Below are positions 1 through 64,000 of a stretch of DNA of 64,000 bases, one piece after another. The notes under the pieces were generated by a model. That model was not told the DNA's origin. It saw only the letters and a list, made by a program, of their open reading frames with translations, and made no database searches. Position 1 is the stretch's first letter. Each line of letters starts with the position of its first letter. The stretch is from contig NZ_ML142848.1 of NCBI RefSeq assembly GCF_004138485.1, positions 186,001-250,000 on the forward strand, given 5' to 3'. The stretch comes from Peristeroidobacter soli (GTDB lineage Bacteria > Pseudomonadota > Gammaproteobacteria > Steroidobacterales > Steroidobacteraceae). The position numbers and the translations under genes are program-made.

Positions 1-1
1 C

Positions 2-757
2 ATGCAGCACACGTCGATGTCGGACTGGCGCACGCTGGTGGATCACCGGGCGCACGGCTACCAACACAGCAAGACGGGATTGGTCAACGCGCCCCGCTAC
101 GATCCGTTGGTCGCCTTCTCCGCCGGCGCCGTGATGTCGACCACGGGAGACATGCTCAAGTATCGAGCGGGAGTGTTCACAGGTAACGCGACTCCCGCTG
201 CGATTCGCGAACGATTGCACCGGCTGGAGCGCCTGCGCGACGGCACGCTCGTTCCCTATTCGCTGGGCTGCCTGGTGCACGTGACGCTGGACGGACATCG
301 CCGCATCATGCACTCGGGCGATATCTCCGGGTTCTCGGCGCACTATTCGTACTATCCGGACGACGATACGACCCTCGTCGTGCTGACCAACAGCGACAGC
401 GGCGTTCCACCGGTATCGCTGGAAGCCAAGCTCGCTCGCGTCGTCCTGGGCATCGCCGAACCCCGCCGCGACGAAGTGCCATTGCCCGAATCGCTGGGGC
501 AAAGCTATGCCGGCGAATACACCATGGGGCCGATCACCTTCGGGTTCACCCGCATGGGCTTCAAGTACCAGAACGGCGTGCTGTATGCCGTATTTGGCGG
601 TGCCGACGGCCCTTCCCTGCCGCTGAAGCACCTCGGCAACGGGCGTTTCATCTCGACCATCGACGATGAGCACACTTTCCAGTTCGAGCGCGCCGGCAAG
701 CAGCGACGACTCGTGACCCATTTCTATGGCGGAGAGTTCACGGCCAGCGCTCAGTGA
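2..757 (+). CDS. Serine hydrolase, beta-lactamase family, C-terminal part
   Basis: C-terminal part of a class C beta-lactamase-fold (PF00144-type) serine hydrolase. The Met at base 2 is probably internal because the catalytic SxxK and YxN motifs are absent and must lie before the window. The third family motif is present as HSG (residues 104-106), followed by a typical ISGFSAHYSYYPDDD stretch. Residues from about 165 form a small extra beta domain like those appended to EstB/FmtA-type esterases. In this family such proteins are usually periplasmic esterases or peptidases rather than true beta-lactamases. A TetR gene follows 51 nt downstream in the same direction. The substrate cannot be read from the sequence. 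Confidence 0.85.
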   Translation: MQHTSMSDWRTLVDHRAHGYQHSKTGLVNAPRYDPLVAFSAGAVMSTTGDMLKYRAGVFTGNATPAAIRERLHRLERLRDGTLVPYSLGCLVHVTLDGHRRIMHSGDISGFSAHYSYYPDDDTTLVVLTNSDSGVPPVSLEAKLARVVLGIAEPRRDEVPLPESLGQSYAGEYTMGPITFGFTRMGFKYQNGVLYAVFGGADGPSLPLKHLGNGRFISTIDDEHTFQFERAGKQRRLVTHFYGGEFTASAQ

Positions 758-808
758 CCCGAACTCCACGTACAATGCACGGCGTCCGGTTCGCAACGTG
801 GGTTTGAC

Positions 809-1531
809 ATGACGCTGTCCTACATCGAGCACCTCAAGCAGGGCCTGCGCGATTCGCCGCCCAAACAGAAAGGTCAGCGGACTCGGCAACGGCTGCGCAT
901 CGCGACGGCGGAAGCTCTCGAACGCACCGGCTATCACGCCATGCGGGTGCTCGACATCACCACGGCGGCTGAAGTCGCCGAGGGCCTGTTCTACGTCTAC
1001 TTCAAGGACAAGACCGAAGCGACCTTGAGTGTGCTCAACGAAATGCTCGAGGATTTCCTCGGCTTCTCCACGCTCACGACCGAGGAACACGATTCCTTCA
1101 GTGCGATCCGCGCCGCCAATCGACGCTGGCTGGCGGTGTGTCGCGCCAACGCCGGCCTCATGCGCTGCCTGTTACAGGTCAGCGATGAAGAACCGGGCCT
1201 GACCGACCTTGCGCAACGGGCCAATCGACTCTGGTACGACATCGTGGCCCAGACGCACGTCAAACGTCGCGGCCAACCGGATGCCAAGCCCTCCGTGCTG
1301 TTCGCCACCTATCTGCTCGGCGGCATGATGGACGAGTTGGTCAGGAAGCTATTCATCTATCCCGACCCGGGACTGCAGAAGCTGCAGAAGAAACTAAAGG
1401 CCGACGACGATGCATTGGCGGACGCAGCCAGTGTGATCTGGTTGCGAGTGCTGAGCCCCGAGGCGAAACCGCCCGACGATTTGCCCAAAGCCGCCGCGGC
1501 GCTGGTCGATTGGATGAAGATGAAGCGCTGA
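809..1531 (+). CDS. TetR/AcrR family transcriptional regulator
   Basis: A 240-residue TetR-type regulator. The N-terminal helix-turn-helix domain spans about residues 25-75, with the family pattern of R-x-R-I-x-x-A-x-x-x-L near the start and the F-Y-x-Y-F-K-D-K-T-E recognition region near 68-78. The rest is a helical ligand-binding domain with no recognisable ligand. The ATG start has only a weak ribosome-binding site. It converges end to end with the carboxyltransferase gene: the two stop codons abut as TGA/TCA with no intergenic base. It is the only local regulator that could act on the acyl-CoA genes and the repeated TGAG-N6-CTCA motif at 6516 and 7810, but that link is inference. Confidence 0.9.
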   Translation: MTLSYIEHLKQGLRDSPPKQKGQRTRQRLRIATAEALERTGYHAMRVLDITTAAEVAEGLFYVYFKDKTEATLSVLNEMLEDFLGFSTLTTEEHDSFSAIRAANRRWLAVCRANAGLMRCLLQVSDEEPGLTDLAQRANRLWYDIVAQTHVKRRGQPDAKPSVLFATYLLGGMMDELVRKLFIYPDPGLQKLQKKLKADDDALADAASVIWLRVLSPEAKPPDDLPKAAAALVDWMKMKR

Positions 1532-3106
1532 TCAGGGACGCAGCCCGAAACTGGCGCGCCCCGCCTGGCGCAGCGGCCCGACCAGATTCGCAAAGTCGCA
1601 GAGGAACGCGCGAGTCTGCCTCGGCGCAATGATGTCCTCCACCAGAAACTTCTCGGCCGTCAGCAGCGGCGAGCGTGCGCGATTGAGCCGTGCCTCGATT
1701 TCGCCGCGCTTCGCAGCTCGATCCGTGGCGGCAGCAAGCTCCGATTTATATGCAGCCTCGATGCCGCCTTCGATGGGCAGCGAGCCCCAGTCGCCCGAGG
1801 GCCACGCGCATCGATAACGGAACCGTCTGGGATTGCACATGCCGGCACCCGCCACGCCAAATGCCTTGCGAACGATGACGGTGCACCAAGGCACCGTCGC
1901 CTGATACACGCTCGCCAGCGCGCGCGCACCGTGTCGTAACGTGCCCGCACGCTCTGCCTGCATGCCCACCATGAATCCGGGAATGTCGACCAGGTGCACG
2001 ACGGGCAAATGAAATGTTTGTGCCAGCTCGATGAACCGGACCAGTTTCTGGGCCGTGTCCGCGGTCCAGGCGCCGCCGTAGTAATTCGGATCGCTGGCGA
2101 TGACAGCGACCGGCCAACCATCCAGGCGCGCGAAGCCCGTGATCGAAGCTCGCCCCCAGTGACGTCCGATCTCAAAGAAGCTGCCGGCATCGAGCACGCA
2201 CTCGAGCACGCGACGCATCTTGTAGGCGTAGCGTCGATCGCGCGGGACGATTGAATCGAGTTCCTCCGCAATACGCCGAGGTGAATCCTCGGATGAGATA
2301 CGCACAGGCAATTCATCGACCGAGCTGGGAAGATACGAAAGAAATCGACGAGCCTTGGCGAAAGCCTCCGTTTCGTTCTCAGCCAGATCGTCCACGGAAC
2401 CGATCTGCGCATGCACCGCCGCTCCGCCCAGCTCTTCCTTGGTGACGTTCTGGCCGATCGCCGCCACCAGCGACGGACCGGCAGCGAACATCTGTCCCTG
2501 CTTGCTCAACAGCACCGAATAATGACTCGACACCAGCCGTGCCGCGCCCAGCCCCGCTATCGGCCCGAGTCCCAGCGCGACGACGGGGACGGTCGATAGA
2601 TTCTCGACGACCCAGTTCCAGCCCGGCAGCTCCGGCACATACGTGTGGCCGGTCATTTCCAGGGTCTTGACCGAACCGCCGCCGCCGGAACCGTCCAGCA
2701 GCCGCACGATGGGCATCCTGAATTCATTCGCCATCTGCTCGGCCTGCACCAGCTTCTCGTGAATCGCAGCGTCGGCGGCGCCACCACGAACCGTGAAGTC
2801 GTCACCCGAGACCACGACGGGACGGCTGTCGATGCAACCCCACCCGAATCGCGAGTTGGCAGGCGTGAAGCCGAGCAACTGACCGTCCTCGGCGTAGCGG
2901 CCCGTGCCTGCGAGCGCACCGATCTCCCGAAACGTATCCGCGTCGAGCAATTGATCGATGCGTTCGAGCACCGTCAGCTTGCCCTTGGCGTGCTGTATCT
3001 CGACTTTGTCGGCGCCGCCCATCTCGGCCGATGCACGACGTCGATCTTCGATCCGTGCGATTTCCGGCGCCCAACCCTCGGCCGGATTCGTTACGTTGTC
3101 GCTCAT
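1532..3106 (-). CDS. Acyl-CoA carboxylase carboxyltransferase (beta) subunit
   Basis: A 524-residue biotin-dependent carboxyltransferase of the propionyl-/methylcrotonyl-CoA carboxylase beta family, which transfers CO2 from carboxybiotin to an acyl-CoA. The N-terminal half carries the GKLTVLERIDQLLD signature and glycine-rich acyl-CoA site (DGSGGGGSV, GLGPIAGLGAA). The C-terminal half has NYYGGAWT, DIPGFMVG and FGVAGAGM for biotin binding. Length is normal. It starts 1 nt after the acyl-CoA dehydrogenase stop, so the two are co-translated, an order like liuA-liuB or atuD-atuC. No biotin carboxylase/BCCP alpha subunit is present nearby, so the partner must be encoded elsewhere. Substrate (propionyl, methylcrotonyl, geranyl or other) is undetermined. 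Confidence 0.92.
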   Translation of the reverse strand: MSDNVTNPAEGWAPEIARIEDRRRASAEMGGADKVEIQHAKGKLTVLERIDQLLDADTFREIGALAGTGRYAEDGQLLGFTPANSRFGWGCIDSRPVVVSGDDFTVRGGAADAAIHEKLVQAEQMANEFRMPIVRLLDGSGGGGSVKTLEMTGHTYVPELPGWNWVVENLSTVPVVALGLGPIAGLGAARLVSSHYSVLLSKQGQMFAAGPSLVAAIGQNVTKEELGGAAVHAQIGSVDDLAENETEAFAKARRFLSYLPSSVDELPVRISSEDSPRRIAEELDSIVPRDRRYAYKMRRVLECVLDAGSFFEIGRHWGRASITGFARLDGWPVAVIASDPNYYGGAWTADTAQKLVRFIELAQTFHLPVVHLVDIPGFMVGMQAERAGTLRHGARALASVYQATVPWCTVIVRKAFGVAGAGMCNPRRFRYRCAWPSGDWGSLPIEGGIEAAYKSELAAATDRAAKRGEIEARLNRARSPLLTAEKFLVEDIIAPRQTRAFLCDFANLVGPLRQAGRASFGLRP

Positions 3107-3107
3107 A

Positions 3108-4250
<1,143 letters not shown>

Positions 4251-4278
4251 CGATTCTCCCGTCGAACGAGGTTGTGGC

Positions 4279-6459
4279 TCAGAACCGGGTCGTGAGCTTG
4301 ACGCCGTAAGTCCGAGGCGCGCCGAACGTGGTCGTGGTCTCGTCATAAGCAAACGGCGGCAGGAAGGATAACAGCGGCCGCTGCGTCGTGCGATTCACGG
4401 CGTAGAGCTCATCGGTGAGATTGCGCGCATAAACCTCGAGCGTCCAGCCCTCGCCGAGCCGCAGCCCTGCCCTGGCATTCAACAACGTGTACGACTCCAA
4501 CCGGTTACGCGGGTCGTTCTGAACATCGGGATACGTCCGGTCGCGATACGCCCCCTCCAGTCTGATGAAAGCGCCGATCGCGGCATTGATCGACCAGCTG
4601 TACTGCGTGGCCAGCGATGCGCTCAAGCTCGGCGCGAACGGCAGGTCGTTGCCTTTCAGATCGCCGCCGTACTGATCGATGAAACGATCGAAGCTGGCAT
4701 CGAGCAATCCCAGGCCGGCGCTGATGTTGAGGTTGGCCGTGGGTTGCGCCACCAGATCGAGCTCGATGCCGGTCACCGATGCATTCGCCGCGTTGCCGAT
4801 GTAGTTGGAGAATGTATCGGGATCGTATTGCGTGACCTGCAGATCCTTGTAGTCCATGTAGAACACGGCAACGTTGGCCTGGGCGCGCCCGCCGAACAGC
4901 ACCGCCTTGGCGCCCAGCTCGAAGTTGTCGACCCGCTCGGCGTCGAACGAAATATTGTCCGCCGTCGACAGCACATCCACATTGAAGCCGCCGCTCTTGT
5001 ACCCGGACGAGTACGTGGCATAGAAATTCCAGCTCGGATTGAGCGAATACATCAGGCTGGCGGTGGGCGTGAATTCGCCGCCACTGTAGTCGTCGGTCAG
5101 CGGACCGATGGCCGGCACGAAGCCGAGCCCGTTCGGATCGAGCTGCTGGAAGCTAAGGTCTTTCTGCTCATAGGTGTAGCGCCCGCCCAGCGTCGCCGCC
5201 CACCGGTCGGCGAAATGATAGGTGGCGTTGGCGAAGGCGGCATAGCCGTCGGTCGTGACCTCGGCGCGCTGATCGAACGACTTCCATCCATAGGGGATGC
5301 CCAGGATATCGGCGAGACCATCGCCGATGAACACCGGCGTGTGCGTGTCCGAGTCCTGCTTGGAATAGTAGAGGCCGACCACGTACTCGAGCGTTCGTCC
5401 CGAGGGTGAGGCGAGCCGCAGCTCTTGAGAGGTGTACTCGCTGCTTTGCTCATACTCGGCCCAGGAATGATTGAAACCGTTCCAGGTTTCATCGGAATAC
5501 GTCTCCCATTGGGACTTGCGGAAGGCCGTGATCGACGTCAGGGAATGACCGGAATCGAGCGCATAGTTCACCGTCAACGCCGCGCCGCTGTAATCGATGT
5601 GCTCCCACGAGTGGTAAGCCTCGTCGAACGTGAATGCGCCTGGCTCGTTACCGAACGTGCCTCGGGTCACTTCGGCGCGATACGGCTCGCCGTCGATCCG
5701 ATTCACATCGGCCGAGAAATTCACTTCGAGCTTGTCGGAAGGCGTCGCGCGCAACTGGACACGCACGCCGTCCTGCAACTTGCTGCCCGCGCGGCTGCCA
5801 TCGAACATGTTCTTCGCATAGCCGTCCTCGGTCAGACCGTAAGCCGCAATCTTGCCGAACAGCAGGCCCTCCTTGAGGGGACCGCTAAGAAATCCGACAG
5901 CTTCGGCATGCCCGTAATTGCCGCCATCCAGTGACAACGAGCCCGCAACCTCATCGCTGGGCTTGAGGGTCGTCAGGCTGATGGCGCCGGCAATCGTGTT
6001 CTTACCGAAGATCGTGCCCTGAGGTCCGCGCAGGAACTCGACCTGAGCGATGTCGGGCAGACGCTGGTTGTATGTTTCGGCCCGGCCCGTGTAGACGCCG
6101 TCCAGATACACGCCGACGCCGGTTTCCTGACCGATGCTGCGAGCCTCGGTCGAGATGCCGCGGATCACCAGGTTGGTGCGTCGTTCCTGATTGCCGGTGC
6201 CGACGATCACGTTGGGCACGACATCGCCAAGATTCTTCAGCTCAGTCGCGCCCCGCTGCGCCAGGGCATCTGCACCGATGGCGACAATCGAGATCGGCAC
6301 ATCACGCAGATCTTCATCGCGCATGCGCGCGGACACGACGATCTCTTCCAGCGTGTCCGTCGTGGCGACCGTATCGCCCTCGGCATGAGCCGCCGAGGTC
6401 AGAACCAAAGCACAGGCAGTTGCAAGCGAGCCACTGCTTTTCATGATCTTGTCGTACAT
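4279..6459 (-). CDS. TonB-dependent outer-membrane receptor
   Basis: A 726-residue TonB-dependent receptor without an STN signalling domain. A signal peptide ends near AHA-EG (residue 27), followed by a TonB box-like TLEEIVVSA, a plug (DVPISIVAIGADAL, RGPQGTIFGKNTIAGAIS) and a beta-barrel ending in Phe (VKLTTRF), as usual for outer-membrane barrels. The ATG at 6459 is preceded by GGAGGG at good spacing. It is the first gene of a leftward operon with an acyl-CoA dehydrogenase and a carboxyltransferase, so the ligand is probably a hydrophobic acid or ester rather than a siderophore. The upstream region contains the TGAG-N6-CTCA motif shared with the neighbouring promoter at 7810. Confidence 0.95.
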   Translation of the reverse strand: MYDKIMKSSGSLATACALVLTSAAHAEGDTVATTDTLEEIVVSARMRDEDLRDVPISIVAIGADALAQRGATELKNLGDVVPNVIVGTGNQERRTNLVIRGISTEARSIGQETGVGVYLDGVYTGRAETYNQRLPDIAQVEFLRGPQGTIFGKNTIAGAISLTTLKPSDEVAGSLSLDGGNYGHAEAVGFLSGPLKEGLLFGKIAAYGLTEDGYAKNMFDGSRAGSKLQDGVRVQLRATPSDKLEVNFSADVNRIDGEPYRAEVTRGTFGNEPGAFTFDEAYHSWEHIDYSGAALTVNYALDSGHSLTSITAFRKSQWETYSDETWNGFNHSWAEYEQSSEYTSQELRLASPSGRTLEYVVGLYYSKQDSDTHTPVFIGDGLADILGIPYGWKSFDQRAEVTTDGYAAFANATYHFADRWAATLGGRYTYEQKDLSFQQLDPNGLGFVPAIGPLTDDYSGGEFTPTASLMYSLNPSWNFYATYSSGYKSGGFNVDVLSTADNISFDAERVDNFELGAKAVLFGGRAQANVAVFYMDYKDLQVTQYDPDTFSNYIGNAANASVTGIELDLVAQPTANLNISAGLGLLDASFDRFIDQYGGDLKGNDLPFAPSLSASLATQYSWSINAAIGAFIRLEGAYRDRTYPDVQNDPRNRLESYTLLNARAGLRLGEGWTLEVYARNLTDELYAVNRTTQRPLLSFLPPFAYDETTTTFGAPRTYGVKLTTRF

Positions 6460-6495
6460 CAGCCCTCCCCAGCGGAAAACAACCCACCCCGATCG

Positions 6496-6524
6496 ACACT
6501 ACGCCTTACTAAATTTGAGGTCAA
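6496..6524 (-). promoter_or_regulatory. Candidate promoter for the TBDT operon
   Basis: On the minus strand TTGACC (6519-6524) is followed after 17 nt by TAGTGT (6496-6501), 36 nt before the receptor start codon. The -35 match is 5 of 6; the -10 is weak. The -35 lies inside the palindrome at 6516-6529, which would suit repression. Confidence 0.35.
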
Positions 6525-6529
6525 TCTCA
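6516..6529. promoter_or_regulatory. Candidate operator, copy 1 (TGAG-N6-CTCA)
   Basis: Inverted repeat TGAGGTCAATCTCA in the leader of the TBDT operon. It matches the motif at 7810-7823 in 13 of 14 bases, spacer included. It is probably a regulator-binding site shared by the surrounding acyl-CoA genes; the TetR at 809 is a candidate partner. Confidence 0.5.
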
Positions 6530-6546
6530 TTTATAGTCGAAATACA

Positions 6547-7755
6547 TCAACGCCGCGGACCTGGAAACTCGAGCACGCTGCGGGTGATTCGCGCGCGCAA
6601 CGATTCAAAATCCAGATGCCCCGGCTTGCCTTCTTCCCAGTAGCCATCTTCCGTGTTCACTTGAAGTGCGATCGATATCGCCGCGGCCGGGTAGTAGCGC
6701 ATCGATGTGCGGTAGCCCGGGATGTATCCATCGTGACCGTGAGCCAAGGGCAAGCCGCCAGCGGCAGGAAACACGCCCGCCCCCAATCCGTAATAACGCG
6801 CATTCGTTACCCCGGCGGGTACGGCCAGCATCTCCGCCAGCGCAGTAGCATCCAATGCTTTCCCGCCGTACAAAGCGGACGCCCACCTCGCCAGATCGCC
6901 CGCGTTGCTGACGAAGCCGCCCGCCGTGAACTCGATGGCTGGGTCGTAAGTCAGCACACCGCCCTCCGCCACCATGGTCGGCCCGAGCAGCAACGGGTTT
7001 TGTCCGTTTGCATACCCCTGCGTGAGTCCCGGAATTCTTCGCACGTTCGACGGCGCCGTCAGCGTGAGGCCGAGCGGATCGAGAAAGGATTCGCGCGCCA
7101 GGTCGTAATAGGCGCGACCGGTGGCCGACTCCATGGCGAGGCCGACGATCAAGTACCCGACGTCCGTATAGTTGAACCCCTGCCCTGGCGCGAATAACGG
7201 CGGCTGATCGCAGACGAACTCGATCAACGTGTCGAAGCCGGGGACGTAGTTGGGATTCTCGGCGAGCCGCGCGCGGTACCACTCGAAGAAGCGCGGATTG
7301 TTATAGTAATTTTCCAATCCGCCGCGATGCTGGAGCAGCAGCCGGATCGTCAATGCGTCAGCGTTCGGCAGTCGCTGAAACCACGGCCGGCCGCCAAGGT
7401 ATTTCGACACCTTATCGTCGAGCGACCAGACGCCTTGCCGCGACAATTTAATGGCCGTCGCAGCCGCCAGCGTCTTGCCCGTGCTGCCAGAGAGCATGCG
7501 CGAGTCGGGTGTCATGCGAACCTTGCGTTCGACGTCCGCATAGCCGCTCGCAACCTTCCCCAGGCGTCCATCGGGCAGAACAAACGCCGCCGTGATTCCG
7601 GGCACGGAATAACGAGCGCGCTCGGCGTCGACCGCCGACTGGAAACGCGCCACCAATGCCGCGTACTGCGACTCGCTCAGAGGCGCCGCGTCGACCGCTG
7701 CATGCCACACGAACGTTGTCGCCGCGATCACCAGAAATCGAGCCAATCCCCGCAC
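6547..7755 (-). CDS. Exported serine hydrolase (beta-lactamase/esterase family)
   Basis: A 402-residue class C beta-lactamase-fold hydrolase, probably an esterase. The GTG at 7755 was chosen because GGGGAGA lies 5 nt upstream and it gives a clean signal peptide (residues 1-24, cleavage near VDAAP). All three catalytic motifs are visible: SxxK as STGK in MLSGSTGKT, the Tyr motif as YTD in FNYTDVGYL, and HGHDGYIPG in place of KTG. The enzyme should act in the periplasm. It stands alone on its strand between the TBDT operon and the MaoC operon, and its promoter region is shared with MaoC and contains the second TGAG-N6-CTCA palindrome. Cleavage of a receptor-imported ester would fit the context. 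Confidence 0.9.
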   Translation of the reverse strand: MRGLARFLVIAATTFVWHAAVDAAPLSESQYAALVARFQSAVDAERARYSVPGITAAFVLPDGRLGKVASGYADVERKVRMTPDSRMLSGSTGKTLAAATAIKLSRQGVWSLDDKVSKYLGGRPWFQRLPNADALTIRLLLQHRGGLENYYNNPRFFEWYRARLAENPNYVPGFDTLIEFVCDQPPLFAPGQGFNYTDVGYLIVGLAMESATGRAYYDLARESFLDPLGLTLTAPSNVRRIPGLTQGYANGQNPLLLGPTMVAEGGVLTYDPAIEFTAGGFVSNAGDLARWASALYGGKALDATALAEMLAVPAGVTNARYYGLGAGVFPAAGGLPLAHGHDGYIPGYRTSMRYYPAAAISIALQVNTEDGYWEEGKPGHLDFESLRARITRSVLEFPGPRR

Positions 7756-7809
7756 CGGACTCTCCCCAGGGGCTCCCCCGTCGTCGGCAAGGTTGACCTT
7801 TTGCAAAAC

Positions 7810-7823
7810 TGAGGTCAAGCTCA
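7810..7823. promoter_or_regulatory. Candidate operator, copy 2 (TGAG-N6-CTCA)
   Basis: TGAGGTCAAGCTCA in the divergent gap between the serine hydrolase (start 7755) and MaoC (start 7865). It differs by one base from the site at 6516-6529. Its central position would let one protein control both directions. Confidence 0.5.
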
Positions 7824-7864
7824 ATTACGACGATTCGAAGCGGCGAGCCCGCGGAGTGAGACAC

Positions 7865-8353
7865 ATGCCGGAAGCACAGGTTGAAGACACGCTGAACCGT
7901 TTAGCGCCTGGCGAAGAAGTGGGGGTTTCCCCTTGGCTCACCGTGTCGCAATCGATGATCGACTCCTTCGGTCACGCCACGCTCGATCCCGATCCGATGC
8001 ATATCGATCCGGAATGGGCGGCGGCCAACAGCCCCTATCAGGGCACCATTGCCTTTGGATTTCTGACCATCTCGTTGCTGACTCATCTGTTGCATGGCTC
8101 GATGGGCGTTCGCGGCGCGCACGATCCGCGCCGTTCTGGGTATTACCTCAACTACGGATTCGATCGCATCAGGCTGGTGGCGCCGGTACGAACCGGTCGC
8201 CGGATCCGCGGCAGCTTCAAGATGCTCGATCGTAAGACGGACGAGCGCGGGCGGCTGATCACCACGTTCGACTGCACAGTCGAGATCGAAGGCGAGTCGC
8301 GCCCCGCTCTCGTCGCTCAGTGGCTCACCGTTTGGGTTCCGCCCAACACGTGA
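7865..8353 (+). CDS. MaoC-like hot-dog fold hydratase
   Basis: A 162-residue MaoC/NodN-type protein. The start at 7865 follows GGAGTGAG. The hydratase core is visible as FGHATLDPDPMHIDPEWAAANSPYQ, with the Asp and His that form the hydratase pair in R-specific enoyl-CoA hydratases. The later conserved His-Gly-Met segment reads FGF (TIAFGFLTISLL). Members hydrate enoyl-CoA intermediates in the cytoplasm. Its last four bases (GTGA) are also the start of the downstream transporter, so translation is coupled. The operon continues with an acyl-CoA synthetase, placing this enzyme in beta-oxidation-like breakdown of an imported acid. Confidence 0.85.
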   Translation: MPEAQVEDTLNRLAPGEEVGVSPWLTVSQSMIDSFGHATLDPDPMHIDPEWAAANSPYQGTIAFGFLTISLLTHLLHGSMGVRGAHDPRRSGYYLNYGFDRIRLVAPVRTGRRIRGSFKMLDRKTDERGRLITTFDCTVEIEGESRPALVAQWLTVWVPPNT

Positions 8354-9660
8354 GCACCGTGGATCTCGATCCAAGTTGGAGCCGCGCCTCGCCGACACGA
8401 CGCGCATCCGCTGCTTATGCAGCGGGCTCATTCGGTACCGGCGTCTTCTCCACGGTGCCGACTGTCATCCTGCTCTACTTCTGCACCGAGATCCTGGCGC
8501 TGCCCGCGGCCTGGGCGACGCTCATCGTCTTCGTTCCCAAGCTCTGGTCGATGCTTTGGGATCCCTGGGTGGGCGCATGGTCGGATCGCACGAGCACCCG
8601 CTTCGGTCGCCGGCGACCTTTCATGATCGTCGGCGCGCTCGGCATGCCACTCGCGTTCGTCGCGATGTTCAGCCCGCCGTCCCTCGATGTCCTCGCCACC
8701 GGCGTCTGGGTCGGCATCACTTATTTCTTGCTCGCCACGCTCTATTCGCTATTCGCGGTTCCTTACGTGGCCATTCCCGCCGAGCTCATCGACGACGAGG
8801 ATGCACGCGCTCGCCTGATCGCCTGGCGGATGTTCGTCGTCATGCTGGGTATCCTGACCGGCGCGGGACTGGTGCCATGGCTGGTGACGTTCCATGGCGG
8901 CGGACGCATCGGCTACGCATCGATGTCGGTCGGCGTCGCCATCGCTTGCGCGTTGGCCATGACGGGACCGATTGCCATGCTGCGCGGTCGGGATATGCCC
9001 CGCTCCTCCGCCATCGCCACAAAGTCACATCGCGAGCAAAGCGTGTTCTGGCGAGCGCTGCGAGACCGTTCGTTTCTCCAACTAGGTTTTGCGTATCTGT
9101 TGCTACTGTCCGCAAGCGGCTCGGTCACTTCCGCCATCCCATATTTCGTCACACACTACTTCGGCCGCAGCGAAAGCGACATCGGGACCGCTCTGTTCGT
9201 CATGCTCATTGCGACAACAGTGACGGTAACTTCGTGGGGCCGCCTCGGGCGACGCTACGGCGAACTGCGGATGTTGCAAATGGCTGTGGCTCTCTATGCA
9301 CTTGCCGCGCTCGCTGTCGGAGCATTGTCCCTGCTGCATGCTCCTTGGCTTTCGGCTCTGCTCGTATTCGCGCTGCTTGGCATTCCGTTTGGAGCGATGC
9401 AGGTATTGCCTTACACGCTGGTCGCCACGTTGATTCGCGCAAGCTGCGCGCAAAATCATTCTGCCGAAGGAACATTGACGGGCCTGTGGACTGCCACAGA
9501 GAAGCTCGGCCTGGCCCTTGGCCCGACGATCACCGGCCTGGCGTTGTGGATTGCAGGTTCCGGCGGTGACACCGCTCTGCCAGTCGTAACGATCGCGGCA
9601 TCCGGCTTGCTCATGATGGGCTCGATGGCAACGCTACGCTCTTTGGGGCCTTCGCAATGA
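8350..9660 (+). CDS. MFS transporter, GPH (glycoside-pentoside-hexuronide) type
   Basis: A 436-residue membrane carrier with about 12 hydrophobic segments. The start is the GTG at 8350, overlapping the MaoC stop as GTGA. The N-terminal half has the GPH/melibiose-carrier pattern: SFGTGVFSTVP in helix 1, then the D-P-x-x-G-x-x-S-D-R loop followed by RFGRRRPFM. GPH members are cation symporters for glycosides, but related proteins sit in catabolic clusters for other small molecules. Its place between MaoC and an acyl-CoA synthetase suggests import of an organic acid or the product of the secreted hydrolase. The stop overlaps the next gene as ATGA. Confidence 0.88.
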   Translation: MSTVDLDPSWSRASPTRRASAAYAAGSFGTGVFSTVPTVILLYFCTEILALPAAWATLIVFVPKLWSMLWDPWVGAWSDRTSTRFGRRRPFMIVGALGMPLAFVAMFSPPSLDVLATGVWVGITYFLLATLYSLFAVPYVAIPAELIDDEDARARLIAWRMFVVMLGILTGAGLVPWLVTFHGGGRIGYASMSVGVAIACALAMTGPIAMLRGRDMPRSSAIATKSHREQSVFWRALRDRSFLQLGFAYLLLLSASGSVTSAIPYFVTHYFGRSESDIGTALFVMLIATTVTVTSWGRLGRRYGELRMLQMAVALYALAALAVGALSLLHAPWLSALLVFALLGIPFGAMQVLPYTLVATLIRASCAQNHSAEGTLTGLWTATEKLGLALGPTITGLALWIAGSGGDTALPVVTIAASGLLMMGSMATLRSLGPSQ

Positions 9661-11213
9661 CGACGCTGACCAGAATCAGCGACTATGTGAGCTGGCATGC
9701 CGCTCGCGATCCGCACGCGGTTGCGCTGGTTCACGGCGAGCATCGCATTTCGTATCGCTCACTCGAGCAGCGGGTCGATCGTCTCGCCGCCGCGCTGCTG
9801 GCCGCCGGAGTGCGCAAAGGCGATCGCGTAGCCACGTTGTCGACGCCTCATCCCGATTTCGTGGTGAGCCTGCTCGCCGCAACTTCCATCGGCGCCATCT
9901 GGCTGGGATTGAACCCGCGCTATCGCCTGCCCGAGTTGCAGCACTGTGTGGTCGACGCGGCTGCAAAGCTCCTGCTTGCACGCCGCGATCTGCTCGGCCG
10001 CTGCTACGACACCGAAATCGATGCACTTCGCGCGTCGTCTGAATCGCTCGAGCAGGTCGTTCTGTTCGACGACCCGAGTGAGCGAGCATTTCTCGACCGC
10101 GGCAACTGCATCGATGCGCGACAGCTGGAGCAGGCACGCGCTGATGTCGACAGCCGGGATCCGTGCCTGCTCGTCTACACCTCGGGCTCGACCGGCACAC
10201 CCAAAGGCGCCCTGCTCCATCACAGCGGCATCGTCGATTTCGCAATGCTCTGCAATTCGCTCTGGCCGCTCTCGCCCCACCGGGTCATCAACTATTTCCC
10301 CATCAATCACATCGGCAGCGTCGTCGATTGCATGATGCCTTGCCTGGTGGCCGGTGGCACACAGGTCATGCTCGAGCAATTCGATCCGGCGGTGTGTCTC
10401 GAACTGATCGAGCGTGAGCGCGTCACGCTGTGGGGTTCCGTGCCGAGTGTGTTCCAAATGCAGCTGGAGCTGCCGAACTTTGCGCAGTTCGATCTCTCTT
10501 CCGTGCAGCTGATCGCCTGGGGAGGCGCGGCGATGCCCCGCGAAACCATCGAACGCCTCAGAGCCCTATGCTCAAAACTCGCGACCAACTACGGCATGAC
10601 GGAAACCTCCAGCGCGATTACCATGGTCGAGCCCACGGACGACCTCGACGTTCTCGCGAACACCGTGGGCCACCCGAGGCCCGGCTCGGAAGTTCGACTG
10701 GTCGACGACCAGGGCCGCCCGATCCCAATCGGCCATCCCGGGGAAATCCAGGTGCGCTCCCGATGTAACTTTCTCGGTTACTGGCAGCGACCGGACGCCA
10801 CCGCCGCTGCATTCACATCCGACGGCTTCTTCCGCACCGGTGACCTTGGCGAACAACGATCCGACGGACGAATCCGGCTGATCGGGCGTTTGAAAGAGAT
10901 GTACAAGTCCGGCGGCTACAACGTGTATCCGCGGGAAGTGGAAACTGTGATCGAAGCGCATCCCAGTGTAGCGAGCGCCGCGGTCGTCTCCATTCCGGAT
11001 CCCCTTTGGCAGGAAGTCGGGGTCGCCTACGTCGTGGCCCGTGAATCGATCACGACACAACAGATCGAACAGTACTGTCGCGACCGGCTCGCGAACTACA
11101 AATTGCCCAAGCGCATAGTCCTGGTTGCCGAGCTGCCACTGCTCCCGATCGGCAAGGTCGATAAGCGCACACTGCGCGATTGGGCCGAGCGCGGCGTCAC
11201 CCATAAAGACTGA
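9657..11213 (+). CDS. Acyl-CoA synthetase (AMP-forming)
   Basis: A 518-residue ANL-superfamily ligase that makes acyl-CoA from a carboxylic acid, ATP and CoA. The nucleotide loop is YTSGSTGTPKG, the A5 motif NYGMTETSS, the hinge FRTGDLG...IRLIGRLKEMYKSGG, and the C-terminal catalytic Lys is in LPIGKVDK. Length and domain order are standard. It is the last gene of the MaoC/transporter/ligase operon, with an ATGA overlap to the transporter. It would activate the imported acid for the dehydrogenase, hydratase and carboxyltransferase encoded in the same region. Chain-length preference cannot be inferred. Confidence 0.93.
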   Translation: MTTLTRISDYVSWHAARDPHAVALVHGEHRISYRSLEQRVDRLAAALLAAGVRKGDRVATLSTPHPDFVVSLLAATSIGAIWLGLNPRYRLPELQHCVVDAAAKLLLARRDLLGRCYDTEIDALRASSESLEQVVLFDDPSERAFLDRGNCIDARQLEQARADVDSRDPCLLVYTSGSTGTPKGALLHHSGIVDFAMLCNSLWPLSPHRVINYFPINHIGSVVDCMMPCLVAGGTQVMLEQFDPAVCLELIERERVTLWGSVPSVFQMQLELPNFAQFDLSSVQLIAWGGAAMPRETIERLRALCSKLATNYGMTETSSAITMVEPTDDLDVLANTVGHPRPGSEVRLVDDQGRPIPIGHPGEIQVRSRCNFLGYWQRPDATAAAFTSDGFFRTGDLGEQRSDGRIRLIGRLKEMYKSGGYNVYPREVETVIEAHPSVASAAVVSIPDPLWQEVGVAYVVARESITTQQIEQYCRDRLANYKLPKRIVLVAELPLLPIGKVDKRTLRDWAERGVTHKD

Positions 11214-11361
11214 CGGCGTCCTCAGCGATAGAGGTATACGAACCCGCCACAGATGGATATCGGAGGGTTTCACTCACGGCTGAACCAGCGCCGTGCGGGC
11301 AGACCGCAATTGGAGCCTGACGATTGGCAAGGTGAACCTCCCGACGTAAAGTGGCCCCACC

Positions 11362-12123
11362 ATGACCTGGTCAGCCAAACAATACAGTACTTTCGAGGAT
11401 GAGCGCACCCGCCCCTCGCGGGACCTGGTCAACGCCATTGCACTGGATCACGTCGCTACCGCTGTCGATCTCGGCTGCGGTCCCGGCAATTCGACCGAGG
11501 TGCTCGCTCGACGCTATCCGTCGGCGATCATCAGCGGCATCGACAGCTCGGAGGATATGATCGACAGCGCGAGACGGCGGCTACCGCAGCTCGCATTCGA
11601 AGTTGCCGACATCGCAACCTGGCACGCGCCGCGCCCGCTGGATGTCATCCTCGCCAATGCTTCGCTCCAATGGTTGCCGGACCACGGATCTCTGTATCCG
11701 CGACTGGTCTCACAACTGACCGAGGGTGGATGCCTCGCGATCCAGACGCCGGACAATCTCAACGAGCCCGCGCATCGAATCGCACGGCAGGTTGCCACCG
11801 AGGGCGCCTGGGCAAACAAGATCGGACACGTCACTCATCCCGAGCGCCATGATGCGCGCTGGTACTACTCGCTGCTCCAGCCCATCTGCAGTCGCGTCGA
11901 CGTGTGGCAAACCACGTACTTCCATCCGCTGCAAAATCATCGGGCCCTGGTCGAGTGGTTCAAAGGCTCCGCATTGCGTCCCTTCCTGGCGCCGTTGACG
12001 CCCGATGAGCAGCAAACATTTCTGGCGACCTATGAGCGAGAGATGACCACCGCCTACCCCGCGCTCGAATCGGGACGGGTGCTGCTGCCATTTCCCCGGC
12101 TGTTCCTCCTGGCCACGCGCTGA
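11362..12123 (+). CDS. tam: Trans-aconitate 2-methyltransferase
   Basis: A 253-residue class I SAM-dependent methyltransferase closely resembling Tam (E. coli enzyme 252 residues), which methylates trans-aconitate, an inhibitor of aconitase. It opens with MTWSAKQYSTFEDERTRPSRDL-type sequence; SAM motif I is VDLGCGPGNSTE, and the later LQWLPDH and HPLQNH segments are family hallmarks. It is separated by 148 nt from the upstream ligase and converges with the threonine aldolase 16 nt away, so it is probably a single gene unrelated to the acyl-CoA clusters. Confidence 0.9.
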   Translation: MTWSAKQYSTFEDERTRPSRDLVNAIALDHVATAVDLGCGPGNSTEVLARRYPSAIISGIDSSEDMIDSARRRLPQLAFEVADIATWHAPRPLDVILANASLQWLPDHGSLYPRLVSQLTEGGCLAIQTPDNLNEPAHRIARQVATEGAWANKIGHVTHPERHDARWYYSLLQPICSRVDVWQTTYFHPLQNHRALVEWFKGSALRPFLAPLTPDEQQTFLATYEREMTTAYPALESGRVLLPFPRLFLLATR

Positions 12124-12139
12124 CCCGCTCCCGTCAGCT

Positions 12140-13174
12140 CTATGCGATTTTCAGCTTCCGCAACTTCTCGACCAGCGCGCTGACCTGATCGTCGCCGATA
12201 TCGAGATGCATCACGAAGCGTATCGTCGACCCGCCCATGCTGCCCGCTTTGATGCCATGGCTTTGCAGCGTCCGCAGGAAGTCCTCGGTGTTCAGGTGAG
12301 CATCGAGGGTGAAGATCACGATATTCGTTTCGACGGGCAACACACTCGACACGTACGCGAGACCTTGCAGCTCGCGTTCCAGCGTTTTCGCTCGCAGATG
12401 ATCGTCGCGCAGTCGGGCGACGTTGTGCTCCAGCGCGTATAGACCCGCCGCGGCCAGATAGCCCGCCTGCCGCATGCCTCCGCCCATCATCTTCCGAAAC
12501 CGGGCGGACTTCGCAATGAACTCGCGAGGCCCCAGCAGCAACGAGCCCGCCGGCGCCCCGAGGCCTTTTGAGAGGCAGATGGAAATCGTGTCGAACACGC
12601 GGCCGTAGTCGCGTGGCGATTCGTTACGGGCAACGATGGCGTTGAAGACTCTCGCGCCGTCCAGATGCAATGCCAGCTCACGCTCATCGCAGACACCACG
12701 GATTCGTTCCAGCTCGGCAAAGTCCCAGCAGGCACCGCCGCCTTTGTTCACCGTGTTCTCCACTACGACGAGTCGCGACCACGCGGCGTGCACGTCAGTC
12801 CGGGAATTGACTTGGGATCGGACCTGTTCCGCCGTGAATCGCCCGCGATCGCCCTTCAACAAGCGCACCGACGCGCCGCTGTTGGCGGCGATGCCACCGA
12901 CTTCGTACAGGTACACGTGCGACAGCTCATCGCAAATGACCTCGTCGCCCGGGCGCGTGTGCACCCGGATGCCGATCTGATTGGTCATGGTTCCGGACGG
13001 ACAGAACAGCGCCGCTTCCATTCCGAACAGATCGGCCGCCTTGCTCTGGAGCGCATTGACAGTTTCGTCTTCGCCGTAGACGTCGTCGCCGACTTCGGCG
13101 GACATCATTGCTTCCAGCATGGCTGGGGTCGGGCGCGTGACGGTATCGCTGCGGGCATCGATGATCTGGGACAT
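12140..13174 (-). CDS. ltaE: Low-specificity L-threonine aldolase
   Basis: A 344-residue PLP enzyme of the threonine aldolase/GLY1 family, cleaving L-threonine or L-allo-threonine to glycine and acetaldehyde in the cytoplasm. The start at 13174 (MSQIIDARSDTVTRPT) has GGAGAG upstream. Family landmarks are RSDTVTRPTPAML, VGDDVYGEDETVN, the HLDGARVFNA segment and the PLP lysine in ICLSKGLGAPAGS. Size is normal. It is 87 nt downstream of the glycosidase gene on the same strand and may be weakly co-transcribed, but no functional link is evident. The gene symbol is by family resemblance. Confidence 0.92.
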   Translation of the reverse strand: MSQIIDARSDTVTRPTPAMLEAMMSAEVGDDVYGEDETVNALQSKAADLFGMEAALFCPSGTMTNQIGIRVHTRPGDEVICDELSHVYLYEVGGIAANSGASVRLLKGDRGRFTAEQVRSQVNSRTDVHAAWSRLVVVENTVNKGGGACWDFAELERIRGVCDERELALHLDGARVFNAIVARNESPRDYGRVFDTISICLSKGLGAPAGSLLLGPREFIAKSARFRKMMGGGMRQAGYLAAAGLYALEHNVARLRDDHLRAKTLERELQGLAYVSSVLPVETNIVIFTLDAHLNTEDFLRTLQSHGIKAGSMGGSTIRFVMHLDIGDDQVSALVEKLRKLKIA

Positions 13175-13261
13175 CAGGGGCTCTCCGTGGGGCCCGGCGA
13201 TGCTAACGACGCGGTGCGCCGCGAGCAAGGCAGACACCTGATTCCCGGCACCTTCTATGGC

Positions 13262-16018
13262 TCAGATCCGCTTCGCGACAGGTGCGACCGGCTCGTGCCT
13301 GCGCTCCTTCACCTCCTTCATCACGGCGCGCGCGCCGCTCTCGAGCAACTGGTCGGCCGGCAGGAGGGCGAACAGTTGCATGATGCGGGCGATGATGCCC
13401 GTCCACCCCGTTTGATGGCTCGCGCCGAGTCCGGCGCCGTTGTCGCCATGGAAGTACTCGTAGAACTGAATGTAGTCGCGCCAGTGCGGATCGGTTTGAA
13501 ACTTTTCAGTGCCGCCGTAAACGGGGCGTCGGCCGTTCGCGTCGCGCTGAAAGATCGCAGCGAGCCTTCGTGCCAGCTCCTCCGCCACCTGGTATAGATT
13601 CATGTGCCGCCCGGAGCCCGTCGGGCACTCCACGGTGAAGTCCTCTCCGTAGTACGTGTAGTACTGAATCAATGCGCGAATGATCAGTCCATTCACCGGC
13701 ATCCAGATCGGGCCACGCCAATTGGAATTGCCCCCAAACATGCCGTTGTCGGATTCCGCCGGCAGGTAGCCGACCCGATACTCCTGCCCGCCGACCCAGA
13801 ATTGATAGGGCCGATCCAAATGGGCTCTGGACAGCGAACGAATCCCGTAGGGACTGAAAAATTCGCGCTCATCCAGCATGCGCGCCAGCACGCGTCGCAG
13901 CCGGGTCTCATCGAGAATGGAGGCCATCAGTCTGCCGTGCTGGCCGCGACTGCTCGGATCGTGGATGGCGCTCATCAGCTCGGGATGCGACACCAGAAAA
14001 TCGCGCAGCGCGTGCCCCACTTCGGGATACTTTTCCACCAGCCGTCCATCGAAAACCGTGACCGCGCAGAACGGCAGCAATCCCACCATCGAGCGAACTT
14101 TCAGTCGCTGAGCCGTGCCATCGGGCAGCTGCAACACGTCGTAAAAGAATCCATCGTCCTCATCCCACATGCCGACGCCGTCCTGCGACGTCACCATCGA
14201 GGCTGCGATCCACAGAAAATGCTCGGCGAACTTGGTACACATCCGGATGTAAGTCGGTCGCGCCAGGGTCAGCTCGATGGCGATCTCCAGCATGTTCTGA
14301 CAGAACAGCGCCATCCACGCCGTGCCATCGGCTTGTTCCAGATGACCGCCGGTGGGCAACGGCGCGCTGCGATCGAACACACCGATGTTGTCGAGGCCGA
14401 GGAAGCCGCCCTCGAATACGTTCTTGCCGTCGCGATCCTTGCGGTTCACCCACCAGGTGAAGTTCAACAGCAGCGCATGGAAAGAGCGCTCCAGCCAATC
14501 GACATCGCCGCTGCCGCGCGTTGCCGCCTCGAGCCGATACGTGAAGATCGTCGACCACGCATGCACCGGCGGATTCACGTCACCGAAGTTCCACTCGTAC
14601 GCGGGCAATTGGCCGCTCGGGTGCAGGTACGTGGCCTGTAACATCAGGTCCAGCTGCTGCTTGCCGAAGTCTTCGTCCACCAGCGTCAGCGCCAGAATAT
14701 GGAATGCGAGGTCCCAGGCTGCGTACCACGGATATTCCCATTTGTCCGGCATCGAAATGATGTCGGCGTTGTGCATGTGGCGCCACTGCGAATTGCGCGG
14801 TATCTGCCGGCCGAAGTTGCGACGCTCCTGCACCCAGGCCGCGATGTCGTAGTAGTAGAACTGCTTCGACCAGAGCATGCCCGCCAACGCCTGACGGACG
14901 ATGCTCCTGGCATCGTCGTCGAGCGAGCGGGGAATGACGCTCGCGTAGAATTCGTCCGCCTCCTGCTTGCGTTCGTTGCACGCATCGTCGAAGTTCGTTG
15001 CAAACATCTCGTTGGATCGATCCCGAGACGAAACGATCTGCGCCGGCGCGCGCTCACATAGACGCAACCGCACGACCTGCGATTCGCCCGCGCCCACCTC
15101 GATCGTGTAGTGCACCGCTGCCTTGGTCCCGAAACGCTCGGGATTGACCGCTTCCGAACGGCCGTGCACGATGTAATCGTTGATGCCGTCCTTGACATAC
15201 GGCGTGCGGTTCGGCTGCCCCTGCAGACGCTCGCTGTTGGTCTCATTCTCGGTGAACAACAGCTCGGCGGGCCGTTCGCTATAGATGAATCGCTCACCCA
15301 GCTGGGGATGTGAAACCCGGATCACGTTGCCCGACGCACCGGTCGAGATCCGTCGCAGCACCGGCCGGGGGCTGGTGCCGTACGGCGTCCAGGTGTTACG
15401 GAACCAGAAAGTCGGCAGCAGATGCAAAGCGGCTGCGTCCGGGCCGCGATTGCAGACAGTGATCTGCATCAGGAGGTCTTCGGGCGACGCCTTGGCGTAC
15501 TCGACGAACACGTCGAAGTAGCGGTCCTCGTTGAAAATGCCCGTGTCCAGCAATTCATATTCGAACTCGTCACGACGCCGCGCGCGATTGGTGTGCACCA
15601 GATCGTCGTAGGGGTAGGCGCGCTGCGGATATTTGTATAGATACTTCAGATACGAGTGGGTCGGCGTCGAATCGAGATAGAAGTAATATTCCTTCACGTC
15701 CTCGCCGTGATTGCCTTCGCTGTTGGTCAGACCGAACAGCCGTTCCTTGATGATGGGGTCGGTGCCATTCCACAACGCCAGCGCCACGCAGAGTTGCTGG
15801 CGGTCATCGCACAAGCCCGCCATGCCGTCCTCGCCCCAGTGGTAAGCGTAGGAACGCGCTTGATCGTGAGTCAGGTGATTCCACGCATCGCCGCTGTCGC
15901 TGTAATCCTCGCGCACCGTTCCCCATTGGCGCTCACTCAAGTACGGCCCCCAGCGACGCCAGGCCGCAATCCCCGCGCGGGCAGCTCGCAAACGATGAGA
16001 CTCGGCGTCGGCACTCAT
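13262..16018 (-). CDS. GH63/MGH1-like glycoside hydrolase
   Basis: A 918-residue (alpha/alpha)6-barrel glycosidase of the large bacterial 'glucosidase' group related to GH63 and mannosylglycerate hydrolase. The N-terminal part carries the group's RWGPYLSERQWGTVREDYS and HGEDVKEYYFYLD segments. The barrel has WEYPWYAAWDLAFH, EWNFGDVNPPVHAW, the glycine-rich FEGGFLGLDNIGVFDRS and GTAWMALFCQNML. The C-terminal WRGPIWMPVNGLI and H-Q-T-G-W segments are also typical. There is no signal peptide, so it should be cytoplasmic. Members are thought to trim alpha-glucosides or glucosylglycerate-like osmolytes; the exact substrate is unknown. It follows a small outer-membrane protein gene by 12 nt. Confidence 0.82.
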   Translation of the reverse strand: MSADAESHRLRAARAGIAAWRRWGPYLSERQWGTVREDYSDSGDAWNHLTHDQARSYAYHWGEDGMAGLCDDRQQLCVALALWNGTDPIIKERLFGLTNSEGNHGEDVKEYYFYLDSTPTHSYLKYLYKYPQRAYPYDDLVHTNRARRRDEFEYELLDTGIFNEDRYFDVFVEYAKASPEDLLMQITVCNRGPDAAALHLLPTFWFRNTWTPYGTSPRPVLRRISTGASGNVIRVSHPQLGERFIYSERPAELLFTENETNSERLQGQPNRTPYVKDGINDYIVHGRSEAVNPERFGTKAAVHYTIEVGAGESQVVRLRLCERAPAQIVSSRDRSNEMFATNFDDACNERKQEADEFYASVIPRSLDDDARSIVRQALAGMLWSKQFYYYDIAAWVQERRNFGRQIPRNSQWRHMHNADIISMPDKWEYPWYAAWDLAFHILALTLVDEDFGKQQLDLMLQATYLHPSGQLPAYEWNFGDVNPPVHAWSTIFTYRLEAATRGSGDVDWLERSFHALLLNFTWWVNRKDRDGKNVFEGGFLGLDNIGVFDRSAPLPTGGHLEQADGTAWMALFCQNMLEIAIELTLARPTYIRMCTKFAEHFLWIAASMVTSQDGVGMWDEDDGFFYDVLQLPDGTAQRLKVRSMVGLLPFCAVTVFDGRLVEKYPEVGHALRDFLVSHPELMSAIHDPSSRGQHGRLMASILDETRLRRVLARMLDEREFFSPYGIRSLSRAHLDRPYQFWVGGQEYRVGYLPAESDNGMFGGNSNWRGPIWMPVNGLIIRALIQYYTYYGEDFTVECPTGSGRHMNLYQVAEELARRLAAIFQRDANGRRPVYGGTEKFQTDPHWRDYIQFYEYFHGDNGAGLGASHQTGWTGIIARIMQLFALLPADQLLESGARAVMKEVKERRHEPVAPVAKRI

Positions 16019-16030
16019 GAGCGCTGCTGC

Positions 16031-16867
16031 CTAGAACGAGGTGGCTATGAACAGCGTCGGACCGCTGGTCTGAATCTGCGCTTTGCCTTGCCAATCCTCT
16101 TTTGTGGACGCGACCTGGAAGCTGGTGTCGCGGTACCCCAGGCCGACGCTGAAGTGTCGCCAGGGCTGATAGATCAGGTCCACGCCGCTGCTGAACACGT
16201 CACCGTCGATATTGCCGGTGCTGAGCGAGAGCCGATCCACGCGCATGTTCAACAGCCACCGATCCGCCAGCGCCACGCGCGCATAAAGAGTGATGAACGG
16301 CAGCGGTGCCGTCTGGCTGGCGAAATCGGAGCCGAGATTTCTGGTCGACAGTCCCGCCTCCAGCCTGGCGACGTGCGCGCCCAGACCGAGGCCGACTTCC
16401 TTATCCTTGCTGCGAAAGAACGCGTAGCCGACGCTGACCCTGAAATCCTCGAAGTTGAAGGTGGCAGTGGCGACCGAATTGATCGGAATGTTCAGGTTGC
16501 CCCAGTCGATGACGCGCTGGGTCTGCTTTTCGTTGCTGCGGTCCAGTTTGAAATATTCGACTTCCAGCTGCCAGCGCCGGGTGAAGTGCCAGCGCGCGTC
16601 GAACAGGCCGACGGTATCGTCCTTGGCCAGACCGAAGTCGTCCTCGAAGTCGATGAGCGTGCCGACGATGCCGCGGTTGAGGTTTGCTGTGACATTCGAC
16701 TCAGCGTAAATCGCCCCGGCACTGAAGTACCACGCGTCGGACATCAGTGGATGATCGGGAATGCATTCGTTGCATTGCTCCGCGGCTGCGGAGCGCGCGA
16801 GCGATATGAGCCCTATTGCGACCACCACCGCGACAGCGCGAGGGAATTCTTGAATTCGCATGGCCAT
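16031..16867 (-). CDS. Predicted small outer-membrane beta-barrel protein
   Basis: A 278-residue exported protein. The first 29 residues form a signal peptide ending in RSAAA-E. The mature part begins with a Cys pair (EQCNECIPDHP) and consists of alternating amphipathic strands (WYFSAGAIYAESNV, WQLEVEYFKLDR, FRVSVGYAFF, FSVGLGYRDTSFQV) ending in an aromatic residue (LFIATSF), the usual signature of an 8-12-strand barrel. No named family is recognised. It lies 12 nt upstream of the glycosidase, so the pair may form an operon. A role in outer-membrane transport or sensing is only a guess. Confidence 0.65.
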   Translation of the reverse strand: MAMRIQEFPRAVAVVVAIGLISLARSAAAEQCNECIPDHPLMSDAWYFSAGAIYAESNVTANLNRGIVGTLIDFEDDFGLAKDDTVGLFDARWHFTRRWQLEVEYFKLDRSNEKQTQRVIDWGNLNIPINSVATATFNFEDFRVSVGYAFFRSKDKEVGLGLGAHVARLEAGLSTRNLGSDFASQTAPLPFITLYARVALADRWLLNMRVDRLSLSTGNIDGDVFSSGVDLIYQPWRHFSVGLGYRDTSFQVASTKEDWQGKAQIQTSGPTLFIATSF

Positions 16868-16946
16868 CTCATGTTCGCTGCCCTCTCACAGGCTAGAGAT
16901 GCTGCAAGCGCCCGCGAATCTGTACAGCGGGCACCCATCAACGACT

Positions 16947-17558
16947 TCAGCCGCGCGCTTTGGCGGCGACGAAGCCCGGCCGGCTGCTGAGGCGCTCCCA
17001 ATAGGCGGAAATTTCCGGGCTGAACTTAGGCTCCAAGCTCAGTTTCCGGGCGAACAGCAGTGCGTAGCCGACACACAGATCGGCCATCGTGAAGCGCCCG
17101 GCGCACAGCCAGTCGCGCTGTTTCAACGTCCGGGTGAGATGACGCAGGCGGGAGAGAAACCATTGGGTGTAATCGTCCGCCGCCTGTTGCAGACGACGCT
17201 CGCCGGATTCCAACTGGGAATATCGAAAGATGATGGCCAGCGGCGTCGTCAGCGTGGCCTCGCTGCGATGAAGCCAGTCGAGCCAGAGTGGATAGTCGGG
17301 CTCATCCACCGCCACGGCCAGCGGCGTAGGACCGTAACGTGTCGCGAGGTACTGCGGGATCGCCGCGGATTCCGTCATTCGAACCTCGCCGTCGATCAGC
17401 AGCGGAATCGTGCCGAGCGGATTGTGTTCGAGATAATCGGGCTGCCGGAGACGAGGCGGAAACGGCAGCTGATGCAAGCGGTACGGCAAGCCCATTTCTT
17501 CCAGGGCCCAGAGCGCGCGAAACGAACGCGCGTCGGTGCAGTGATAGAGCTCGATCAT
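16947..17558 (-). CDS. Glutathione S-transferase family protein
   Basis: A 203-residue cytosolic-type GST. The thioredoxin-like N-terminal domain (about residues 1-80) starts MIELYHCTDARSFRALWALEEMGLPY; NPLGTIPLLIDG and MTESAAI form the cis-Pro and glutathione gamma-glutamyl sites. The helical C-terminal domain carries the N-capping stretch FTMADLCVGYALLFA. It is the last gene of the leftward TBDT / transporter / M28-like row, 11 nt after its neighbour, so it may detoxify or isomerise an intermediate of that pathway. Alternatively it is a general stress protein. Confidence 0.88.
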   Translation of the reverse strand: MIELYHCTDARSFRALWALEEMGLPYRLHQLPFPPRLRQPDYLEHNPLGTIPLLIDGEVRMTESAAIPQYLATRYGPTPLAVAVDEPDYPLWLDWLHRSEATLTTPLAIIFRYSQLESGERRLQQAADDYTQWFLSRLRHLTRTLKQRDWLCAGRFTMADLCVGYALLFARKLSLEPKFSPEISAYWERLSSRPGFVAAKARG

Positions 17559-17569
17559 CGCCGGTGTCG

Positions 17570-18856
17570 TCAGATCAGCCTTTCAATGAAATGTTGAAAC
17601 GCGACGGCGGTCGAAGCGACGCTGGCTGCGGATACGCAGCGTGCGTCGTCTTCGGCAACGTGGTGATAGCGATGAATGCCAAACACCCCGGCGGCCGGCG
17701 CATAACCCGCCGCGATGATCTCAGTAAGCTCGCCCGCCGACAACGTGTCGCTCGAATAAGGCGCCTCCAGCCCGGCATGACCGGCAAACACCTCGCGAGC
17801 CAGCGGCACCAGCGCCGGGCTGAGCGACAGGAATCGTTGCGTGTCCACGCTGGGCAGCGGCCGCCACTGCCCCAGGCCTTCGTGCCAGTCGCGCGCGGCG
17901 ACGTTGGCGCCGAGATGCAGCCAGAAATGAGTATCGGCGGGCTTGGGCGTGAACGTCTTGAGCGCCTCCGCGGCGCCGAGATACTCATATTCATGCCCGG
18001 TGTTGCAGACGAAAGCGAGGTTGTGAGTTTGCACTGCCTGACTCGCCCAACGCGCCAGCCACAACCACGCGGCGACACCCGGACCGCGCTCCCCAGCGCA
18101 CACATACCAACCTGATCGCGGCGTCGACACGACCAACCAGCGCGGCTTGCCGCGATTGATCCGGCCCACAAAATTGAACGCCGGACGTTGCCCGCCATTG
18201 CCGCGAATCACCATTGTCGCCGGCGCACGGCGCATCGCCGCTGTCAGGAAAGGTGCGGCATTCTCCGGCGCGATCAATGCAACGGGGCCGCCAAACATCG
18301 GAGCGCGACCGTCCGCATTCAGCGCGATGATCTTGCCCGTGGGACCGTTGGTGATCACGACGGCGGCCTTGGCCCCCGCCGCGAACGCGGCAGTGATCGG
18401 TTCGCGAATCGGCTTCGCAAGCGCCGACGACCAACGCCCGAACGGCAAGTCCAGCAATGCGATCGCGCCCGCGAGCGAAGCCTCAGCTCGGCCGGCTGGA
18501 TCGATGTGCACCAGCGGGCCGGTGATTCCATCAGGCCCGGTCTGGACGACGATGGGCTGCGGCCAGAGCGCTGCCTTGGAATCTCCGCAGATCAGTTCGC
18601 TGCGCGCCGGTTCGAAGAAGGGCGTCGCGAACTCCTGTCGCTCGACCTGGTAGCCCAAGCCCTCCAACTCCGCAGCCAGCCAGTGACCGCAAGCGGTATC
18701 CCCCGCTCCGCCCGCCTGCTTGATGCCGAAGCCAATGTACTTGTCGAGATCGTTGGCCACCGACGCCTGCAAGTCGACGGGCGGCTTTGCCATCGCGACG
18801 GTCGCCGGAAGCACGGCGCTGCCCACGAGAAACGTTCGCCTGCTAGTGCGTGCCAT
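17570..18856 (-). CDS. Tat-exported M28-like protein with degenerate metal site
   Basis: A 428-residue protein with a twin-arginine signal (SRRTFLVG, cleavage near VAMAK). The body resembles M28 zinc aminopeptidases: an inserted protease-associated region (about 120-230) followed by the peptidase core. The metal ligands are not conserved. Where active enzymes have G-H-x-D, this has STPRSG; the D-N-x-S-G loop reads ERGPGVA; the E-E pair reads TGHEYEYLG. Only a late His in YHHVAEDD resembles the last ligand. It may be a non-catalytic binding protein or use other chemistry. The start overlaps the transporter stop by 14 nt. Fold assignment is moderate; loss of activity is inferred. Confidence 0.65.
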   Translation of the reverse strand: MARTSRRTFLVGSAVLPATVAMAKPPVDLQASVANDLDKYIGFGIKQAGGAGDTACGHWLAAELEGLGYQVERQEFATPFFEPARSELICGDSKAALWPQPIVVQTGPDGITGPLVHIDPAGRAEASLAGAIALLDLPFGRWSSALAKPIREPITAAFAAGAKAAVVITNGPTGKIIALNADGRAPMFGGPVALIAPENAAPFLTAAMRRAPATMVIRGNGGQRPAFNFVGRINRGKPRWLVVSTPRSGWYVCAGERGPGVAAWLWLARWASQAVQTHNLAFVCNTGHEYEYLGAAEALKTFTPKPADTHFWLHLGANVAARDWHEGLGQWRPLPSVDTQRFLSLSPALVPLAREVFAGHAGLEAPYSSDTLSAGELTEIIAAGYAPAAGVFGIHRYHHVAEDDARCVSAASVASTAVAFQHFIERLI

Positions 18857-20138
18857 GCTGTCTGCGTCCCAGTAACAAGATGCTGATCAGAGATACCACG
18901 CACATGGCGCAAAGATAAATCGAAATCGGCCCGCTCGACTGATAACGGGCGAACAACGCCGTCGCGATGATCGGTGCAAAGCCGCCGCCGCACACCGAGC
19001 CGATCTGGTATCCCAGCGACGCGCCCGAATAGCGCACGTCCCTGGGGAACAGCTCGGCGAACAGCGCCGCCTGCGGCCCATACATCATGCTGACGAACAC
19101 CAGGGCCACCGTGATCGCCAGCGTGACCGCGACCGGCGACGTGGAATCGATGAGCGGAAAGACCGCGAAGGCCCACAGCCCCGACAGAATCGCTCCGAGC
19201 TGGAAAATCCCCCGCCGGCCAAAGCGATCCGACAAGGCACCGCACAGAATGAGCGCCGGAATCATCGCCACGCTGCCGATCATGACCGCAAAGAGCAGCA
19301 CCTCGCGCGCGATCCCAACGGTGGCGGTACCGTACGCGACCGCATAGGTGATCGCGATATAGAAACAGACGTTGTTGGCGACGAACGCGCCGCCCGCGAG
19401 CAGCACCTCACGGCCATGGCCACGCAACACCTTTAATATGGGTGAGGGTCTCTCGGCCGGCTCGCTCTCCTGCACCGGCTTGGATGTTCCCGCCGGCTCG
19501 GCGACGTTGAAGTGAATGTACACGCCGATGACGATGAGGCCGACGCTGATCAGGAAACCGATCCGCCAGCCCCAGACCAGAAAATCAGCGGGCTCGATCA
19601 GCGCACTCGCGAGCAGAAAGACGGCGTTCGCGAGCACGACGCCCAGAGGCACACCGATCTGCACGAAGCTGCTGTAGAAGCCTTGCTTGTCCGGCGGAGC
19701 GCTTTCGATCGCCAGCAGCGCCGCCCCGCCCCATTGCCCGCCGACCGCAAGCCCTTGCACGAAGCGCAATACGACGAGCAGCAGCGGCGCGAGGCTGCCC
19801 ACCGTCGCATAGCTCGGCAATAGCCCGATCAGTGTCGTCGATGCTCCCATCAATATCATGGCGAGCACCAGCGCCCGCTTGCGTCCGTGCAAGTCGCCGA
19901 AATGCCCGAACAGCATTCCACCGATGGGCCTCGCAATGAAGCCCACCGCGAACGTGCTGAACGCCGCGATCTGCGCGACGAACTGCGGCAGATCCGGCGG
20001 AAAGAACAGTTTCGGAAAGACCAGCGCCGCCGCCGTGCCGTAGATAAAAAAGTCGTACCACTCGACCGCGGCGCCCGCGGACGCCATCGCGACGACTTTG
20101 ACGTTGGGTTTACCTACAGGCGGCGGCAGCTTGGTCAA
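18843..20138 (-). CDS. MFS transporter, MHS (metabolite:H+ symporter) family
   Basis: A 431-residue inner-membrane carrier with 12 predicted helices. The hallmark MHS sequences are EWYDFFIYGTAAALVF in helix 1 and GFIARPIGGMLFGHFGDLHGRKRAL between helices 2 and 3. A TTG at 20138 is preferred as start because GGTGAG lies just upstream and it falls 7 nt after the receptor stop; an upstream GTG at 20165 lacks a ribosome-binding site. MHS members import dicarboxylates, aromatic acids or betaines with protons. It is coupled to the TBDT before it and the M28-like gene after it, and probably imports the product released in the periplasm. Confidence 0.87.
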   Translation of the reverse strand: MTKLPPPVGKPNVKVVAMASAGAAVEWYDFFIYGTAAALVFPKLFFPPDLPQFVAQIAAFSTFAVGFIARPIGGMLFGHFGDLHGRKRALVLAMILMGASTTLIGLLPSYATVGSLAPLLLVVLRFVQGLAVGGQWGGAALLAIESAPPDKQGFYSSFVQIGVPLGVVLANAVFLLASALIEPADFLVWGWRIGFLISVGLIVIGVYIHFNVAEPAGTSKPVQESEPAERPSPILKVLRGHGREVLLAGGAFVANNVCFYIAITYAVAYGTATVGIAREVLLFAVMIGSVAMIPALILCGALSDRFGRRGIFQLGAILSGLWAFAVFPLIDSTSPVAVTLAITVALVFVSMMYGPQAALFAELFPRDVRYSGASLGYQIGSVCGGGFAPIIATALFARYQSSGPISIYLCAMCVVSLISILLLGRRQHGTH

Positions 20139-20145
20139 GGCCCGC

Positions 20146-22500
20146 TCACCAGCTGTACATGACACTGAGGCCGTAAGTACGCGGCTTGTTGAACCGCGCC
20201 GACAGCGGGTAACCCGCCTGAGTGAACTTGAGCACTTGCACTTCCTCGTCGGTGAAGTTGCGCACGAACGCCGCGACTTGCACGTTGTTGAAGTTGAGTC
20301 CGGTACGTGCTCCGAAGATATCGAAGTCGGAGAGCGGAATGAACGGCGTCGCCACCGTCACCGTATCCTGCCCGCCGCCGCGCTGGCCGGAATAGCTCAC
20401 ATTGATGAACGCGTCGACGCTGGCCGTGATCGGTTGCCGATAGTCGACCACCGCGGAGTACGTCCAATCCGGGATCTGCGCGACCCGCGATCCCTGGATG
20501 GGCAGCCCCGACACGCCCGTGGGCACCTCGTCGAATTCCGCCTTCTGATTGGTCGCGCTGAGATTGGTCGACAGCACGCCCTGGCCCAAACGGAAACGCG
20601 CGTCCACCGAAGCTTCGACGCCGCGGGCCTCGATCGTGCCGCCATTGACGGTGAAGAACTGTCCGCCCACGCCACAGGCATTGGTCACGGTGCAGCCGTC
20701 GTTGAGGCTGGTGATCGCATCGGTGGTGCGCGACAGATAGCCGGACAGACGCACGAAAATGTTCGGCATGACGCTGGCCTTCACGCCGGCTTCGTAGCCG
20801 GTCGTGTTCTCGTTGTCGTAAGTGAACACGAAAGGATTCGGCGCGTTCGCATTGAACGTGCCGTTGTTGACGCCGCCCGCGCGATAGCCGGTGCCGACCT
20901 TGGCATAGATCAACGTGCTGTCGAAGCTGGGAACCTTGTAGCTCGCTGTGAACGTGTACGCGGGCTCGTCCGCGTCGAACTTGTAGGTCGTGGGAATCTT
21001 GGTATAGGTCGTGGTGTAGAGCGCCGTGATGCCCTGAGTCGCTTCCTTGGAATCCTTGGTGAAACGCCCCTCGCCGACCAGAGTGAAGTCGCCGATGGCG
21101 TATTGCAGCGATGCGTAGCCCGCATACGACGAAATGCTCTGTTTGGTGCGAGCATCGGTGCCGTAGATCAGCGGGAACGGCGTCGGACAATTGATCGACG
21201 TGGGCAACGGCCGCACGCAGACCGGCTGGCTCGGCGTGCCGCTGCAGAAACTCCCCGTGAGCGTGAACGCGCACGGCGAAGAAACCACCAGCAATTGATA
21301 GTCGTCACGTTGCGAGAGGCCTTCCGCACCGATGATCCACGACAGGCTGCCGTCCGCGGCTTTACCCGTAAGATGCAGATCCTGATAAAGGGTGCGGTCC
21401 CGGACGTTGGTCCGGACTTGACCGTAAGGCCAGATGCCGATCTGGCCCTGCTGGCGCATCTCGATCGCCGTCGCCACGTCGATGGCCGCGGCGTATTGCT
21501 GATTCGAGGTCCAGTCCGTGACCATGGTGGTCGACTCGAGCGTCCAGTGGTCGCTCAGGTCGTAGCTCGCCAGCAGCATGCTGCGCTTGACCTTCTGTTG
21601 CATCCCGTCGTCGCCGGTGTGCGGCAGAACGAATCGGGATTGCTGATAACCCCGCGGGATCTGCGCATTCACACCGCCCGCCGGCACCAGCAGGCTGTTT
21701 ACAAACGTCGGCAGTTCCAGATCCTGCCCATCGACCAGCAAAGTCACATCCAGCGGGCCGGAGCGATAGCGAATCTGGCCGCGCGCCGTGAAGCCGCTGC
21801 TGCTGTCGTAATATTTGTCGTGGTTGGGGTCGTAGTAGAAGCCCCCTGTCTGATCGTAATGTTCCGCGCCGACGCGCACCGCGACTGTATCGCCCAGGGT
21901 TTGATTGATCACGCCCGCGACACGGTTCTGGTCGAGATCGAACGTCCACATGTCGCGGACGTAGCCGCTGTTCTCGAACTTCGGTTTGGCGAGGATGAGG
22001 TTCACCACGCCGAATTCGGAGTTGCGTCCATAGAGTGCGCCCTGCGGACCTTCCAACACTTCGACCCGCTCCAGATCGAAATAATCGAGCGCCTTGAAGT
22101 TACGTCCACCGAGCGTGCTGCTTCCGGCATAGGCACCGTTGACGAACAAGCCCACGCCGGAGTCCGCACCGGTCGCACGCTGAGTGCCCGAGCCGCGAAT
22201 CGAGACTTCGGCCAGGTTCTCACTCGCCACATCGTTGAAACGCACCCCCGGCACGGTGTTGAGCAAGTCGCCGCTGCCCGCGATCGGTCCTTTCGATTCG
22301 AGCTGTTCCGCGGTCACCGCCGAGATCGTGCCCGGCACATCGCGAATACTTTCCTCGCGACGGCGCGCGGTGACGACGATGGCTTCGAGCACCTCGACGT
22401 TACTGTCGACGGACTGCGGCGTGGCGCCCGGCGTCTGAGCGAGAGCCGGCGTCGCGACGACGACAGCCAGGATTGCGGGCGTGACCAAAGCATTGAGCAT
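20146..22500 (-). CDS. TonB-dependent outer-membrane receptor
   Basis: A 784-residue TonB-dependent receptor with no STN domain. The start at 22500 gives a signal peptide ending ATPALAQ. A TonB box-like EAIVVTARRREE is followed by the plug (DVPGTISAVTAEQL, EVLEGPQGALYGRNSEFGVVN) and a barrel ending YGLSVMYSW with a terminal aromatic residue. A GGGGG stretch precedes the ATG. It heads the leftward arm of the GntR locus and its leader holds two GntR-type palindromes, so transcription is probably repressed by the neighbouring regulator. The linked acyl-CoA synthetase and hydrolase suggest an organic ester or acid as ligand. Confidence 0.95.
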   Translation of the reverse strand: MLNALVTPAILAVVVATPALAQTPGATPQSVDSNVEVLEAIVVTARRREESIRDVPGTISAVTAEQLESKGPIAGSGDLLNTVPGVRFNDVASENLAEVSIRGSGTQRATGADSGVGLFVNGAYAGSSTLGGRNFKALDYFDLERVEVLEGPQGALYGRNSEFGVVNLILAKPKFENSGYVRDMWTFDLDQNRVAGVINQTLGDTVAVRVGAEHYDQTGGFYYDPNHDKYYDSSSGFTARGQIRYRSGPLDVTLLVDGQDLELPTFVNSLLVPAGGVNAQIPRGYQQSRFVLPHTGDDGMQQKVKRSMLLASYDLSDHWTLESTTMVTDWTSNQQYAAAIDVATAIEMRQQGQIGIWPYGQVRTNVRDRTLYQDLHLTGKAADGSLSWIIGAEGLSQRDDYQLLVVSSPCAFTLTGSFCSGTPSQPVCVRPLPTSINCPTPFPLIYGTDARTKQSISSYAGYASLQYAIGDFTLVGEGRFTKDSKEATQGITALYTTTYTKIPTTYKFDADEPAYTFTASYKVPSFDSTLIYAKVGTGYRAGGVNNGTFNANAPNPFVFTYDNENTTGYEAGVKASVMPNIFVRLSGYLSRTTDAITSLNDGCTVTNACGVGGQFFTVNGGTIEARGVEASVDARFRLGQGVLSTNLSATNQKAEFDEVPTGVSGLPIQGSRVAQIPDWTYSAVVDYRQPITASVDAFINVSYSGQRGGGQDTVTVATPFIPLSDFDIFGARTGLNFNNVQVAAFVRNFTDEEVQVLKFTQAGYPLSARFNKPRTYGLSVMYSW

Positions 22501-22557
22501 GCATCCCCCTAACGGCGTTTGTTCTTGCTGTGCCGATTGAGCGTCAATTTCGATGAA

Positions 22558-22570
22558 ATTGTTCAACAAT
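22558..22570. promoter_or_regulatory. Candidate GntR operator 1
   Basis: ATTGTTCAACAAT is a perfect palindrome around a central base and fits the FCD/FadR-type GntR half-site pattern TNGT-N3-ACNA. It lies 58 nt before the TBDT start codon. Confidence 0.6.
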
Positions 22571-22610
22571 CCTAATTACAATGCCGCGACGCGAACGACA
22601 ATGTCAACCA

Positions 22611-22625
22611 GATTGTACGACAATC
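22611..22625. promoter_or_regulatory. Candidate GntR operator 2
   Basis: GATTGTACGACAATC has perfect 6-bp arms around ACG and the same TTGT-N3-ACAA core as the site at 22558. It is centred 54 bp from that site, and further half-sites (ACAAT at 22598-22602, ATTGT at 22629-22633) flank it. It lies between the divergent TBDT and GntR genes. Confidence 0.6.
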
Positions 22626-22705
22626 AAGATTGTGACTATCATGTCACCCGTTGCGGCGGCCGGCCCCGGCTCGGGCACAACCGCGCTTGAGTGAGAGGTA
22701 ACCTT

Positions 22706-23422
22706 TTGAGCGACAAGAAAGAATCTGCAGCTCAGGACGACGGCGCGGCGCCCGCGGCGATGACTGCGGACGATGTCGCCCATGCCCTGCGACAGAAGAT
22801 CCAGAAAAGTGAGCTTGCGCCCGGCGAATGGCTGCGCGAGGTGAGGTTGTGCAGCGAATTCGGCGTCGGACGCTCAACGGTTCGCCGCGCGCTCCGAGAG
22901 TTGGCCGATGACGGTTTGATCGAGCTCGAAGAAAACCGGGGCGCGCGTGTTCTCGCGACCACGGCCGAAGAAGTGTTCGATCTTTATGAAACTCGCGCGG
23001 CGCTCTACGGCCTGGCGGCTCGTTTCGCCTGCCTGCGCGCTTCGGACGCGGCGATTCGACACATGCTCGTCGACATCGATCGTTTGCTGAGCGACGCCGC
23101 GAGCGGCGCGCCGGCCGAACAGATCATCGAGGTCAGCGAGGCCATCTTCAGCGAGATGGCTGAATCGGCGAGTCGCGACGCGCAGAGGATGATCGAATCG
23201 GTTCGCCGCAAGACGCGTTTCCATTTCTCGTATGTCGCGCTCGCATTGACCGCGAACGGCCCGGGGCCCTATGAGCATTGGCGTCGCGTGCGTGCTGCGC
23301 TCATCGCTCGCGATGCGAACGAGGCGGCGCAGGCCGCGCGAGACATTCTCTATTTCATGCAAGGCGAAGTCGCTCGAATCATGCTGGCGCACGGGCGTCG
23401 CGCAGCGAACAACCGAGGCTGA
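22706..23422 (+). CDS. GntR family regulator, FCD type
   Basis: A 238-residue regulator. A TTG at 22706 is preferred as start because GAGAGG lies 7 nt upstream; a GTG at 22691 is the alternative. The N-terminal winged helix spans about residues 18-80 (AHALRQKIQKSELAPGEWLRE, FGVGRSTVRRALRELADDGLIEL). The C-terminal helical FCD-like domain has lost part of the usual metal site: the normal F-H reads F-S (EAIFSEMAESASRD), while EHWRRVRAAL keeps its His. It probably controls both divergent arms through the two palindromes upstream. The serine hydrolase starts 2 nt after its stop, so regulator and enzyme are co-transcribed. Confidence 0.9.
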   Translation: MSDKKESAAQDDGAAPAAMTADDVAHALRQKIQKSELAPGEWLREVRLCSEFGVGRSTVRRALRELADDGLIELEENRGARVLATTAEEVFDLYETRAALYGLAARFACLRASDAAIRHMLVDIDRLLSDAASGAPAEQIIEVSEAIFSEMAESASRDAQRMIESVRRKTRFHFSYVALALTANGPGPYEHWRRVRAALIARDANEAAQAARDILYFMQGEVARIMLAHGRRAANNRG

Positions 23423-23424
23423 CA

Positions 23425-24468
23425 ATGGCTGTCCGATCGCACCTCAAGGCTCTGCTGCTGGCAACCGCAATTGCCAGCGCGATCGTGTCAGTAGCGCCGG
23501 CGTCGCCTGTAACGACGGCGTCGAGCGAGCCGTCGCAGGCGATGACCAACCTGCTCGACTATCTGCGTAATCGCAACACCACCGGCTTCCTGGTCATTCA
23601 GGACGGCAAGGTGCTGATCGAGAAGAACTGGCCCGCGCCCGCGGACAACCGGCAATTCTCGATGTTCGTTTACGGGAAGAACCCACGAGGCGCGCTGCTC
23701 GAGGACGTGGCTTCTCAGCAGAAGAGTTTCGTCTCGGTGCTGGTCGCCATCGCCATCGACAAAGGGTTGATCGATATCGAGAAGCCCGTCTCCTCCTACC
23801 TCGGAGCGGGCTGGTCCAAGGCGACGCCGGAGCAGGAAACAAAGATCCGCGTCATCGACGTGCTGACGATGAGCTCGGGCCTCAACGACAAGTTCGGCTA
23901 CGAAGCGCCGGTGGGCACGGTCTTCTACTACAACACTCCCGTGTATGCAGTGACGAAACGTATCGTCGCGGCCGCTGCGAATCAGTCGCTCGACACCCTC
24001 ACGCGCGAGTGGCTCACCGCTCCAGCCGGAATGAATGAAACCGCCTGGCGCCAACGCCCCGCCGCGCTCGCCTCAGTCGGCAACGACACAGGTCTGGTCA
24101 CCACGCCGCGCGACACCGCGCTGTTCGGACTCATGATTCTCAACGGCGGCGTTGCAAATGACGGCAAGCGCATCGTTTCCGAAGCCAATCTCGAGGCGAT
24201 GTTCACGCCTTCGACCACCAACCCCGCGTACGGTCGCTTGTGGTGGTTGAACGGCGGCGCTTACTCAGTGCGCGCGCTGATCGGACGCAAGGATGGCCCG
24301 CTGATCCCCGCCGCTCCCACCGACACGATCGCCGCGTTCGGATTGTTCGATCGTCGTCTCTATGTCGTCCCCAGTCGCAAACTGGTCGTGGTGCGCACCG
24401 GCGCGGACGCCGGCGACAAAGAGTTCGACCAGCAACTCTGGCTGCGCCTGATGAAGGTCGTCGGCTGA
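23425..24468 (+). CDS. Exported serine hydrolase (beta-lactamase family)
   Basis: A 347-residue class C beta-lactamase-fold hydrolase. The first 27 or so residues form a signal peptide (LLLATAIASAIVSVAPAS). The catalytic SxxK is SQQK in DVASQQKSFVS, the Tyr motif is YYN in VFYYNTPVY, and the C-terminal strand carries VVVRTG. The start 2 nt after the GntR stop is the first ATG of the frame outside the regulator. In this family the proteins are usually periplasmic esterases, amidases or D-peptidases. With the TBDT, MHS carrier and acyl-CoA synthetase of the locus, an esterase releasing an acid for import and activation is the simplest reading. Confidence 0.88.
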   Translation: MAVRSHLKALLLATAIASAIVSVAPASPVTTASSEPSQAMTNLLDYLRNRNTTGFLVIQDGKVLIEKNWPAPADNRQFSMFVYGKNPRGALLEDVASQQKSFVSVLVAIAIDKGLIDIEKPVSSYLGAGWSKATPEQETKIRVIDVLTMSSGLNDKFGYEAPVGTVFYYNTPVYAVTKRIVAAAANQSLDTLTREWLTAPAGMNETAWRQRPAALASVGNDTGLVTTPRDTALFGLMILNGGVANDGKRIVSEANLEAMFTPSTTNPAYGRLWWLNGGAYSVRALIGRKDGPLIPAAPTDTIAAFGLFDRRLYVVPSRKLVVVRTGADAGDKEFDQQLWLRLMKVVG

Positions 24469-24493
24469 CACGACTGCACAACTGGGGGACCTC

Positions 24494-24610
24494 ATGGAGA
24501 TCGCGCACCGCGTAGCGGCGCTCGGCCTGGCGGCCTTGAGCGCGATGGTCGACTGGAACGTCGGCGTGACCGCACCGGTCCTGCCGCCCGCGCAGGAGAC
24601 GTGCCGGTGA
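24494..24610 (+). CDS. Small hydrophobic ORF (38 aa) coupled to acyl-CoA synthetase
   Basis: A 38-codon ORF with a strong GGGGGAC site before its ATG. The peptide has a hydrophobic stretch (VAALGLAALSAMV) and a charged, Pro-rich tail. Its stop overlaps the likely GTG start of the acyl-CoA synthetase as GTGA (24607-24610). That is the same arrangement as between MaoC and its transporter. It may be a coupling leader or a tiny membrane peptide; it could also be a chance frame. No homologue is recognised. Confidence 0.45.
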   Translation: MEIAHRVAALGLAALSAMVDWNVGVTAPVLPPAQETCR

Positions 24611-26196
24611 CGATTGACGGAAGCATTCAGGCATTTCCGCTGACGCTGCACCGGATTCTCGATCACGCGGCGAAGTGGCATCCCGAGGTGGAGGTCGTCA
24701 CCGCCAGCGAGAGCGGCGCCAACCGTCGCGTCGGTTATGCATCACTTCGTCAACGCGCGCGCAAGATCTCTCGGGTGTTGAGTGACTTCGGCGTCGTCGT
24801 GGGCTCGCGCGTCGCGACGCTGGCGTGGAACAGCCAGGCGCATGTCGAAGCATGGTATGCAGTGATGGGCATGGGCGCCGTGTGTCACACGCTCAACCCG
24901 CGCCTCACCTCGACGCAACTCGCCTGGATGCTCGGGCAGTCGGGTGCAAAGATTCTGATCGTGAGCGCCGATCTGCTGCCCCTGGCGATCGAGGTCGCCG
25001 CGGACGCGTCGCATCTCGAACGCATCCTGGTGATCGATGCCGACGCGACCGGCCAAGGGCCCGCTAACGTTGAACTGCTGACGCTCGAGTCGTTGATCGA
25101 ACGCACGACCGGTGACTTCGAATGGGGCGGTTTCGATGAGTGCGCGCCGAGCGGCCTCTGTTTTACTTCGGGTTCGACCGGCGCCCCCAAGGGGGTCACC
25201 TACACTCACCGCTCCAGCTTTCTGCACACGTTGCGCCTGTTACAAGCCGATGTGCTCGGACTGAAGAGCGTCGACACCGTGCTGCCCGTCGTACCGATGT
25301 TTCATGCGAATGCCTGGGGGCTGCCGTTCGCGGTGCCTGCCACAGGCGGCAAGCTCGTGCTGCCCGGCCGTCACGCCGACGGCGCCAGTCTCGCGCGACT
25401 GATCGCGGCAGAGAAAGTAACGATCGCGGTCGGCGTGCCCACGGTCTGGCTCGGGTTGTGCGAGCACCTGGAAACCACTGGCGCGAAGTTGCCATCGCTC
25501 CAGCGCATCGTCGTCGGTGGCGCGCCCATGCCGCCCGCATTGATGGAACGAATCGAGAAACAACTCGGCGTTCCAGTGCAAACGAGCTGGGGCATGACTG
25601 AGCTCTCCCCGGTCGGCACGTTCGGTGTGATGAGCGACTCAGTACGCCAAGCCGCGGTGTCCGGTCGCCCCGCGCTCGGCGTCGACCTGATGCTCGCCGA
25701 TCCGAACGGCGAGCCGCTCGAGCAACAGCGCGAACAGGAAGGCCGCCTGCACGTTCGAGGAGCTGCAGTCATCGAACGCTATTTCGGCCAGCAAGGCCCG
25801 GCGATCGGCGCGGACGGCTGGTTCGATACTGGCGACCTGGCCCGCATCGACGCTCGAGGTAATTTGATGATCACCGGACGCGCCAAGGACTTGATCAAAT
25901 CCGGCGGCGAATGGATCAATCCCGCGGAGATCGAGGCCGTCGTCTGCGCACTGCCCGAAGTTTCGCTCGCCGCCGTGATCGGCCGGAACGATCATAAATG
26001 GGGCGAGCGGCCGATCCTGCTGGTGGAGATGCGCGAGGACCACGACATCTCCGATCAGGATCTGCTCGCTTCGCTACGCGGCCGGGTCGCGTCCTGGTGG
26101 ATTCCCGACGCCGTCGTGCGCGTGCCAAATATGCCGCTCGCCGCCACGGGCAAGATCGACAAGATCCGTCTGCGCGCGACGTTCGGCGGCGGCTAG
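24607..26196 (+). CDS. Acyl-CoA synthetase (AMP-forming), long-chain type
   Basis: A 529-residue ANL-family ligase. The GTG at 24607 is preferred as start (GGAGAC about 7 nt upstream, GTGA overlap with the small ORF); a GTG at 24601 is possible. Motifs: FTSGSTGAPKGVTYTH (nucleotide loop), SWGMTELSP (A5), WFDTGDLARID and ITGRAKDLIKSGGEWINP (hinge and A8), and ATGKIDKIRLR with the catalytic Lys. The sequence style is that of medium/long-chain fatty acyl-CoA synthetases such as AlkK/FadD3-like enzymes. It ends the rightward arm of the GntR locus and converges with the S9 peptidase gene with a 4-nt overlap of stop codons. Confidence 0.93.
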   Translation: MTIDGSIQAFPLTLHRILDHAAKWHPEVEVVTASESGANRRVGYASLRQRARKISRVLSDFGVVVGSRVATLAWNSQAHVEAWYAVMGMGAVCHTLNPRLTSTQLAWMLGQSGAKILIVSADLLPLAIEVAADASHLERILVIDADATGQGPANVELLTLESLIERTTGDFEWGGFDECAPSGLCFTSGSTGAPKGVTYTHRSSFLHTLRLLQADVLGLKSVDTVLPVVPMFHANAWGLPFAVPATGGKLVLPGRHADGASLARLIAAEKVTIAVGVPTVWLGLCEHLETTGAKLPSLQRIVVGGAPMPPALMERIEKQLGVPVQTSWGMTELSPVGTFGVMSDSVRQAAVSGRPALGVDLMLADPNGEPLEQQREQEGRLHVRGAAVIERYFGQQGPAIGADGWFDTGDLARIDARGNLMITGRAKDLIKSGGEWINPAEIEAVVCALPEVSLAAVIGRNDHKWGERPILLVEMREDHDISDQDLLASLRGRVASWWIPDAVVRVPNMPLAATGKIDKIRLRATFGGG

Positions 26197-28262
26197 TCGC
26201 TCATCGGCGCTCGCAACGCCCGCCAGCGCAGGTATTGCTCGCGCTTGTCCGGATCCGGATCTTCGCGGCCCGACAACCAGAAGCCAAACCAATCGACGTT
26301 GCGCTGATAGACCCGCAACCGGTGCACCGGCTGCGTCTTCAGATGCCGCTCCTGCGGATAGACAATGAGCTCGACCGGCTTGCCCGCCTCCTTCAAGGTC
26401 AGGAACAGCGGCACGGCGAGCGAATATTCGAAGTCCGATGCCTGGATCAGCAACGGCGCCTCGATGCGTGACGCATTCAACATCGGCGAGAGCTCCCGCC
26501 ATGCCGCCTGCGCGTCACCGAACGGGTCGCCGATTCTCAGCGAGTCCTTGTCGCGATACTGCGGTCCGCCATAGTAATGAATGACTGGATCGTTGCCGGC
26601 ACCGCTGACCGCCGCCGCGGCAAAATGAATCTTGGTCGAATGAGAAATGGCATATGTCCCCTTGTCCGCGCCATCGCTCAAGCCCGAGATGCCGACGCGC
26701 TTGGGATCGATCCAGCCACGTTCGGTGAGTTGCTCGACAGCAGCTTCCAACGCCGTGAGCACGCTTTTATGATCCCGCCCGTCATGATGAAGCAGTCGCA
26801 TCGCTTCCGGGTGATCCAGCTGCGCATAGGCGAGGCGGTTCTCGGGCCGATCGACGCTCAGCACACACAGCCCACGCTCGGCGAGCAGATGGATGGGATA
26901 TTCATTGCCCACCGCACCTCGCAAGAAGCCTCGCGACAGGTACAACGTAATCACCAGCGGACACGCCGGCGATGCCTTGCCGCCGGGCGGCTCGACGAAG
27001 TGCCCGAACGCCGGCGTGCCGTTGGCATCCTTGAACTCGATGCGAGTCACGCGCCCAAAACGAACCTCCCGCATCCTTGGGTTCAAATCCACCCACCGAC
27101 TCAACTTGCCGGTCCGCAGATCGAGTCGCGCGATCTCAGGTGCAAGTGTCGGCGCCTCATGGATGCAGAACGCCAGGTCGTTACGCATCGCGCAGCCAGA
27201 TGGCGCCAAAGCGCGCGCGCCCACCAGCAAGTCATCGCTCACCAGAATGCGTCGCACTTTCCCCTTCGTGGGCGACCATGCGTAAAAGGCGGTGGCATCG
27301 ACGGTGTCACGTTCGCGGCGCTGGAAATACAACTCCTGTCCGTCACGGCTCCAGCTCAGGCCAGCCATGCGCCCGGTGCAGAGTGCATCTTCGCAGGCCG
27401 TAACAACTCGATCACGCGGGTTCAACAAGGCAAGCTGCGAAGGATGGCGCTGGTCTGGAAAGCGAATGCCCGGCGCGGGGCGACTGAAGGCCACCATCGA
27501 ATTCGTCGGATGCGGCGTGTGATAGTACGTCGCCTCTTCGAGCCCCCCGACGCGCGATCCGAGCGCATCCCACTCGGCTTGGGTGGCAACTCGCTCGGCA
27601 CCGGACTTCAAGTCGTAGACGCGATAGCCGTTGCCTTCGAGCGGGGCCACGCGTTCCACTGTCCCATCGATTTCGGTGAGGCCCGCTCCGTAATAGGACT
27701 GCAGCGACTCCGACATGATGTAACCCGATTTGCCCGCCTCGCTCGAATACCGGGCCTGCGCATCGCGCGCAGGACCACGTTCATAAATCACGCTGTGCGA
27801 ATCGCGATCCCAGCGGAAGTCGAGCACGTCGCCCTCGCTGTGCGTGAGCTGCCGTTGCAGGCCATCCTCGAGACGGCTCATCCAGAGCTGGGTCTGCCCG
27901 GCCACGGTCATCAAGTATGCGATGGCGGTGGAATCATTCGTCCACTGCGGCTCGCGCAGTGCCGGGAATCCAGTGGCATGCCGCCCCGGCATCGCATAGG
28001 AAATCTGCCCCGCCGAGCCGAGCGCTCTCACGTCGCTCGAATCGGTCGTCGACACCGCAAACCAGGATGAGCGATAGTCATTGGTCGCAAGCTCCGCCTG
28101 TGTGACTTGATACGCGAGCCAGCGACCGTCCGGCGAGATCGTCGGCGCCGATGGCTCGCTCAACGTGAGCAGATCCATCGCCGTGATGGCCCGGGTACCG
28201 GCGACGGCATGAATCGACAACAGCGTGGCGCACAGGCCCGCAAGCAACATACCGGTGCGCAT
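26193..28262 (-). CDS. Exported S9 family peptidase (prolyl oligopeptidase/DPP-like)
   Basis: A 689-residue S9-type serine peptidase. A signal peptide (about residues 1-22) ends AVAG. The N-terminal two thirds is a TolB/DPP-like propeller (APTISPDGRWLAYQV, WSRDGQELYF). The C-terminal alpha/beta-hydrolase domain has the nucleophile in GISGLSDGADKG, a candidate Asp in LIQASDFEYS and His in YPQERHLKT. The start at 28262 is preferred; a GTG two codons upstream is possible, overlapping the receptor stop. It is directly coupled to the STN-type TBDT, so it probably cleaves a peptide-like ligand in the periplasm after uptake. The triad Asp/His assignments are by position. Confidence 0.87.
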   Translation of the reverse strand: MRTGMLLAGLCATLLSIHAVAGTRAITAMDLLTLSEPSAPTISPDGRWLAYQVTQAELATNDYRSSWFAVSTTDSSDVRALGSAGQISYAMPGRHATGFPALREPQWTNDSTAIAYLMTVAGQTQLWMSRLEDGLQRQLTHSEGDVLDFRWDRDSHSVIYERGPARDAQARYSSEAGKSGYIMSESLQSYYGAGLTEIDGTVERVAPLEGNGYRVYDLKSGAERVATQAEWDALGSRVGGLEEATYYHTPHPTNSMVAFSRPAPGIRFPDQRHPSQLALLNPRDRVVTACEDALCTGRMAGLSWSRDGQELYFQRRERDTVDATAFYAWSPTKGKVRRILVSDDLLVGARALAPSGCAMRNDLAFCIHEAPTLAPEIARLDLRTGKLSRWVDLNPRMREVRFGRVTRIEFKDANGTPAFGHFVEPPGGKASPACPLVITLYLSRGFLRGAVGNEYPIHLLAERGLCVLSVDRPENRLAYAQLDHPEAMRLLHHDGRDHKSVLTALEAAVEQLTERGWIDPKRVGISGLSDGADKGTYAISHSTKIHFAAAAVSGAGNDPVIHYYGGPQYRDKDSLRIGDPFGDAQAAWRELSPMLNASRIEAPLLIQASDFEYSLAVPLFLTLKEAGKPVELIVYPQERHLKTQPVHRLRVYQRNVDWFGFWLSGREDPDPDKREQYLRWRALRAPMSD

Positions 28263-28264
28263 GA

Positions 28265-31105
28265 TCACATCCCCAGCGAGAGATTGACGTACCAGAAGCG
28301 TCCGCGCATGTCAGCCTGCAACAGATCATACGGCGCGATGGATGTATTGTTCGAGTAACCGCCGATCTCGTTGGTCAAGTTGGTTGCACCCAACGTGACT
28401 TTGAATTCACGGGACAACAGCGGCCCCAGGCCATCCGCTTTGGTCCAGGTGATCTGACCATCCAGCCACTGGTACGGGCCCAGCCGCCCGGTGCCCGCAT
28501 AGTCGATGGACGATGAGACATATCGATAGGTCAGACTGCCGCTCAAGCCGCTGATGTGACCGAGCATGGCGGTCGCCGATGCTCGCATGCGCGGTGCGAA
28601 GCCGGACAAGTTCGCCCGCCCCGCACGGCTGGTCGCTGTCGCGCCGGGGATCAACGCACTCTCGTATTTATCGACGTACGTGCCGTTCACGATCAGCGAG
28701 CCGTTCAAACTGTCGCTGAACAACTTCGCGCCTGCGGTCGCCTGGAAATCCAGCCCCTCGCTGGTGAGCTCTCCGAAGTTCACGCGCGTGGTATCCATCG
28801 AAAGGATGCGTCCCGGATAGCCGAGCGCGACATCGGCCGGCGTCGGCGCCGCCCGCACGATACGTTCGGCGAACAAGCTCTCATTCTCCAGCAACGTGGC
28901 TGAGCTGAAGAACTGCACGGTGTTGTCGATGCTCACCCGAAAGGCGTTCACCGAAACCGCGCCATTGATGGCGGGCAGATCCAGGGTCACGCCCAGATCG
29001 AACGAAGTCCCCTTCTCCGCGTCGAGGTACGGGTTGCCGCCGGACGTTCCCATCACCGATATCACTTCGCCGCCACGAGCCGGATCGACAGCCGTAGTCG
29101 TCTGCGTCAGGCGGGGCGCGAACAAGTAGTACAAGGACGGCGCACGAAATGCCGTGCCGTAGTTGGAATGCAGTCGCACTCGATCCCAGGGATACCAGCT
29201 GGCGCCGAAGCGATACGTGAAGCTGCTGCCAAAATCGTCGTGATCGTCATAACGAGCCGCCGTGTTCAACTCCACCAGCGGCGCACCGAGCCGCGTCGAG
29301 CCCAGCTCCAGTGCCAGCTCCGCGAAGCCCGACGTGACCGCGCGGTCCGCAACCACACCGTAGTATTCGAGATCTTCGGTCCGATGCTCGACGCCGAAGG
29401 CCATCGGCAGACTCACCGCTTCGGCAAGCGCGAACTCGGTCCGCGCAACTGCCGTTCCCTGCATGGACTTCGTTTCGCCTTCGATGGTCCGATGCGATCG
29501 AATCGCCGCCAGCGTCGCCGGATTGTTCGGCGACGTCGAGAATACATTGAGGGCAACGGCCGGATCGCTGGAATTCAAATACTGCCGCACCAACGCATAG
29601 TCGATGTAGTTGTCGAGCTGCGTGTTCACGCGGGAACGATCCCACAGCCCGCTGACGCTGACATCGAAACGGCCGAGCCGGATATTGTCACCGGCCAGCA
29701 GCGCGCGCGTGTACTTGGTCTCGTAATGATCTTCTCGATTGCCGAGCTCGTTGAACCGATAGTCGACGCCCACCGCCTCGCCGAAAGGATTGAACGGATT
29801 GGTCGCGGGCACGGTGAAATAACCAACGGAGCCGGAGAACAAACTGTCCGGTGCCGCCGGCATGAACACCTCGTTCTCTCCGAGCAGCACCTGAGCGGAT
29901 ACAATTGCTCCGCTGTCCAGCGAGAGCTTGCCTGTGGCCAGCAATGTATTTCGATTGGTCTGCGTCAGCAGCGGATACGCTGAAATCACTGATTCGCGGT
30001 TCAATACTCCGTCGGTCGCGGCGAAGTCGGCTGGTGTCAACACCGTGCCCGCGGCACTCGAAGGAATACCTGCCCGCGTGCTGGTCAATCCGGGTAGAGC
30101 TGTGCCGTCCAGAGAATAAACATTGCCGGGATAGCTCGAGGTCGAGCGCCGGTCGAGGCCACCGAAACGCCGATAGTCCGAGTCCGATGTGAGCGCGCGC
30201 TCCGAGCCCAACAGTGGATCGCGATGGAATGCATCGCCAATCAGCATCCAGGAAACCGCGCCGGCCGAGCCGCCATAGCTCAAGCTGGCACGACGCTCGG
30301 CGGCGCCACCCTCGCTGCTGTCGCCATAGCGCAGATCGGCGGCGATTCCATCGAGCGAATCGCGCAGGATGATGTTCACCGCACCGGCCATGGCGTCCGA
30401 GCCATAAATGGCGGAGGCGGTGCCACTGATGATCTCGATGCGCTCGACCGCGGCCGCGGGAATCATCGAGGGATCGTTGTACAACCCGGCAACGGCAGGC
30501 GATGCAGAGACGCGATGTCCGTTGATCAGCAACAGCGTCGTACCTGTCGGCATGCCGCGCAGCTGGATCGTGGATGAAGCGCCGGCCGACATCGCACCGG
30601 ACTCATCGTTGGTGACCGACGCCTGCGACAGGCGGCTGATCACTTCCAGCACCGTGGCGCCGCCGTTGCGATCGATGTCACTGCGACTGATCGTCGTGAG
30701 CATCGAGGTGGGCTCGCCTTGTTTGCGCAGATGCGTGCCGGTGACGACGACCTCCATGATGTCGCGATCGGGATCGAGCCCTTCGCGACGCGAGCCACGT
30801 TCCATCGGCACGATGCTCACGCCGCCTTCGTTCAAGATCACGTAGGTGAAGCCGGTTCCCCGCAGCAGCTGCGCCAGCGCTTCGACCGACGTGAGCTCGC
30901 CGGACGCCCCCTTGGTCTTGAGTTTGCTCAGCTCATCGCCATAGGCAATCTGAAAGCCGCGTTCCTTGGCCAATGCCTGCAAGGCCGCGCCCAGATCCTG
31001 CGCGACGATGTTCGTCGGCCTGCGCGCTTCGGTCCATGAATCTGCGGCGAACGTCGTGCCGGCAAAGGAAACACAGGCAATGGCAATGGCCAGACTCGAG
31101 CGCAT
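28265..31105 (-). CDS. TonB-dependent receptor with STN signalling domain (module A)
   Basis: A 946-residue FecA-like transducer. The start at 31105 follows GGGGAGAG; signal peptide to about residue 21 (TTFAA). Residues 30-95 form an STN domain (DLGAALQALAKERGFQIAYG...LLRGTGFTYVI), which in FecA-type systems contacts the FecR anti-sigma protein. A TonB box-like IMEVVVTGTHL, plug and barrel follow, ending in LSLGM. The plug begins like Oar/CirA-type receptors (GGATVLEVISRLSQASVTND). It lies 114 nt downstream of the fecR-like gene with its own GGGGTA-N17-CTCTCT promoter in the gap, and it overlaps the S9 peptidase gene. Ligand probably a peptide. Confidence 0.94.
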   Translation of the reverse strand: MRSSLAIAIACVSFAGTTFAADSWTEARRPTNIVAQDLGAALQALAKERGFQIAYGDELSKLKTKGASGELTSVEALAQLLRGTGFTYVILNEGGVSIVPMERGSRREGLDPDRDIMEVVVTGTHLRKQGEPTSMLTTISRSDIDRNGGATVLEVISRLSQASVTNDESGAMSAGASSTIQLRGMPTGTTLLLINGHRVSASPAVAGLYNDPSMIPAAAVERIEIISGTASAIYGSDAMAGAVNIILRDSLDGIAADLRYGDSSEGGAAERRASLSYGGSAGAVSWMLIGDAFHRDPLLGSERALTSDSDYRRFGGLDRRSTSSYPGNVYSLDGTALPGLTSTRAGIPSSAAGTVLTPADFAATDGVLNRESVISAYPLLTQTNRNTLLATGKLSLDSGAIVSAQVLLGENEVFMPAAPDSLFSGSVGYFTVPATNPFNPFGEAVGVDYRFNELGNREDHYETKYTRALLAGDNIRLGRFDVSVSGLWDRSRVNTQLDNYIDYALVRQYLNSSDPAVALNVFSTSPNNPATLAAIRSHRTIEGETKSMQGTAVARTEFALAEAVSLPMAFGVEHRTEDLEYYGVVADRAVTSGFAELALELGSTRLGAPLVELNTAARYDDHDDFGSSFTYRFGASWYPWDRVRLHSNYGTAFRAPSLYYLFAPRLTQTTTAVDPARGGEVISVMGTSGGNPYLDAEKGTSFDLGVTLDLPAINGAVSVNAFRVSIDNTVQFFSSATLLENESLFAERIVRAAPTPADVALGYPGRILSMDTTRVNFGELTSEGLDFQATAGAKLFSDSLNGSLIVNGTYVDKYESALIPGATATSRAGRANLSGFAPRMRASATAMLGHISGLSGSLTYRYVSSSIDYAGTGRLGPYQWLDGQITWTKADGLGPLLSREFKVTLGATNLTNEIGGYSNNTSIAPYDLLQADMRGRFWYVNLSLGM

Positions 31106-31172
31106 GAACTCTCCCCGCCTTCGTTGAGGCTGTACGGCCGTCGACCGGTATGGCGACGGCTTCATGCGCTGT

Positions 31173-31201
31173 AGAGAGAAAATTGCCGCGGGCGATACCC
31201 C
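31173..31201 (-). promoter_or_regulatory. Predicted ECF-sigma promoter, receptor A
   Basis: GGGGTA (31196-31201), 17-nt spacer, CTCTCT (31173-31178) on the minus strand, 67 nt before the module A receptor start. It follows the pattern GGGGTR-N17-SWCTCT found at three other sigma/receptor genes here. The 17-nt spacing equals that of FecI promoters. Confidence 0.6.
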
Positions 31202-31219
31202 GCCGCGGCGGAAAAATAT

Positions 31220-32302
31220 TCAGCCGTCATCGTGAACGATTCGAACCTGGTCGCCGCGTTCGATCACGCTGACGTGCGGACGGCTGCGCAGATAACCGAT
31301 CATGAATTGCGGATCGATGGAGAACACGCCGCTCAGACGCAGCGGCGTCGCCGCGCGCTCCTCGACGAGGAGCTTGCGAGTGCTGTAACGATTGAACTCC
31401 TCCGCCACCTCGGCGAGCGTCGTCGATTGGAATATCAACTGCCGCTGCGTCCAGGCGGTGACGACCGGAAGCTCCGCGAGCACCGCGCTGCCCGGACCGG
31501 CGTCTGTCACCGTGACCTGCTCGCCCGCGACGAGCGGTGTTCCGCCGGTCGCCTTCGCGCCAGGCGAGGAGGCATTCTCCGCTCGCTCTGGAGCATCCTT
31601 CACCTCAGAGGCCGCGCCCGACACGACCACCTTTCCTTCGATGACCGTGACGACGATGCCGCTGTCCTTGCGATAGACGTCGAACTGAGTGCCGACTGCC
31701 CGCACATAGGTGCGGTCGCTGCCGACGATGAAGGGCCGATCCGGATCCTTCGCTACCTTGAACAGCGCCTGCCCTTCCAGCAAATCGATCTCTCGCTGGT
31801 GCGCAGACATGCGCACGCGAATCCGCGAACGCGAATTGAGTGTCACGACCGACCCGTCGGCCAGCGCCAGCGTGCGCTGCTCGCCGGCATCCGTGGCATA
31901 CGCAGGCGCGCGACCGAGCGTCAGGGTCGCGACCAATCCCACCGCGATCAGCACGCCGCCCACTGCCGCCGCAGCGAGATATCTCCTGCGCGTGCCCGGG
32001 CCATCCTCGGATCTACGCCGCGCTGGCGGCGTTCGAACTCCCGCAGCGATTGGAACCACATTCTCTTCGGATTGAATCGCCACCAACAGCCGTGCAGAGG
32101 AAAGCTGCTGCCCGGCATCCAGACCATCGCCTTCGTTCCAGATCGCGGCCATCTCCAGATAGGCCCGCAAATGTTCGGGAGACGTGCGCACCCACGCGTC
32201 GAACTGCTGCAGCTGGGCCGGCTCCAGTTCGCCAGTACGGAACTCGACCAGCCATCCGGCGGCCTCTTCGGAAATCTGCGGGTTCAAAGTGTTGCCAGTC
32301 AT
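31220..32302 (-). CDS. FecR-family anti-sigma regulator (module A)
   Basis: A 360-residue single-pass inner-membrane signal transducer. An N-terminal DUF4880-type cytoplasmic domain (about residues 8-60, EEAAGWLVEFRTGELEPAQLQQFDAWVRTSPEHLRAYLEMA, read in part) should bind the sigma factor. A transmembrane helix at about 108-130 (YLAAAAVGGVLIAVGLVATL) leads to a periplasmic FecR domain (EQRTLALADGSVVTLNS, EGQALFKVAKD, RAVGTQFDVYR) that would meet the receptor STN domain. A Pro/Ala-rich insert (about 245-265) is absent from the module B paralogue. It lies 7 nt after the sigma gene and shares EVAEEFNRYSTRKL with module B. Confidence 0.92.
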   Translation of the reverse strand: MTGNTLNPQISEEAAGWLVEFRTGELEPAQLQQFDAWVRTSPEHLRAYLEMAAIWNEGDGLDAGQQLSSARLLVAIQSEENVVPIAAGVRTPPARRRSEDGPGTRRRYLAAAAVGGVLIAVGLVATLTLGRAPAYATDAGEQRTLALADGSVVTLNSRSRIRVRMSAHQREIDLLEGQALFKVAKDPDRPFIVGSDRTYVRAVGTQFDVYRKDSGIVVTVIEGKVVVSGAASEVKDAPERAENASSPGAKATGGTPLVAGEQVTVTDAGPGSAVLAELPVVTAWTQRQLIFQSTTLAEVAEEFNRYSTRKLLVEERAATPLRLSGVFSIDPQFMIGYLRSRPHVSVIERGDQVRIVHDDG

Positions 32303-32309
32303 AGCGTCC

Positions 32310-32828
32310 CTACTCGGCCTCTTTGAGCCGTTTACGAAAATGCACCAGCGCCTTCACCAGATACTTCTTGGCCATGGGCCGGGAGATGCCCAGCCGGGCG
32401 CTGGTCTGCTCGATGGTCAGGCCGTCGCGACGATGGAACAGGAAGGTCGCCTGCACCTTGGGCGAGAGCTCCAGCAGCGCGTCGTCGAGCGCTTCGACAC
32501 ATTGCTGAGCGCTGACTTCGAGGGCCGGGTCGAGCTGTTCGAGATCGCCGCTCTCGGCCAGCACCGCATCCAGCTCGACTTGGGAGGCGCCGCCCGAACG
32601 CTTCAATCCGTACTCGATGGCCACGTGTCGCGCGATGGTGAATATGTAGGCTTCCGGCGTCCGCACCGTGGCCACGCTCGGAATGCGCAACAGGCGCAGG
32701 AACACCTCCTGCACCAGATCCGGGATATCGGCGTCGTTGCGCACCCGGGTGCGCAGGAATCGTCTCAAGCCTGCTTCATGACGCCTGGCCAGGTCTTCGA
32801 CCCAGGCATGCGGATCCTGCAACGGCAA
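32310..32828 (-). CDS. ECF sigma factor, FecI-like (module A)
   Basis: A 172-residue ECF sigma factor. Region 2 includes IPDLVQEVFLRLLRIPSV and YIFTIARHVAIEYG; region 4 includes LSPKVQATFLFHRRDGLTIEQTSARLGISRPMAKKYLVKAL with the recognition helix near the C-terminus. It would be freed or activated by the FecR-like protein when the receptor binds ligand, then direct RNA polymerase to GGGGTR-N17-SWCTCT promoters. One such site lies in front of its own gene (32861-32889), implying autoregulation. It closely resembles the module B sigma factor, notably the identical SRPMAKKYL recognition-helix segment, so cross-recognition is likely. Confidence 0.93.
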   Translation of the reverse strand: MPLQDPHAWVEDLARRHEAGLRRFLRTRVRNDADIPDLVQEVFLRLLRIPSVATVRTPEAYIFTIARHVAIEYGLKRSGGASQVELDAVLAESGDLEQLDPALEVSAQQCVEALDDALLELSPKVQATFLFHRRDGLTIEQTSARLGISRPMAKKYLVKALVHFRKRLKEAE

Positions 32829-32860
32829 CGTCGCTCCCGAAAATGGTCGTCCGTTGACGT

Positions 32861-32889
32861 AGAGTCCGAATCGGCGCGGTCGATACCCC
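32861..32889 (-). promoter_or_regulatory. Predicted ECF-sigma promoter, sigma A
   Basis: GGGGTA (32884-32889), 17-nt spacer, GACTCT (32861-32866), 32 nt before the module A sigma gene. The -10 is identical to that of the module B sigma promoter. Confidence 0.6.
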
Positions 32890-32904
32890 CGAGTCGAAAA
32901 TAAT

Positions 32905-33354
32905 CTAAGCCCAGTGCAAAGTAACGGCGGTCAGCACCAGATAGCGCCCGACCTTGGCCACGGTGACGAGCAACAGGAACACCGGCAGCGGCTCGCGCAA
33001 AACGCCGGCGATGACGGTCAGCGGATCTCCAATGAGGGGCACCCAGCTCAACAGCAACGACCACTTGCCGTAGCGCTGGTACCAGGCTCGATACCGCTCC
33101 AATGTGGCAGGCTGCACAGGAAACCAGGAGCGCTCGCTGAAGCGCTCGACCCATCGGCCCAGTCCCCAGTTCAGCGTGGCACCGAGCACATTGCCGACGC
33201 TGGCAACCGTGACCAGCAGCGACGCGGGATAGTTGTCGGTCAGCAGCAGCCCGACCAGCGCGGCCTCCGACTGCATCGGCAGAAAAGTGGCGGCCAGGAA
33301 GGCGACCAGGAACAGTCCCGCGTAGATCGCCAGATCCGGCATGTGGCTCACCAT
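32905..33354 (-). CDS. YqaA family membrane protein (SNARE-associated/VTT fold)
   Basis: A 149-residue inner-membrane protein of the YqaA/DedA-related group. It has hydrophobic helices at about 8-28, 38-60, 95-118 and 125-145. Landmarks are FLPMQSEAALVGLL, GNVLGATLNWGLGRW and SWVPLIGDPLTVIAGVLR, which match the reentrant loop and Pro/Gly-rich region of this superfamily. The ATG at 33354 is preferred because GAGGTG is well spaced from it; an ATG at 33360 sits too close. DedA relatives carry lipids or help maintain membrane potential; YqaA itself has no firm function. It lies upstream of, but separate from, the sigma A promoter. Confidence 0.85.
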   Translation of the reverse strand: MVSHMPDLAIYAGLFLVAFLAATFLPMQSEAALVGLLLTDNYPASLLVTVASVGNVLGATLNWGLGRWVERFSERSWFPVQPATLERYRAWYQRYGKWSLLLSWVPLIGDPLTVIAGVLREPLPVFLLLVTVAKVGRYLVLTAVTLHWA

Positions 33355-33424
33355 CGTCATTCACCTCACGATGGTAGCGCGGTTCCCGACACTGCGCCGG
33401 CATCCGTGCCGGCCGGGATTTTCT

Positions 33425-33805
33425 TCAACGACGCGCGGCGGTCCGGATCATTTCATTCCGCTCGCCCGTGCGCTGTGCGTGCAGGGCCGAGAGGAGCGGT
33501 CGATTGGCCTGCCCTACTGCATCGCTGAGCGCGCTTTGGTAGCAGGCACGAGCGCGCACCATCCGCTCCAGCTCGCGCGATTGATCGACGCGACAGACGA
33601 TTTTCGCAGCTGAGCGAATTCGATCGTAGGCCAGCTCGGCGCCCTTCGGGGTCGATGTCTCGATGCCCGCGAGGCTGACGACGATCTTTGGTACATCGCC
33701 AGTGCCGCCATTGTCGGCACTGGCGAATCCCGAGACCAAGCAGGCAGCAATGACGGTCAGCAACAGAATGTGACTGCGCTCAGGCGCGGCGTTGAGTTTG
33801 CACAT
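33425..33805 (-). CDS. UrcA family secreted protein
   Basis: A 126-residue protein with a signal peptide to about residue 30 (LLLTVIAACLVSGFASA). The mature part matches the UrcA pattern: a short strand region (KIVVSLAGIETSTPKGAELAYDRIRSAAKIVC) followed by a Cys-x(n)-Cys pair (IVCRV, RACYQSAL) and the ALSDAVGQANRPLL helix. UrcA proteins are small periplasmic proteins of unknown function common in proteobacteria with many TBDTs. GGAGTC precedes the ATG. It has its own leader and is not clearly part of a neighbouring operon. Confidence 0.75.
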   Translation of the reverse strand: MCKLNAAPERSHILLLTVIAACLVSGFASADNGGTGDVPKIVVSLAGIETSTPKGAELAYDRIRSAAKIVCRVDQSRELERMVRARACYQSALSDAVGQANRPLLSALHAQRTGERNEMIRTAARR

Positions 33806-34106
33806 GATCTTTGACTCCAGAAGTGAGAGAGGGGTATCAAGCGCTTTGCCCGGCGCTTGCTGGAGCAGATTGCAGGCGTCATGCCGGCTCGGCCGGTGAG
33901 CTGCGGGATTTCGCTAAGTCACTGAAGTCGACGGCGAATCATTAGGGCAGCAAGAGGAATCCGCACAGCGTGTCGTGCTGGCGCGCGGGCGGGATTCGTT
34001 GGCTCGCGACCAACGTCGCGAGCTGCAGTGTTGGAGGCGCGGCGGTCAATTCGAGTTGGCCCCAGGTCCTCTTGACCGATTCGGGCGGCGCGCATCAGAT
34101 CGCGTC
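33806..34106. other. Intergenic region between urcA-like and usp genes
   Basis: A 301-base divergent gap holding the leaders of the UrcA-like gene (leftward) and the universal stress gene (rightward). It has a short GC-rich CCGG...CCGG dyad near 33882-33895. I see no convincing ORF, FNR box, strong promoter or terminator. Confidence 0.5.
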
Positions 34107-34559
34107 ATGTATTCGCGAATCCTGGTTCCCATCGATGGCAGCGTGGCCTCCGCCCGAGGGCTCGATGAGGCCATGGACCTTGCCGGTCATTTGCAGGCTC
34201 GCATGCAGCTCGTGCACGTCGTGGAGCCGTGGATCATGGTGACCGTGGAAGCGATGCCTGCCACGGTTCATCAGGTCGCCGAGGACATCCGCAAAATCGG
34301 CGGCGCGCTGTTACAGGAGTGCAAGGACAAGGTGACCAACGCCGGCATCGAGGTCGATGTGGAACTGATCGAGACTCTCGGTGATTCGGCCGGCGAATGC
34401 ATCGTGAAAAAGGCCCGGGAAATGGATGCCGATCTCATCGTCTGCGGCACTCACGGCCGCCGCGGCTTTCGCAGACTCCTGATGGGCAGCGATGCGGAAT
34501 ACATCGTGCGACGGGCACCCGTGCCGGTGCTGCTGGTACGCAACCAGGACCCGAGCTAG
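34107..34559 (+). CDS. Universal stress protein (UspA family)
   Basis: A 150-residue single-domain Usp. The N-terminal strand ILVPIDGS, the long ADLIVCGTHGRRGFRRLLMGS segment and the C-terminal VPVLLVRN are family hallmarks. The G-x-H-G-R-x-G-x(9)-GS pattern matches the ATP-binding subgroup. Usp proteins are cytoplasmic and help survival in starvation or oxidative stress. The ATG at 34107 is the start that gives the canonical N-terminus. It converges with the amidohydrolase gene 3 nt away. No operon partner is evident. Confidence 0.93.
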   Translation: MYSRILVPIDGSVASARGLDEAMDLAGHLQARMQLVHVVEPWIMVTVEAMPATVHQVAEDIRKIGGALLQECKDKVTNAGIEVDVELIETLGDSAGECIVKKAREMDADLIVCGTHGRRGFRRLLMGSDAEYIVRRAPVPVLLVRNQDPS

Positions 34560-34562
34560 CCA

Positions 34563-35825
34563 TCACCGCGCATCCTTGAAGATCTGCCCTTCCTTCATCA
34601 CGAACGAGATCTCACCGGCATCGCCGAGAGCGTCGATCTTCGTCAAGGGATCGCGTTTCGTTGCAATGATGTCCGCGATCATGCCGGGCGCGATCATGCC
34701 AAGGCTGTCGCCGCGCCCGAGTGCATTGGCCGCGTTCACCGTGGCCGCACGCAGCACCTGCTCGGGCGGCATACCCGCCTGTGCGAGCAATCCAAACTCC
34801 ACATGACTCTGCTCGACATCGAAGATGCCCAGGTCCGTACCGAAGATGATGGGCACGCCGGCTCGATAGGCCTTGCCGACACCCTCCAGTCCTTCCTGGA
34901 ACCTGAAGTCGATCATCTTCCCCGCGAGCAGGGTCGGCGTGTACGCCGTGCCGTGCTTTTTCATCAACGCAATGGCTGCGTCGTCGACCGGGCCGTGCTC
35001 GATCGTGTCCGCACCCGCCGCGATGACCATGTGCAGATACGCCGGCGAGCCGATCACATGTGCCGCCACCTTGCGATCCAGCTGATGCGCGGTGTCGATG
35101 ATGGCCTGCACTTCCGCCTGAGACTCGACCATCTGCACCTTCGGAGCGTCGAAGGGCAAACCGGATTGCCGCAGCTTGACCACATCCGCGCCCCGGCGCA
35201 CTTCCTGACGCACGACCTTGATGCACTCGGTAACGCCTGTGCAGTTGCCGCGATTGGATACGTACTGCTCGAGATCTTTGCGAACATCCCAGCGGGACGC
35301 ATCCAGATCGCCGCCATCGACGGAGATCTGCGGCTCCGAAACAAACATCCGGGGACCGACGACCAAACCCTTGTTGATGGCGTCGCGCAGCGCGTATTGG
35401 GTGCTCGACTGATCGCCCAACGAGCGAATCGTCGTGAAGCCGCTCATCAACAACGCCTTGGCTCGCGGCAGCATGCTCAGCACCGCCTCCGCCGGCGGAC
35501 GCATGTAAGCCATTGCGATCTGCGGCTCCGTCGGTGCCGCAAGATCGAGCACGCCGGTCAGATGAGTGTGCATATCGATCAGGCCCGGCATGACCCACGC
35601 GTCCTTCAAGTCGACCACGTTGTCGCCGGCAACGAATCCTTCCTTCACCGCGACGACTTTGCCGTCCTCGACGATCACGGAACGATTCGTGAGCGGCGGT
35701 TTACCGGGCTCGGCAATGAGATGGCCCGCATGAATCACGGTAGTGGTCGGCGCGTTCTGCGCCCACGCGACCGACGCGACGGCAGCGAACATGACGGCAA
35801 AGGAGAATTTTGAGAGAGGGCGCAT
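34563..35825 (-). CDS. Exported metal-dependent amidohydrolase (Xaa-Pro dipeptidase/imidazolonepropionase-like)
   Basis: A 420-residue amidohydrolase-superfamily enzyme with a signal peptide (residues 1-22, VAWAQ). Metal-ligand motifs are complete: HTH (H86, H88) in GLIDMHTHL, a Lys in ADVVKLRQSG for carbamylation, His in VAAHVIG and IEHGP, and the late Asp in IIFGTDLG. Relatives hydrolyse dipeptides with C-terminal Pro, aryl dipeptides or small lactams. It lies 74 nt downstream of the module B STN-type TBDT, in the same position as the S9 peptidase in module A. It probably processes the imported ligand in the periplasm. Confidence 0.9.
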   Translation of the reverse strand: MRPLSKFSFAVMFAAVASVAWAQNAPTTTVIHAGHLIAEPGKPPLTNRSVIVEDGKVVAVKEGFVAGDNVVDLKDAWVMPGLIDMHTHLTGVLDLAAPTEPQIAMAYMRPPAEAVLSMLPRAKALLMSGFTTIRSLGDQSSTQYALRDAINKGLVVGPRMFVSEPQISVDGGDLDASRWDVRKDLEQYVSNRGNCTGVTECIKVVRQEVRRGADVVKLRQSGLPFDAPKVQMVESQAEVQAIIDTAHQLDRKVAAHVIGSPAYLHMVIAAGADTIEHGPVDDAAIALMKKHGTAYTPTLLAGKMIDFRFQEGLEGVGKAYRAGVPIIFGTDLGIFDVEQSHVEFGLLAQAGMPPEQVLRAATVNAANALGRGDSLGMIAPGMIADIIATKRDPLTKIDALGDAGEISFVMKEGQIFKDAR

Positions 35826-35899
35826 GAGTTTTCCTCGAACGAATTCCGCACCGGCGCCACGGCGCCGGCGATTGAAGGGCCTGAAGGGGAAACCGTGGA

Positions 35900-38386
35900 C
35901 TAGAGCCGGTAATCGAGCGTCACACCGACGGTGCGAGGCCGGATCAGGTATTGCTGAAGTGGATCGTCCAACGCAGTCGTCACGCCATGACTGTTGGTCA
36001 CGTTATTGACGAACGCCGTGAGACTGAACTGGTTGAAGCGCAACGCGACGCGTGCATCGACTACGCTGAAGTCGCCCTGCTCCGCGCCGGCTCCAAAGAT
36101 GCCGGGCGCCTCCGAAAGATAGCGATGCGAGAGCACGAAAGACGGCGCCAGCGGCAGTCGGGACATCTCATAAGTGAGCGTGCTCGACACCTGCCACTGC
36201 GATGCGCCGGGCAGTGTGGACCCCGCGGGCACGATGTCCTGACCGCCACCGGGATTGAAATCTTCCACCAGCTCGGCATTCAAATAGGTGAGGTTGGTGG
36301 TGAACAGCAGATCGCGGGCAATCAGCCACGTCGCCGTGCCCTCGACACCATAGCTCTCCGCCTTGCCCGCATTGCTCGCATAGTTGAGCCGCAGCGGGGT
36401 CTGCTGCCGCAGTTGGATATCCCGCCAGTCGATGTAGAACACCGTGCCGTCCAGGCGCACGCGCTGACCGAACAGATCCGAGCGCACGCCCAACTCGTAG
36501 TTGAACAGCGAATCGGAATCGAACTGCCGCGGCACCGTGAACCCCGGTTCCGACACGATGATGTTGGGGCCGCCATACCGGAAACCTTTGCTCGCCAGAC
36601 CATACGCCATGAAGTCGTCGCCCGGCGTCCAGGTGACGGAGATCTTCGGGGTAAAGCCGTTCTCCTTCTGCGTGCCGGACTCCGCACTCTGCAGCGCCCC
36701 CGTCGTCAGCAGCGTATAGAAGCCACTCGACAACGTTTCATTCTCGACCTTGGTTTCGAACGCGCGACCGCCGAGCGTCATCTTCCACACATCGTTGAAA
36801 TGATAAGTCGCCTCACCGAACAGCGCGCGCTCTTCGCCGCGCACTGGAATCCGGGCGTCCAGAAAAATATCGCCCGGCGCCGAGATCTCCCCGATCCCTT
36901 CGCCCAACAGCGGCCCAAAGACCTCCTCGATGACGGCCGCGGTGCCCGGCCCGCCCGCCAGGTTGCGAATGTTCATGCGCGTGTCATCGCGCATGGCGCC
37001 GATGAGATATTCAAACGACCGCCCGGTCGGCGACGCGAGCCGCACTTCGAACGTCTTGCCGCGACTGGTCGAAGGCGCGCTGATGGTAATCGGCGTCACG
37101 CCCGGCAGCAGCGACTGCAGATCGCCGGTCGCATCCTCGATGTTGTCCGAGCGCTTCTCGTGATGAGCCGCGGACACTGTCAAAGTACCAAAGCCGAACT
37201 CCTGGTCGACCCGCAAGTTATGAAGGGTGGTTTCATACTCGCCAAACTCCGGCACCACGGTATTTTTCCGCAGGCGTCCTGCGGTCTGCGGCTCCTGATA
37301 TCCCACGTCGTCGTTGTTCAAGGTCTGATTCAGGAATAGATAGTTGACCTTGGTTCGGTCGGTGGGCGTCCACAGCGCTTGCACGCGGCCGCCGCGAATC
37401 AGCACGCGATCCGCATCGCGCCGTCCCGTGCCGACGTTGTCGATGAAGCCGGCATCGTCGCGATAGACATAGACGCCGCGTAGCGCGAGCTGGTCGCTCA
37501 CGATCGGCGCATTGATCATGACTTTGCCGGACTGATTGCTGCCGCCGCCGGTGACGCCCGCGTAGCTGCCTTGAACTCGCGCGTCCCATCGCGAGGCATC
37601 CGGCCGGGCCGTCTGATAATTGATCGCGCCACCCAACGAGGCGGACCCGAACAACGTGCCCTGCGGACCGCGCAGCACCGAAACGTTGTTGACGTCGAAG
37701 GCGTCGATGTCGGGAATGGCGATGGCAAAGAACGGATCGGTGAGCGGCACGTCGTCGAGGAAATAACCGGTCGTGCCCTGCCCCTGGTCGATGCGCGTGG
37801 TCGTGGAGATACCGCGAATCGTCACCGAGGAATTCCCCGGCGCGCTGCCATTGAAGATCACACCCGGCGTGCGAGAGATGTAGTCCGCCATGCTCTGCGC
37901 TCCCACCCGCTCCAGCTCACTGCCCGTCAGTGCGCTGACCGAGCCGGAGATTCTTCGTACCGCCTCGGGTCGCTTGGTCGCGGTGACGATGACTTCTTCC
38001 AGCAACAGCGACGCATCGGCGGACGCCTGCGCGAGGTGCGGAGGCTCGGAAGAATCAACCGCGCTCGTCGACTCCGTCTCGGGCGCGGAGAATACGGTGA
38101 CGGTACGCTCATCGAGGTAGCGATATTCCAGATCCGTTCCCTGCAACAGCGCCCGCAACGCTTCGTCGCTGGTCACATCGCCGATCACTCCTCGCGTATG
38201 CAACTTCGCCACTTCTTCGGAAACATAGATGATCTGCAGCTTGTGATCTTTGGCGAAGGCTCGTAGTGCCGGCCCGAGCCCTTGCGCCGGAATGAACGTT
38301 CGTTTCTTGATCGCGGCCTGCACGTCGGCCGCCATCGACAGGCCGACCGAGAGTGATATCGCCGCCGCCAGCACGCTCAAACGCAT
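35900..38386 (-). CDS. TonB-dependent receptor with STN signalling domain (module B)
   Basis: An 828-residue FecA-like transducer. The start at 38386 follows GGGGAG; the signal peptide ends near ADVQAA. The STN domain covers about residues 28-92 (LGPALRAFAKDHKLQIIYVSEEVAKL, DEALRALLQGTDLEYRYL). The TonB box-like LLEEVIVTATKRPEAV is followed by a plug (RISGSVSALTGSEL, RGPQGTLFGSASLGGAIN) and a barrel ending VGVTLDYRL. It follows the fecR-like gene by 103 nt, with its own GGGGTA-N17-CACTCT promoter. The amidohydrolase downstream suggests an N-acylated or peptide ligand. Overall organisation equals module A. Confidence 0.94.
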   Translation of the reverse strand: MRLSVLAAAISLSVGLSMAADVQAAIKKRTFIPAQGLGPALRAFAKDHKLQIIYVSEEVAKLHTRGVIGDVTSDEALRALLQGTDLEYRYLDERTVTVFSAPETESTSAVDSSEPPHLAQASADASLLLEEVIVTATKRPEAVRRISGSVSALTGSELERVGAQSMADYISRTPGVIFNGSAPGNSSVTIRGISTTTRIDQGQGTTGYFLDDVPLTDPFFAIAIPDIDAFDVNNVSVLRGPQGTLFGSASLGGAINYQTARPDASRWDARVQGSYAGVTGGGSNQSGKVMINAPIVSDQLALRGVYVYRDDAGFIDNVGTGRRDADRVLIRGGRVQALWTPTDRTKVNYLFLNQTLNNDDVGYQEPQTAGRLRKNTVVPEFGEYETTLHNLRVDQEFGFGTLTVSAAHHEKRSDNIEDATGDLQSLLPGVTPITISAPSTSRGKTFEVRLASPTGRSFEYLIGAMRDDTRMNIRNLAGGPGTAAVIEEVFGPLLGEGIGEISAPGDIFLDARIPVRGEERALFGEATYHFNDVWKMTLGGRAFETKVENETLSSGFYTLLTTGALQSAESGTQKENGFTPKISVTWTPGDDFMAYGLASKGFRYGGPNIIVSEPGFTVPRQFDSDSLFNYELGVRSDLFGQRVRLDGTVFYIDWRDIQLRQQTPLRLNYASNAGKAESYGVEGTATWLIARDLLFTTNLTYLNAELVEDFNPGGGQDIVPAGSTLPGASQWQVSSTLTYEMSRLPLAPSFVLSHRYLSEAPGIFGAGAEQGDFSVVDARVALRFNQFSLTAFVNNVTNSHGVTTALDDPLQQYLIRPRTVGVTLDYRL

Positions 38387-38454
38387 GAGAACTCCCCTGC
38401 CTCTCAAGAGGCTTGTAGTACCCAGCGTCCGTTGACGTGGGCTCATGCGTTAGA

Positions 38455-38483
38455 AGAGTGTGAGATCGGACATCGGGTACCCC
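38455..38483 (-). promoter_or_regulatory. Predicted ECF-sigma promoter, receptor B
   Basis: GGGGTA (38478-38483), 17-nt spacer, CACTCT (38455-38460), 68 nt before the module B receptor start. Element spacing is identical to the three other sites. Confidence 0.6.
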
Positions 38484-38489
38484 GCCGCG

Positions 38490-39551
38490 TCAGTTATTTT
38501 TGCCGACGCGGATCTCCGTTTCCGTCTCCACGACACGCAGCTCCCGCCGCGCTTGCAGGAAGCGGATCAGCGAGGAAGGGTCGGTCGAGGAAAACACGCC
38601 GCTGATGTGGAAGTCGTAGTGCTGGTCCTTGTCGATGACCAATCGGCGAGTGTTGTAACGATTGAACTCCTCGGCGACTTCGACCAACGAGGCGGTATCG
38701 AACACCAGTTCGCGTTGCCGCCACGCGGTCGCGCCCTCGATGTTTGGATGCGCCAGGCGCTGCGCGGCGCTGTCGCTGACATTCACCTGCTCGCCCGCCG
38801 ACACCAACAAGCCTGACGCGAGCGCTCCGGTCTGCGGTTCGGCGAAACTCACATCGCCGGCGCCGCGCTCGGCAAGCACGGCCACCCGTCCTTCCACGAC
38901 GGTGACAATGGTGCCGCGTCGCTTGCGATAGACGTCGAACTGCGTGCCGACGGCGCGAACGAGAGTGCCACCGCTCTCGACCACGAAGGGGCGAGCATGA
39001 TCCTTGGCCACATTGAACAACGCCTGCCCCTCGATCAGCTCGACGCCGCGCAGGCGGGACGAGAACCGGATCCTGACCTTGGAGCGCGAGTTCAGATCTA
39101 CAGTCGAGCCGTCGGCGAGCACGATGGAGCGTTGCTCGCCGACACCCGTCGCATACGTCTGCGGCCAGAACATCAGCGACACGACCACCAGCACTGCCGC
39201 AGCGGCCGCAAGCGACGCCGTTAGTGCAAGCCTACGCGTGAGCTTCGACGGCGGCGACGGGGGAACAACCGGCTCGCGCGCGGACGAAAGCTCGACCACG
39301 TTGTTGCGATGTCGGACGGCGGCCGCGATCAGCGCCTCGACATCCGCATCCGCCGGAATGGCGGCACCCGCCTCTTGATAGAGAGCGGCGACTTCCAGAT
39401 AAGCGGCAATGTGCTCTGGCGATTGGCGCAGCCATCGATCCAGGTCGCGCCGGGCAGCGGCATCCAGCTCGCCTGAGCGGCACTCGCCGAACCAGTCGCA
39501 GGCCTCTTCATAGACCTGCGCGTTGAACTTGCCTCGGACACTGCGCTCCAT
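38490..39551 (-). CDS. FecR-family anti-sigma regulator (module B)
   Basis: A 353-residue FecR homologue and paralogue of the module A protein. DUF4880-type N-terminus (EEACDWFGECRSGELDAAARRD, DRWLRQSPEHIAAYLEVA), a transmembrane helix near 110-130 (LALTASLAAAAAVLVVVSLM) and the periplasmic FecR domain (GEQRSIVLADGSTVDLNS, EGQALFNVAKDHARPF, RAVGTQFDVYRKRRG). The C-terminal FNRYNTRRL and ISGVFSS segments, where FecR proteins contact the receptor STN domain, match module A. The ATG at 39551 is preferred over a GTG one codon earlier. It lies 10 nt after the sigma gene. Confidence 0.92.
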   Translation of the reverse strand: MERSVRGKFNAQVYEEACDWFGECRSGELDAAARRDLDRWLRQSPEHIAAYLEVAALYQEAGAAIPADADVEALIAAAVRHRNNVVELSSAREPVVPPSPPSKLTRRLALTASLAAAAAVLVVVSLMFWPQTYATGVGEQRSIVLADGSTVDLNSRSKVRIRFSSRLRGVELIEGQALFNVAKDHARPFVVESGGTLVRAVGTQFDVYRKRRGTIVTVVEGRVAVLAERGAGDVSFAEPQTGALASGLLVSAGEQVNVSDSAAQRLAHPNIEGATAWRQRELVFDTASLVEVAEEFNRYNTRRLVIDKDQHYDFHISGVFSSTDPSSLIRFLQARRELRVVETETEIRVGKNN

Positions 39552-39561
39552 CACGGCGACC

Positions 39562-40080
39562 CTATTCCTGCTCCGCCAGGCTCTGGCGAAAGCGCATCAA
39601 TGCCTTGGTCAGATACTTCTTGGCCATGGGCCGCGACACGCCCATGCGCTCGGCGATCTCATCGAAGCTCAAGCCGTCGCGGCGGCTCAGAATGAAGGCG
39701 GCCCGCACCTTGGGATGCAACTCATCCAGCGCCTTCTGCAATTGTTCCAGGCATTGCTGAGCGCTGGCATCCAGCTCCGGGTTGGCATCGTGCGCCGAGG
39801 GCGCTGGATCGAGCATGCGCATGAGCTGCGCCGGACTGCCGGCGGGTCCCGACTGCAAGGCCTGCTGCTGGACCACGTGCTGAGCGACCGTGAACAGATA
39901 CGCCTCCGGCGAGCGAATCGACGCCGCATCGGGCACGCGAAGCATTCGCAGGTACACCTCCTGGATGAAATCCGGCACGTCCGCCACGTTTCGCACGCGC
40001 GCGAGCAGGAACCGGCGCAGCTGCAGGCCGTGACTCGCCACGAGCCCCGCCACCAGGGATGGAGCGTTGCAACCCGCCAA
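39562..40080 (-). CDS. ECF sigma factor, FecI-like (module B)
   Basis: A 172-residue ECF sigma factor, the same length as the module A protein. Region 2: VPDFIQEVYLRMLRVPDA and YLFTVAQHVVQQQ. Region 4: LHPKVRAAFILSRRDGLSFDEIAERMGVSRPMAKKYLTKALMRFR. The recognition helix core SRPMAKKYL is identical to module A, which agrees with the shared promoter pattern. Its gene is preceded by GGGGTG-N17-GACTCT (40112-40140), so it probably autoregulates. First gene of a leftward sigma / anti-sigma / receptor / hydrolase row. Confidence 0.93.
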   Translation of the reverse strand: MAGCNAPSLVAGLVASHGLQLRRFLLARVRNVADVPDFIQEVYLRMLRVPDAASIRSPEAYLFTVAQHVVQQQALQSGPAGSPAQLMRMLDPAPSAHDANPELDASAQQCLEQLQKALDELHPKVRAAFILSRRDGLSFDEIAERMGVSRPMAKKYLTKALMRFRQSLAEQE

Positions 40081-40111
40081 GCCAGCCTCCTTTGGTCGTT
40101 GGTCCTTATAA

Positions 40112-40140
40112 GAGTCGTTTGTCCGCCGCTGGTCACCCCT
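40112..40140 (-). promoter_or_regulatory. Predicted ECF-sigma promoter, sigma B
   Basis: GGGGTG (40135-40140), 17-nt spacer, GACTCT (40112-40117), 31 nt before the module B sigma gene. The sixth -35 base is G where the other three have A. Confidence 0.55.
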
Positions 40141-40212
40141 CGCCGCGAAATTTTTTGTTGTGTAAAGGCGTCAGCGGCGGAATGCGGTGGTTGCCTATAG
40201 TGACAAAGTATT

Positions 40213-40241
40213 CTCTAATCAGGATACTATTCTCCTATAAT
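40213..40241 (+). promoter_or_regulatory. Candidate housekeeping promoter with perfect -10
   Basis: TATAAT at 40236-40241 in an AT-rich island, 32 nt before the D-aminoacylase-like gene. The -35 region (CTCTAA at 17-nt spacing) is poor, so an activator may be needed. An imperfect dyad, GTATTC-N8-GGATAC (40208-40227), overlaps the -35 region and may be its operator. It would drive the rightward three-gene operon. Confidence 0.4.
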
Positions 40242-40273
40242 GCCAACTTGATCCCGTTCTGGTGGGAGGCTCG

Positions 40274-41923
40274 ATGAAGCGACTGGCCCTGGCAACCCTA
40301 TGCGCCTTGACGCTGGGAGCTGCACGAGCAGAAGAGACGTCCCCTGGCTACGACGTGGTCATTCGCAACGGGCGAGTGCTCGACGGCCTGGGCAATCCCT
40401 GGATCAACGCGGACGTTGCCATCGCAAACGGTCGCATCGCCGCGGTCGGCCGGATCCCCGGACGGGGCCGCAAGGAGATCGACGCGCGCGGGCTCTATGT
40501 TTCGCCAGGTTGGGTCGACATGATGGACCAATCGGGCGAGGTTCTTCGCACCGAGGGCCGCGCGGAGAACAAGCTTCTGCAAGGCGTGACCACCGCCATC
40601 GCCGGCGAAGGCGGCACGCCGGTCCCGGCCGAGGAGATCCCCGCCTACTTCGCCCAGTTGGAACGACAAGGAATCTCGCTCAATTTCGGCAGCTACTACA
40701 GCACCGCGCAGGCTCGAGTCGCGGTGATGGGCGACGGTGCCGGCCAGCCGACGCCCGCGCAACTGGAAAAGATGAAGTCGCTGGTGGCCACAGCCATGCG
40801 CGGTGGCGCCCTGGGCGTGGCGACCGCGTTGATCTATCCACCCGACAGCTTTCAATCCACCCAGGATCTGATCGAGCTGTCGAAAGTCGCCGCGGCCTGC
40901 GGCGGCATCTACGCCAGCCACATGCGCGACGAGAGCGCCAACCTGCTGAGCGCCATTTCCGAATCCATCCAGATCGGCGAACAGGCCGGCGTCCCGATCG
41001 AGATCTTTCATCTCAAGGGCGCGTATCAGCCCGGCTGGCACCAGTTGATGCCGCAAGCGATTGCTCAGATCGACGCGGCTCGACAGCGCGGCGTCGATAT
41101 CGCCGCGGACATGTATCTCTACGAAGCCGGCGGCACCGGCCTCGAAATCACCGTGCCGAGCTGGGTGTGGGAAGGCGGCTTCAAACAAGGCTTGAAGAAG
41201 CTCCAGAACCGCAAGGTGCGTGAGCGCCTGAAGCGCGAAGTCGCGGGCGGCTCGTTGCCCGGCTGGTCGAACCTCGTGCATGCCTCGGGCGGCTGGGATC
41301 GCGTGGTGCTGGCGAACGCGTTCAATCCCAAATACCAGCGCTTCCACAACCGCAGCCTCGCGGCCATCGGCAAGGAGCTCGGCAAGGATCCCGCCGACGT
41401 GGCCTGGGACATCGTGATCGAAGCCCAGCCCAATCGCGCCATGGCGCTGTATTTCATGATGGACGAGAAAGACATCGAAACGGCGCTGCGCACGCCTTGG
41501 GTGTCGCTCGGCAGCGATGCCTCGGCCAGCGAAAAACTCAACGCCACCGACGGGCTGGGACTGCCCCACCCTCGCTCCTATGGAAACTTCCCACGCCTCA
41601 TCGCCGAGTACGTGAGAAAGCGCGGCGTGCTGACGCTGCCCGACGCGATTCGAAAACTCACGTCGTGGCCAGCGACGCGCATGCGCCAGTTCGATCGCGG
41701 CGCCATTCGCACCGGCCTGTGGGCCGACATCACCGTCTTCGACTACGACCGCATTCAGGATCGCGCGACCTATCAGAACCCCACTGCCACCCCCGAAGGC
41801 ATCCAGTACGTACTGGTGAACGGCCAGGTGGTGGTCTCTGAGGGTCGACACACAGGTGCAAAGCCAGGCGTGGCTTTGAAGAGCAGCGGCTGCGCAAGGG
41901 ACCCGGCCGAGGCACGCACCTGA
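40274..41923 (+). CDS. D-aminoacylase-like amidohydrolase lacking the HxH pair
   Basis: A 549-residue exported protein of the N-acyl-D-amino-acid deacylase group. The ATG at 40274 follows GGGAGG; signal peptide to residue 19 (GAARA). The amidohydrolase frame is clear: YDVVIRNGRVLDGLGNPW at the start, ASHMRDE and EIFHLKGA for the second metal site, and SLGSDAS with the catalytic Asp. The usual VD-x-H-x-H reads VDMMDQ (Met84 and Gln86 instead of His). Thus only the beta-type metal site looks intact; D-aminoacylases act with one tightly bound zinc, so activity is still possible. It starts an operon with a TBDT and a second amidohydrolase. Confidence 0.85.
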   Translation: MKRLALATLCALTLGAARAEETSPGYDVVIRNGRVLDGLGNPWINADVAIANGRIAAVGRIPGRGRKEIDARGLYVSPGWVDMMDQSGEVLRTEGRAENKLLQGVTTAIAGEGGTPVPAEEIPAYFAQLERQGISLNFGSYYSTAQARVAVMGDGAGQPTPAQLEKMKSLVATAMRGGALGVATALIYPPDSFQSTQDLIELSKVAAACGGIYASHMRDESANLLSAISESIQIGEQAGVPIEIFHLKGAYQPGWHQLMPQAIAQIDAARQRGVDIAADMYLYEAGGTGLEITVPSWVWEGGFKQGLKKLQNRKVRERLKREVAGGSLPGWSNLVHASGGWDRVVLANAFNPKYQRFHNRSLAAIGKELGKDPADVAWDIVIEAQPNRAMALYFMMDEKDIETALRTPWVSLGSDASASEKLNATDGLGLPHPRSYGNFPRLIAEYVRKRGVLTLPDAIRKLTSWPATRMRQFDRGAIRTGLWADITVFDYDRIQDRATYQNPTATPEGIQYVLVNGQVVVSEGRHTGAKPGVALKSSGCARDPAEART

Positions 41924-41966
41924 CATCGTTTTGGGGATTGCATCGAGAAATCAACAAGGGGTCATC

Positions 41967-44696
41967 ATGATCGCAGTATCGGACAGTCGTTTTTCAGCGC
42001 GCGTCGGCCGCCAGAGCAAAGTCGCTCTCGCCGTCGCCTTCGCATGCGCCAGCGCGGCTCATGCTCAAACTCAATCGGCCACGGAAAACGTCGAGCCGAT
42101 CGATGTGGTGGTGGTCAGCGGCTCGCGCATCAGCACCGCCGGCTTCGACGCCCCCACGCCGACCACGGTGCTGGGCGAAGTTGAAATGCGCCAGGCCGGC
42201 CGCACCGACATCGCGGCGACACTCACCGACTTGCCGCAATTCCGTGCGACGGACTCCGCAGCGTCGACGAATACTGTGACCAGCTCGGGCCAGACACCCG
42301 CCGACCTGCGCGGCTTGGGCTCGTCTCGCACCTTGGTGCTGGTGAACAACCGCCGTTACGTCAGCGCCAACGATCTGCAGACCGTGCCGTACTCGCTGGT
42401 CAAGCGTATCGACGTGGTCACCGGCGGCGCCTCGGCCGCTTACGGTTCGGACGCTGTTGCCGGCGTCGTGAACATCATTCTGGATGACGAAAAAGAAGGC
42501 GTCGAAGTCGGCGTGCAGCGTGGCCGCTCCACGCACGGCGATGCCGAGAAGACCCTGGTCGAGGCGTCCTTCGGCACCAAACTGTTCGACGACCGCGCTC
42601 ACCTGCTGCTCGGCGCCGACTATTTGAAAGACGACGGCATCATTCCGGCGATTCGTCGCCCGCGCATCGGCGCGTCCAACTTTTTCCCGGACGCCAACGG
42701 CAATCTGTATCCGACCATGAACCTGCGCGAAGCCCGGCGTAGCGAAGGCGGTCTGATCAACACCGGCGTGCTCGCCGGCAATACCTTCGATCCGGACGGC
42801 ACCCTGCGCCCCTTCCAGTACGGTGTGCGCAGCCCGTTCTCGCCCAGTCTGATGATTGGCGGCGAGGGCTATCACATCGACCAGTACCGCTCCGTGGTGG
42901 CGCCGATCGAGCGCAAGAATGCCCTGGGTCGCTTCTCGGTCAATGTGACCGATACGTTCAAAGCCTGGGCCGAGGTCAGCTACAACAACGTCAACGACAA
43001 GCGCGTGTTCTTCCCGGATCTCGCGATCACGCAGCTGGAAATGTCGTACGACAACCCGTACCTGAATCTCACGCCGGCGCAGCGTGCGCTGGTCAATGGT
43101 GCGGGTGAAACCACGTTCACGATGGGCCGCGCGGTGACCGACGTCGCGCTCGCCAGTTACGACTACGATCGCGAGACCGTCCAGGCCACCGTCGGTTTCG
43201 ACGGCGAATTCGCCGACGGCAAATGGCGCTACAACGGCTACTACGGTCAGGGCAAGCAGGAACAGGACATGCGCCTGACGAATCTGGCGCTGGCCGAGAA
43301 CTTCATGAATGCCATCGACGCGGTCGTGGGCCCGAACAACACGCCGGTGTGCCGGATCGCGCTGACCGATCCGACCACCGCGTGCCGGCCGCTGAATCTG
43401 TTCGGCTCCGGCCGCGCCGATCAGGCCGCCATCGACTACGCGACGGCGGATTGGCGCGCGTTCGATGAAAACTGGCTGCAGACCGCCGGTTTCATCCTGA
43501 GCGGCGAACCGTTCGAGCTGTGGGACAAGCCCGTGTCGCTCGCCACCGGCGTCGAATATCGCAAAGAAGAGTACCGCTCGACCTACGACGCGAATTCGCT
43601 GGCCGGCAATTTCGCCACCATCAACGGCGACAACATCCCGAAGGTGAGCAACGACGTGACCGAAGGGTTCGTGGAAGTCGCGCTGCCCCTGCTGGTGGAC
43701 AAGCCGCTGGTGAAGTCGCTCGACTTCAACGGCGCCGCCCGCCTCTCCGATTACAAGAACAGCGGCCAGATCTGGTCGTGGAAGCTCGGCGGCACATGGC
43801 ACATGGTGGAGGATGTCAAGCTGCGCGCCACCCGGTCCCGCGACATTCGCGCACCGAACCTGATCGAGCTGTACTCCACGCCCGGCACGTACTACACGAC
43901 CGTGCAGGACAAGTCGCAGGCGACACCGCCGACCGCGCAGGTAACCCTGTTCACCGGCGGCAATCCGCAACTCGATCCCGAGATCGCCGACACGCTGACC
44001 GTCGGCGCGGTGTTCACACCCTCGTTCGTACCGGGCCTCGAAGTGTCGCTCGACTACTATCACATCAAGATCGAGGACGTGATCTCCACGCTGACGGCGC
44101 AGGAAATCGTCAACAGCTGCTATGACGAGGGCAATCAGAGTGCCTGCAGTCAGATCACTCGCGACGGCACCGGCGGCATTTCCCAGATCAACGCCACCTA
44201 CATCAACATCGCCGAGTACACCAACAAGGGCTACGACCTCGAGGCATCCTACAAGATGCCGATCGGTCCCGGTCAGCTGACCGTGCGCGGCCTGTTGAAC
44301 TACGTCGATTCGCTGGTGGTGGACAACGGCATCTCCGCGATCGAAGGCGCCGGCTATCTCGGCTGGCAAACCGGATATCTGGTCCCGAAGTGGCGCGGTT
44401 CGCTGTCCTTCGCCTATGAAAGCGAGTTTGTCGGCGGCGACGTGCGCGCCCGTTATCTCGACGGCGGCGGCTATGCACCCGAGGAAGTCGTGGCCCTGGC
44501 CGGCAACCACATCGGCAGCCGCGCTTACATCGATCTGGGTCTGCGCACCTACATTCCGGTGGGCGATTCGAAAGTGACGGTGTTCGGCAGCGTGCAGAAC
44601 GTGTTCGACAAGCAACCGGCGGTGGCCGCGTTGAACTCGCCCTACTTCGACATCATCGGCCGGTACTTCACGCTCGGCGTGCGTGCCAACTTCTGA
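41967..44696 (+). CDS. TonB-dependent outer-membrane receptor (Oar/BtuB-like, no STN)
   Basis: A 909-residue TBDT. The start at 41967 is preceded by AAGGGG; the signal peptide ends at SAAHAQ. TonB box-like IDVVVVSGSRI leads into a plug with TDIAATLTDLPQFRATDS, RGLGSSRTLVLVNNRRYV and VVTGGASAAYGSDAVAGVVNI, typical of the large Caulobacter/Xanthomonas-type receptors. The barrel ends YFTLGVRANF with terminal Phe. It lies 43 nt after the D-aminoacylase-like gene and 12 nt before the second amidohydrolase, so uptake and hydrolysis of the same N-acyl amino acid or cyclic peptide seems likely. Confidence 0.95.
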   Translation: MIAVSDSRFSARVGRQSKVALAVAFACASAAHAQTQSATENVEPIDVVVVSGSRISTAGFDAPTPTTVLGEVEMRQAGRTDIAATLTDLPQFRATDSAASTNTVTSSGQTPADLRGLGSSRTLVLVNNRRYVSANDLQTVPYSLVKRIDVVTGGASAAYGSDAVAGVVNIILDDEKEGVEVGVQRGRSTHGDAEKTLVEASFGTKLFDDRAHLLLGADYLKDDGIIPAIRRPRIGASNFFPDANGNLYPTMNLREARRSEGGLINTGVLAGNTFDPDGTLRPFQYGVRSPFSPSLMIGGEGYHIDQYRSVVAPIERKNALGRFSVNVTDTFKAWAEVSYNNVNDKRVFFPDLAITQLEMSYDNPYLNLTPAQRALVNGAGETTFTMGRAVTDVALASYDYDRETVQATVGFDGEFADGKWRYNGYYGQGKQEQDMRLTNLALAENFMNAIDAVVGPNNTPVCRIALTDPTTACRPLNLFGSGRADQAAIDYATADWRAFDENWLQTAGFILSGEPFELWDKPVSLATGVEYRKEEYRSTYDANSLAGNFATINGDNIPKVSNDVTEGFVEVALPLLVDKPLVKSLDFNGAARLSDYKNSGQIWSWKLGGTWHMVEDVKLRATRSRDIRAPNLIELYSTPGTYYTTVQDKSQATPPTAQVTLFTGGNPQLDPEIADTLTVGAVFTPSFVPGLEVSLDYYHIKIEDVISTLTAQEIVNSCYDEGNQSACSQITRDGTGGISQINATYINIAEYTNKGYDLEASYKMPIGPGQLTVRGLLNYVDSLVVDNGISAIEGAGYLGWQTGYLVPKWRGSLSFAYESEFVGGDVRARYLDGGGYAPEEVVALAGNHIGSRAYIDLGLRTYIPVGDSKVTVFGSVQNVFDKQPAVAALNSPYFDIIGRYFTLGVRANF

Positions 44697-44708
44697 TAGA
44701 GCAGCATC

Positions 44709-46142
44709 ATGAAACAGTTGATCGTCGCCCTCGTGGCAGCCCTGGCTCCGGCCGTCGTCTGGAGCGCCCCTTATGAATTGGTGATTCGCGGGGGGCGCGT
44801 GCTGGATCCCGAAACCGGGCTGGACGCGACCATGAACGTCGGCATCAACCAGGGACGCATCGCACGCGTCTCGACGGAGCCACTCACCGGAACCCGCAGC
44901 ATCGATGCGAAGGGACTGGTGGTGGCTCCGGGTTTCATCGATCTGCATCAGCACGGACAGAATGAAGAATCCGGCGTGCTGAAAGCGTTCGACGGCGTCA
45001 CCAGCGGCCTCGAGATGGAGATCGGGGTCCCCGACGTCAAAGAGTTTCTGACACGGAAGTCCGGTCACTCGTTGATCAACTATGGAACGACCGCGAGTCA
45101 CGCGGCGGCGCGAGCTGCCGCGTTCGGCTCACCGCTGGCGGGAGACGACCTCATCCCTCAGAGCGGACATGCGACCAACGATCCGGCCACGCCGGAACAA
45201 GTCAGGCAGATGCAGGCTCGCCTCAACAGCGAGATCGATGCCGGCGGTCTGGGCATCGGCATGGGCATTCAATACGTGCCGGGCGCGACCCGTCAGGAGA
45301 TCATTCATATCTTCCAGACGGCGGCGGGCCGCAATGTGCCGGTGTTCACGCACATTCGCAGCGTCGGCCGTAAAGAGCCCGGCTCCAGCATCGAATCGGT
45401 CAGCGAAGTCATCGGCGCGGCGGCGGTGACTGGCGCCCCGCTTCAGATTGTTCATATCAATTCGACCTGCCTGGCCGATGTTTCGGACTGTCTGGCCATG
45501 GTCGCCGGCGCGAAAGCACGCGGGCTCGATGTGACCGCGGAGGCTTATCCGTACATCGCCGGCATGACCTCGATCAACTCCGCCCTGTTCAATCCGGGCT
45601 GGCAGGAAAAGTTCGGCATCGGCTACGACTCCTTGATGCTGCCGGAGACCGGCGAGCGACTCACCAAGGAACGCTTCGACGAGCTGCATGCCTCGCCGAA
45701 AACCCAGGGCGTGGTGCTCTTCGTCAATCGTCAGGAAGTGGTCGACGGCGTCATCGCCAACCCGCTCACCTCGATTGCGAGCGACGGTGAAATCGGCCAC
45801 CCGCGCAACGCAGGCAGCTACAGCATGATCCTCGCGCGCTACGTCCGCGAGCTGCGCACGATCAGCTTGAGCGATGCGATTCGCAAGATGAGCCTGATGC
45901 CGGCGCAGCGGCTGGAAAAAGCCACCGTGTCGGCGCGACGCAAAGGCAGAATTCAGGAAGGCGCGGACGCGGATATCGTGGTGTTCGACCTGGCCACGGT
46001 GAAAGACCGGGCCACCTACGAGAAGCCCAACGAGCGCAGCACCGGCATGAAGTTCGTGCTGGTGAACGGCACGCTGGTAATCGATAAAGGCGCGCTAGTT
46101 TCCGGCGTATTGCCGGGTAAAGGCATCGTGTCCAAGCAGTGA
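44709..46142 (+). CDS. Exported amidohydrolase (D-aminoacylase/dihydroorotase-like)
   Basis: A 477-residue amidohydrolase with a signal peptide (residues 1-20, VVWSA). It keeps the metal-binding HQH (H80, H82) in GFIDLHQHGQ, unlike the upstream partner. Other landmarks are GLEMEIG near the first strands, FTHIRSVG and QIVHINST for the two middle His ligands, and ASDGEIGHPRN with the late Asp. Deacetylase, D-aminoacylase and dihydroorotase-like enzymes share this layout. Its last 48 nt overlap the end of the convergent beta-propeller gene. It completes a receptor-plus-two-hydrolase operon whose substrate may be N-acyl-D-amino acids. Confidence 0.88.
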   Translation: MKQLIVALVAALAPAVVWSAPYELVIRGGRVLDPETGLDATMNVGINQGRIARVSTEPLTGTRSIDAKGLVVAPGFIDLHQHGQNEESGVLKAFDGVTSGLEMEIGVPDVKEFLTRKSGHSLINYGTTASHAAARAAAFGSPLAGDDLIPQSGHATNDPATPEQVRQMQARLNSEIDAGGLGIGMGIQYVPGATRQEIIHIFQTAAGRNVPVFTHIRSVGRKEPGSSIESVSEVIGAAAVTGAPLQIVHINSTCLADVSDCLAMVAGAKARGLDVTAEAYPYIAGMTSINSALFNPGWQEKFGIGYDSLMLPETGERLTKERFDELHASPKTQGVVLFVNRQEVVDGVIANPLTSIASDGEIGHPRNAGSYSMILARYVRELRTISLSDAIRKMSLMPAQRLEKATVSARRKGRIQEGADADIVVFDLATVKDRATYEKPNERSTGMKFVLVNGTLVIDKGALVSGVLPGKGIVSKQ

Positions 46143-48092
46143 GGTCGATGCCGTACCGAGTCGATCCCACAGACTGCCGATGAGCGTGTCGCCGTTCACG
46201 ACGAACACGCTCTCGTCATGTAACACGGTTCGATTCGGCACGGCGAGGCCCGGATAAGGCTTGGCGCTGTCGGGCTCATCGGTCTTGATCACCCCCGCCA
46301 GCGACAAGCGCGGCGCCGCGCTCGTCACATCATCTATTTCCAGCAGATGGATGCCGCTGTACGTCCACTTGAAGCCGTTGTTATACGGCGTATCGAACAC
46401 ATTGATCGGCAGCGCGATCCGGTAACCTTTGGTTGGTTCGTGCGGCAACACCGCCAGTGCCTGCGGGTCGTCGGTCGCCTCGCTCGATGAGCCCAACTGC
46501 CCGAACACTTGCGTGCCCAGCGATCGCGGCTGCCGAATGTCAGTTGCGTCGAAGAGCTCGACCTTGATCCCGCGCTCTCGCCCCACAGAGAGCAGCAACG
46601 TCTCGCCCGTCGGCCCGATGATGGGCTGCAGATGAGTCGCGACGCCGGGAATTTCGAGCGCGCCGGCAATGAACGGGTCCACGGGCCGGCTCAAGTCGAT
46701 GACGTACAGCGGGTCGGTCACTCTGGCAGTCACAACATACGCGCGCTCGCCAAAGAAACGCACGGCGTGTATCTGCTCACCTGGCTTACCGAGAGGCGCT
46801 GGCTGTTGCGCGTTCGGCAACTTCGCCATCACGGCGAGCCGTCGATCCGGCGTTTCACGCAACACCGACAGGCCATGTACGTCGCCATGGCTCGTAACGA
46901 CGCGCAAGTCGCCCCGGAACTCATCCATAAAGTATGAAGCCTTCAGCCAGCCCATCCGGCCGCCGACCGCGCCGCTCGCGCGATAAGTGATATCGCCGCG
47001 ATTCAACCCGAACTTGTGTAGCACCGTAATCGCCGCGCCGTCGGCGTCATCACCTTCGCCACCGACATACAAACTGTCGACCGAAGCGTAGATGCCGTTG
47101 ACGTTGGTGCTGACGCAGTTGACATCGGTCACGCGCCGCTCGCTCAGATCGACGGCGGTGATGACCACCAGGTCGGCGTACGCGTCCCGTGACGACAGAC
47201 TTGCCGGTAACACGCAGTCGCGGATCGTAGCGAGCGGCAATCTGGCTCCGCCGTCGATGCTGTAACCAGGCAGCAGCTCCGCCGCGGTCGCGCCAAGAAT
47301 GCGCCGTTCGTTTGCTTCCCGGGCCGCGACCGTGTCCGCCGGCAATTTCAATCCCGACAGTCGCGGTCGATAGCTGCTGACGAGATACAACATATCGCCG
47401 ATCTTGCGACTGGCACGCAGCCAGCCGTCGAGCTCGAGCTTCCAGGCCTGCGAGATGTTGAAAGGATCGCGCACATCGAGCAATTGCAGGACGGTGCGAT
47501 CGGGCAGAGCCACGAGCGCGTCGACCGCCAGCCGGGATTGCAACCAACCCTGATAGTTCTGACTGACCGCCGCGACATAGTCCGTCCGCCCGCTGGCGGA
47601 TTGCACTTGATACAGCAGCGGCGCGGAGCTGCGCTCACCCTCCAGGGTGAACTCGGAGGTGACTCGAATCTCCGCGTCCGCCGGATTGGTGCTCGCGACT
47701 TTCAGAACGTTGCGAATCAGCCCGCCAGGCTGCGGCCTGGGAACGAGCGCATAAATGCGCTCGCCGTCGTATTTGACGAGATCCGGCTCATCCACGCCTG
47801 CCACCGGTACGGTGGTGCCGGAATATCGGGCTGACCCGTCGACGGTGGCCGCCGCGGGTCCATCGATGAGAGCGATCTCAGGCGCGCCGCCCAACGACAT
47901 CCGAATTCCATTGCGGAGGGCTGCCAATACCTGTTCGCCCTTTGTCGCATATTGCAAGCCACCCTCGGTCGAAGTCGCCAGTCGCAGATCGGAGTAGTCG
48001 GTATTCAGCGACTGCCCGTCGGAGCCGTCACGGCCCGCCAGCCCGAGCGAGGTCGCCAGCAGCAGCGCAGTGTTTTTCGCTGATGAGCTCAT
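46095..48092 (-). CDS. Secreted beta-propeller domain protein (PF09826-type)
   Basis: A 665-residue protein whose C-terminal 500 residues match the bacterial/archaeal 'secreted protein with beta-propeller' family. Repeating blades show VDEPDLVKYDGERIYAL, LDVRDPFNISQAWKLELDGWLRASRKIGD (read in part), RFFGERAYVVTARVTDPLYVIDLSRP and GVATHLQPIIGPTGETLLLSVG. The N-terminus (ALLLATSLGLAG) is hydrophobic but a clear cleavage site is not visible. Function is unknown; such proteins are extracellular or surface-bound. The 3' end overlaps the convergent amidohydrolase gene by 48 nt, and the 5' end is divergent from MipA across a regulatory gap. Confidence 0.83.
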   Translation of the reverse strand: MSSSAKNTALLLATSLGLAGRDGSDGQSLNTDYSDLRLATSTEGGLQYATKGEQVLAALRNGIRMSLGGAPEIALIDGPAAATVDGSARYSGTTVPVAGVDEPDLVKYDGERIYALVPRPQPGGLIRNVLKVASTNPADAEIRVTSEFTLEGERSSAPLLYQVQSASGRTDYVAAVSQNYQGWLQSRLAVDALVALPDRTVLQLLDVRDPFNISQAWKLELDGWLRASRKIGDMLYLVSSYRPRLSGLKLPADTVAAREANERRILGATAAELLPGYSIDGGARLPLATIRDCVLPASLSSRDAYADLVVITAVDLSERRVTDVNCVSTNVNGIYASVDSLYVGGEGDDADGAAITVLHKFGLNRGDITYRASGAVGGRMGWLKASYFMDEFRGDLRVVTSHGDVHGLSVLRETPDRRLAVMAKLPNAQQPAPLGKPGEQIHAVRFFGERAYVVTARVTDPLYVIDLSRPVDPFIAGALEIPGVATHLQPIIGPTGETLLLSVGRERGIKVELFDATDIRQPRSLGTQVFGQLGSSSEATDDPQALAVLPHEPTKGYRIALPINVFDTPYNNGFKWTYSGIHLLEIDDVTSAAPRLSLAGVIKTDEPDSAKPYPGLAVPNRTVLHDESVFVVNGDTLIGSLWDRLGTASTSLLGHDAFTRQYAGN

Positions 48093-48187
48093 GCACGGTT
48101 CTCCGGATCGGTGCTGACATCGGCCGCCGGCATACTAGGAACAGGTGGCTGGCGAATCCGTCGCGCATTTGTAAAGGTTGTCAGTGG

Positions 48188-48246
48188 GACGTACAGATGG
48201 CACGCTGTGTTAACAGAGCAGGAACACGACGTACATTTGCGTAACA
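48188..48246. promoter_or_regulatory. Regulatory cluster upstream of mipA-DUF3019-TCS
   Basis: Three elements lie close together: a direct repeat GACGTACA at 48188-48195 and 48228-48235 (40 bp apart), a near-perfect palindrome GCTGTGTTAACAGAGC at 48204-48219, and TACATTTGCGTAACA at 48232-48246. The last resembles the E. coli RstA box (TACATNTNGTTACA) with one extra base and one mismatch. The RstA-like regulator encoded downstream could bind here. Confidence 0.45.
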
Positions 48247-48337
48247 AATCGCTACTAAAGCTTCACAGCTGAGCGCGTGCGCACTGGGGACAATGCCGCT
48301 CCAGCGCGGCCCGACCGCACGCACGCAGCACACGCCA

Positions 48338-49204
48338 ATGCCTACGAAACTGCGCACATTCGCCCTGCTTCTGCTCATTTCAGCCTGCCTCCCGCAGCCC
48401 GCCGGTGCACAAGTTAAATGCACGGCCGTATCACCGGATTGCGTAGTCGTCGGTGAGTGGGATCTCAGCGTCGGGCTCGGCGCCGGCGTGCGCACCAACC
48501 CGGTCGCGGGTCGTTCAGACATTCCACTGTACGTCATTCCTCAGTTCAGTTATTACGGCAAGCGCTTCTTCGTCGACAACCTGGAGCCGGGATTCACATT
48601 GCACGAGGGGGCTGTGCACACGATCAACCTCGTAGCCGCGCCGGGTTACGACCGCGTATTTTTCAGCCGTAGCGATCCGCAGAACCTGCTGGTGAACAGC
48701 CTGGCTGCCGCGCCGGGAGTGGGCGCAGGCGCGGGCGGGGATAACCTCGGCTCGGGCGATGGGCGCAGCGCTCAGGAATTTCCCACTCATCGGCGCCGCA
48801 CGACTTATCTCGCCGGCCCCGAGTGGTTGTTTTCCTACGGCCGGTTCGCCGGACAGCTCAGCGCCCTGTATGAAGTGACCGGTCGACACGATGGCTATGA
48901 AGTCCGAGGCGCGATCTCCACGCCGCTGATCCAGACCGAACATTCCCTGATCGCAAACGCCGGCTTCACCTGGAAGAGTGCGCAGACGGTGCGCTACTAC
49001 TACGGCATCGAGGGATTCTATCGACCGGCCGCGGCGCTCAATCCTTTCGTCAAACTGGCTTACTCCCGCGTGCTGTCCGAACGTTGGACGCTCAATGCCT
49101 TCGTTCACTACGAATATCTCAGCGATGAGATCGGTGACAGTCCGCTGGTCTCCGATCCATCGGTGGTAACTGCGTTTGTGGGTTTCAACTTCAAAGTATT
49201 CTAG
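48338..49204 (+). CDS. MipA/OmpV family outer-membrane protein
   Basis: A 288-residue MipA/OmpV-type protein. The start at 48338 gives a clean signal peptide (LRTFALLLLISACLPQPAGAQ); an ATG at 48293 is a longer alternative. The family core is VGEWDLSVGLGAGVRTNPV, then IPLYVIPQFSYYGKRFFVDNLEPGF and the terminal barrel strands ending TAFVGFNFKVF. MipA scaffolds murein synthases in E. coli, and other members are porin-like or metal-induced. It heads a rightward set with DUF3019, a response regulator and a histidine kinase, and is therefore a likely target and functional partner of that two-component system. Confidence 0.88.
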   Translation: MPTKLRTFALLLLISACLPQPAGAQVKCTAVSPDCVVVGEWDLSVGLGAGVRTNPVAGRSDIPLYVIPQFSYYGKRFFVDNLEPGFTLHEGAVHTINLVAAPGYDRVFFSRSDPQNLLVNSLAAAPGVGAGAGGDNLGSGDGRSAQEFPTHRRRTTYLAGPEWLFSYGRFAGQLSALYEVTGRHDGYEVRGAISTPLIQTEHSLIANAGFTWKSAQTVRYYYGIEGFYRPAAALNPFVKLAYSRVLSERWTLNAFVHYEYLSDEIGDSPLVSDPSVVTAFVGFNFKVF

Positions 49205-49595
49205 TGCGGCGCTGCTGTATGGCCTGCTCCTCGCAGTCCCGGCCAGTGCCGCGCCCGAAGCCGGGCCGCCACCGATCGAGCTCCAGTTGCGTCCGCGTGT
49301 CTGCACGCTTGCCGACAACGACGCAACCTGCAACACCACCGTCCGTGCGCAATGGCGCTCGCCCAAGAACGAGTCTCTGTGTCTGGTGATCGTCGACCAA
49401 CCTCACATCAAGCACTGCTGGGAACAGCACTCCGAAGGCACGTATAGCGTGGAAGTTTCTTTCAGCCAGGATCTGGTGGTCCAGTTGCGCGATACCGAGC
49501 TCGATCGGGTGCTGGCCTCGCAGGCGATCGCCGTCATTCGCAAGGCATTGCAGTTTCGACGCAAGCGCCGGCAACCCTGGAGCATCTTCTATTGA
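49176..49595 (+). CDS. DUF3019 family exported protein
   Basis: A 139-residue small secreted protein. Start is a TTG at 49176, overlapping the MipA stop by 29 nt; no ATG or GTG is available in frame. A signal peptide (AALLYGLLLAVPASA) is followed by a compact beta domain with four Cys (RVCTLADNDATCN, LCLVIVD, KHCWEQ) and ends KRRQPWSIFY. These features match DUF3019, whose genes occur beside MipA/OmpV and RstAB-like systems. It is probably periplasmic; it may act as an accessory sensor. The stop overlaps the response regulator start as TTGA. Confidence 0.75.
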   Translation: MWVSTSKYSSAALLYGLLLAVPASAAPEAGPPPIELQLRPRVCTLADNDATCNTTVRAQWRSPKNESLCLVIVDQPHIKHCWEQHSEGTYSVEVSFSQDLVVQLRDTELDRVLASQAIAVIRKALQFRRKRRQPWSIFY

Positions 49596-50293
49596 GCGCC
49601 GAACCCTCCCTGCCGGTCATCCTGCTGGTCGAAGACGACCCGCGGCTGTCGGAGCTGGTGCGCACGTATCTGCAGGGCAATGGCTTTCGAGTGATCGTGG
49701 AACATCGCGGTGAGCTGGTGGTCGGGCATCTACAGCAGGACCGGCCCGACCTGATCATTCTCGACCTGGGTCTGCCGGGCCGCGATGGCTTTTCGGTATG
49801 CAAGGAAATCCGCAGCCTGTCGTCGCTGCCCATTCTGATCCTCACCGCGCGCAACAACGACATCGATCATGTCGTGGGTCTGGAGCTGGGCGCCGACGAT
49901 TACGTCGCCAAGCCGGTCGAGCCTCGCGTGCTGGTAGCACGCATTCATGCGCTGTTACGTCGTAGCAAGAGCAGCGCACCGCCCGAACAGCGCCTGTTGA
50001 AGTTCGGCAACGTTTGTATCAATCCGCTGTCCCGCTCGGTATTCGTTGGGACGGATGAAGTCACCCTCTCCAGCAACGAATTCGACCTGCTGTTCTTCCT
50101 GGCGTGCCGCGCCGGAGAGATTCAGTCGCGCGAGACGTTGTATCAACAGCTCTACAAGCGCGACTACGACGGGCTCGATCGCACCCTCGACGTGCGGGTC
50201 TCGCATCTGCGCAAGAAGCTGAGTGACGCCGGCGCGCCGGAACGAATCAGAACGGTGTGGGGCCACGGCTACCTGTTCGCGTCCGAAGGCTGA
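49592..50293 (+). CDS. OmpR-family response regulator (RstA-like)
   Basis: A 233-residue two-domain regulator. Receiver residues 6-120: acidic pair in LLVEDDPRL, phosphoacceptor Asp in LIILDLGLPGRDG, Thr in LILTARNND and Lys in DYVAKPVEP. The OmpR-type winged helix spans about 135-230 (LLKFGNVCINPLSRSV, LTSNEFDLL-like LSSNEFDLLFFLA, LDVRVSHLRKKL, RTVWGHGYLF). Start is a TTG overlapping the DUF3019 stop. It forms a pair with the kinase 2 nt downstream. Likely DNA targets are the repeats at 48188-48246 before mipA. Confidence 0.93.
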   Translation: MSAEPSLPVILLVEDDPRLSELVRTYLQGNGFRVIVEHRGELVVGHLQQDRPDLIILDLGLPGRDGFSVCKEIRSLSSLPILILTARNNDIDHVVGLELGADDYVAKPVEPRVLVARIHALLRRSKSSAPPEQRLLKFGNVCINPLSRSVFVGTDEVTLSSNEFDLLFFLACRAGEIQSRETLYQQLYKRDYDGLDRTLDVRVSHLRKKLSDAGAPERIRTVWGHGYLFASEG

Positions 50294-50295
50294 GC

Positions 50296-51588
50296 ATGAC
50301 GCGTCACTTTCTGCAGCTCTACTTTGGCATCGTCGCGACGCTCGCCATCGTCAGCTGGGGTCAGGACCGGTTGTGGCATCTGTATGCGGACTCCGCACGG
50401 CCCGACAGCTATCCATCGCAAGCCGCCGTGCTGACTCTCGTCGAACGACAGCTCGAATCGATTCCGCAGGAACGCTGGCCCGCGGCGGTCGATGAGCTCG
50501 CTCGCAGCACCGGCTTGGATCTGGATCTCATGGAGCCCGAGGAATTGGCCGGCATCGATGCGGCCGGGCCGCGGCAAGACGAGCCGGCGCTGTGGACCGA
50601 CGCGGAGAATCGAGTCTGGGCTCTGCAGCGACTGGCCAACAGCGATCGCATGCTCGCGTTCCGATTCGTGGCTGAAACATCCCAGCGAACGCCGCTGGAA
50701 TGGCTGGCGGTCATCGTTTTCTATGCCGCCATCGCGCTGGTCATCATGCTGTGGCTATGGCCACTGCGTCGCGACCTGCGCGCGCTCGAGGACTCGACGC
50801 TGAAATTCGGCGATCGCAACTGGAGTTTCGACGCCGCGATCCCGCCCCGCTCTCCCGTCGCCTCGCTCGCCGCCGCGTTCGGCCGCATGGCGCGCCGGAT
50901 CGACGGACTGATCGGCTCGCACAAGGACATGGCGAATGCAATGTCGCACGAGATCAAAACACCGCTGTCGCGCATGCGCTTCGAGATCGAGCTGGCACGC
51001 TCGGCCGAAACGCGCGAAGCCATCCTGCAACACCTCGACCATTTGAACACCGACATCGCCGAGCTGAACGCCTTCGTCACCGCGACCCTGGAATATGCGG
51101 TGCTGGAGCGAGCGGAAGTCGCGTTGAACATCGGCCAGCACGATTTCACGCTGGTGGTCCCGGCCGTGACCGAATCCGTCAGGCGCAGTGCCCGCAGCGA
51201 CCTGATGTTGAGCTACGACGTCGCCCACGATACTCACAAGGTGATGTGCGACGCGCACCTCATCGAAACGGTACTGCGCAATCTGCTGTACAACGCCACG
51301 CGCTACGCGAAGCAACGAGTCCACGTGAGCTTCAAGATTGCGGCCGACAGCTATCATCTCTACGTCGAAGACGATGGTCCCGGCATTCCCGCACCGGACC
51401 GCGAACGCGTGTTCGGCTCGTTCGTGCAACTCAGCGCGCGCAGCACTTCACACACCGGCTTCGGACTCGGCCTGGCGATCGTCAAACGCGCCATCGAATG
51501 GCACGGCGGCGCCGCCCGCGTCGACGGATCACCGCTCGGCGGCGCCAGATTCATGGTCGAGTGGCCGGTGCGAACCAGCGGCGCCTGA
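50296..51588 (+). CDS. Sensor histidine kinase (RstB-like)
   Basis: A 430-residue inner-membrane kinase. Transmembrane helices lie at about 6-20 and 137-158 (WLAVIVFYAAIALVIMLWLW), enclosing a 115-residue periplasmic sensor region. A HAMP segment precedes the dimerisation helix with the phosphoaccepting His in NAMSHEIKTPLSRMRFE. The ATPase domain has the N box LRNLLYNATRYA, the D/G1 box VEDDGPGIP, F box VFGSFVQL and G2 box GFGLGLAIVK. The start at 50296 is preceded by GAAGG and lies 2 nt after the regulator stop. The stimulus is unknown; RstB-type sensors respond to pH or low magnesium. Its 3' side faces the hairpin array. Confidence 0.93.
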   Translation: MTRHFLQLYFGIVATLAIVSWGQDRLWHLYADSARPDSYPSQAAVLTLVERQLESIPQERWPAAVDELARSTGLDLDLMEPEELAGIDAAGPRQDEPALWTDAENRVWALQRLANSDRMLAFRFVAETSQRTPLEWLAVIVFYAAIALVIMLWLWPLRRDLRALEDSTLKFGDRNWSFDAAIPPRSPVASLAAAFGRMARRIDGLIGSHKDMANAMSHEIKTPLSRMRFEIELARSAETREAILQHLDHLNTDIAELNAFVTATLEYAVLERAEVALNIGQHDFTLVVPAVTESVRRSARSDLMLSYDVAHDTHKVMCDAHLIETVLRNLLYNATRYAKQRVHVSFKIAADSYHLYVEDDGPGIPAPDRERVFGSFVQLSARSTSHTGFGLGLAIVKRAIEWHGGAARVDGSPLGGARFMVEWPVRTSGA

Positions 51589-51624
51589 GCGCCGCGGTCT
51601 CATGACACCTTTGAGAGTTGCCGC

Positions 51625-51814
51625 GCCGTAAGGCCCCGTTCTTTACGGCAGCATTGAAAATCAACCCGAGCCGTAAAGCCGCGTTCCTTACGGCACGCCT
51701 CGAAAATCATCCAGCCGTAAACTTCGTTCCTTACGGCACGCCTCGAAAATCATCCAGCCGTAAACTTCGTTCCTACGGCACGCCTTGAAAATCATCCAGC
51801 CGTTCCTTACGGCA
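51625..51814. repeat. Tandem array of hairpin-forming repeats (4 units plus a short fifth)
   Basis: Units start at 51625, 51670, 51714, 51757 and 51799, with periods of 45, 44, 43 and 42 nt. Each begins GCCGTAA (GCCGT in the fifth), has a loop of about 10 nt, then TTACGGC (TACGGC in the fourth) to close a 6- to 7-bp stem. A linker such as CGCCTCGAAAATCATCC follows. Units 3 and 4 are nearly identical; unit 1 is most diverged. The array lies between convergent genes, and the stop codon of the FGE-like gene is inside unit 5. It probably acts as a two-way terminator or mRNA stabiliser. Confidence 0.85.
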
Positions 51815-52637
51815 TGGCTCTCACAACTCGAAATCCCAGCGTGTTATTCCGCCGGGCCGAGTCATCGCCGCCATAGCGCTGCGCCGAGCGCACCGCTTCC
51901 GGCTTGTTGTACCAGCCGCCGCCACGATCGATACGCCGGGCACAGTCTCCGCTCAACCAGGCGCGACCATCCGTCGGCGCGCCCTGATACGACTCGTTGT
52001 AGCAGTCCTCCACCCATTCCCAAACATTGCCGACAGTGTCGTACAGGCCGAATCCATTCGGCTTGAAGCTGCCCACGGGTGAGGTCTTCGCGTAGCCATC
52101 GTTGCAATCATGGCGCGGCCAATCCGGATGTTCCTGCTTCACCGACTCATCGCCGACGTTGGCGAACTCACAAGCCCGCTGCGAATCCTCACCCCAGAAC
52201 CAGGGCGTCGTCGAGCCACCGCGCGCTGCGTATTCCCACTCGGCCTCGCTCGGCACGCGATACTGCTTGCCGGTTTTCTTCGTCAGCCACTTCGCATACC
52301 CCTGCGCCATCTCGAAGTTGACGTTGAGAACCGGCCGACGCCCGCGCCCCCAGCCTTCATCTCCGACCGCGTCGCACGCCTTGGCCGCCACACAAGCGTC
52401 CCATTCATCGAACGTGACTTCGTACTTTCCAATCGCGAACGGTTTGACGAACGTGACCGTATGCAACGGCCCTTCGTCGGCGAGACGCCCCTCCTCCCGC
52501 TCGGCAGAGCCCATCTGAAACTTGCCAGCGGGCACGACGACCATTTCAGGACAATCCGCGCAGTCCCGAATGCTGGACGCATCAGCCCAAACGACGCCGG
52601 GAGCGAGCATTACGCAGCTCAACCAGAAGTCTCTCAT
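51807..52637 (-). CDS. FGE/SUMF1-fold protein without active-site Cys
   Basis: A 276-residue exported protein (signal peptide about residues 1-19, VVWADA) with the formylglycine-generating-enzyme-like fold. Family landmarks: VVVPAGKFQMGS, KYEVTFDEWDACV, PVLNVNFEMAQGYAKWL, YRVPSEAEWEYAARGG, FGLYDTVGNVWEWVEDC and RIDRGGGWYNKPEAVRSAQR ending GFRVVRA. The Cys pair that oxidises sulfatases lies near the C-terminal GG-W segment in true FGE; here no Cys follows GDCARR. It is thus more likely a binding or structural member of the family. It starts with an ATGA overlap to the CehA-type gene, so the two are made together. Confidence 0.87.
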   Translation of the reverse strand: MRDFWLSCVMLAPGVVWADASSIRDCADCPEMVVVPAGKFQMGSAEREEGRLADEGPLHTVTFVKPFAIGKYEVTFDEWDACVAAKACDAVGDEGWGRGRRPVLNVNFEMAQGYAKWLTKKTGKQYRVPSEAEWEYAARGGSTTPWFWGEDSQRACEFANVGDESVKQEHPDWPRHDCNDGYAKTSPVGSFKPNGFGLYDTVGNVWEWVEDCYNESYQGAPTDGRAWLSGDCARRIDRGGGWYNKPEAVRSAQRYGGDDSARRNNTLGFRVVRAMP

Positions 52638-55189
52638 CGCTCAACGCCTCCAACCATCGCCTCATCACGAAACTTTCGATACACGGCGCGCGCCTCGTCG
52701 AACTGCGCATAGACGTGATCCTTCTCACGCTGCGAGCGCCAGCCCGGCCACGCCTCCGCCATCTGCTGCAACTTGTCGATCCACTTCAGACAATAGTCCG
52801 CGGCCGCCGCGTTGCGCACGGGCTGATCGCCAACTGTCACCCACACCGGATTGGTGAACGCCTGTGCGAACTCAGCATCGAGTGGATAGCGCTCTTTCGG
52901 ATTTCCCTCCGCGCGCAGGTGATACCAGCCACTGCGCGCGACCTTGAGCTTCTTGCTCAATTGCGCGCTCCTGCGATTCGCCGACAGCGGGATCTTCTCG
53001 ATAGCCTCACCATTCCATATGAGCGTGACGGTCTCCAGCGGCGTGATCGATTGCACGCGCGCCTCGACGGTGACTTCACCACCGGCGGCCGGCAGTTTGA
53101 TTTCGTTGCCGGGGATCTGGCCGTTCACCGTCAGCTCAACCAGCGGCCCCGTCGATACAAACGCGTGTCCGTTGCGCAAGCCTTCGAACCAGGCGTCGGC
53201 GTCGAGCCCGCGATCGCCGGTGTGCACATAGGTCCGCGCCGAGCCGACCATCTTCGAGATCTGCATGCTGCTGATCGAGTCCTCACCACCGACAGCGGTC
53301 ACGCGCAGTCCGTTGTTGAGGGTCGCATACCAAGGAAAGAAACTGCCCAGGCCCGGGTAGGACCATTCGAGCGCATCCGTCGTGCCGAGCGCGGCATCGA
53401 CGATATAACCTTTGCCGCCACCGAGCGTGCCGAGCAGCGGATCTTTGCTGCCGAACGCATGCACGTATCCAACGGTCGCGCCCTGCGCCTTCGCCTTGCG
53501 CAGCATGTCCGTATTGCTCGGATACAGGCTCTCGATTGCCGTCCCCTCGTAGCCCGTGGTGAACGGGCTGATCAGATGATCGCGCAGCTGGAACATGAAC
53601 ACGTGCCCATAAAACGCCGGCCGATATTCCTGGCCCACGATCATCAGCCGCTCCGGCGTCGAGATCGGGTGCGGCTTGCCGCCGGGAATGAACAGGTCGT
53701 AATCGAGGATACGATTGTCCTTGTTCGCGACCTGCTCGTTGACCATGTCCTGATCTTCGGCGGCCGACATCATCATCAGATTCGCCGGCGTGTTGTGCAG
53801 GTTGCCGGCGTAGTTCATGTGAACGTGGGTCGAGCCGTTGTACCAGCCGCGGGCCGACAGATCGGTCAGTGGCTGCAGTTTCAAATCGATCTGCGCGAGC
53901 TTGCCGTCACGAACCTGCACCGTCGTCTGCACCGGCGTGTATTCGAAGCCCTTGACGGCCTCGATGGTCACAGGCCCGACCGGCACCTGGACCCGAAATG
54001 TTCCGGTCTGATGGAAGACCCGATCACCCTCACCGGTCACGCGAGCGTACGCGTCTTCCGGCGCATACATCTTTCCATCCGATGCGGTCAGATGAATGCG
54101 CGAAGCGGTCGGACGACCGGTCGCCGCGTCGAGCGTCCGCACCGAAAGCGCAGCTGTCGGCCGTTTCCAGCGCCGCTCACCGATGTGGATCTTCTTCAGC
54201 GTTCCGCCATGAGTCTCCAGCAACTGCAGCTGCGGCAGACCGTCCTCATTCGAGATGAATGCGATCCACTCGCCATCCGGCGACCAGCGCGGATGGAAAG
54301 CGTCGTGCCGGAAGAAGGTCAGCTTGTAGGGTTCGCCGCCGGCGGTCGGCTGCACGTAAAGGTTGTTGAATTGATCCGCCGCGCCCCGCGTCGACGAATA
54401 GACGAAACGCTTGCCGTCGAGAGAGACATCGGGCCTTGTACGGAACAGCGATTGCTCCGCAAGCACTGTAGTCGCCTGTTCGATGCCGTTCGCCGCTGCT
54501 GGCACGCGCAAGACGTTGCCCGAGCCGAGCGGCACGTTGCGATTCGAAACCAGCAGCAACTCCTTGCCATCGGGCATCCAGGCCGGCGTGATGTGCAGGT
54601 CCATCGGTCCGAAATAGAGGCGGTCCCGGCCGAAGTCGTTGTCGTGCGTGACGGCGATCTCGTCGCCCGCGAAGCGTCCATCTTTCAATGCGCGGATGTA
54701 GACATTGAAAGCGCCCTTGGGCCTGGTCGACACGTAGGCGAGCCGCGTTCCGTCCGGTGAGAACGTGGGGTCCATGTAGACCTGATCATCCGAGGTCAGC
54801 GGCCAGCTCTTGCCGGTCTGGACCTCGACGATCTCCAGTTGAATCGTCTGGCCACCATCGTCGGCGACGTACGCGATCCAACGCCCGTCGGGCGACCAGG
54901 TCGGCATCGAATGATACTTGCGAGAGTAAGTGAGCTCACGTGCACTGCCCAAGCTCGGATCGACGATCCAGATGGAACCGCTCATGGCGACCGCGATCTT
55001 CGATCCGTCCGGTGACCAGGCCGGTGCCCACGGCGTCGAGCTCGGCGCAGGGCCGAAGTAATAGTTGTGCGTGTAGAAGCCGCCCTGCGTCGAGGCAGGA
55101 TAGGAAACATTCTGGCCGACGCTCATTGCGCTGACCAGCAACAGACCCACAGCAACCAAGCTGACAAAGGGAGAGCCAAGACGTTTCAT
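52634..55189 (-). CDS. TolB-like propeller fused to CehA/McbA metallohydrolase
   Basis: An 851-residue exported protein (signal peptide ending SVGQ). Residues about 50-330 form a TolB/WD40-like propeller (PAWSPDGSKIAV, PTWSPDGRWIAYV, PTFSPDGTRLAYVS, PRWSPDGEWIAFIS). After a linker, residues about 440-780 match the CehA/McbA PHP-type metallohydrolases: WYNGSTHVHMNY with the metal HxH, IVGQEYRPAFYGHV, GYVHAFGSKD, VGGEDSISS and GHAFVSTGPLVELTVNG. CehA and McbA cleave carbamate insecticides and other esters or amides. The start ATG at 55189 lies in the last unit of a 41-bp tandem repeat; two 14-codon ORFs upstream overlap into it. Confidence 0.85.
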   Translation of the reverse strand: MKRLGSPFVSLVAVGLLLVSAMSVGQNVSYPASTQGGFYTHNYYFGPAPSSTPWAPAWSPDGSKIAVAMSGSIWIVDPSLGSARELTYSRKYHSMPTWSPDGRWIAYVADDGGQTIQLEIVEVQTGKSWPLTSDDQVYMDPTFSPDGTRLAYVSTRPKGAFNVYIRALKDGRFAGDEIAVTHDNDFGRDRLYFGPMDLHITPAWMPDGKELLLVSNRNVPLGSGNVLRVPAAANGIEQATTVLAEQSLFRTRPDVSLDGKRFVYSSTRGAADQFNNLYVQPTAGGEPYKLTFFRHDAFHPRWSPDGEWIAFISNEDGLPQLQLLETHGGTLKKIHIGERRWKRPTAALSVRTLDAATGRPTASRIHLTASDGKMYAPEDAYARVTGEGDRVFHQTGTFRVQVPVGPVTIEAVKGFEYTPVQTTVQVRDGKLAQIDLKLQPLTDLSARGWYNGSTHVHMNYAGNLHNTPANLMMMSAAEDQDMVNEQVANKDNRILDYDLFIPGGKPHPISTPERLMIVGQEYRPAFYGHVFMFQLRDHLISPFTTGYEGTAIESLYPSNTDMLRKAKAQGATVGYVHAFGSKDPLLGTLGGGKGYIVDAALGTTDALEWSYPGLGSFFPWYATLNNGLRVTAVGGEDSISSMQISKMVGSARTYVHTGDRGLDADAWFEGLRNGHAFVSTGPLVELTVNGQIPGNEIKLPAAGGEVTVEARVQSITPLETVTLIWNGEAIEKIPLSANRRSAQLSKKLKVARSGWYHLRAEGNPKERYPLDAEFAQAFTNPVWVTVGDQPVRNAAAADYCLKWIDKLQQMAEAWPGWRSQREKDHVYAQFDEARAVYRKFRDEAMVGGVER

Positions 55190-55230
55190 GCGGGGCGTGA
55201 TCGCTCGAACAATGGAGACAGACGTTTCAT
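55186..55230 (-). CDS. Upstream mini-ORF 2 (14 aa), overlapping the CehA start
   Basis: ATG at 55228-55230, peptide MKRLSPLFERSRPA, stop TGA at 55186-55188. The stop overlaps the ATG of the CehA-type gene as ATGA. The peptide begins like the main protein (MKRLGSPFV). No Shine-Dalgarno sequence is visible. It may be a translation leader; being made by repeat duplication, it may also be untranslated. Confidence 0.4.
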   Translation of the reverse strand: MKRLSPLFERSRPA

Positions 55231-55271
55231 GCAGGACGTGATCGTTCGAGCACTGGAGACCGACGTTTCAT
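55227..55271 (-). CDS. Upstream mini-ORF 1 (14 aa), overlapping mini-ORF 2
   Basis: ATG at 55269-55271, peptide MKRRSPVLERSRPA, stop TGA at 55227-55229 overlapping the next ATG as ATGA. It lies 37 nt after the alpha/beta hydrolase stop. It differs from mini-ORF 2 at three residues, while length and overlap are kept. Confidence 0.4.
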   Translation of the reverse strand: MKRRSPVLERSRPA

Positions 55272-55308
55272 GCGTGGCGTGGTCGTTCGAGCGCTGTGGA
55301 GAGTCGGG

Positions 55309-56619
55309 TCAATGTTGCTGGGACTCGCTCATCCATTGTTTCAAACGCGTCGGCTCATGGCGTTTCAGCGCGGGATGACGCTCGATCGCGCGGTCGATGC
55401 TCGCAGCGTTGCCGTCGCGTACGTGCGCATCGAGGAAAGCAAGGACCACATCGCCAATCGCGGACAGCGCTTCATTGCCATCGATCTCACCCACACGTTC
55501 CACCCGTTTCGGGCCATCGAGCAAGGCGACGAGGTCCGTGAATCCCATGTGCCGGATGCCCTCCAGACGAACACGCAGCACATCGTTCTTCTGGCCCGCC
55601 TCATCCCAGGTTTCATAGGCAAGATCGTTGGGGCTGAAATCCGCGGCGCGAGGCTGGCCTTCGAACAGGCTGTATCGTTCCCAGTCACTGAGCAGCAGCA
55701 AGAAGGGACGGCCCACCGGTCGATCAAACAACTCCGGATCGAAGTTCTGACCATCGAGGTTCACCGCCGCGCGACAGGCATCGACCAGCTTGCAAGTCGT
55801 GCCCGCGGTCGCGCCGCCGAACGACATGCCGGCGAAGGCAAGGCGACTGCGGTCAGCCGTGGCCAACACGTCGCGCAGACTCTTGGGCTCGTTGTTGGTG
55901 ACGATAGTCTTGGCAACCGCCAATGTATCGTCTCGCCATTCGGCGAAGGAACGGCCGAGCCGGGTCGCCGGAAAGGACTCCGCATAAACGGGCAGCGCTT
56001 CGCGAGCTGTTGCGAGGTCCTTCCCTCCCACCAGCGCCTTCATTGCCGTACCAAACCTCGCGTCATCTCCCAAGCTCGCGAGCTTGGTCGCGGCGATGCT
56101 GCCATCCTCCAGACGCACGTCCGCGACGTCTCCAGGATGCGCAATCGACACCACGATGTAACCATGACTCGCGAGGCGCGCGGCGAGCACGCTGTTCTGC
56201 TCTGGATATAAGAAGAAGCCGTGGCTGTACACCACCACCGGAAATCCCCGTGACGGCTTCGCCGGCGTCGCGCCTGGTCGCACTTTCATCCGCGTGGTTG
56301 TCAGCGCGTGCAGGTCTTCGACTGCGTAACTGAAATTGCGAGCGATGGCCGGCAAGGTGACGGTCGCCGCATCGCCTTCCATATAGCCCGCGCCGCCGAC
56401 CGCCCGCCCCTTCGCCGGATACCAGACAATCGCCGGCATTCGCCTCGGCCCGCTGACCGGATCGGCGGCATCGAGTCGTCGCGACAGGTCGGCGAATTCG
56501 GCCCGGACCACGCCGACGTCGTACTTGCCGTCCGGCATCGGCACTGCCGACGCCGACACCGGCGCAGACGCGAATGCAGCCCACGCCGCAATGACGATGC
56601 AGAAGAACGATTGCCCCAT
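55309..56619 (-). CDS. Exported alpha/beta hydrolase (dienelactone/PAF-acetylhydrolase-like)
   Basis: A 436-residue secreted hydrolase. The ATG at 56619 is chosen because GGTGG lies 6 nt upstream and it opens a signal peptide (FFCIVIAAWAAFASAPVSASA). The core includes the oxyanion region VVVYSHGFFLYPEQN, the nucleophile in AFAGMSFGGAT, and a late His in RHMGFTDL. The long N-terminal arm (DLSRRLDAADPVSGPRRMPAIVWYP) is typical of the PAF acetylhydrolase/dienelactone hydrolase-like group, which cleaves short acyl esters. It follows the enoyl-CoA hydratase by 46 nt in the leftward operon and is followed by the CehA-type enzyme, another predicted ester or amide hydrolase. Confidence 0.83.
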   Translation of the reverse strand: MGQSFFCIVIAAWAAFASAPVSASAVPMPDGKYDVGVVRAEFADLSRRLDAADPVSGPRRMPAIVWYPAKGRAVGGAGYMEGDAATVTLPAIARNFSYAVEDLHALTTTRMKVRPGATPAKPSRGFPVVVYSHGFFLYPEQNSVLAARLASHGYIVVSIAHPGDVADVRLEDGSIAATKLASLGDDARFGTAMKALVGGKDLATAREALPVYAESFPATRLGRSFAEWRDDTLAVAKTIVTNNEPKSLRDVLATADRSRLAFAGMSFGGATAGTTCKLVDACRAAVNLDGQNFDPELFDRPVGRPFLLLLSDWERYSLFEGQPRAADFSPNDLAYETWDEAGQKNDVLRVRLEGIRHMGFTDLVALLDGPKRVERVGEIDGNEALSAIGDVVLAFLDAHVRDGNAASIDRAIERHPALKRHEPTRLKQWMSESQQH

Positions 56620-56665
56620 GCTCAACCACCTTTGTCGACGACAATGCGCGGTCATCGCGCTGGCA

Positions 56666-57430
56666 TCAGTAACGCTCGACTTTCTTGCCTTCGGCAAACG
56701 CCGCCAGCCCTCGCCTGGCATCGGCACTGGTGAACGCCAGTTGCCCGAGCACGGCCTCCCGACGAAACGCGTCCTCGAGCGGCAGATCGCTCAACTCCCG
56801 GACCGCGCGTTTGGTGACCTTGAGTGCCGTGGGACTCAAACGCACCAGGCGCTCGGCCCACTGAGTCGCAGTCTCCGACAGCTGCTCTGGCGCGACGACT
56901 CGATTGAGCAAACCGACCCGCAACAACTGTTCGCTGCTGAAACGATCCGCCGTCATCAGGATTTCCATCGCCGCCGCGTAGCCGATCTGCCGGACCAGCC
57001 GCACGAGCGTGCCGCCCGCCGGCACGATTCCAAGCGAGACTTCGGGAAGGCTGAATACTGCCGCGCTGGACGCGATACGCAAGTCTGTCGCGAGCATGAT
57101 CTCGAATCCGGCCCCCATGCACAGCCCGTTGATGGCGCAGACGATGGGCTTGTCGAGGTTCAAGTGCTTCAGATGCGCGGCATCCCACGCGGAGATATCG
57201 ATCTCGTTGCGCGCCAGTGCGGGGATGGACTCCTTCAGGTCGGCGCCGGCACAGAACGAGCGATCGCCTGCACCAGTGAGGATCACCACGCGCACGCAGT
57301 CGTCTTCGCCGGCCGCCTTGAATGCAGCGCCCAGCTCGTCGTACATGGCCAGCGTCATCGCATTGAGCTTGGCCGGCCGATTGAAAGTGATGCGGGCGAT
57401 GCCGTCCTGAACGTCGTAAGCGATGGCCAT
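56666..57430 (-). CDS. Enoyl-CoA hydratase/isomerase
   Basis: A 254-residue crotonase-fold enzyme. The start at 57430 follows AAGGTG and overlaps the CoA-transferase stop by 1 nt (TGATG). The acyl-CoA oxyanion loop is FCAGADLKE. Both catalytic glutamates are in place: GLCMGAGFEIMLATD and PEVSLGIVPAGG, so hydratase activity is expected rather than isomerase only. Substrates could include methylglutaconyl-CoA, which would link to the HMG-CoA reductase two genes upstream, or an unsaturated acyl-CoA made from the CoA-transferase product. Size and C-terminus (RRGLAAFAEGKK) are normal. Confidence 0.92.
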   Translation of the reverse strand: MAIAYDVQDGIARITFNRPAKLNAMTLAMYDELGAAFKAAGEDDCVRVVILTGAGDRSFCAGADLKESIPALARNEIDISAWDAAHLKHLNLDKPIVCAINGLCMGAGFEIMLATDLRIASSAAVFSLPEVSLGIVPAGGTLVRLVRQIGYAAAMEILMTADRFSSEQLLRVGLLNRVVAPEQLSETATQWAERLVRLSPTALKVTKRAVRELSDLPLEDAFRREAVLGQLAFTSADARRGLAAFAEGKKVERY

Positions 57431-58665
57431 CAGATCACCTTGCGCTCGCGCAGCGACTCGAAAGCCTGCCGGTCGAGGCCGAGCCAATCGAGAAAGACGG
57501 TTTCGTTGTGCTCGCCGATCAATGGGACCCTGGGCTCCGCGCCGACGGAGCTTTCAGACAAATGCACGGCGGAGCCAAAGACCTTGACCTTGGTATCGCC
57601 GTAGCCCACCTGCACGAGCATGTCCCGCGCCAGCATGTGCGGATCCTCGACGACTTCGCCGATGTTCTTGATCGGGCTCAGCGGGAAGCGGTCGGACGCG
57701 ATGGCCTCGAGCTCCTGCTTGGTCTTATCGGCGAACCAGCCACGAACGATGGGTTCGACCCGGCGCGCATACACCGCTTGATCGAAGCGCTTCTCCATCG
57801 TGTCGATCTCGGGATCGGTCGCGAACTGCGGCGTACCGAACGCGGCACAGGACTCTTGCCAGAACTTGTCCGTGTACCCGCCGAAGAACACATGACCGTC
57901 CTTGCATTCATAACGGCCATACGGCCGCACGAACGGATGATCGTTGCCCAGCGGCTCCGCGATCTTCCCTTGAGTCGTGAAATTCACAACGGCGTTTTCG
58001 GTGAGTGTGAACACCGCATCCTGCTGTGAGACATCCACGAGCCGGCCGACGCCTTTGCTCTCCGCTTCACGCAAAGCGGCAACGGTGCCAAGCGCGGCAT
58101 ATAACGAGGCAGCGAGATCGCCGATGATCGTGCCGACCCGCTGCGGCTCACCCGGTGTTCCGTTCATCGACCATAGTCCTCCGCTTGCTTGAGCGGAGTT
58201 GTCGTAGGCGGGACGCGCCGAGTTCGGACCGCTTTGCCCGAAGCCGCTGATACCTGTGTAAATCAACCGCGGATTGACCTTACGCAGCGCCTCGAAATCC
58301 AGGCCGAGCTTGCGCATGGTGCCCGGCCGGAAGTTTTCGACCACGACATGAGCCTTGCGAACCATGTCGAAAAACAACTCGCGGCCCCGGGCCGACTTCA
58401 GATCCAGCGTCACGCCCAGCTTGTGCCGATTGTATTGAGCGAAGAATCCGCTGAGCCGTTCCGTGCCCTGCTCCACCATCGGTGGAAACGTGCGCACGTA
58501 ATCGGGGTCCTGCGGATTCTCGATCTTGATGACAGTCGCGCCCAGGTCGGCGAGCATCATCGTGCAGTACGGCCCCGCGACGACCCGCGTCAGGTCCAAC
58601 ACCAACACGCCATGCAACGGCCCGACCGCGGGAGCTGCCGGCACTTCGTTTTCAGCCGCGGCCAT
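57430..58665 (-). CDS. CaiB/BaiF (class III) CoA-transferase
   Basis: A 411-residue class III CoA-transferase that moves CoA from a donor thioester to a carboxylate through an aspartyl-CoA intermediate. The N-terminus has GVLVLDLTRVVAGPYCTMMLADLGATVIKIE; FFAQYNRHKLGVTLDLK and NFRPGTMRKLGLDF are family signatures. The catalytic Asp is D155 in PAYDNSAQASGGL. It is translated just upstream of the enoyl-CoA hydratase (1-nt overlap) and 9 nt after the HMG-CoA reductase stop. It could activate mevalonate, a hydroxy acid or an amidase product to its CoA ester without using ATP. Confidence 0.93.
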   Translation of the reverse strand: MAAAENEVPAAPAVGPLHGVLVLDLTRVVAGPYCTMMLADLGATVIKIENPQDPDYVRTFPPMVEQGTERLSGFFAQYNRHKLGVTLDLKSARGRELFFDMVRKAHVVVENFRPGTMRKLGLDFEALRKVNPRLIYTGISGFGQSGPNSARPAYDNSAQASGGLWSMNGTPGEPQRVGTIIGDLAASLYAALGTVAALREAESKGVGRLVDVSQQDAVFTLTENAVVNFTTQGKIAEPLGNDHPFVRPYGRYECKDGHVFFGGYTDKFWQESCAAFGTPQFATDPEIDTMEKRFDQAVYARRVEPIVRGWFADKTKQELEAIASDRFPLSPIKNIGEVVEDPHMLARDMLVQVGYGDTKVKVFGSAVHLSESSVGAEPRVPLIGEHNETVFLDWLGLDRQAFESLRERKVI

Positions 58666-58674
58666 GGAGAAACC

Positions 58675-59958
58675 TCACTTGCGCGCCTGCGCGAGCAATT
58701 CGACGGCCAGATCCATGCGAACGTCGCGCAACTCGACCATGCGTTTGACGACCGCATCCACTTCAGCCCCGACGGCACCAGCCGCCACCGCGATATTGCG
58801 AGCGTGCAGCGCCATGTGCCCGCGCTGGATTCCTTCGGTGGCGAGTGCGCGCATCGCACCCATGTTCTGCGCGAGACCGACGGCAACGATGATCTCGGCC
58901 AGCTCTTGAGCCGAAGTCACTTGCAGGATTCTCAACGCAGCTCGCGCCAGCGGATGTGTCTTGGTCGCGCCGCCGACCAGGCCCACCGGCATCGGCATCT
59001 CAATGGTGCCGATCAGATCGCCGTCATTCGCGCGCTCCCAGGTCGTCAACGAAGTGTAGTGACCGCTGCGCGACGCGTACGCATGCGCACCTGCCTCGAC
59101 GGCACGCCAGTCGTTGCCGGTGGCAACGACGATGGGATCGATGCCGTTCATGATGCCTTTGTTATGAGTCGCGGCCCGATAAGGATCGACAGCGGCGAAC
59201 GTGTAGGCGTCGAGCATTCCTTCGATCACGCGTTCACCGGAATATTCCGACGTCGCGAGCACCGACGGCGATACACGCAGACTGGCCCGCGCCAGACGCA
59301 GGTCGGCGAGATTGGAAAGGATACGAAGGCGGACCGACCCGCCGGTGATGCCTTCGATCTTCGTTGCCACCGCCTCGGCCATGGTGTTCACGGTATTGGC
59401 ACCCATGGCGTCGCGGACGTCGACGATCAGGTGAGCGACGACCATGGGACCGCGAGGCGTTTCGGGGAACACATGCACCTCGATGTCCCGACAGCCGCCG
59501 CCCAACCCGACCAGTACCTTGTCACGGCCGTTCGCCACCTCGATCAACTCGGCGCGCGCACGCAGGATGGCCTGACGCGCGCCATGAGGATCGGACACGC
59601 CGATGACTTGAATCTGAGAACGCATCAGCGGCGGCGTGCTCGATGTGAAGAAGCCGCCCGACTCACGCACCAGCTTGGCCATGAACGAGGCCGCGGCGAC
59701 GATCGACGGCTCTTCCACCACCATCGGCACGACGACGTCCTTGCCATTGATCCGGAAGTTGCTGGCCACCGCGAGCGGCAGCTCGAAGGTGCCGATGACG
59801 TTCTCGATCATTCCATCGGCCGCGCCAATCGGCAGCGAGCCGGGCTTGGCGAGCAGATCCACGTCGGCGGCCGCGACGATGCCGGCATCGGCAAGCGCAC
59901 GCAGGCGCTGTGAGGGAGTCAACGAGCGGAAATTCGGCAGGCGTGAATCGAGTGTCAT
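58675..59958 (-). CDS. Hydroxymethylglutaryl-CoA reductase, degradative (class II)
   Basis: A 427-residue class II HMG-CoA reductase, which in catabolic bacteria oxidises mevalonate and CoA to HMG-CoA with NAD+. Catalytic residues are visible: Glu in [12 protein letters not shown] (82-83), Lys in [10 protein letters not shown], Asp in [12 protein letters not shown] and His in [11 protein letters not shown] near the C-terminus. The [14 protein letters not shown] segment is also diagnostic. No HMG-CoA lyase gene is in view. Its neighbours are an Fe-ADH-like protein (27 nt upstream) and a CoA-transferase (9 nt downstream), a context that favours catabolism over mevalonate synthesis. Paralogous use on another 3-hydroxy-3-methyl acyl-CoA is possible. 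Confidence 0.93.
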
Positions 59959-59985
59959 GATCGTCTCGCGAGTGCTAATCGATAT

Positions 59986-61017
59986 TCAATACGCAGAACG
60001 AAACAGCTCCAGAAAGTCCTGCTCGCTGGTGAGGCGCGGATTGCAGGTGCTGTGGTCCGAGGCAAAGCTGCGTCGAGCCAATTCATTCAGCCGATCTTCA
60101 TCGATCCCGACATCGCGCAAGCGCGGCGGAATGCCAAGATCGCTGCAAAGTGCGCGCAGCCCGTGAATGGCCTGTGCCCCACCCTTCGCTTCACGTCGAC
60201 CGCTGCCGTCGATGCCCAACACTGCAGCGATCCGCGCATATCGCTCGGGATTCGCAGGCGCGTTGAACGCGGCGGCGTGCGGCAAACAGACGGCACTGGC
60301 CAGCCCCTGCGGCACTGGGAACAACGAGCTCACCGCCGACGCCATGCAACTCACATTGCCCAATCCGGTGACGCCGAACGACATCGCGGCCATGGCCGAT
60401 CCACACAACATATCCAGCGCGGCCGATGGGTTGTTTCGATCCGCGACGAAGACGCGAATGCTGGCCGCGATCAGTGTCATCGCGTGCAAGTTCAGCGCAT
60501 CGGAAAAGACCGTGGCTCGTTTGGACAAGTAGGACTCGAATGCATGCACGAAGGCGTCGATGCCGGCATGGGCCGCGTCATGGCTGGGCATGGGGCCCAC
60601 TGTGAGCGGATCCAGAATCGCGGCCGCCCCCTCCGCCGACACTGCGGCTCGCGTGCCGGCCGTCGTCGGGATGGAGATCAGCGGCAACGACGACATCAGC
60701 AGATCGACCGACTTCGCCACCTCGATGGTGTTCTCGCCACCGATAGCCACGATTCCTTCGGCATGCCGTTCACGACTCCGCTCGAATGCAGCTTGAACAT
60801 CGATATCGCTGAGCACGACCGTCGCAACGTCGATCTGCGCCAGGATGTCGGCCACCTTGCGGTGAATGGCGCTGTCCACGAGCGCGGGATCGAGCAGCAC
60901 CAGCAAACGTTTGGACGCATGCTCACGAACCAGATCGGCGAGCCGCTCATGAGCACCGACGCCGAAGATGAGCTTCGTCGGACACTCGAATGAGCCGATG
61001 CCCGCTTCATGCCACAT
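59986..61017 (-). CDS. Iron-type alcohol dehydrogenase homologue with altered metal site
   Basis: A 343-residue member of the Fe-ADH/maleylacetate reductase superfamily. The start at 61017 (MWHEAGIGSF) has GAGGTG upstream and overlaps the esterase-fusion stop by 11 nt; an ATG at 61038 is possible. The first two metal ligands are kept (D154 and H158 in GIDAFVHAFESY), but the other two fall on Ser223 (GNVSCMAS) and Gln237 (PVPQGLAS) when aligned to the E. coli FucO pattern. The NAD loop GGGS reads GGEN. It is therefore probably metal-free or uses different chemistry. It would supply or consume an alcohol/aldehyde for the HMG-CoA reductase-CoA-transferase pathway. Confidence 0.8.
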   Translation of the reverse strand: MWHEAGIGSFECPTKLIFGVGAHERLADLVREHASKRLLVLLDPALVDSAIHRKVADILAQIDVATVVLSDIDVQAAFERSRERHAEGIVAIGGENTIEVAKSVDLLMSSLPLISIPTTAGTRAAVSAEGAAAILDPLTVGPMPSHDAAHAGIDAFVHAFESYLSKRATVFSDALNLHAMTLIAASIRVFVADRNNPSAALDMLCGSAMAAMSFGVTGLGNVSCMASAVSSLFPVPQGLASAVCLPHAAAFNAPANPERYARIAAVLGIDGSGRREAKGGAQAIHGLRALCSDLGIPPRLRDVGIDEDRLNELARRSFASDHSTCNPRLTSEQDFLELFRSAY

Positions 61018-62626
61018 GGACGCGGGCACCTCGCTCATGCAGTAACACCGAACGCAGGAACGCGACGCCGTCGTCAACCGCTTCGTTGGCAACGCGCGAG
61101 ATGGCAACCGCCTCGATGAAGCTGTGCGGCGCGCCTGGGTAAACCTTGGCCTGCACCTGGACGCCGGCTTCGAGCAAGCGGCCGGCCATGTGCAAGTTCT
61201 GTTCGGCCAGGATGTCGCACTCGGCAATCACCAGAAACACTGGCGGCAAGCCCTGCAACGGCGCATACGCGGTTGCTACATACGGGTCGCGCCGATCGCC
61301 GAGGCGGCCGATGTAGTTGTCCCAGAACGTGTCGACTTCGTTGGTCGTCAGCATGTCTTGCTCGGTGCCATAGCGTTGCCGAGAAGCCGGCGAGCAATCC
61401 GGCGTCGAGCCGCCGTAGATGCTCAACACTGCTTTCACCAGATTCGGATGACCGGCGTCCCGCAAGCGCAGCGCGGCGCCCATCGAAAGATTGCCGCCCG
61501 CGGAGTCGCCTCCCACCGCGATCCGTTCGCCGTCCAGACCATGCGCCCGACCTTGCTCGTGCAACCAGTGCACGACGGCGATCACTTGATTCAGTGCGGT
61601 CGGATAGCGGACTTCGGGAGACAGATCGTAATCGACACCCACGACGGCCATGCCGCCGCGGTGTGCGAATTCGCGCATCACTCGATCGTGCGTGTTCACG
61701 CTGAACAACGACCAGCCGCCGCCGTGCATGTAAACAAACGTCGGCTTGCCGTGACCCGGCGACGGATCGTAGATACGCAGGCGAACGGGACCGGCCTTCG
61801 TCTCGGCGACGATGTTGCGAGTGTCGGCGATCACCGGCCCGCCCTTGGTCCAGGGCGCGCGAGTGATCTCGCAGATTTCGCGGCGCTCAGGCCAACTGAG
61901 GTCACGGCCCGCGGTCAGCTCGCGGCCCTTCGCGATGACGTCGTCGATGAAACGTTTGATTTCCGGATCGAGCGCGCGCGGCGGCGGCTGACTCGGTGCC
62001 AATGCCTGCGCCGGCCGGGATTCGCCGAAGCGACGCATCCACTTGGTCAACGGCGCCTGGTCTTTGATATCCAGCGCACGCAGGATGTCGGCGAACACTT
62101 CGTCGCGCTCGTCCTGACCCAGCTTGAAACAGCTGCGCACGGCGAGAATTCTGGCCTCGAAACCGATGATGCCGGCCACGAGCTTGTCGTAACGCGCACC
62201 CATCTCTTCGCTCGACCAGGCGGCCGGACGATTCGTCTCCATTTGCTCGACCAGCCCCGACAGCAAACGATCCGCATCCGCGCGCGTGTCGCAAAACTTC
62301 AGATCGACATCGAACACCGCGCTCGCGTAATTCCACGTCGGACCCCAGGTGCGGTCGCTCACCCACGAGGGCGAGATGTAACCGTGCGGGCCGATCAGCA
62401 ATACCGTGGCTCGCGAGGTGGCAGCGAGCGCTGCCACTTGCGGATTGCGTCGGGCGAAATGACCCAATAAGGTTCGCGGCGTGCCATCGGCATCGCACAC
62501 GAGTTGCACCGGCAGCGGCGTCGCATGCTGTGCGCCCGGCCCGCCGGAGACGATCCATGCCAGAGGTTGCTCCTGCACCAGGGCACGAAGGTCCTCGGCG
62601 CTGCGGGGTTCGAATCGGTTGCTCAT
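61007..62626 (-). CDS. Fusion: PaiB/FMN-binding domain plus HSL-type esterase
   Basis: A 539-residue two-domain protein. Residues 1-205 match PaiB-like FMN-binding split-barrel proteins (RSAEDLRALVQEQPLAWIVS, LLGHFARRNPQ, VLLIGPHGYISPSWV, WNYASA, LVAGIIGFEARI). Residues from about 220 form an HSL-family alpha/beta hydrolase: HGGG oxyanion loop (301-304), nucleophile Ser375 in GDSAGG, Asp471 and His501. The reading frame is continuous with no sign of a shift at the junction (about 205-220, Pro-rich APSQPPPRALDP). Such a fusion is unusual; the FMN domain may bind an aromatic or flavin-like substrate or regulate the esterase. It lies between amidase (19 nt) and Fe-ADH genes. Confidence 0.87.
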   Translation of the reverse strand: MSNRFEPRSAEDLRALVQEQPLAWIVSGGPGAQHATPLPVQLVCDADGTPRTLLGHFARRNPQVAALAATSRATVLLIGPHGYISPSWVSDRTWGPTWNYASAVFDVDLKFCDTRADADRLLSGLVEQMETNRPAAWSSEEMGARYDKLVAGIIGFEARILAVRSCFKLGQDERDEVFADILRALDIKDQAPLTKWMRRFGESRPAQALAPSQPPPRALDPEIKRFIDDVIAKGRELTAGRDLSWPERREICEITRAPWTKGGPVIADTRNIVAETKAGPVRLRIYDPSPGHGKPTFVYMHGGGWSLFSVNTHDRVMREFAHRGGMAVVGVDYDLSPEVRYPTALNQVIAVVHWLHEQGRAHGLDGERIAVGGDSAGGNLSMGAALRLRDAGHPNLVKAVLSIYGGSTPDCSPASRQRYGTEQDMLTTNEVDTFWDNYIGRLGDRRDPYVATAYAPLQGLPPVFLVIAECDILAEQNLHMAGRLLEAGVQVQAKVYPGAPHSFIEAVAISRVANEAVDDGVAFLRSVLLHERGARVHVA

Positions 62627-62645
62627 GAAAATCGTCGAGGTGAAC

Positions 62646-64000
62646 TTATGAATTGAAAGTGGCGACGCTGTGCCTGGGCCAGCGCTGGGCCCAGGGCAAC
62701 GCGGCTTCGAGCTCGAACGCCAGCGTGAGCAACACGTCTTCTTGCGCGCGATCCGCGGCAAACATGCTGCCGATGGGCAACCCTTCGCTGCTCTGGAACA
62801 GCGGCAACGAAATGGCCGGCGTACCCGCCATGTTTTGCAGCGGCGTGTACGCGATCCAGTCGAACATCGTCGACATCAGCTGTTCCATCGGCACCGCCGG
62901 CCCATAGGTGCCGAGCAGCGGCGGCGGTGCGTTCGTCACCGGCGACAGAACAACATCGAAGCGCGAGAAGAACTCATTGAGCTGAATCGGCAGCCGTGCG
63001 ATCTGTTGATACGCGCGCTCCAGTGCCGTCGTCGGCAATCCTTCGGCACGCTTGCCCAGCCCGATGGTCCACGGCTCGATTGCATCCTCCAGCCGGCCGC
63101 CGCCCAACAGCGCGCGAGTCGCATCGACACAGTCCGCGGCCAGGTGCGACCAGATGTTTTCGAACGAATCGAGAAAGGCATGACCGTCGATGGGCCAGGA
63201 AGTCCGTTCGACCTTGTGCCCAAGACTCGCGCACAGATCCGCGGTGGATGCGATTGCCCGAGCGACGTCCGCGTGCGGGACATTCCCTCGCAAGCCATGT
63301 TCGATCACTGCGATACGCAGGCGACGTGACGAAGGACCAGTCACAACAGAGCGTTTTGAATCGTAGTGAGCCGCGGCGAAGCCCCACGCAACGTCACGAA
63401 CACTGCGTGAATGCAGACTGTCCGCGACCAGCAAATCTTCGACGAGGTGACGGGCGCGCACGCGAACCGTGCTGTCGCGTCCGGGTTTCAGTCCGACCAC
63501 GCCACAGCATGACGACGGCAAGCGAATCGAACCGCCGCCGTCACTGCCGTGCGCGAGTGGCACGAGCCCGGCTGCGATAGCAGCGACGGCGCCACCGCTC
63601 GATCCGCCCGGTGAATGCTCGAGCGACCACGGATTGCGCGTCGTCGGTCCCGCGAGCGGCTCGGTCGACGCCAACAATCCAAACTCCGGCATCGAAGACT
63701 TGCCGAGCGCGACCAACCCGGCCTGCTGCATGCGTTGCACGTACGGATAGCCATGTTGAATGGCCTTGCGCGTCCGGCTGCGTGAACAGGACGTCGTCGG
63801 CATGCCGGGATAATCCAGCGAATCTTTCGGCAGCCACGGCACACCGCGCATCGTGCCGCCGCTTTCGCGCAGCGCTCGAGCTTCAGCGCGAGCCAGAGCG
63901 GGATCGTAATGACTCAAGGCACGCACGGTCGGATCGAGCGCGTCGATGCGCAGAATCGCGGCCTCCGTCAGTGCCTCGACCGGCAGCTCGCCAGCGCGGA
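62646..64000 (-). CDS. Amidase (amidase signature family), 5' end beyond window
   Basis: An amidase-signature enzyme that continues past the window edge: the same frame stays open from 63926 to the end and reads like the family N-terminus (RAGELPVEALTEAAILRIDALDP). The catalytic Ser-cisSer-Lys triad is visible: Lys in WLPKDSLDYPG, the cis-Ser in HSPGGSSGGAVAA and the nucleophile in GSDGGGSIRLPSSCCG. The C-terminal half has the normal family segments (NMAGTPAISLPL). It is the first known gene of the leftward operon, so amide hydrolysis is probably an early step. The GTG at 63926 is internal. Confidence 0.9.
   Translation of the reverse strand, partial: RAGELPVEALTEAAILRIDALDPTVRALSHYDPALARAEARALRESGGTMRGVPWLPKDSLDYPGMPTTSCSRSRTRKAIQHGYPYVQRMQQAGLVALGKSSMPEFGLLASTEPLAGPTTRNPWSLEHSPGGSSGGAVAAIAAGLVPLAHGSDGGGSIRLPSSCCGVVGLKPGRDSTVRVRARHLVEDLLVADSLHSRSVRDVAWGFAAAHYDSKRSVVTGPSSRRLRIAVIEHGLRGNVPHADVARAIASTADLCASLGHKVERTSWPIDGHAFLDSFENIWSHLAADCVDATRALLGGGRLEDAIEPWTIGLGKRAEGLPTTALERAYQQIARLPIQLNEFFSRFDVVLSPVTNAPPPLLGTYGPAVPMEQLMSTMFDWIAYTPLQNMAGTPAISLPLFQSSEGLPIGSMFAADRAQEDVLLTLAFELEAALPWAQRWPRHSVATFNS

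Follow-up and report, generated by a model that had tools for sequence, protein, structure and literature searches.

Two adjacent FecI-type systems of Peristeroidobacter soli carry matched predicted promoters of their own

The window analysed here, a 64,000-nucleotide (64 kb) stretch of the Peristeroidobacter soli genome, contains two adjoining paralogous FecI-type systems, which raises the question of whether they form a single ECF-sigma regulon, or whether each sigma factor serves its own genes. Domain analysis identified regions 2 and 4 only in the two sigma factors, as in ECF sigma factors, a FecR-like regulator with DUF4880 adjoining the sigma gene in each system, and an STN domain in both TonB-dependent receptors (Table 1). 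The ATG codons at 31105 in receptor 1, and at 38386 in receptor 2, are starts with a Shine-Dalgarno-like GGGGAG.

A pattern scan of the whole window for GGGGTR-N17-SWCTCT returned exactly four matches, all on the minus strand, with one upstream of each sigma gene and each STN receptor gene, and all four either intergenic or directly 5' of the start codon. Shuffling gave an expectation of 0.02 matches in the 64 kb window, although this figure overstates the evidence, because the pattern was derived from these same four sites. Each of them had been proposed in an earlier note, and the scan recovered all four with the exact 17-nt spacer described there; three lie at the positions originally given, whereas the fourth is displaced by one base (40111-40139, rather than 40112-40140). 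The GGGGTR box survives in part, as GGTRN is kept in orthologues, whereas the two leading Gs are not.

Table 1. Genes, predicted promoters and predicted mRNA leaders of the two systems (window coordinates)
Feature	Position	Strand	Basis and remarks
ECF sigma factor 1, FecI-like (Sigma70_r2, Sigma70_r4_2)	32310..32828	-	domain make-up; TTG start per ORF list
FecR-like anti-sigma factor 1 (DUF4880 + FecR)	31220..32302	-	domain make-up
TonB-dependent receptor 1, STN signalling domain	28265..31165	-	listed ORF; domain make-up
ECF sigma factor 2, FecI-like	39562..40080	-	domain make-up; TTG start per ORF list
FecR-like anti-sigma factor 2 (DUF4880 + FecR)	38490..39554	-	domain make-up
TonB-dependent receptor 2, STN signalling domain	35900..38446	-	domain make-up
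Predicted autoregulatory promoter, sigma gene 1	32861..32889	-	GGGGTATC-N17-CTCTAC reading; pattern match and own-pair fit
Predicted promoter, STN receptor gene 1	31173..31201	-	matches sigma 1 promoter; pattern match and own-pair fit
Predicted promoter, sigma gene 2	40111..40139	-	GGGGTGACC..ACTCTTAT; pattern match and own-pair fit
Predicted promoter, STN receptor gene 2	38455..38483	-	GGGGTACCC..ACTCTTCT; pattern match and own-pair fit
Leader, receptor 1 mRNA	31098..31171	-	predicted 5' end GCGCATGAA pairs with start-codon region TTCATGCGC; inner hairpins
Leader, receptor 2 mRNA	38379..38452	-	predicted 5' end ACGCATGAG pairs with CTCATGCGT; layout as receptor 1

The earlier note had taken these sites to define one ECF-sigma regulon, and had suggested searching the whole genome with the pattern. 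This search gave five exact matches, compared with four for a reversed-pattern control, the fifth lying antisense within an ORF; hence the pattern as such is without genome-wide enrichment. With up to two mismatches allowed, the refined consensus of system 1 identified 24 sites across the whole genome (36 in the reversed control), and that of system 2 identified three (two in the control), with no excess in either case. Hence the single regulon was not supported by either system's refined consensus, and a wider regulon, sought genome-wide with these and with the exact pattern, was not found. Instead, the four window sites appear as one case of a wider own-pair rule, rather than part of a broad regulon.

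A FecI-like sigma gene is present in 97 of the 103 STN/FecR clusters of the window genome. For 61 tandem systems, the DNA preceding the sigma gene was compared with that preceding its own receptor gene in a fit, and a threshold score of at least 17 was set against a null of 60 re-pairings, each refitted. Non-tandem systems (24 of 85) were excluded from the final fit, because some of their top matches were inverted repeats read off both strands. Top matches in L124, L133 and L166 were recognised as such repeats in an initial search of promoter pairs that left the spacer length free, in which the own pair ranked first in 12-15 of the 85 systems per spacer. Counting k-mers and dyads across every upstream region found no shared motif, the signal being swamped by FecR coding sequence.

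Own pairs reached the threshold in 24 of the 61 tandem systems of the window genome, against a null mean of 0.83 and maximum of 4, and in 19 of 50 systems from three congeners (null mean 0.85, maximum 3); for G103, the test took in 30 of 144 FecR matches. The two window systems scored 19.7 and 20.2; among 61 re-paired systems, a mean of 0.07 reached a score of at least 19. In the 61 x 61 matrix of promoter pairs, where they scored 20.1 and 20.6, both own pairs headed their row as well as their column. No excess was evident at scores of at least 10 (34 own pairs, null mean 36.0), and 37 of the 61 systems fell below the threshold of 17, such that the rule is established for about 40% of tandem systems. 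Among the better-scoring systems of the window genome, most -10 ends lie ~60-130 nt upstream of the sigma domain, or ~195-300 nt upstream of the STN domain, and the promoter motifs vary from system to system. Such matching predicts that the sigma genes are autoregulated. The proposal of sigma autoregulation combined with control of the cognate receptor, the part of the earlier note's regulon claim that endured, is supported by sequence both in the window and as a wider rule.

Sigma factors 1 and 2 fall in one orthologous clade of seven members, which share the core GGTRN..CTCT and a spacer mostly 2 nt shorter than in related sigma factors. Comparable elements stand at corresponding sites in orthologues from other genomes. 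Thus GGGGTATAAA with CTCTT is present twice in L200/L249 (Steroidobacter sp. MAG-237 and G103), and similar promoter pairs are kept in L199 (SKS4.bin46), L267 (G074) and L207 (G104). In G100 the sigma promoter is kept and the receptor promoter, as judged by eye, is without its -10 part.

Each window sigma factor might read all four promoters, in which case the ligand of one system would raise the receptor of its neighbour too, and several similarities could be cited for such cross-talk, which we nevertheless consider less likely than not. The four promoters have GGGGT and CTCT at equal spacing in common, the two window sigma factors lie in one clade and are 49% identical, and the sigma 1 promoter matches the receptor 2 promoter with a score of 15.9, second in its row and higher than 99% of cross pairs (99th percentile, 15.2). 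However, the flanks differ by system (TATCG..CTCTAC in system 1, TRMCC..CTCTTM in system 2), the sigma 2 and receptor 1 promoters score only 9.8 (rank 11 in the row), and the receptor 2 promoter is closer to the sigma promoter of L088 (19.0) than to that of sigma 1. The best-fitting partner of each window promoter in the 61 x 61 matrix is that of its own system; across this matrix 12 of 3660 cross pairs scored at least 17, the highest 22.1, and some equalled own-pair scores. The segment SRPMAKKYL is indeed present in both window sigma factors by sequence comparison, yet its identity, from which cross-reading had been argued, is a weak argument, because the third of the 97 sigma factors to carry this helix, L147, has a different -10 (CCCTA), with -35 GGTATCC/GGTAGCC.

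Hence each set of sigma factor, FecR and STN receptor is probably a self-contained cell-surface signalling unit, with two matched promoters of its own and mostly insulated from other sets. The comparisons demonstrate matching of the predicted promoters, their own-unit specificity and their conservation, and the cognate sigma factor is presumably their reader. By analogy with the known FecA/FecR/FecI pathway, a ligand on the receptor would signal via the STN domain to FecR, which would then release the FecI-like sigma factor; once freed, this would drive transcription from the two matched promoters, of its own sigma-fecR genes and of its own receptor. The promoter before the sigma gene would thereby confer positive autoregulation on sigma-fecR, and the private -35 and -10 wording of each unit would keep the genome's many units mostly insulated from each other.

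That the blocks are sites for another regulator, such as a common repressor or activator, rather than for RNA polymerase with the cognate sigma factor, is improbable. It could accommodate the way in which promoter bases and sigma residues covaried (29 of 43 systems, close kin removed), as mean scores failed to set region 2 apart from region 4, the strongest links including H68, E72, L75 (first -10 core base) and K154 (-35). However, the blocks resemble ECF promoters in their geometry and placement, and each sigma system has a wording of its own. Even less credible is that the matches are remnants of upstream DNA duplication or gene conversion, rather than selected promoters, as although the paralogous systems adjoin each other, the likeness does not extend beyond a pair of short, constantly spaced blocks, the sequence of the spacer between them differing, and it is seen again in orthologues and in systems whose wording is unrelated. 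The self-contained units may be extended, tentatively, to a picture of Steroidobacter-like genomes in which a hugely expanded FecI family constitutes mostly insulated, self-amplifying channels with their own -35 and -10, the shorter spacer of the window clade acts as an extra insulator, and receptors of the wider clade add an RNA lock, the 5' end of the mRNA folding onto the start codon.

These systems resemble E. coli FecI-FecR-FecA in sigma regions 2 and 4, FecR with DUF4880 and an STN TonB-dependent receptor, and a sigma-dependent receptor promoter like that of E. coli is predicted from the matched, conserved promoter-like elements. They differ from E. coli fecIR, described in the cited part of PMC9249621 as transcribed under Fur control without autoregulation, in that the window sigma genes carry a predicted promoter matching that of the receptor gene. 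HasI of Serratia and HemI of Stenotrophomonas belong to similar sigma, anti-sigma and receptor sets, and are likewise reported without autoregulation in the portions cited (PMC9249621, PMC12772443), whereas autoregulation is predicted here from sequence. In this predicted feature the window systems are akin to autoregulated ECFs of the RpoE type, in which the sigma factor reads its own promoter, and matched motifs let that promoter be deduced. According to the cited section of PMC8103513, in which the work of Todor et al. 2020 on the ECF code is also described, it is the FecI-like ECFs that depart from the autoregulation of other ECFs; the matched sigma-gene promoters described here point the other way. 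S. meliloti FecI has a similar FecI-FecR-receptor neighbourhood, but no promoter motif could be identified before its fecR and receptor genes, according to the excerpt cited (PMC6180224), whereas the window receptors carry matched predicted promoters. About 100 FecI-like sigma factors, many with a matched sigma-gene promoter, would represent a natural orthogonal set of sigma factors and promoters, and such a genome would allow the insulation of paralogous channels to be tested directly, through promoter comparison within one cell.

The potential pairing of the predicted 5' ends of the receptor mRNA leaders with the start-codon regions is absent from the earlier note. An Rfam search of positions 31000-40300, with E up to 1, gave no family match for these leaders, and a MAFFT leader alignment (A1) was rejected as structurally poor. 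An ATG occurs 11-13 nt past the first -10 core base in 11 of 19 receptor promoters of the clade (10 in frame), and in 2 of 19 sigma promoters. The idea that this ATG, where the transcript is predicted to begin, serves as an alternative leaderless start was not retained as the main reading, because the ATG complements the start-codon region, and because in L121 and L267 it is out of an intact frame.

Within the 64 kb window, GGGGTR-N17-SWCTCT has four matches, all on the minus strand, which lie before the sigma and receptor genes of two gene sets, each encoding a FecI-like sigma factor, a FecR with DUF4880 and a TonB-dependent receptor with an STN domain (Pfam). The earlier note had recorded these sites correctly, save for placing the fourth at 40112-40140, yet the shared regulon it proposed was not borne out. 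Genome-wide (9.37 Mb in 17 contigs), there were five exact matches, the fifth being antisense within an ORF, versus four for the reversed pattern used as a control, and refined consensuses of the window systems likewise yielded no further sites above control. Among 100 family genomes, counting this one, 31 contained the pattern, mostly once or twice each, and the reversed control gave much the same numbers. Hence the wording is no general motif, and the interest lies in the position of the four sites. What stands of the original interpretation is the matching of the promoters, and the autoregulation predicted from the fit of each system's own pair.

Predicted promoters and leaders, and adjoining ORFs, in the window
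Feature	Position	Strand	Basis
Site before receptor 1	31173-31201	minus	pattern match
Site before sigma 1	32861-32889	minus	pattern match
Site before receptor 2	38455-38483	minus	pattern match
Site before sigma 2	40111-40139	minus	pattern match
Window receptor leader	31098-31171	minus	predicted fold
Window receptor leader	38379-38452	minus	predicted fold
Peptidase S9 ORF	26193-28268	minus	
Amidohydrolase ORF	34563-35825	minus	

The larger finding, as read from sequence, is a predicted rule by which the systems of a greatly expanded FecI family have promoter pairs of their own, private to each. The genome contains 90 STN and at least 94 DUF4880 matches, the latter a lower bound from scoring 150 of 476 candidates, and these group into at least 103 clusters; 97 of the 103 include a FecI-like sigma gene, of which 85 also have an STN gene. 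A joint model was fitted to 61 tandem-order systems, with a two-block element placed ahead of each sigma gene and another ahead of each receptor, the columns being free between systems and constrained to agree within each. At the threshold for confident systems (a score of 17 or more) there were 24 own pairs, whereas 60 re-pairings with swapped partners, each refitted, averaged 0.83 and never exceeded 4; at 20 or more there were 13, against an average of 0.017 for the re-pairings. With the cut lowered to 10, the 34 own pairs showed no excess over the re-paired mean of 36.0, hence the other 37 systems are not told apart from re-pairings. Repeating the test in three congeners identified 19 of 50 systems, versus a re-paired mean of 0.85 and maximum of 3, these 50 being the usable fraction of 81 loci fetched from the best 30 of 144 DUF4880 matches in G103, 30 of 32 in G074 and 21 of 21 in G100. 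The box wording varies by system, as with GGTATCC/GTCTA (L155), GGGGCCC/CTCTA (L161), ATTTCC/GTCTA (L084) and GGTGACA/GTC (L127), and is kept among orthologous systems across genomes (L161 with L275; L147 with L266 and L269; L094 with L270).

DUF4880 FecR domains are very numerous in these genomes, with at least 144 in G103 (an assembly of 940 contigs with 6% contamination), 32 in G074 and 21 in G100, alongside the 94 or more here. At three loci that lack the tandem order of sigma and STN genes (L124, L133 and L166), the common upstream DNA contains an inverted repeat whose spacing resembles that of a promoter, for example CTGTCC-16-GGACAG in L166; it could serve as a two-way promoter or as an operator.

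The same model bears on the cross-talk suggested by the recognition-helix segment SRPMAKKYL that the window sigmas share. Their own promoter pairs scored 20.1 and 20.6, each top of its row and column, and most likely each sigma reads the two promoters of its own system. Some cross-reading is possible, chiefly between the sigma 1 and receptor 2 promoters, which scored 15.9 together (row rank 2, column rank 3); sigma 2 with receptor 1 scored 9.8 (row rank 11, column rank 9). Overall, 12 of 3660 cross pairs reached 17 or more, the highest being 22.1 (L114 with L117), and the own pair was best in 23 of 24 rows and 23 of 24 columns for the confident systems, themselves picked for high own scores. 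SRPMAKKYL occurs in three of 97 sigmas, the third of which (L147) is paired with GGTATCC/GGTAGCC and CCCTA. The promoter-like element before the L088 sigma gene is closer to the window receptor 2 promoter (19.0) than is that of sigma 1 (15.9).

Matched promoters predict that the sigma genes are autoregulated. Published studies name FecI-like ECFs as exceptions to autoregulation (PMC8103513), report none for fecIR and hasI (PMC9249621) or hemI (PMC12772443), and found no upstream motif for the fecR and receptor genes of S. meliloti (PMC6180224). One open-access library yielded no paper on TonB-dependent systems and sigma factors in Steroidobacter, and among the titles and abstract openings viewed there, none described genome-wide matched sigma/receptor pairs.

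In a tree of 149 sigmas, the window's two belong to a single starred clade of seven rows (support 99), the other five coming one apiece from SKS4.bin46, G104, G103, G074 and G100; within it, SKS4 is the partner of sigma 1 (82), and G074 and G100 are those of sigma 2 (91). For sigma 1, the nearest named records come from SKS4.bin46 (60% identity) and Steroidobacter sp. MAG-237 (50%); MAG-237 has promoter stretches identical to those of G103, which is assigned to the window's genus. GGTRN and CTCT[A/T] are common to the clade's promoters, except for the SKS4 receptor (CTCA) and the G100 receptor (lacking the -10 part), while the leading two Gs of GGGGTR vary (GAGGT, GCGGT, CCGGT). From the GGT-like box to the first base of the -10 core is 23 nt in the window systems and L267 (G074), and 24 nt in L249 (G103); by eye, it is 23 nt in L199 (SKS4) and the L298 (G100) sigma promoter, and 25 and 24 nt in L207 (G104). 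Among confident members of the wider 25-row clade outside the seven, it is 25 nt in 13 of 15 and 24 nt in two. Hence the window's group is mostly a short-spacer variant, depending on how the boxes are drawn. Viewed by eye, the L298 receptor leader keeps GGTAAC and is missing the -10 part, as though deleted, with the sigma promoter intact.

Predicted folds of receptor leaders in the wider clade tend to bring the mRNA's predicted 5' end together with the start-codon region, enclosing inner hairpins. The duplex reached -6.6 kcal/mol or better in 14 of 19 clade systems, and own leaders paired better than re-paired ones (p 0.007 across the 19; 0.0009 in a 14-row subset chosen afterwards). With starts picked automatically, -6.5 was reached by 15 of 19 clade receptors versus 7 of 24 others; sigma leaders also reached it (12 of 19 in the same clade, 8 of 23 others), weakening the specificity for receptor leaders. 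Of 13 folded leaders, five had z at or below -2.4 (window systems L071 -3.3 and L072 -3.2; L105 -4.5; L068 -3.1; L239 -2.4), the remaining eight lying between -1.8 and 0.1. With 150 of 3765 candidates scored, a covariance model of six leaders matched at least 15 genome places with E no higher than 10, namely five training rows and ten others, six of which precede STN genes; Rfam gave no family match in 31000-40300. The closing stem had compensatory changes in two of nine pairs in the six-leader MAFFT alignment, a covariation score reached by 21 of 500 shuffles, and in four of nine in a model-fitted alignment, which leans to the model and takes in one antisense L071 row. The compensatory changes lend the stem partial support; it is likely real, and control of translation or stability is a guess at its function. 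In the window systems and in L068, L105, L155 and L239, the inner hairpins precede a Shine-Dalgarno-like GGGGAG.

Four bases at the end of receptor 1 are shared with the peptidase S9 ORF, and the amidohydrolase ORF comes after receptor 2; these adjoining genes hint that the ligands are peptide- or amide-like, not iron.
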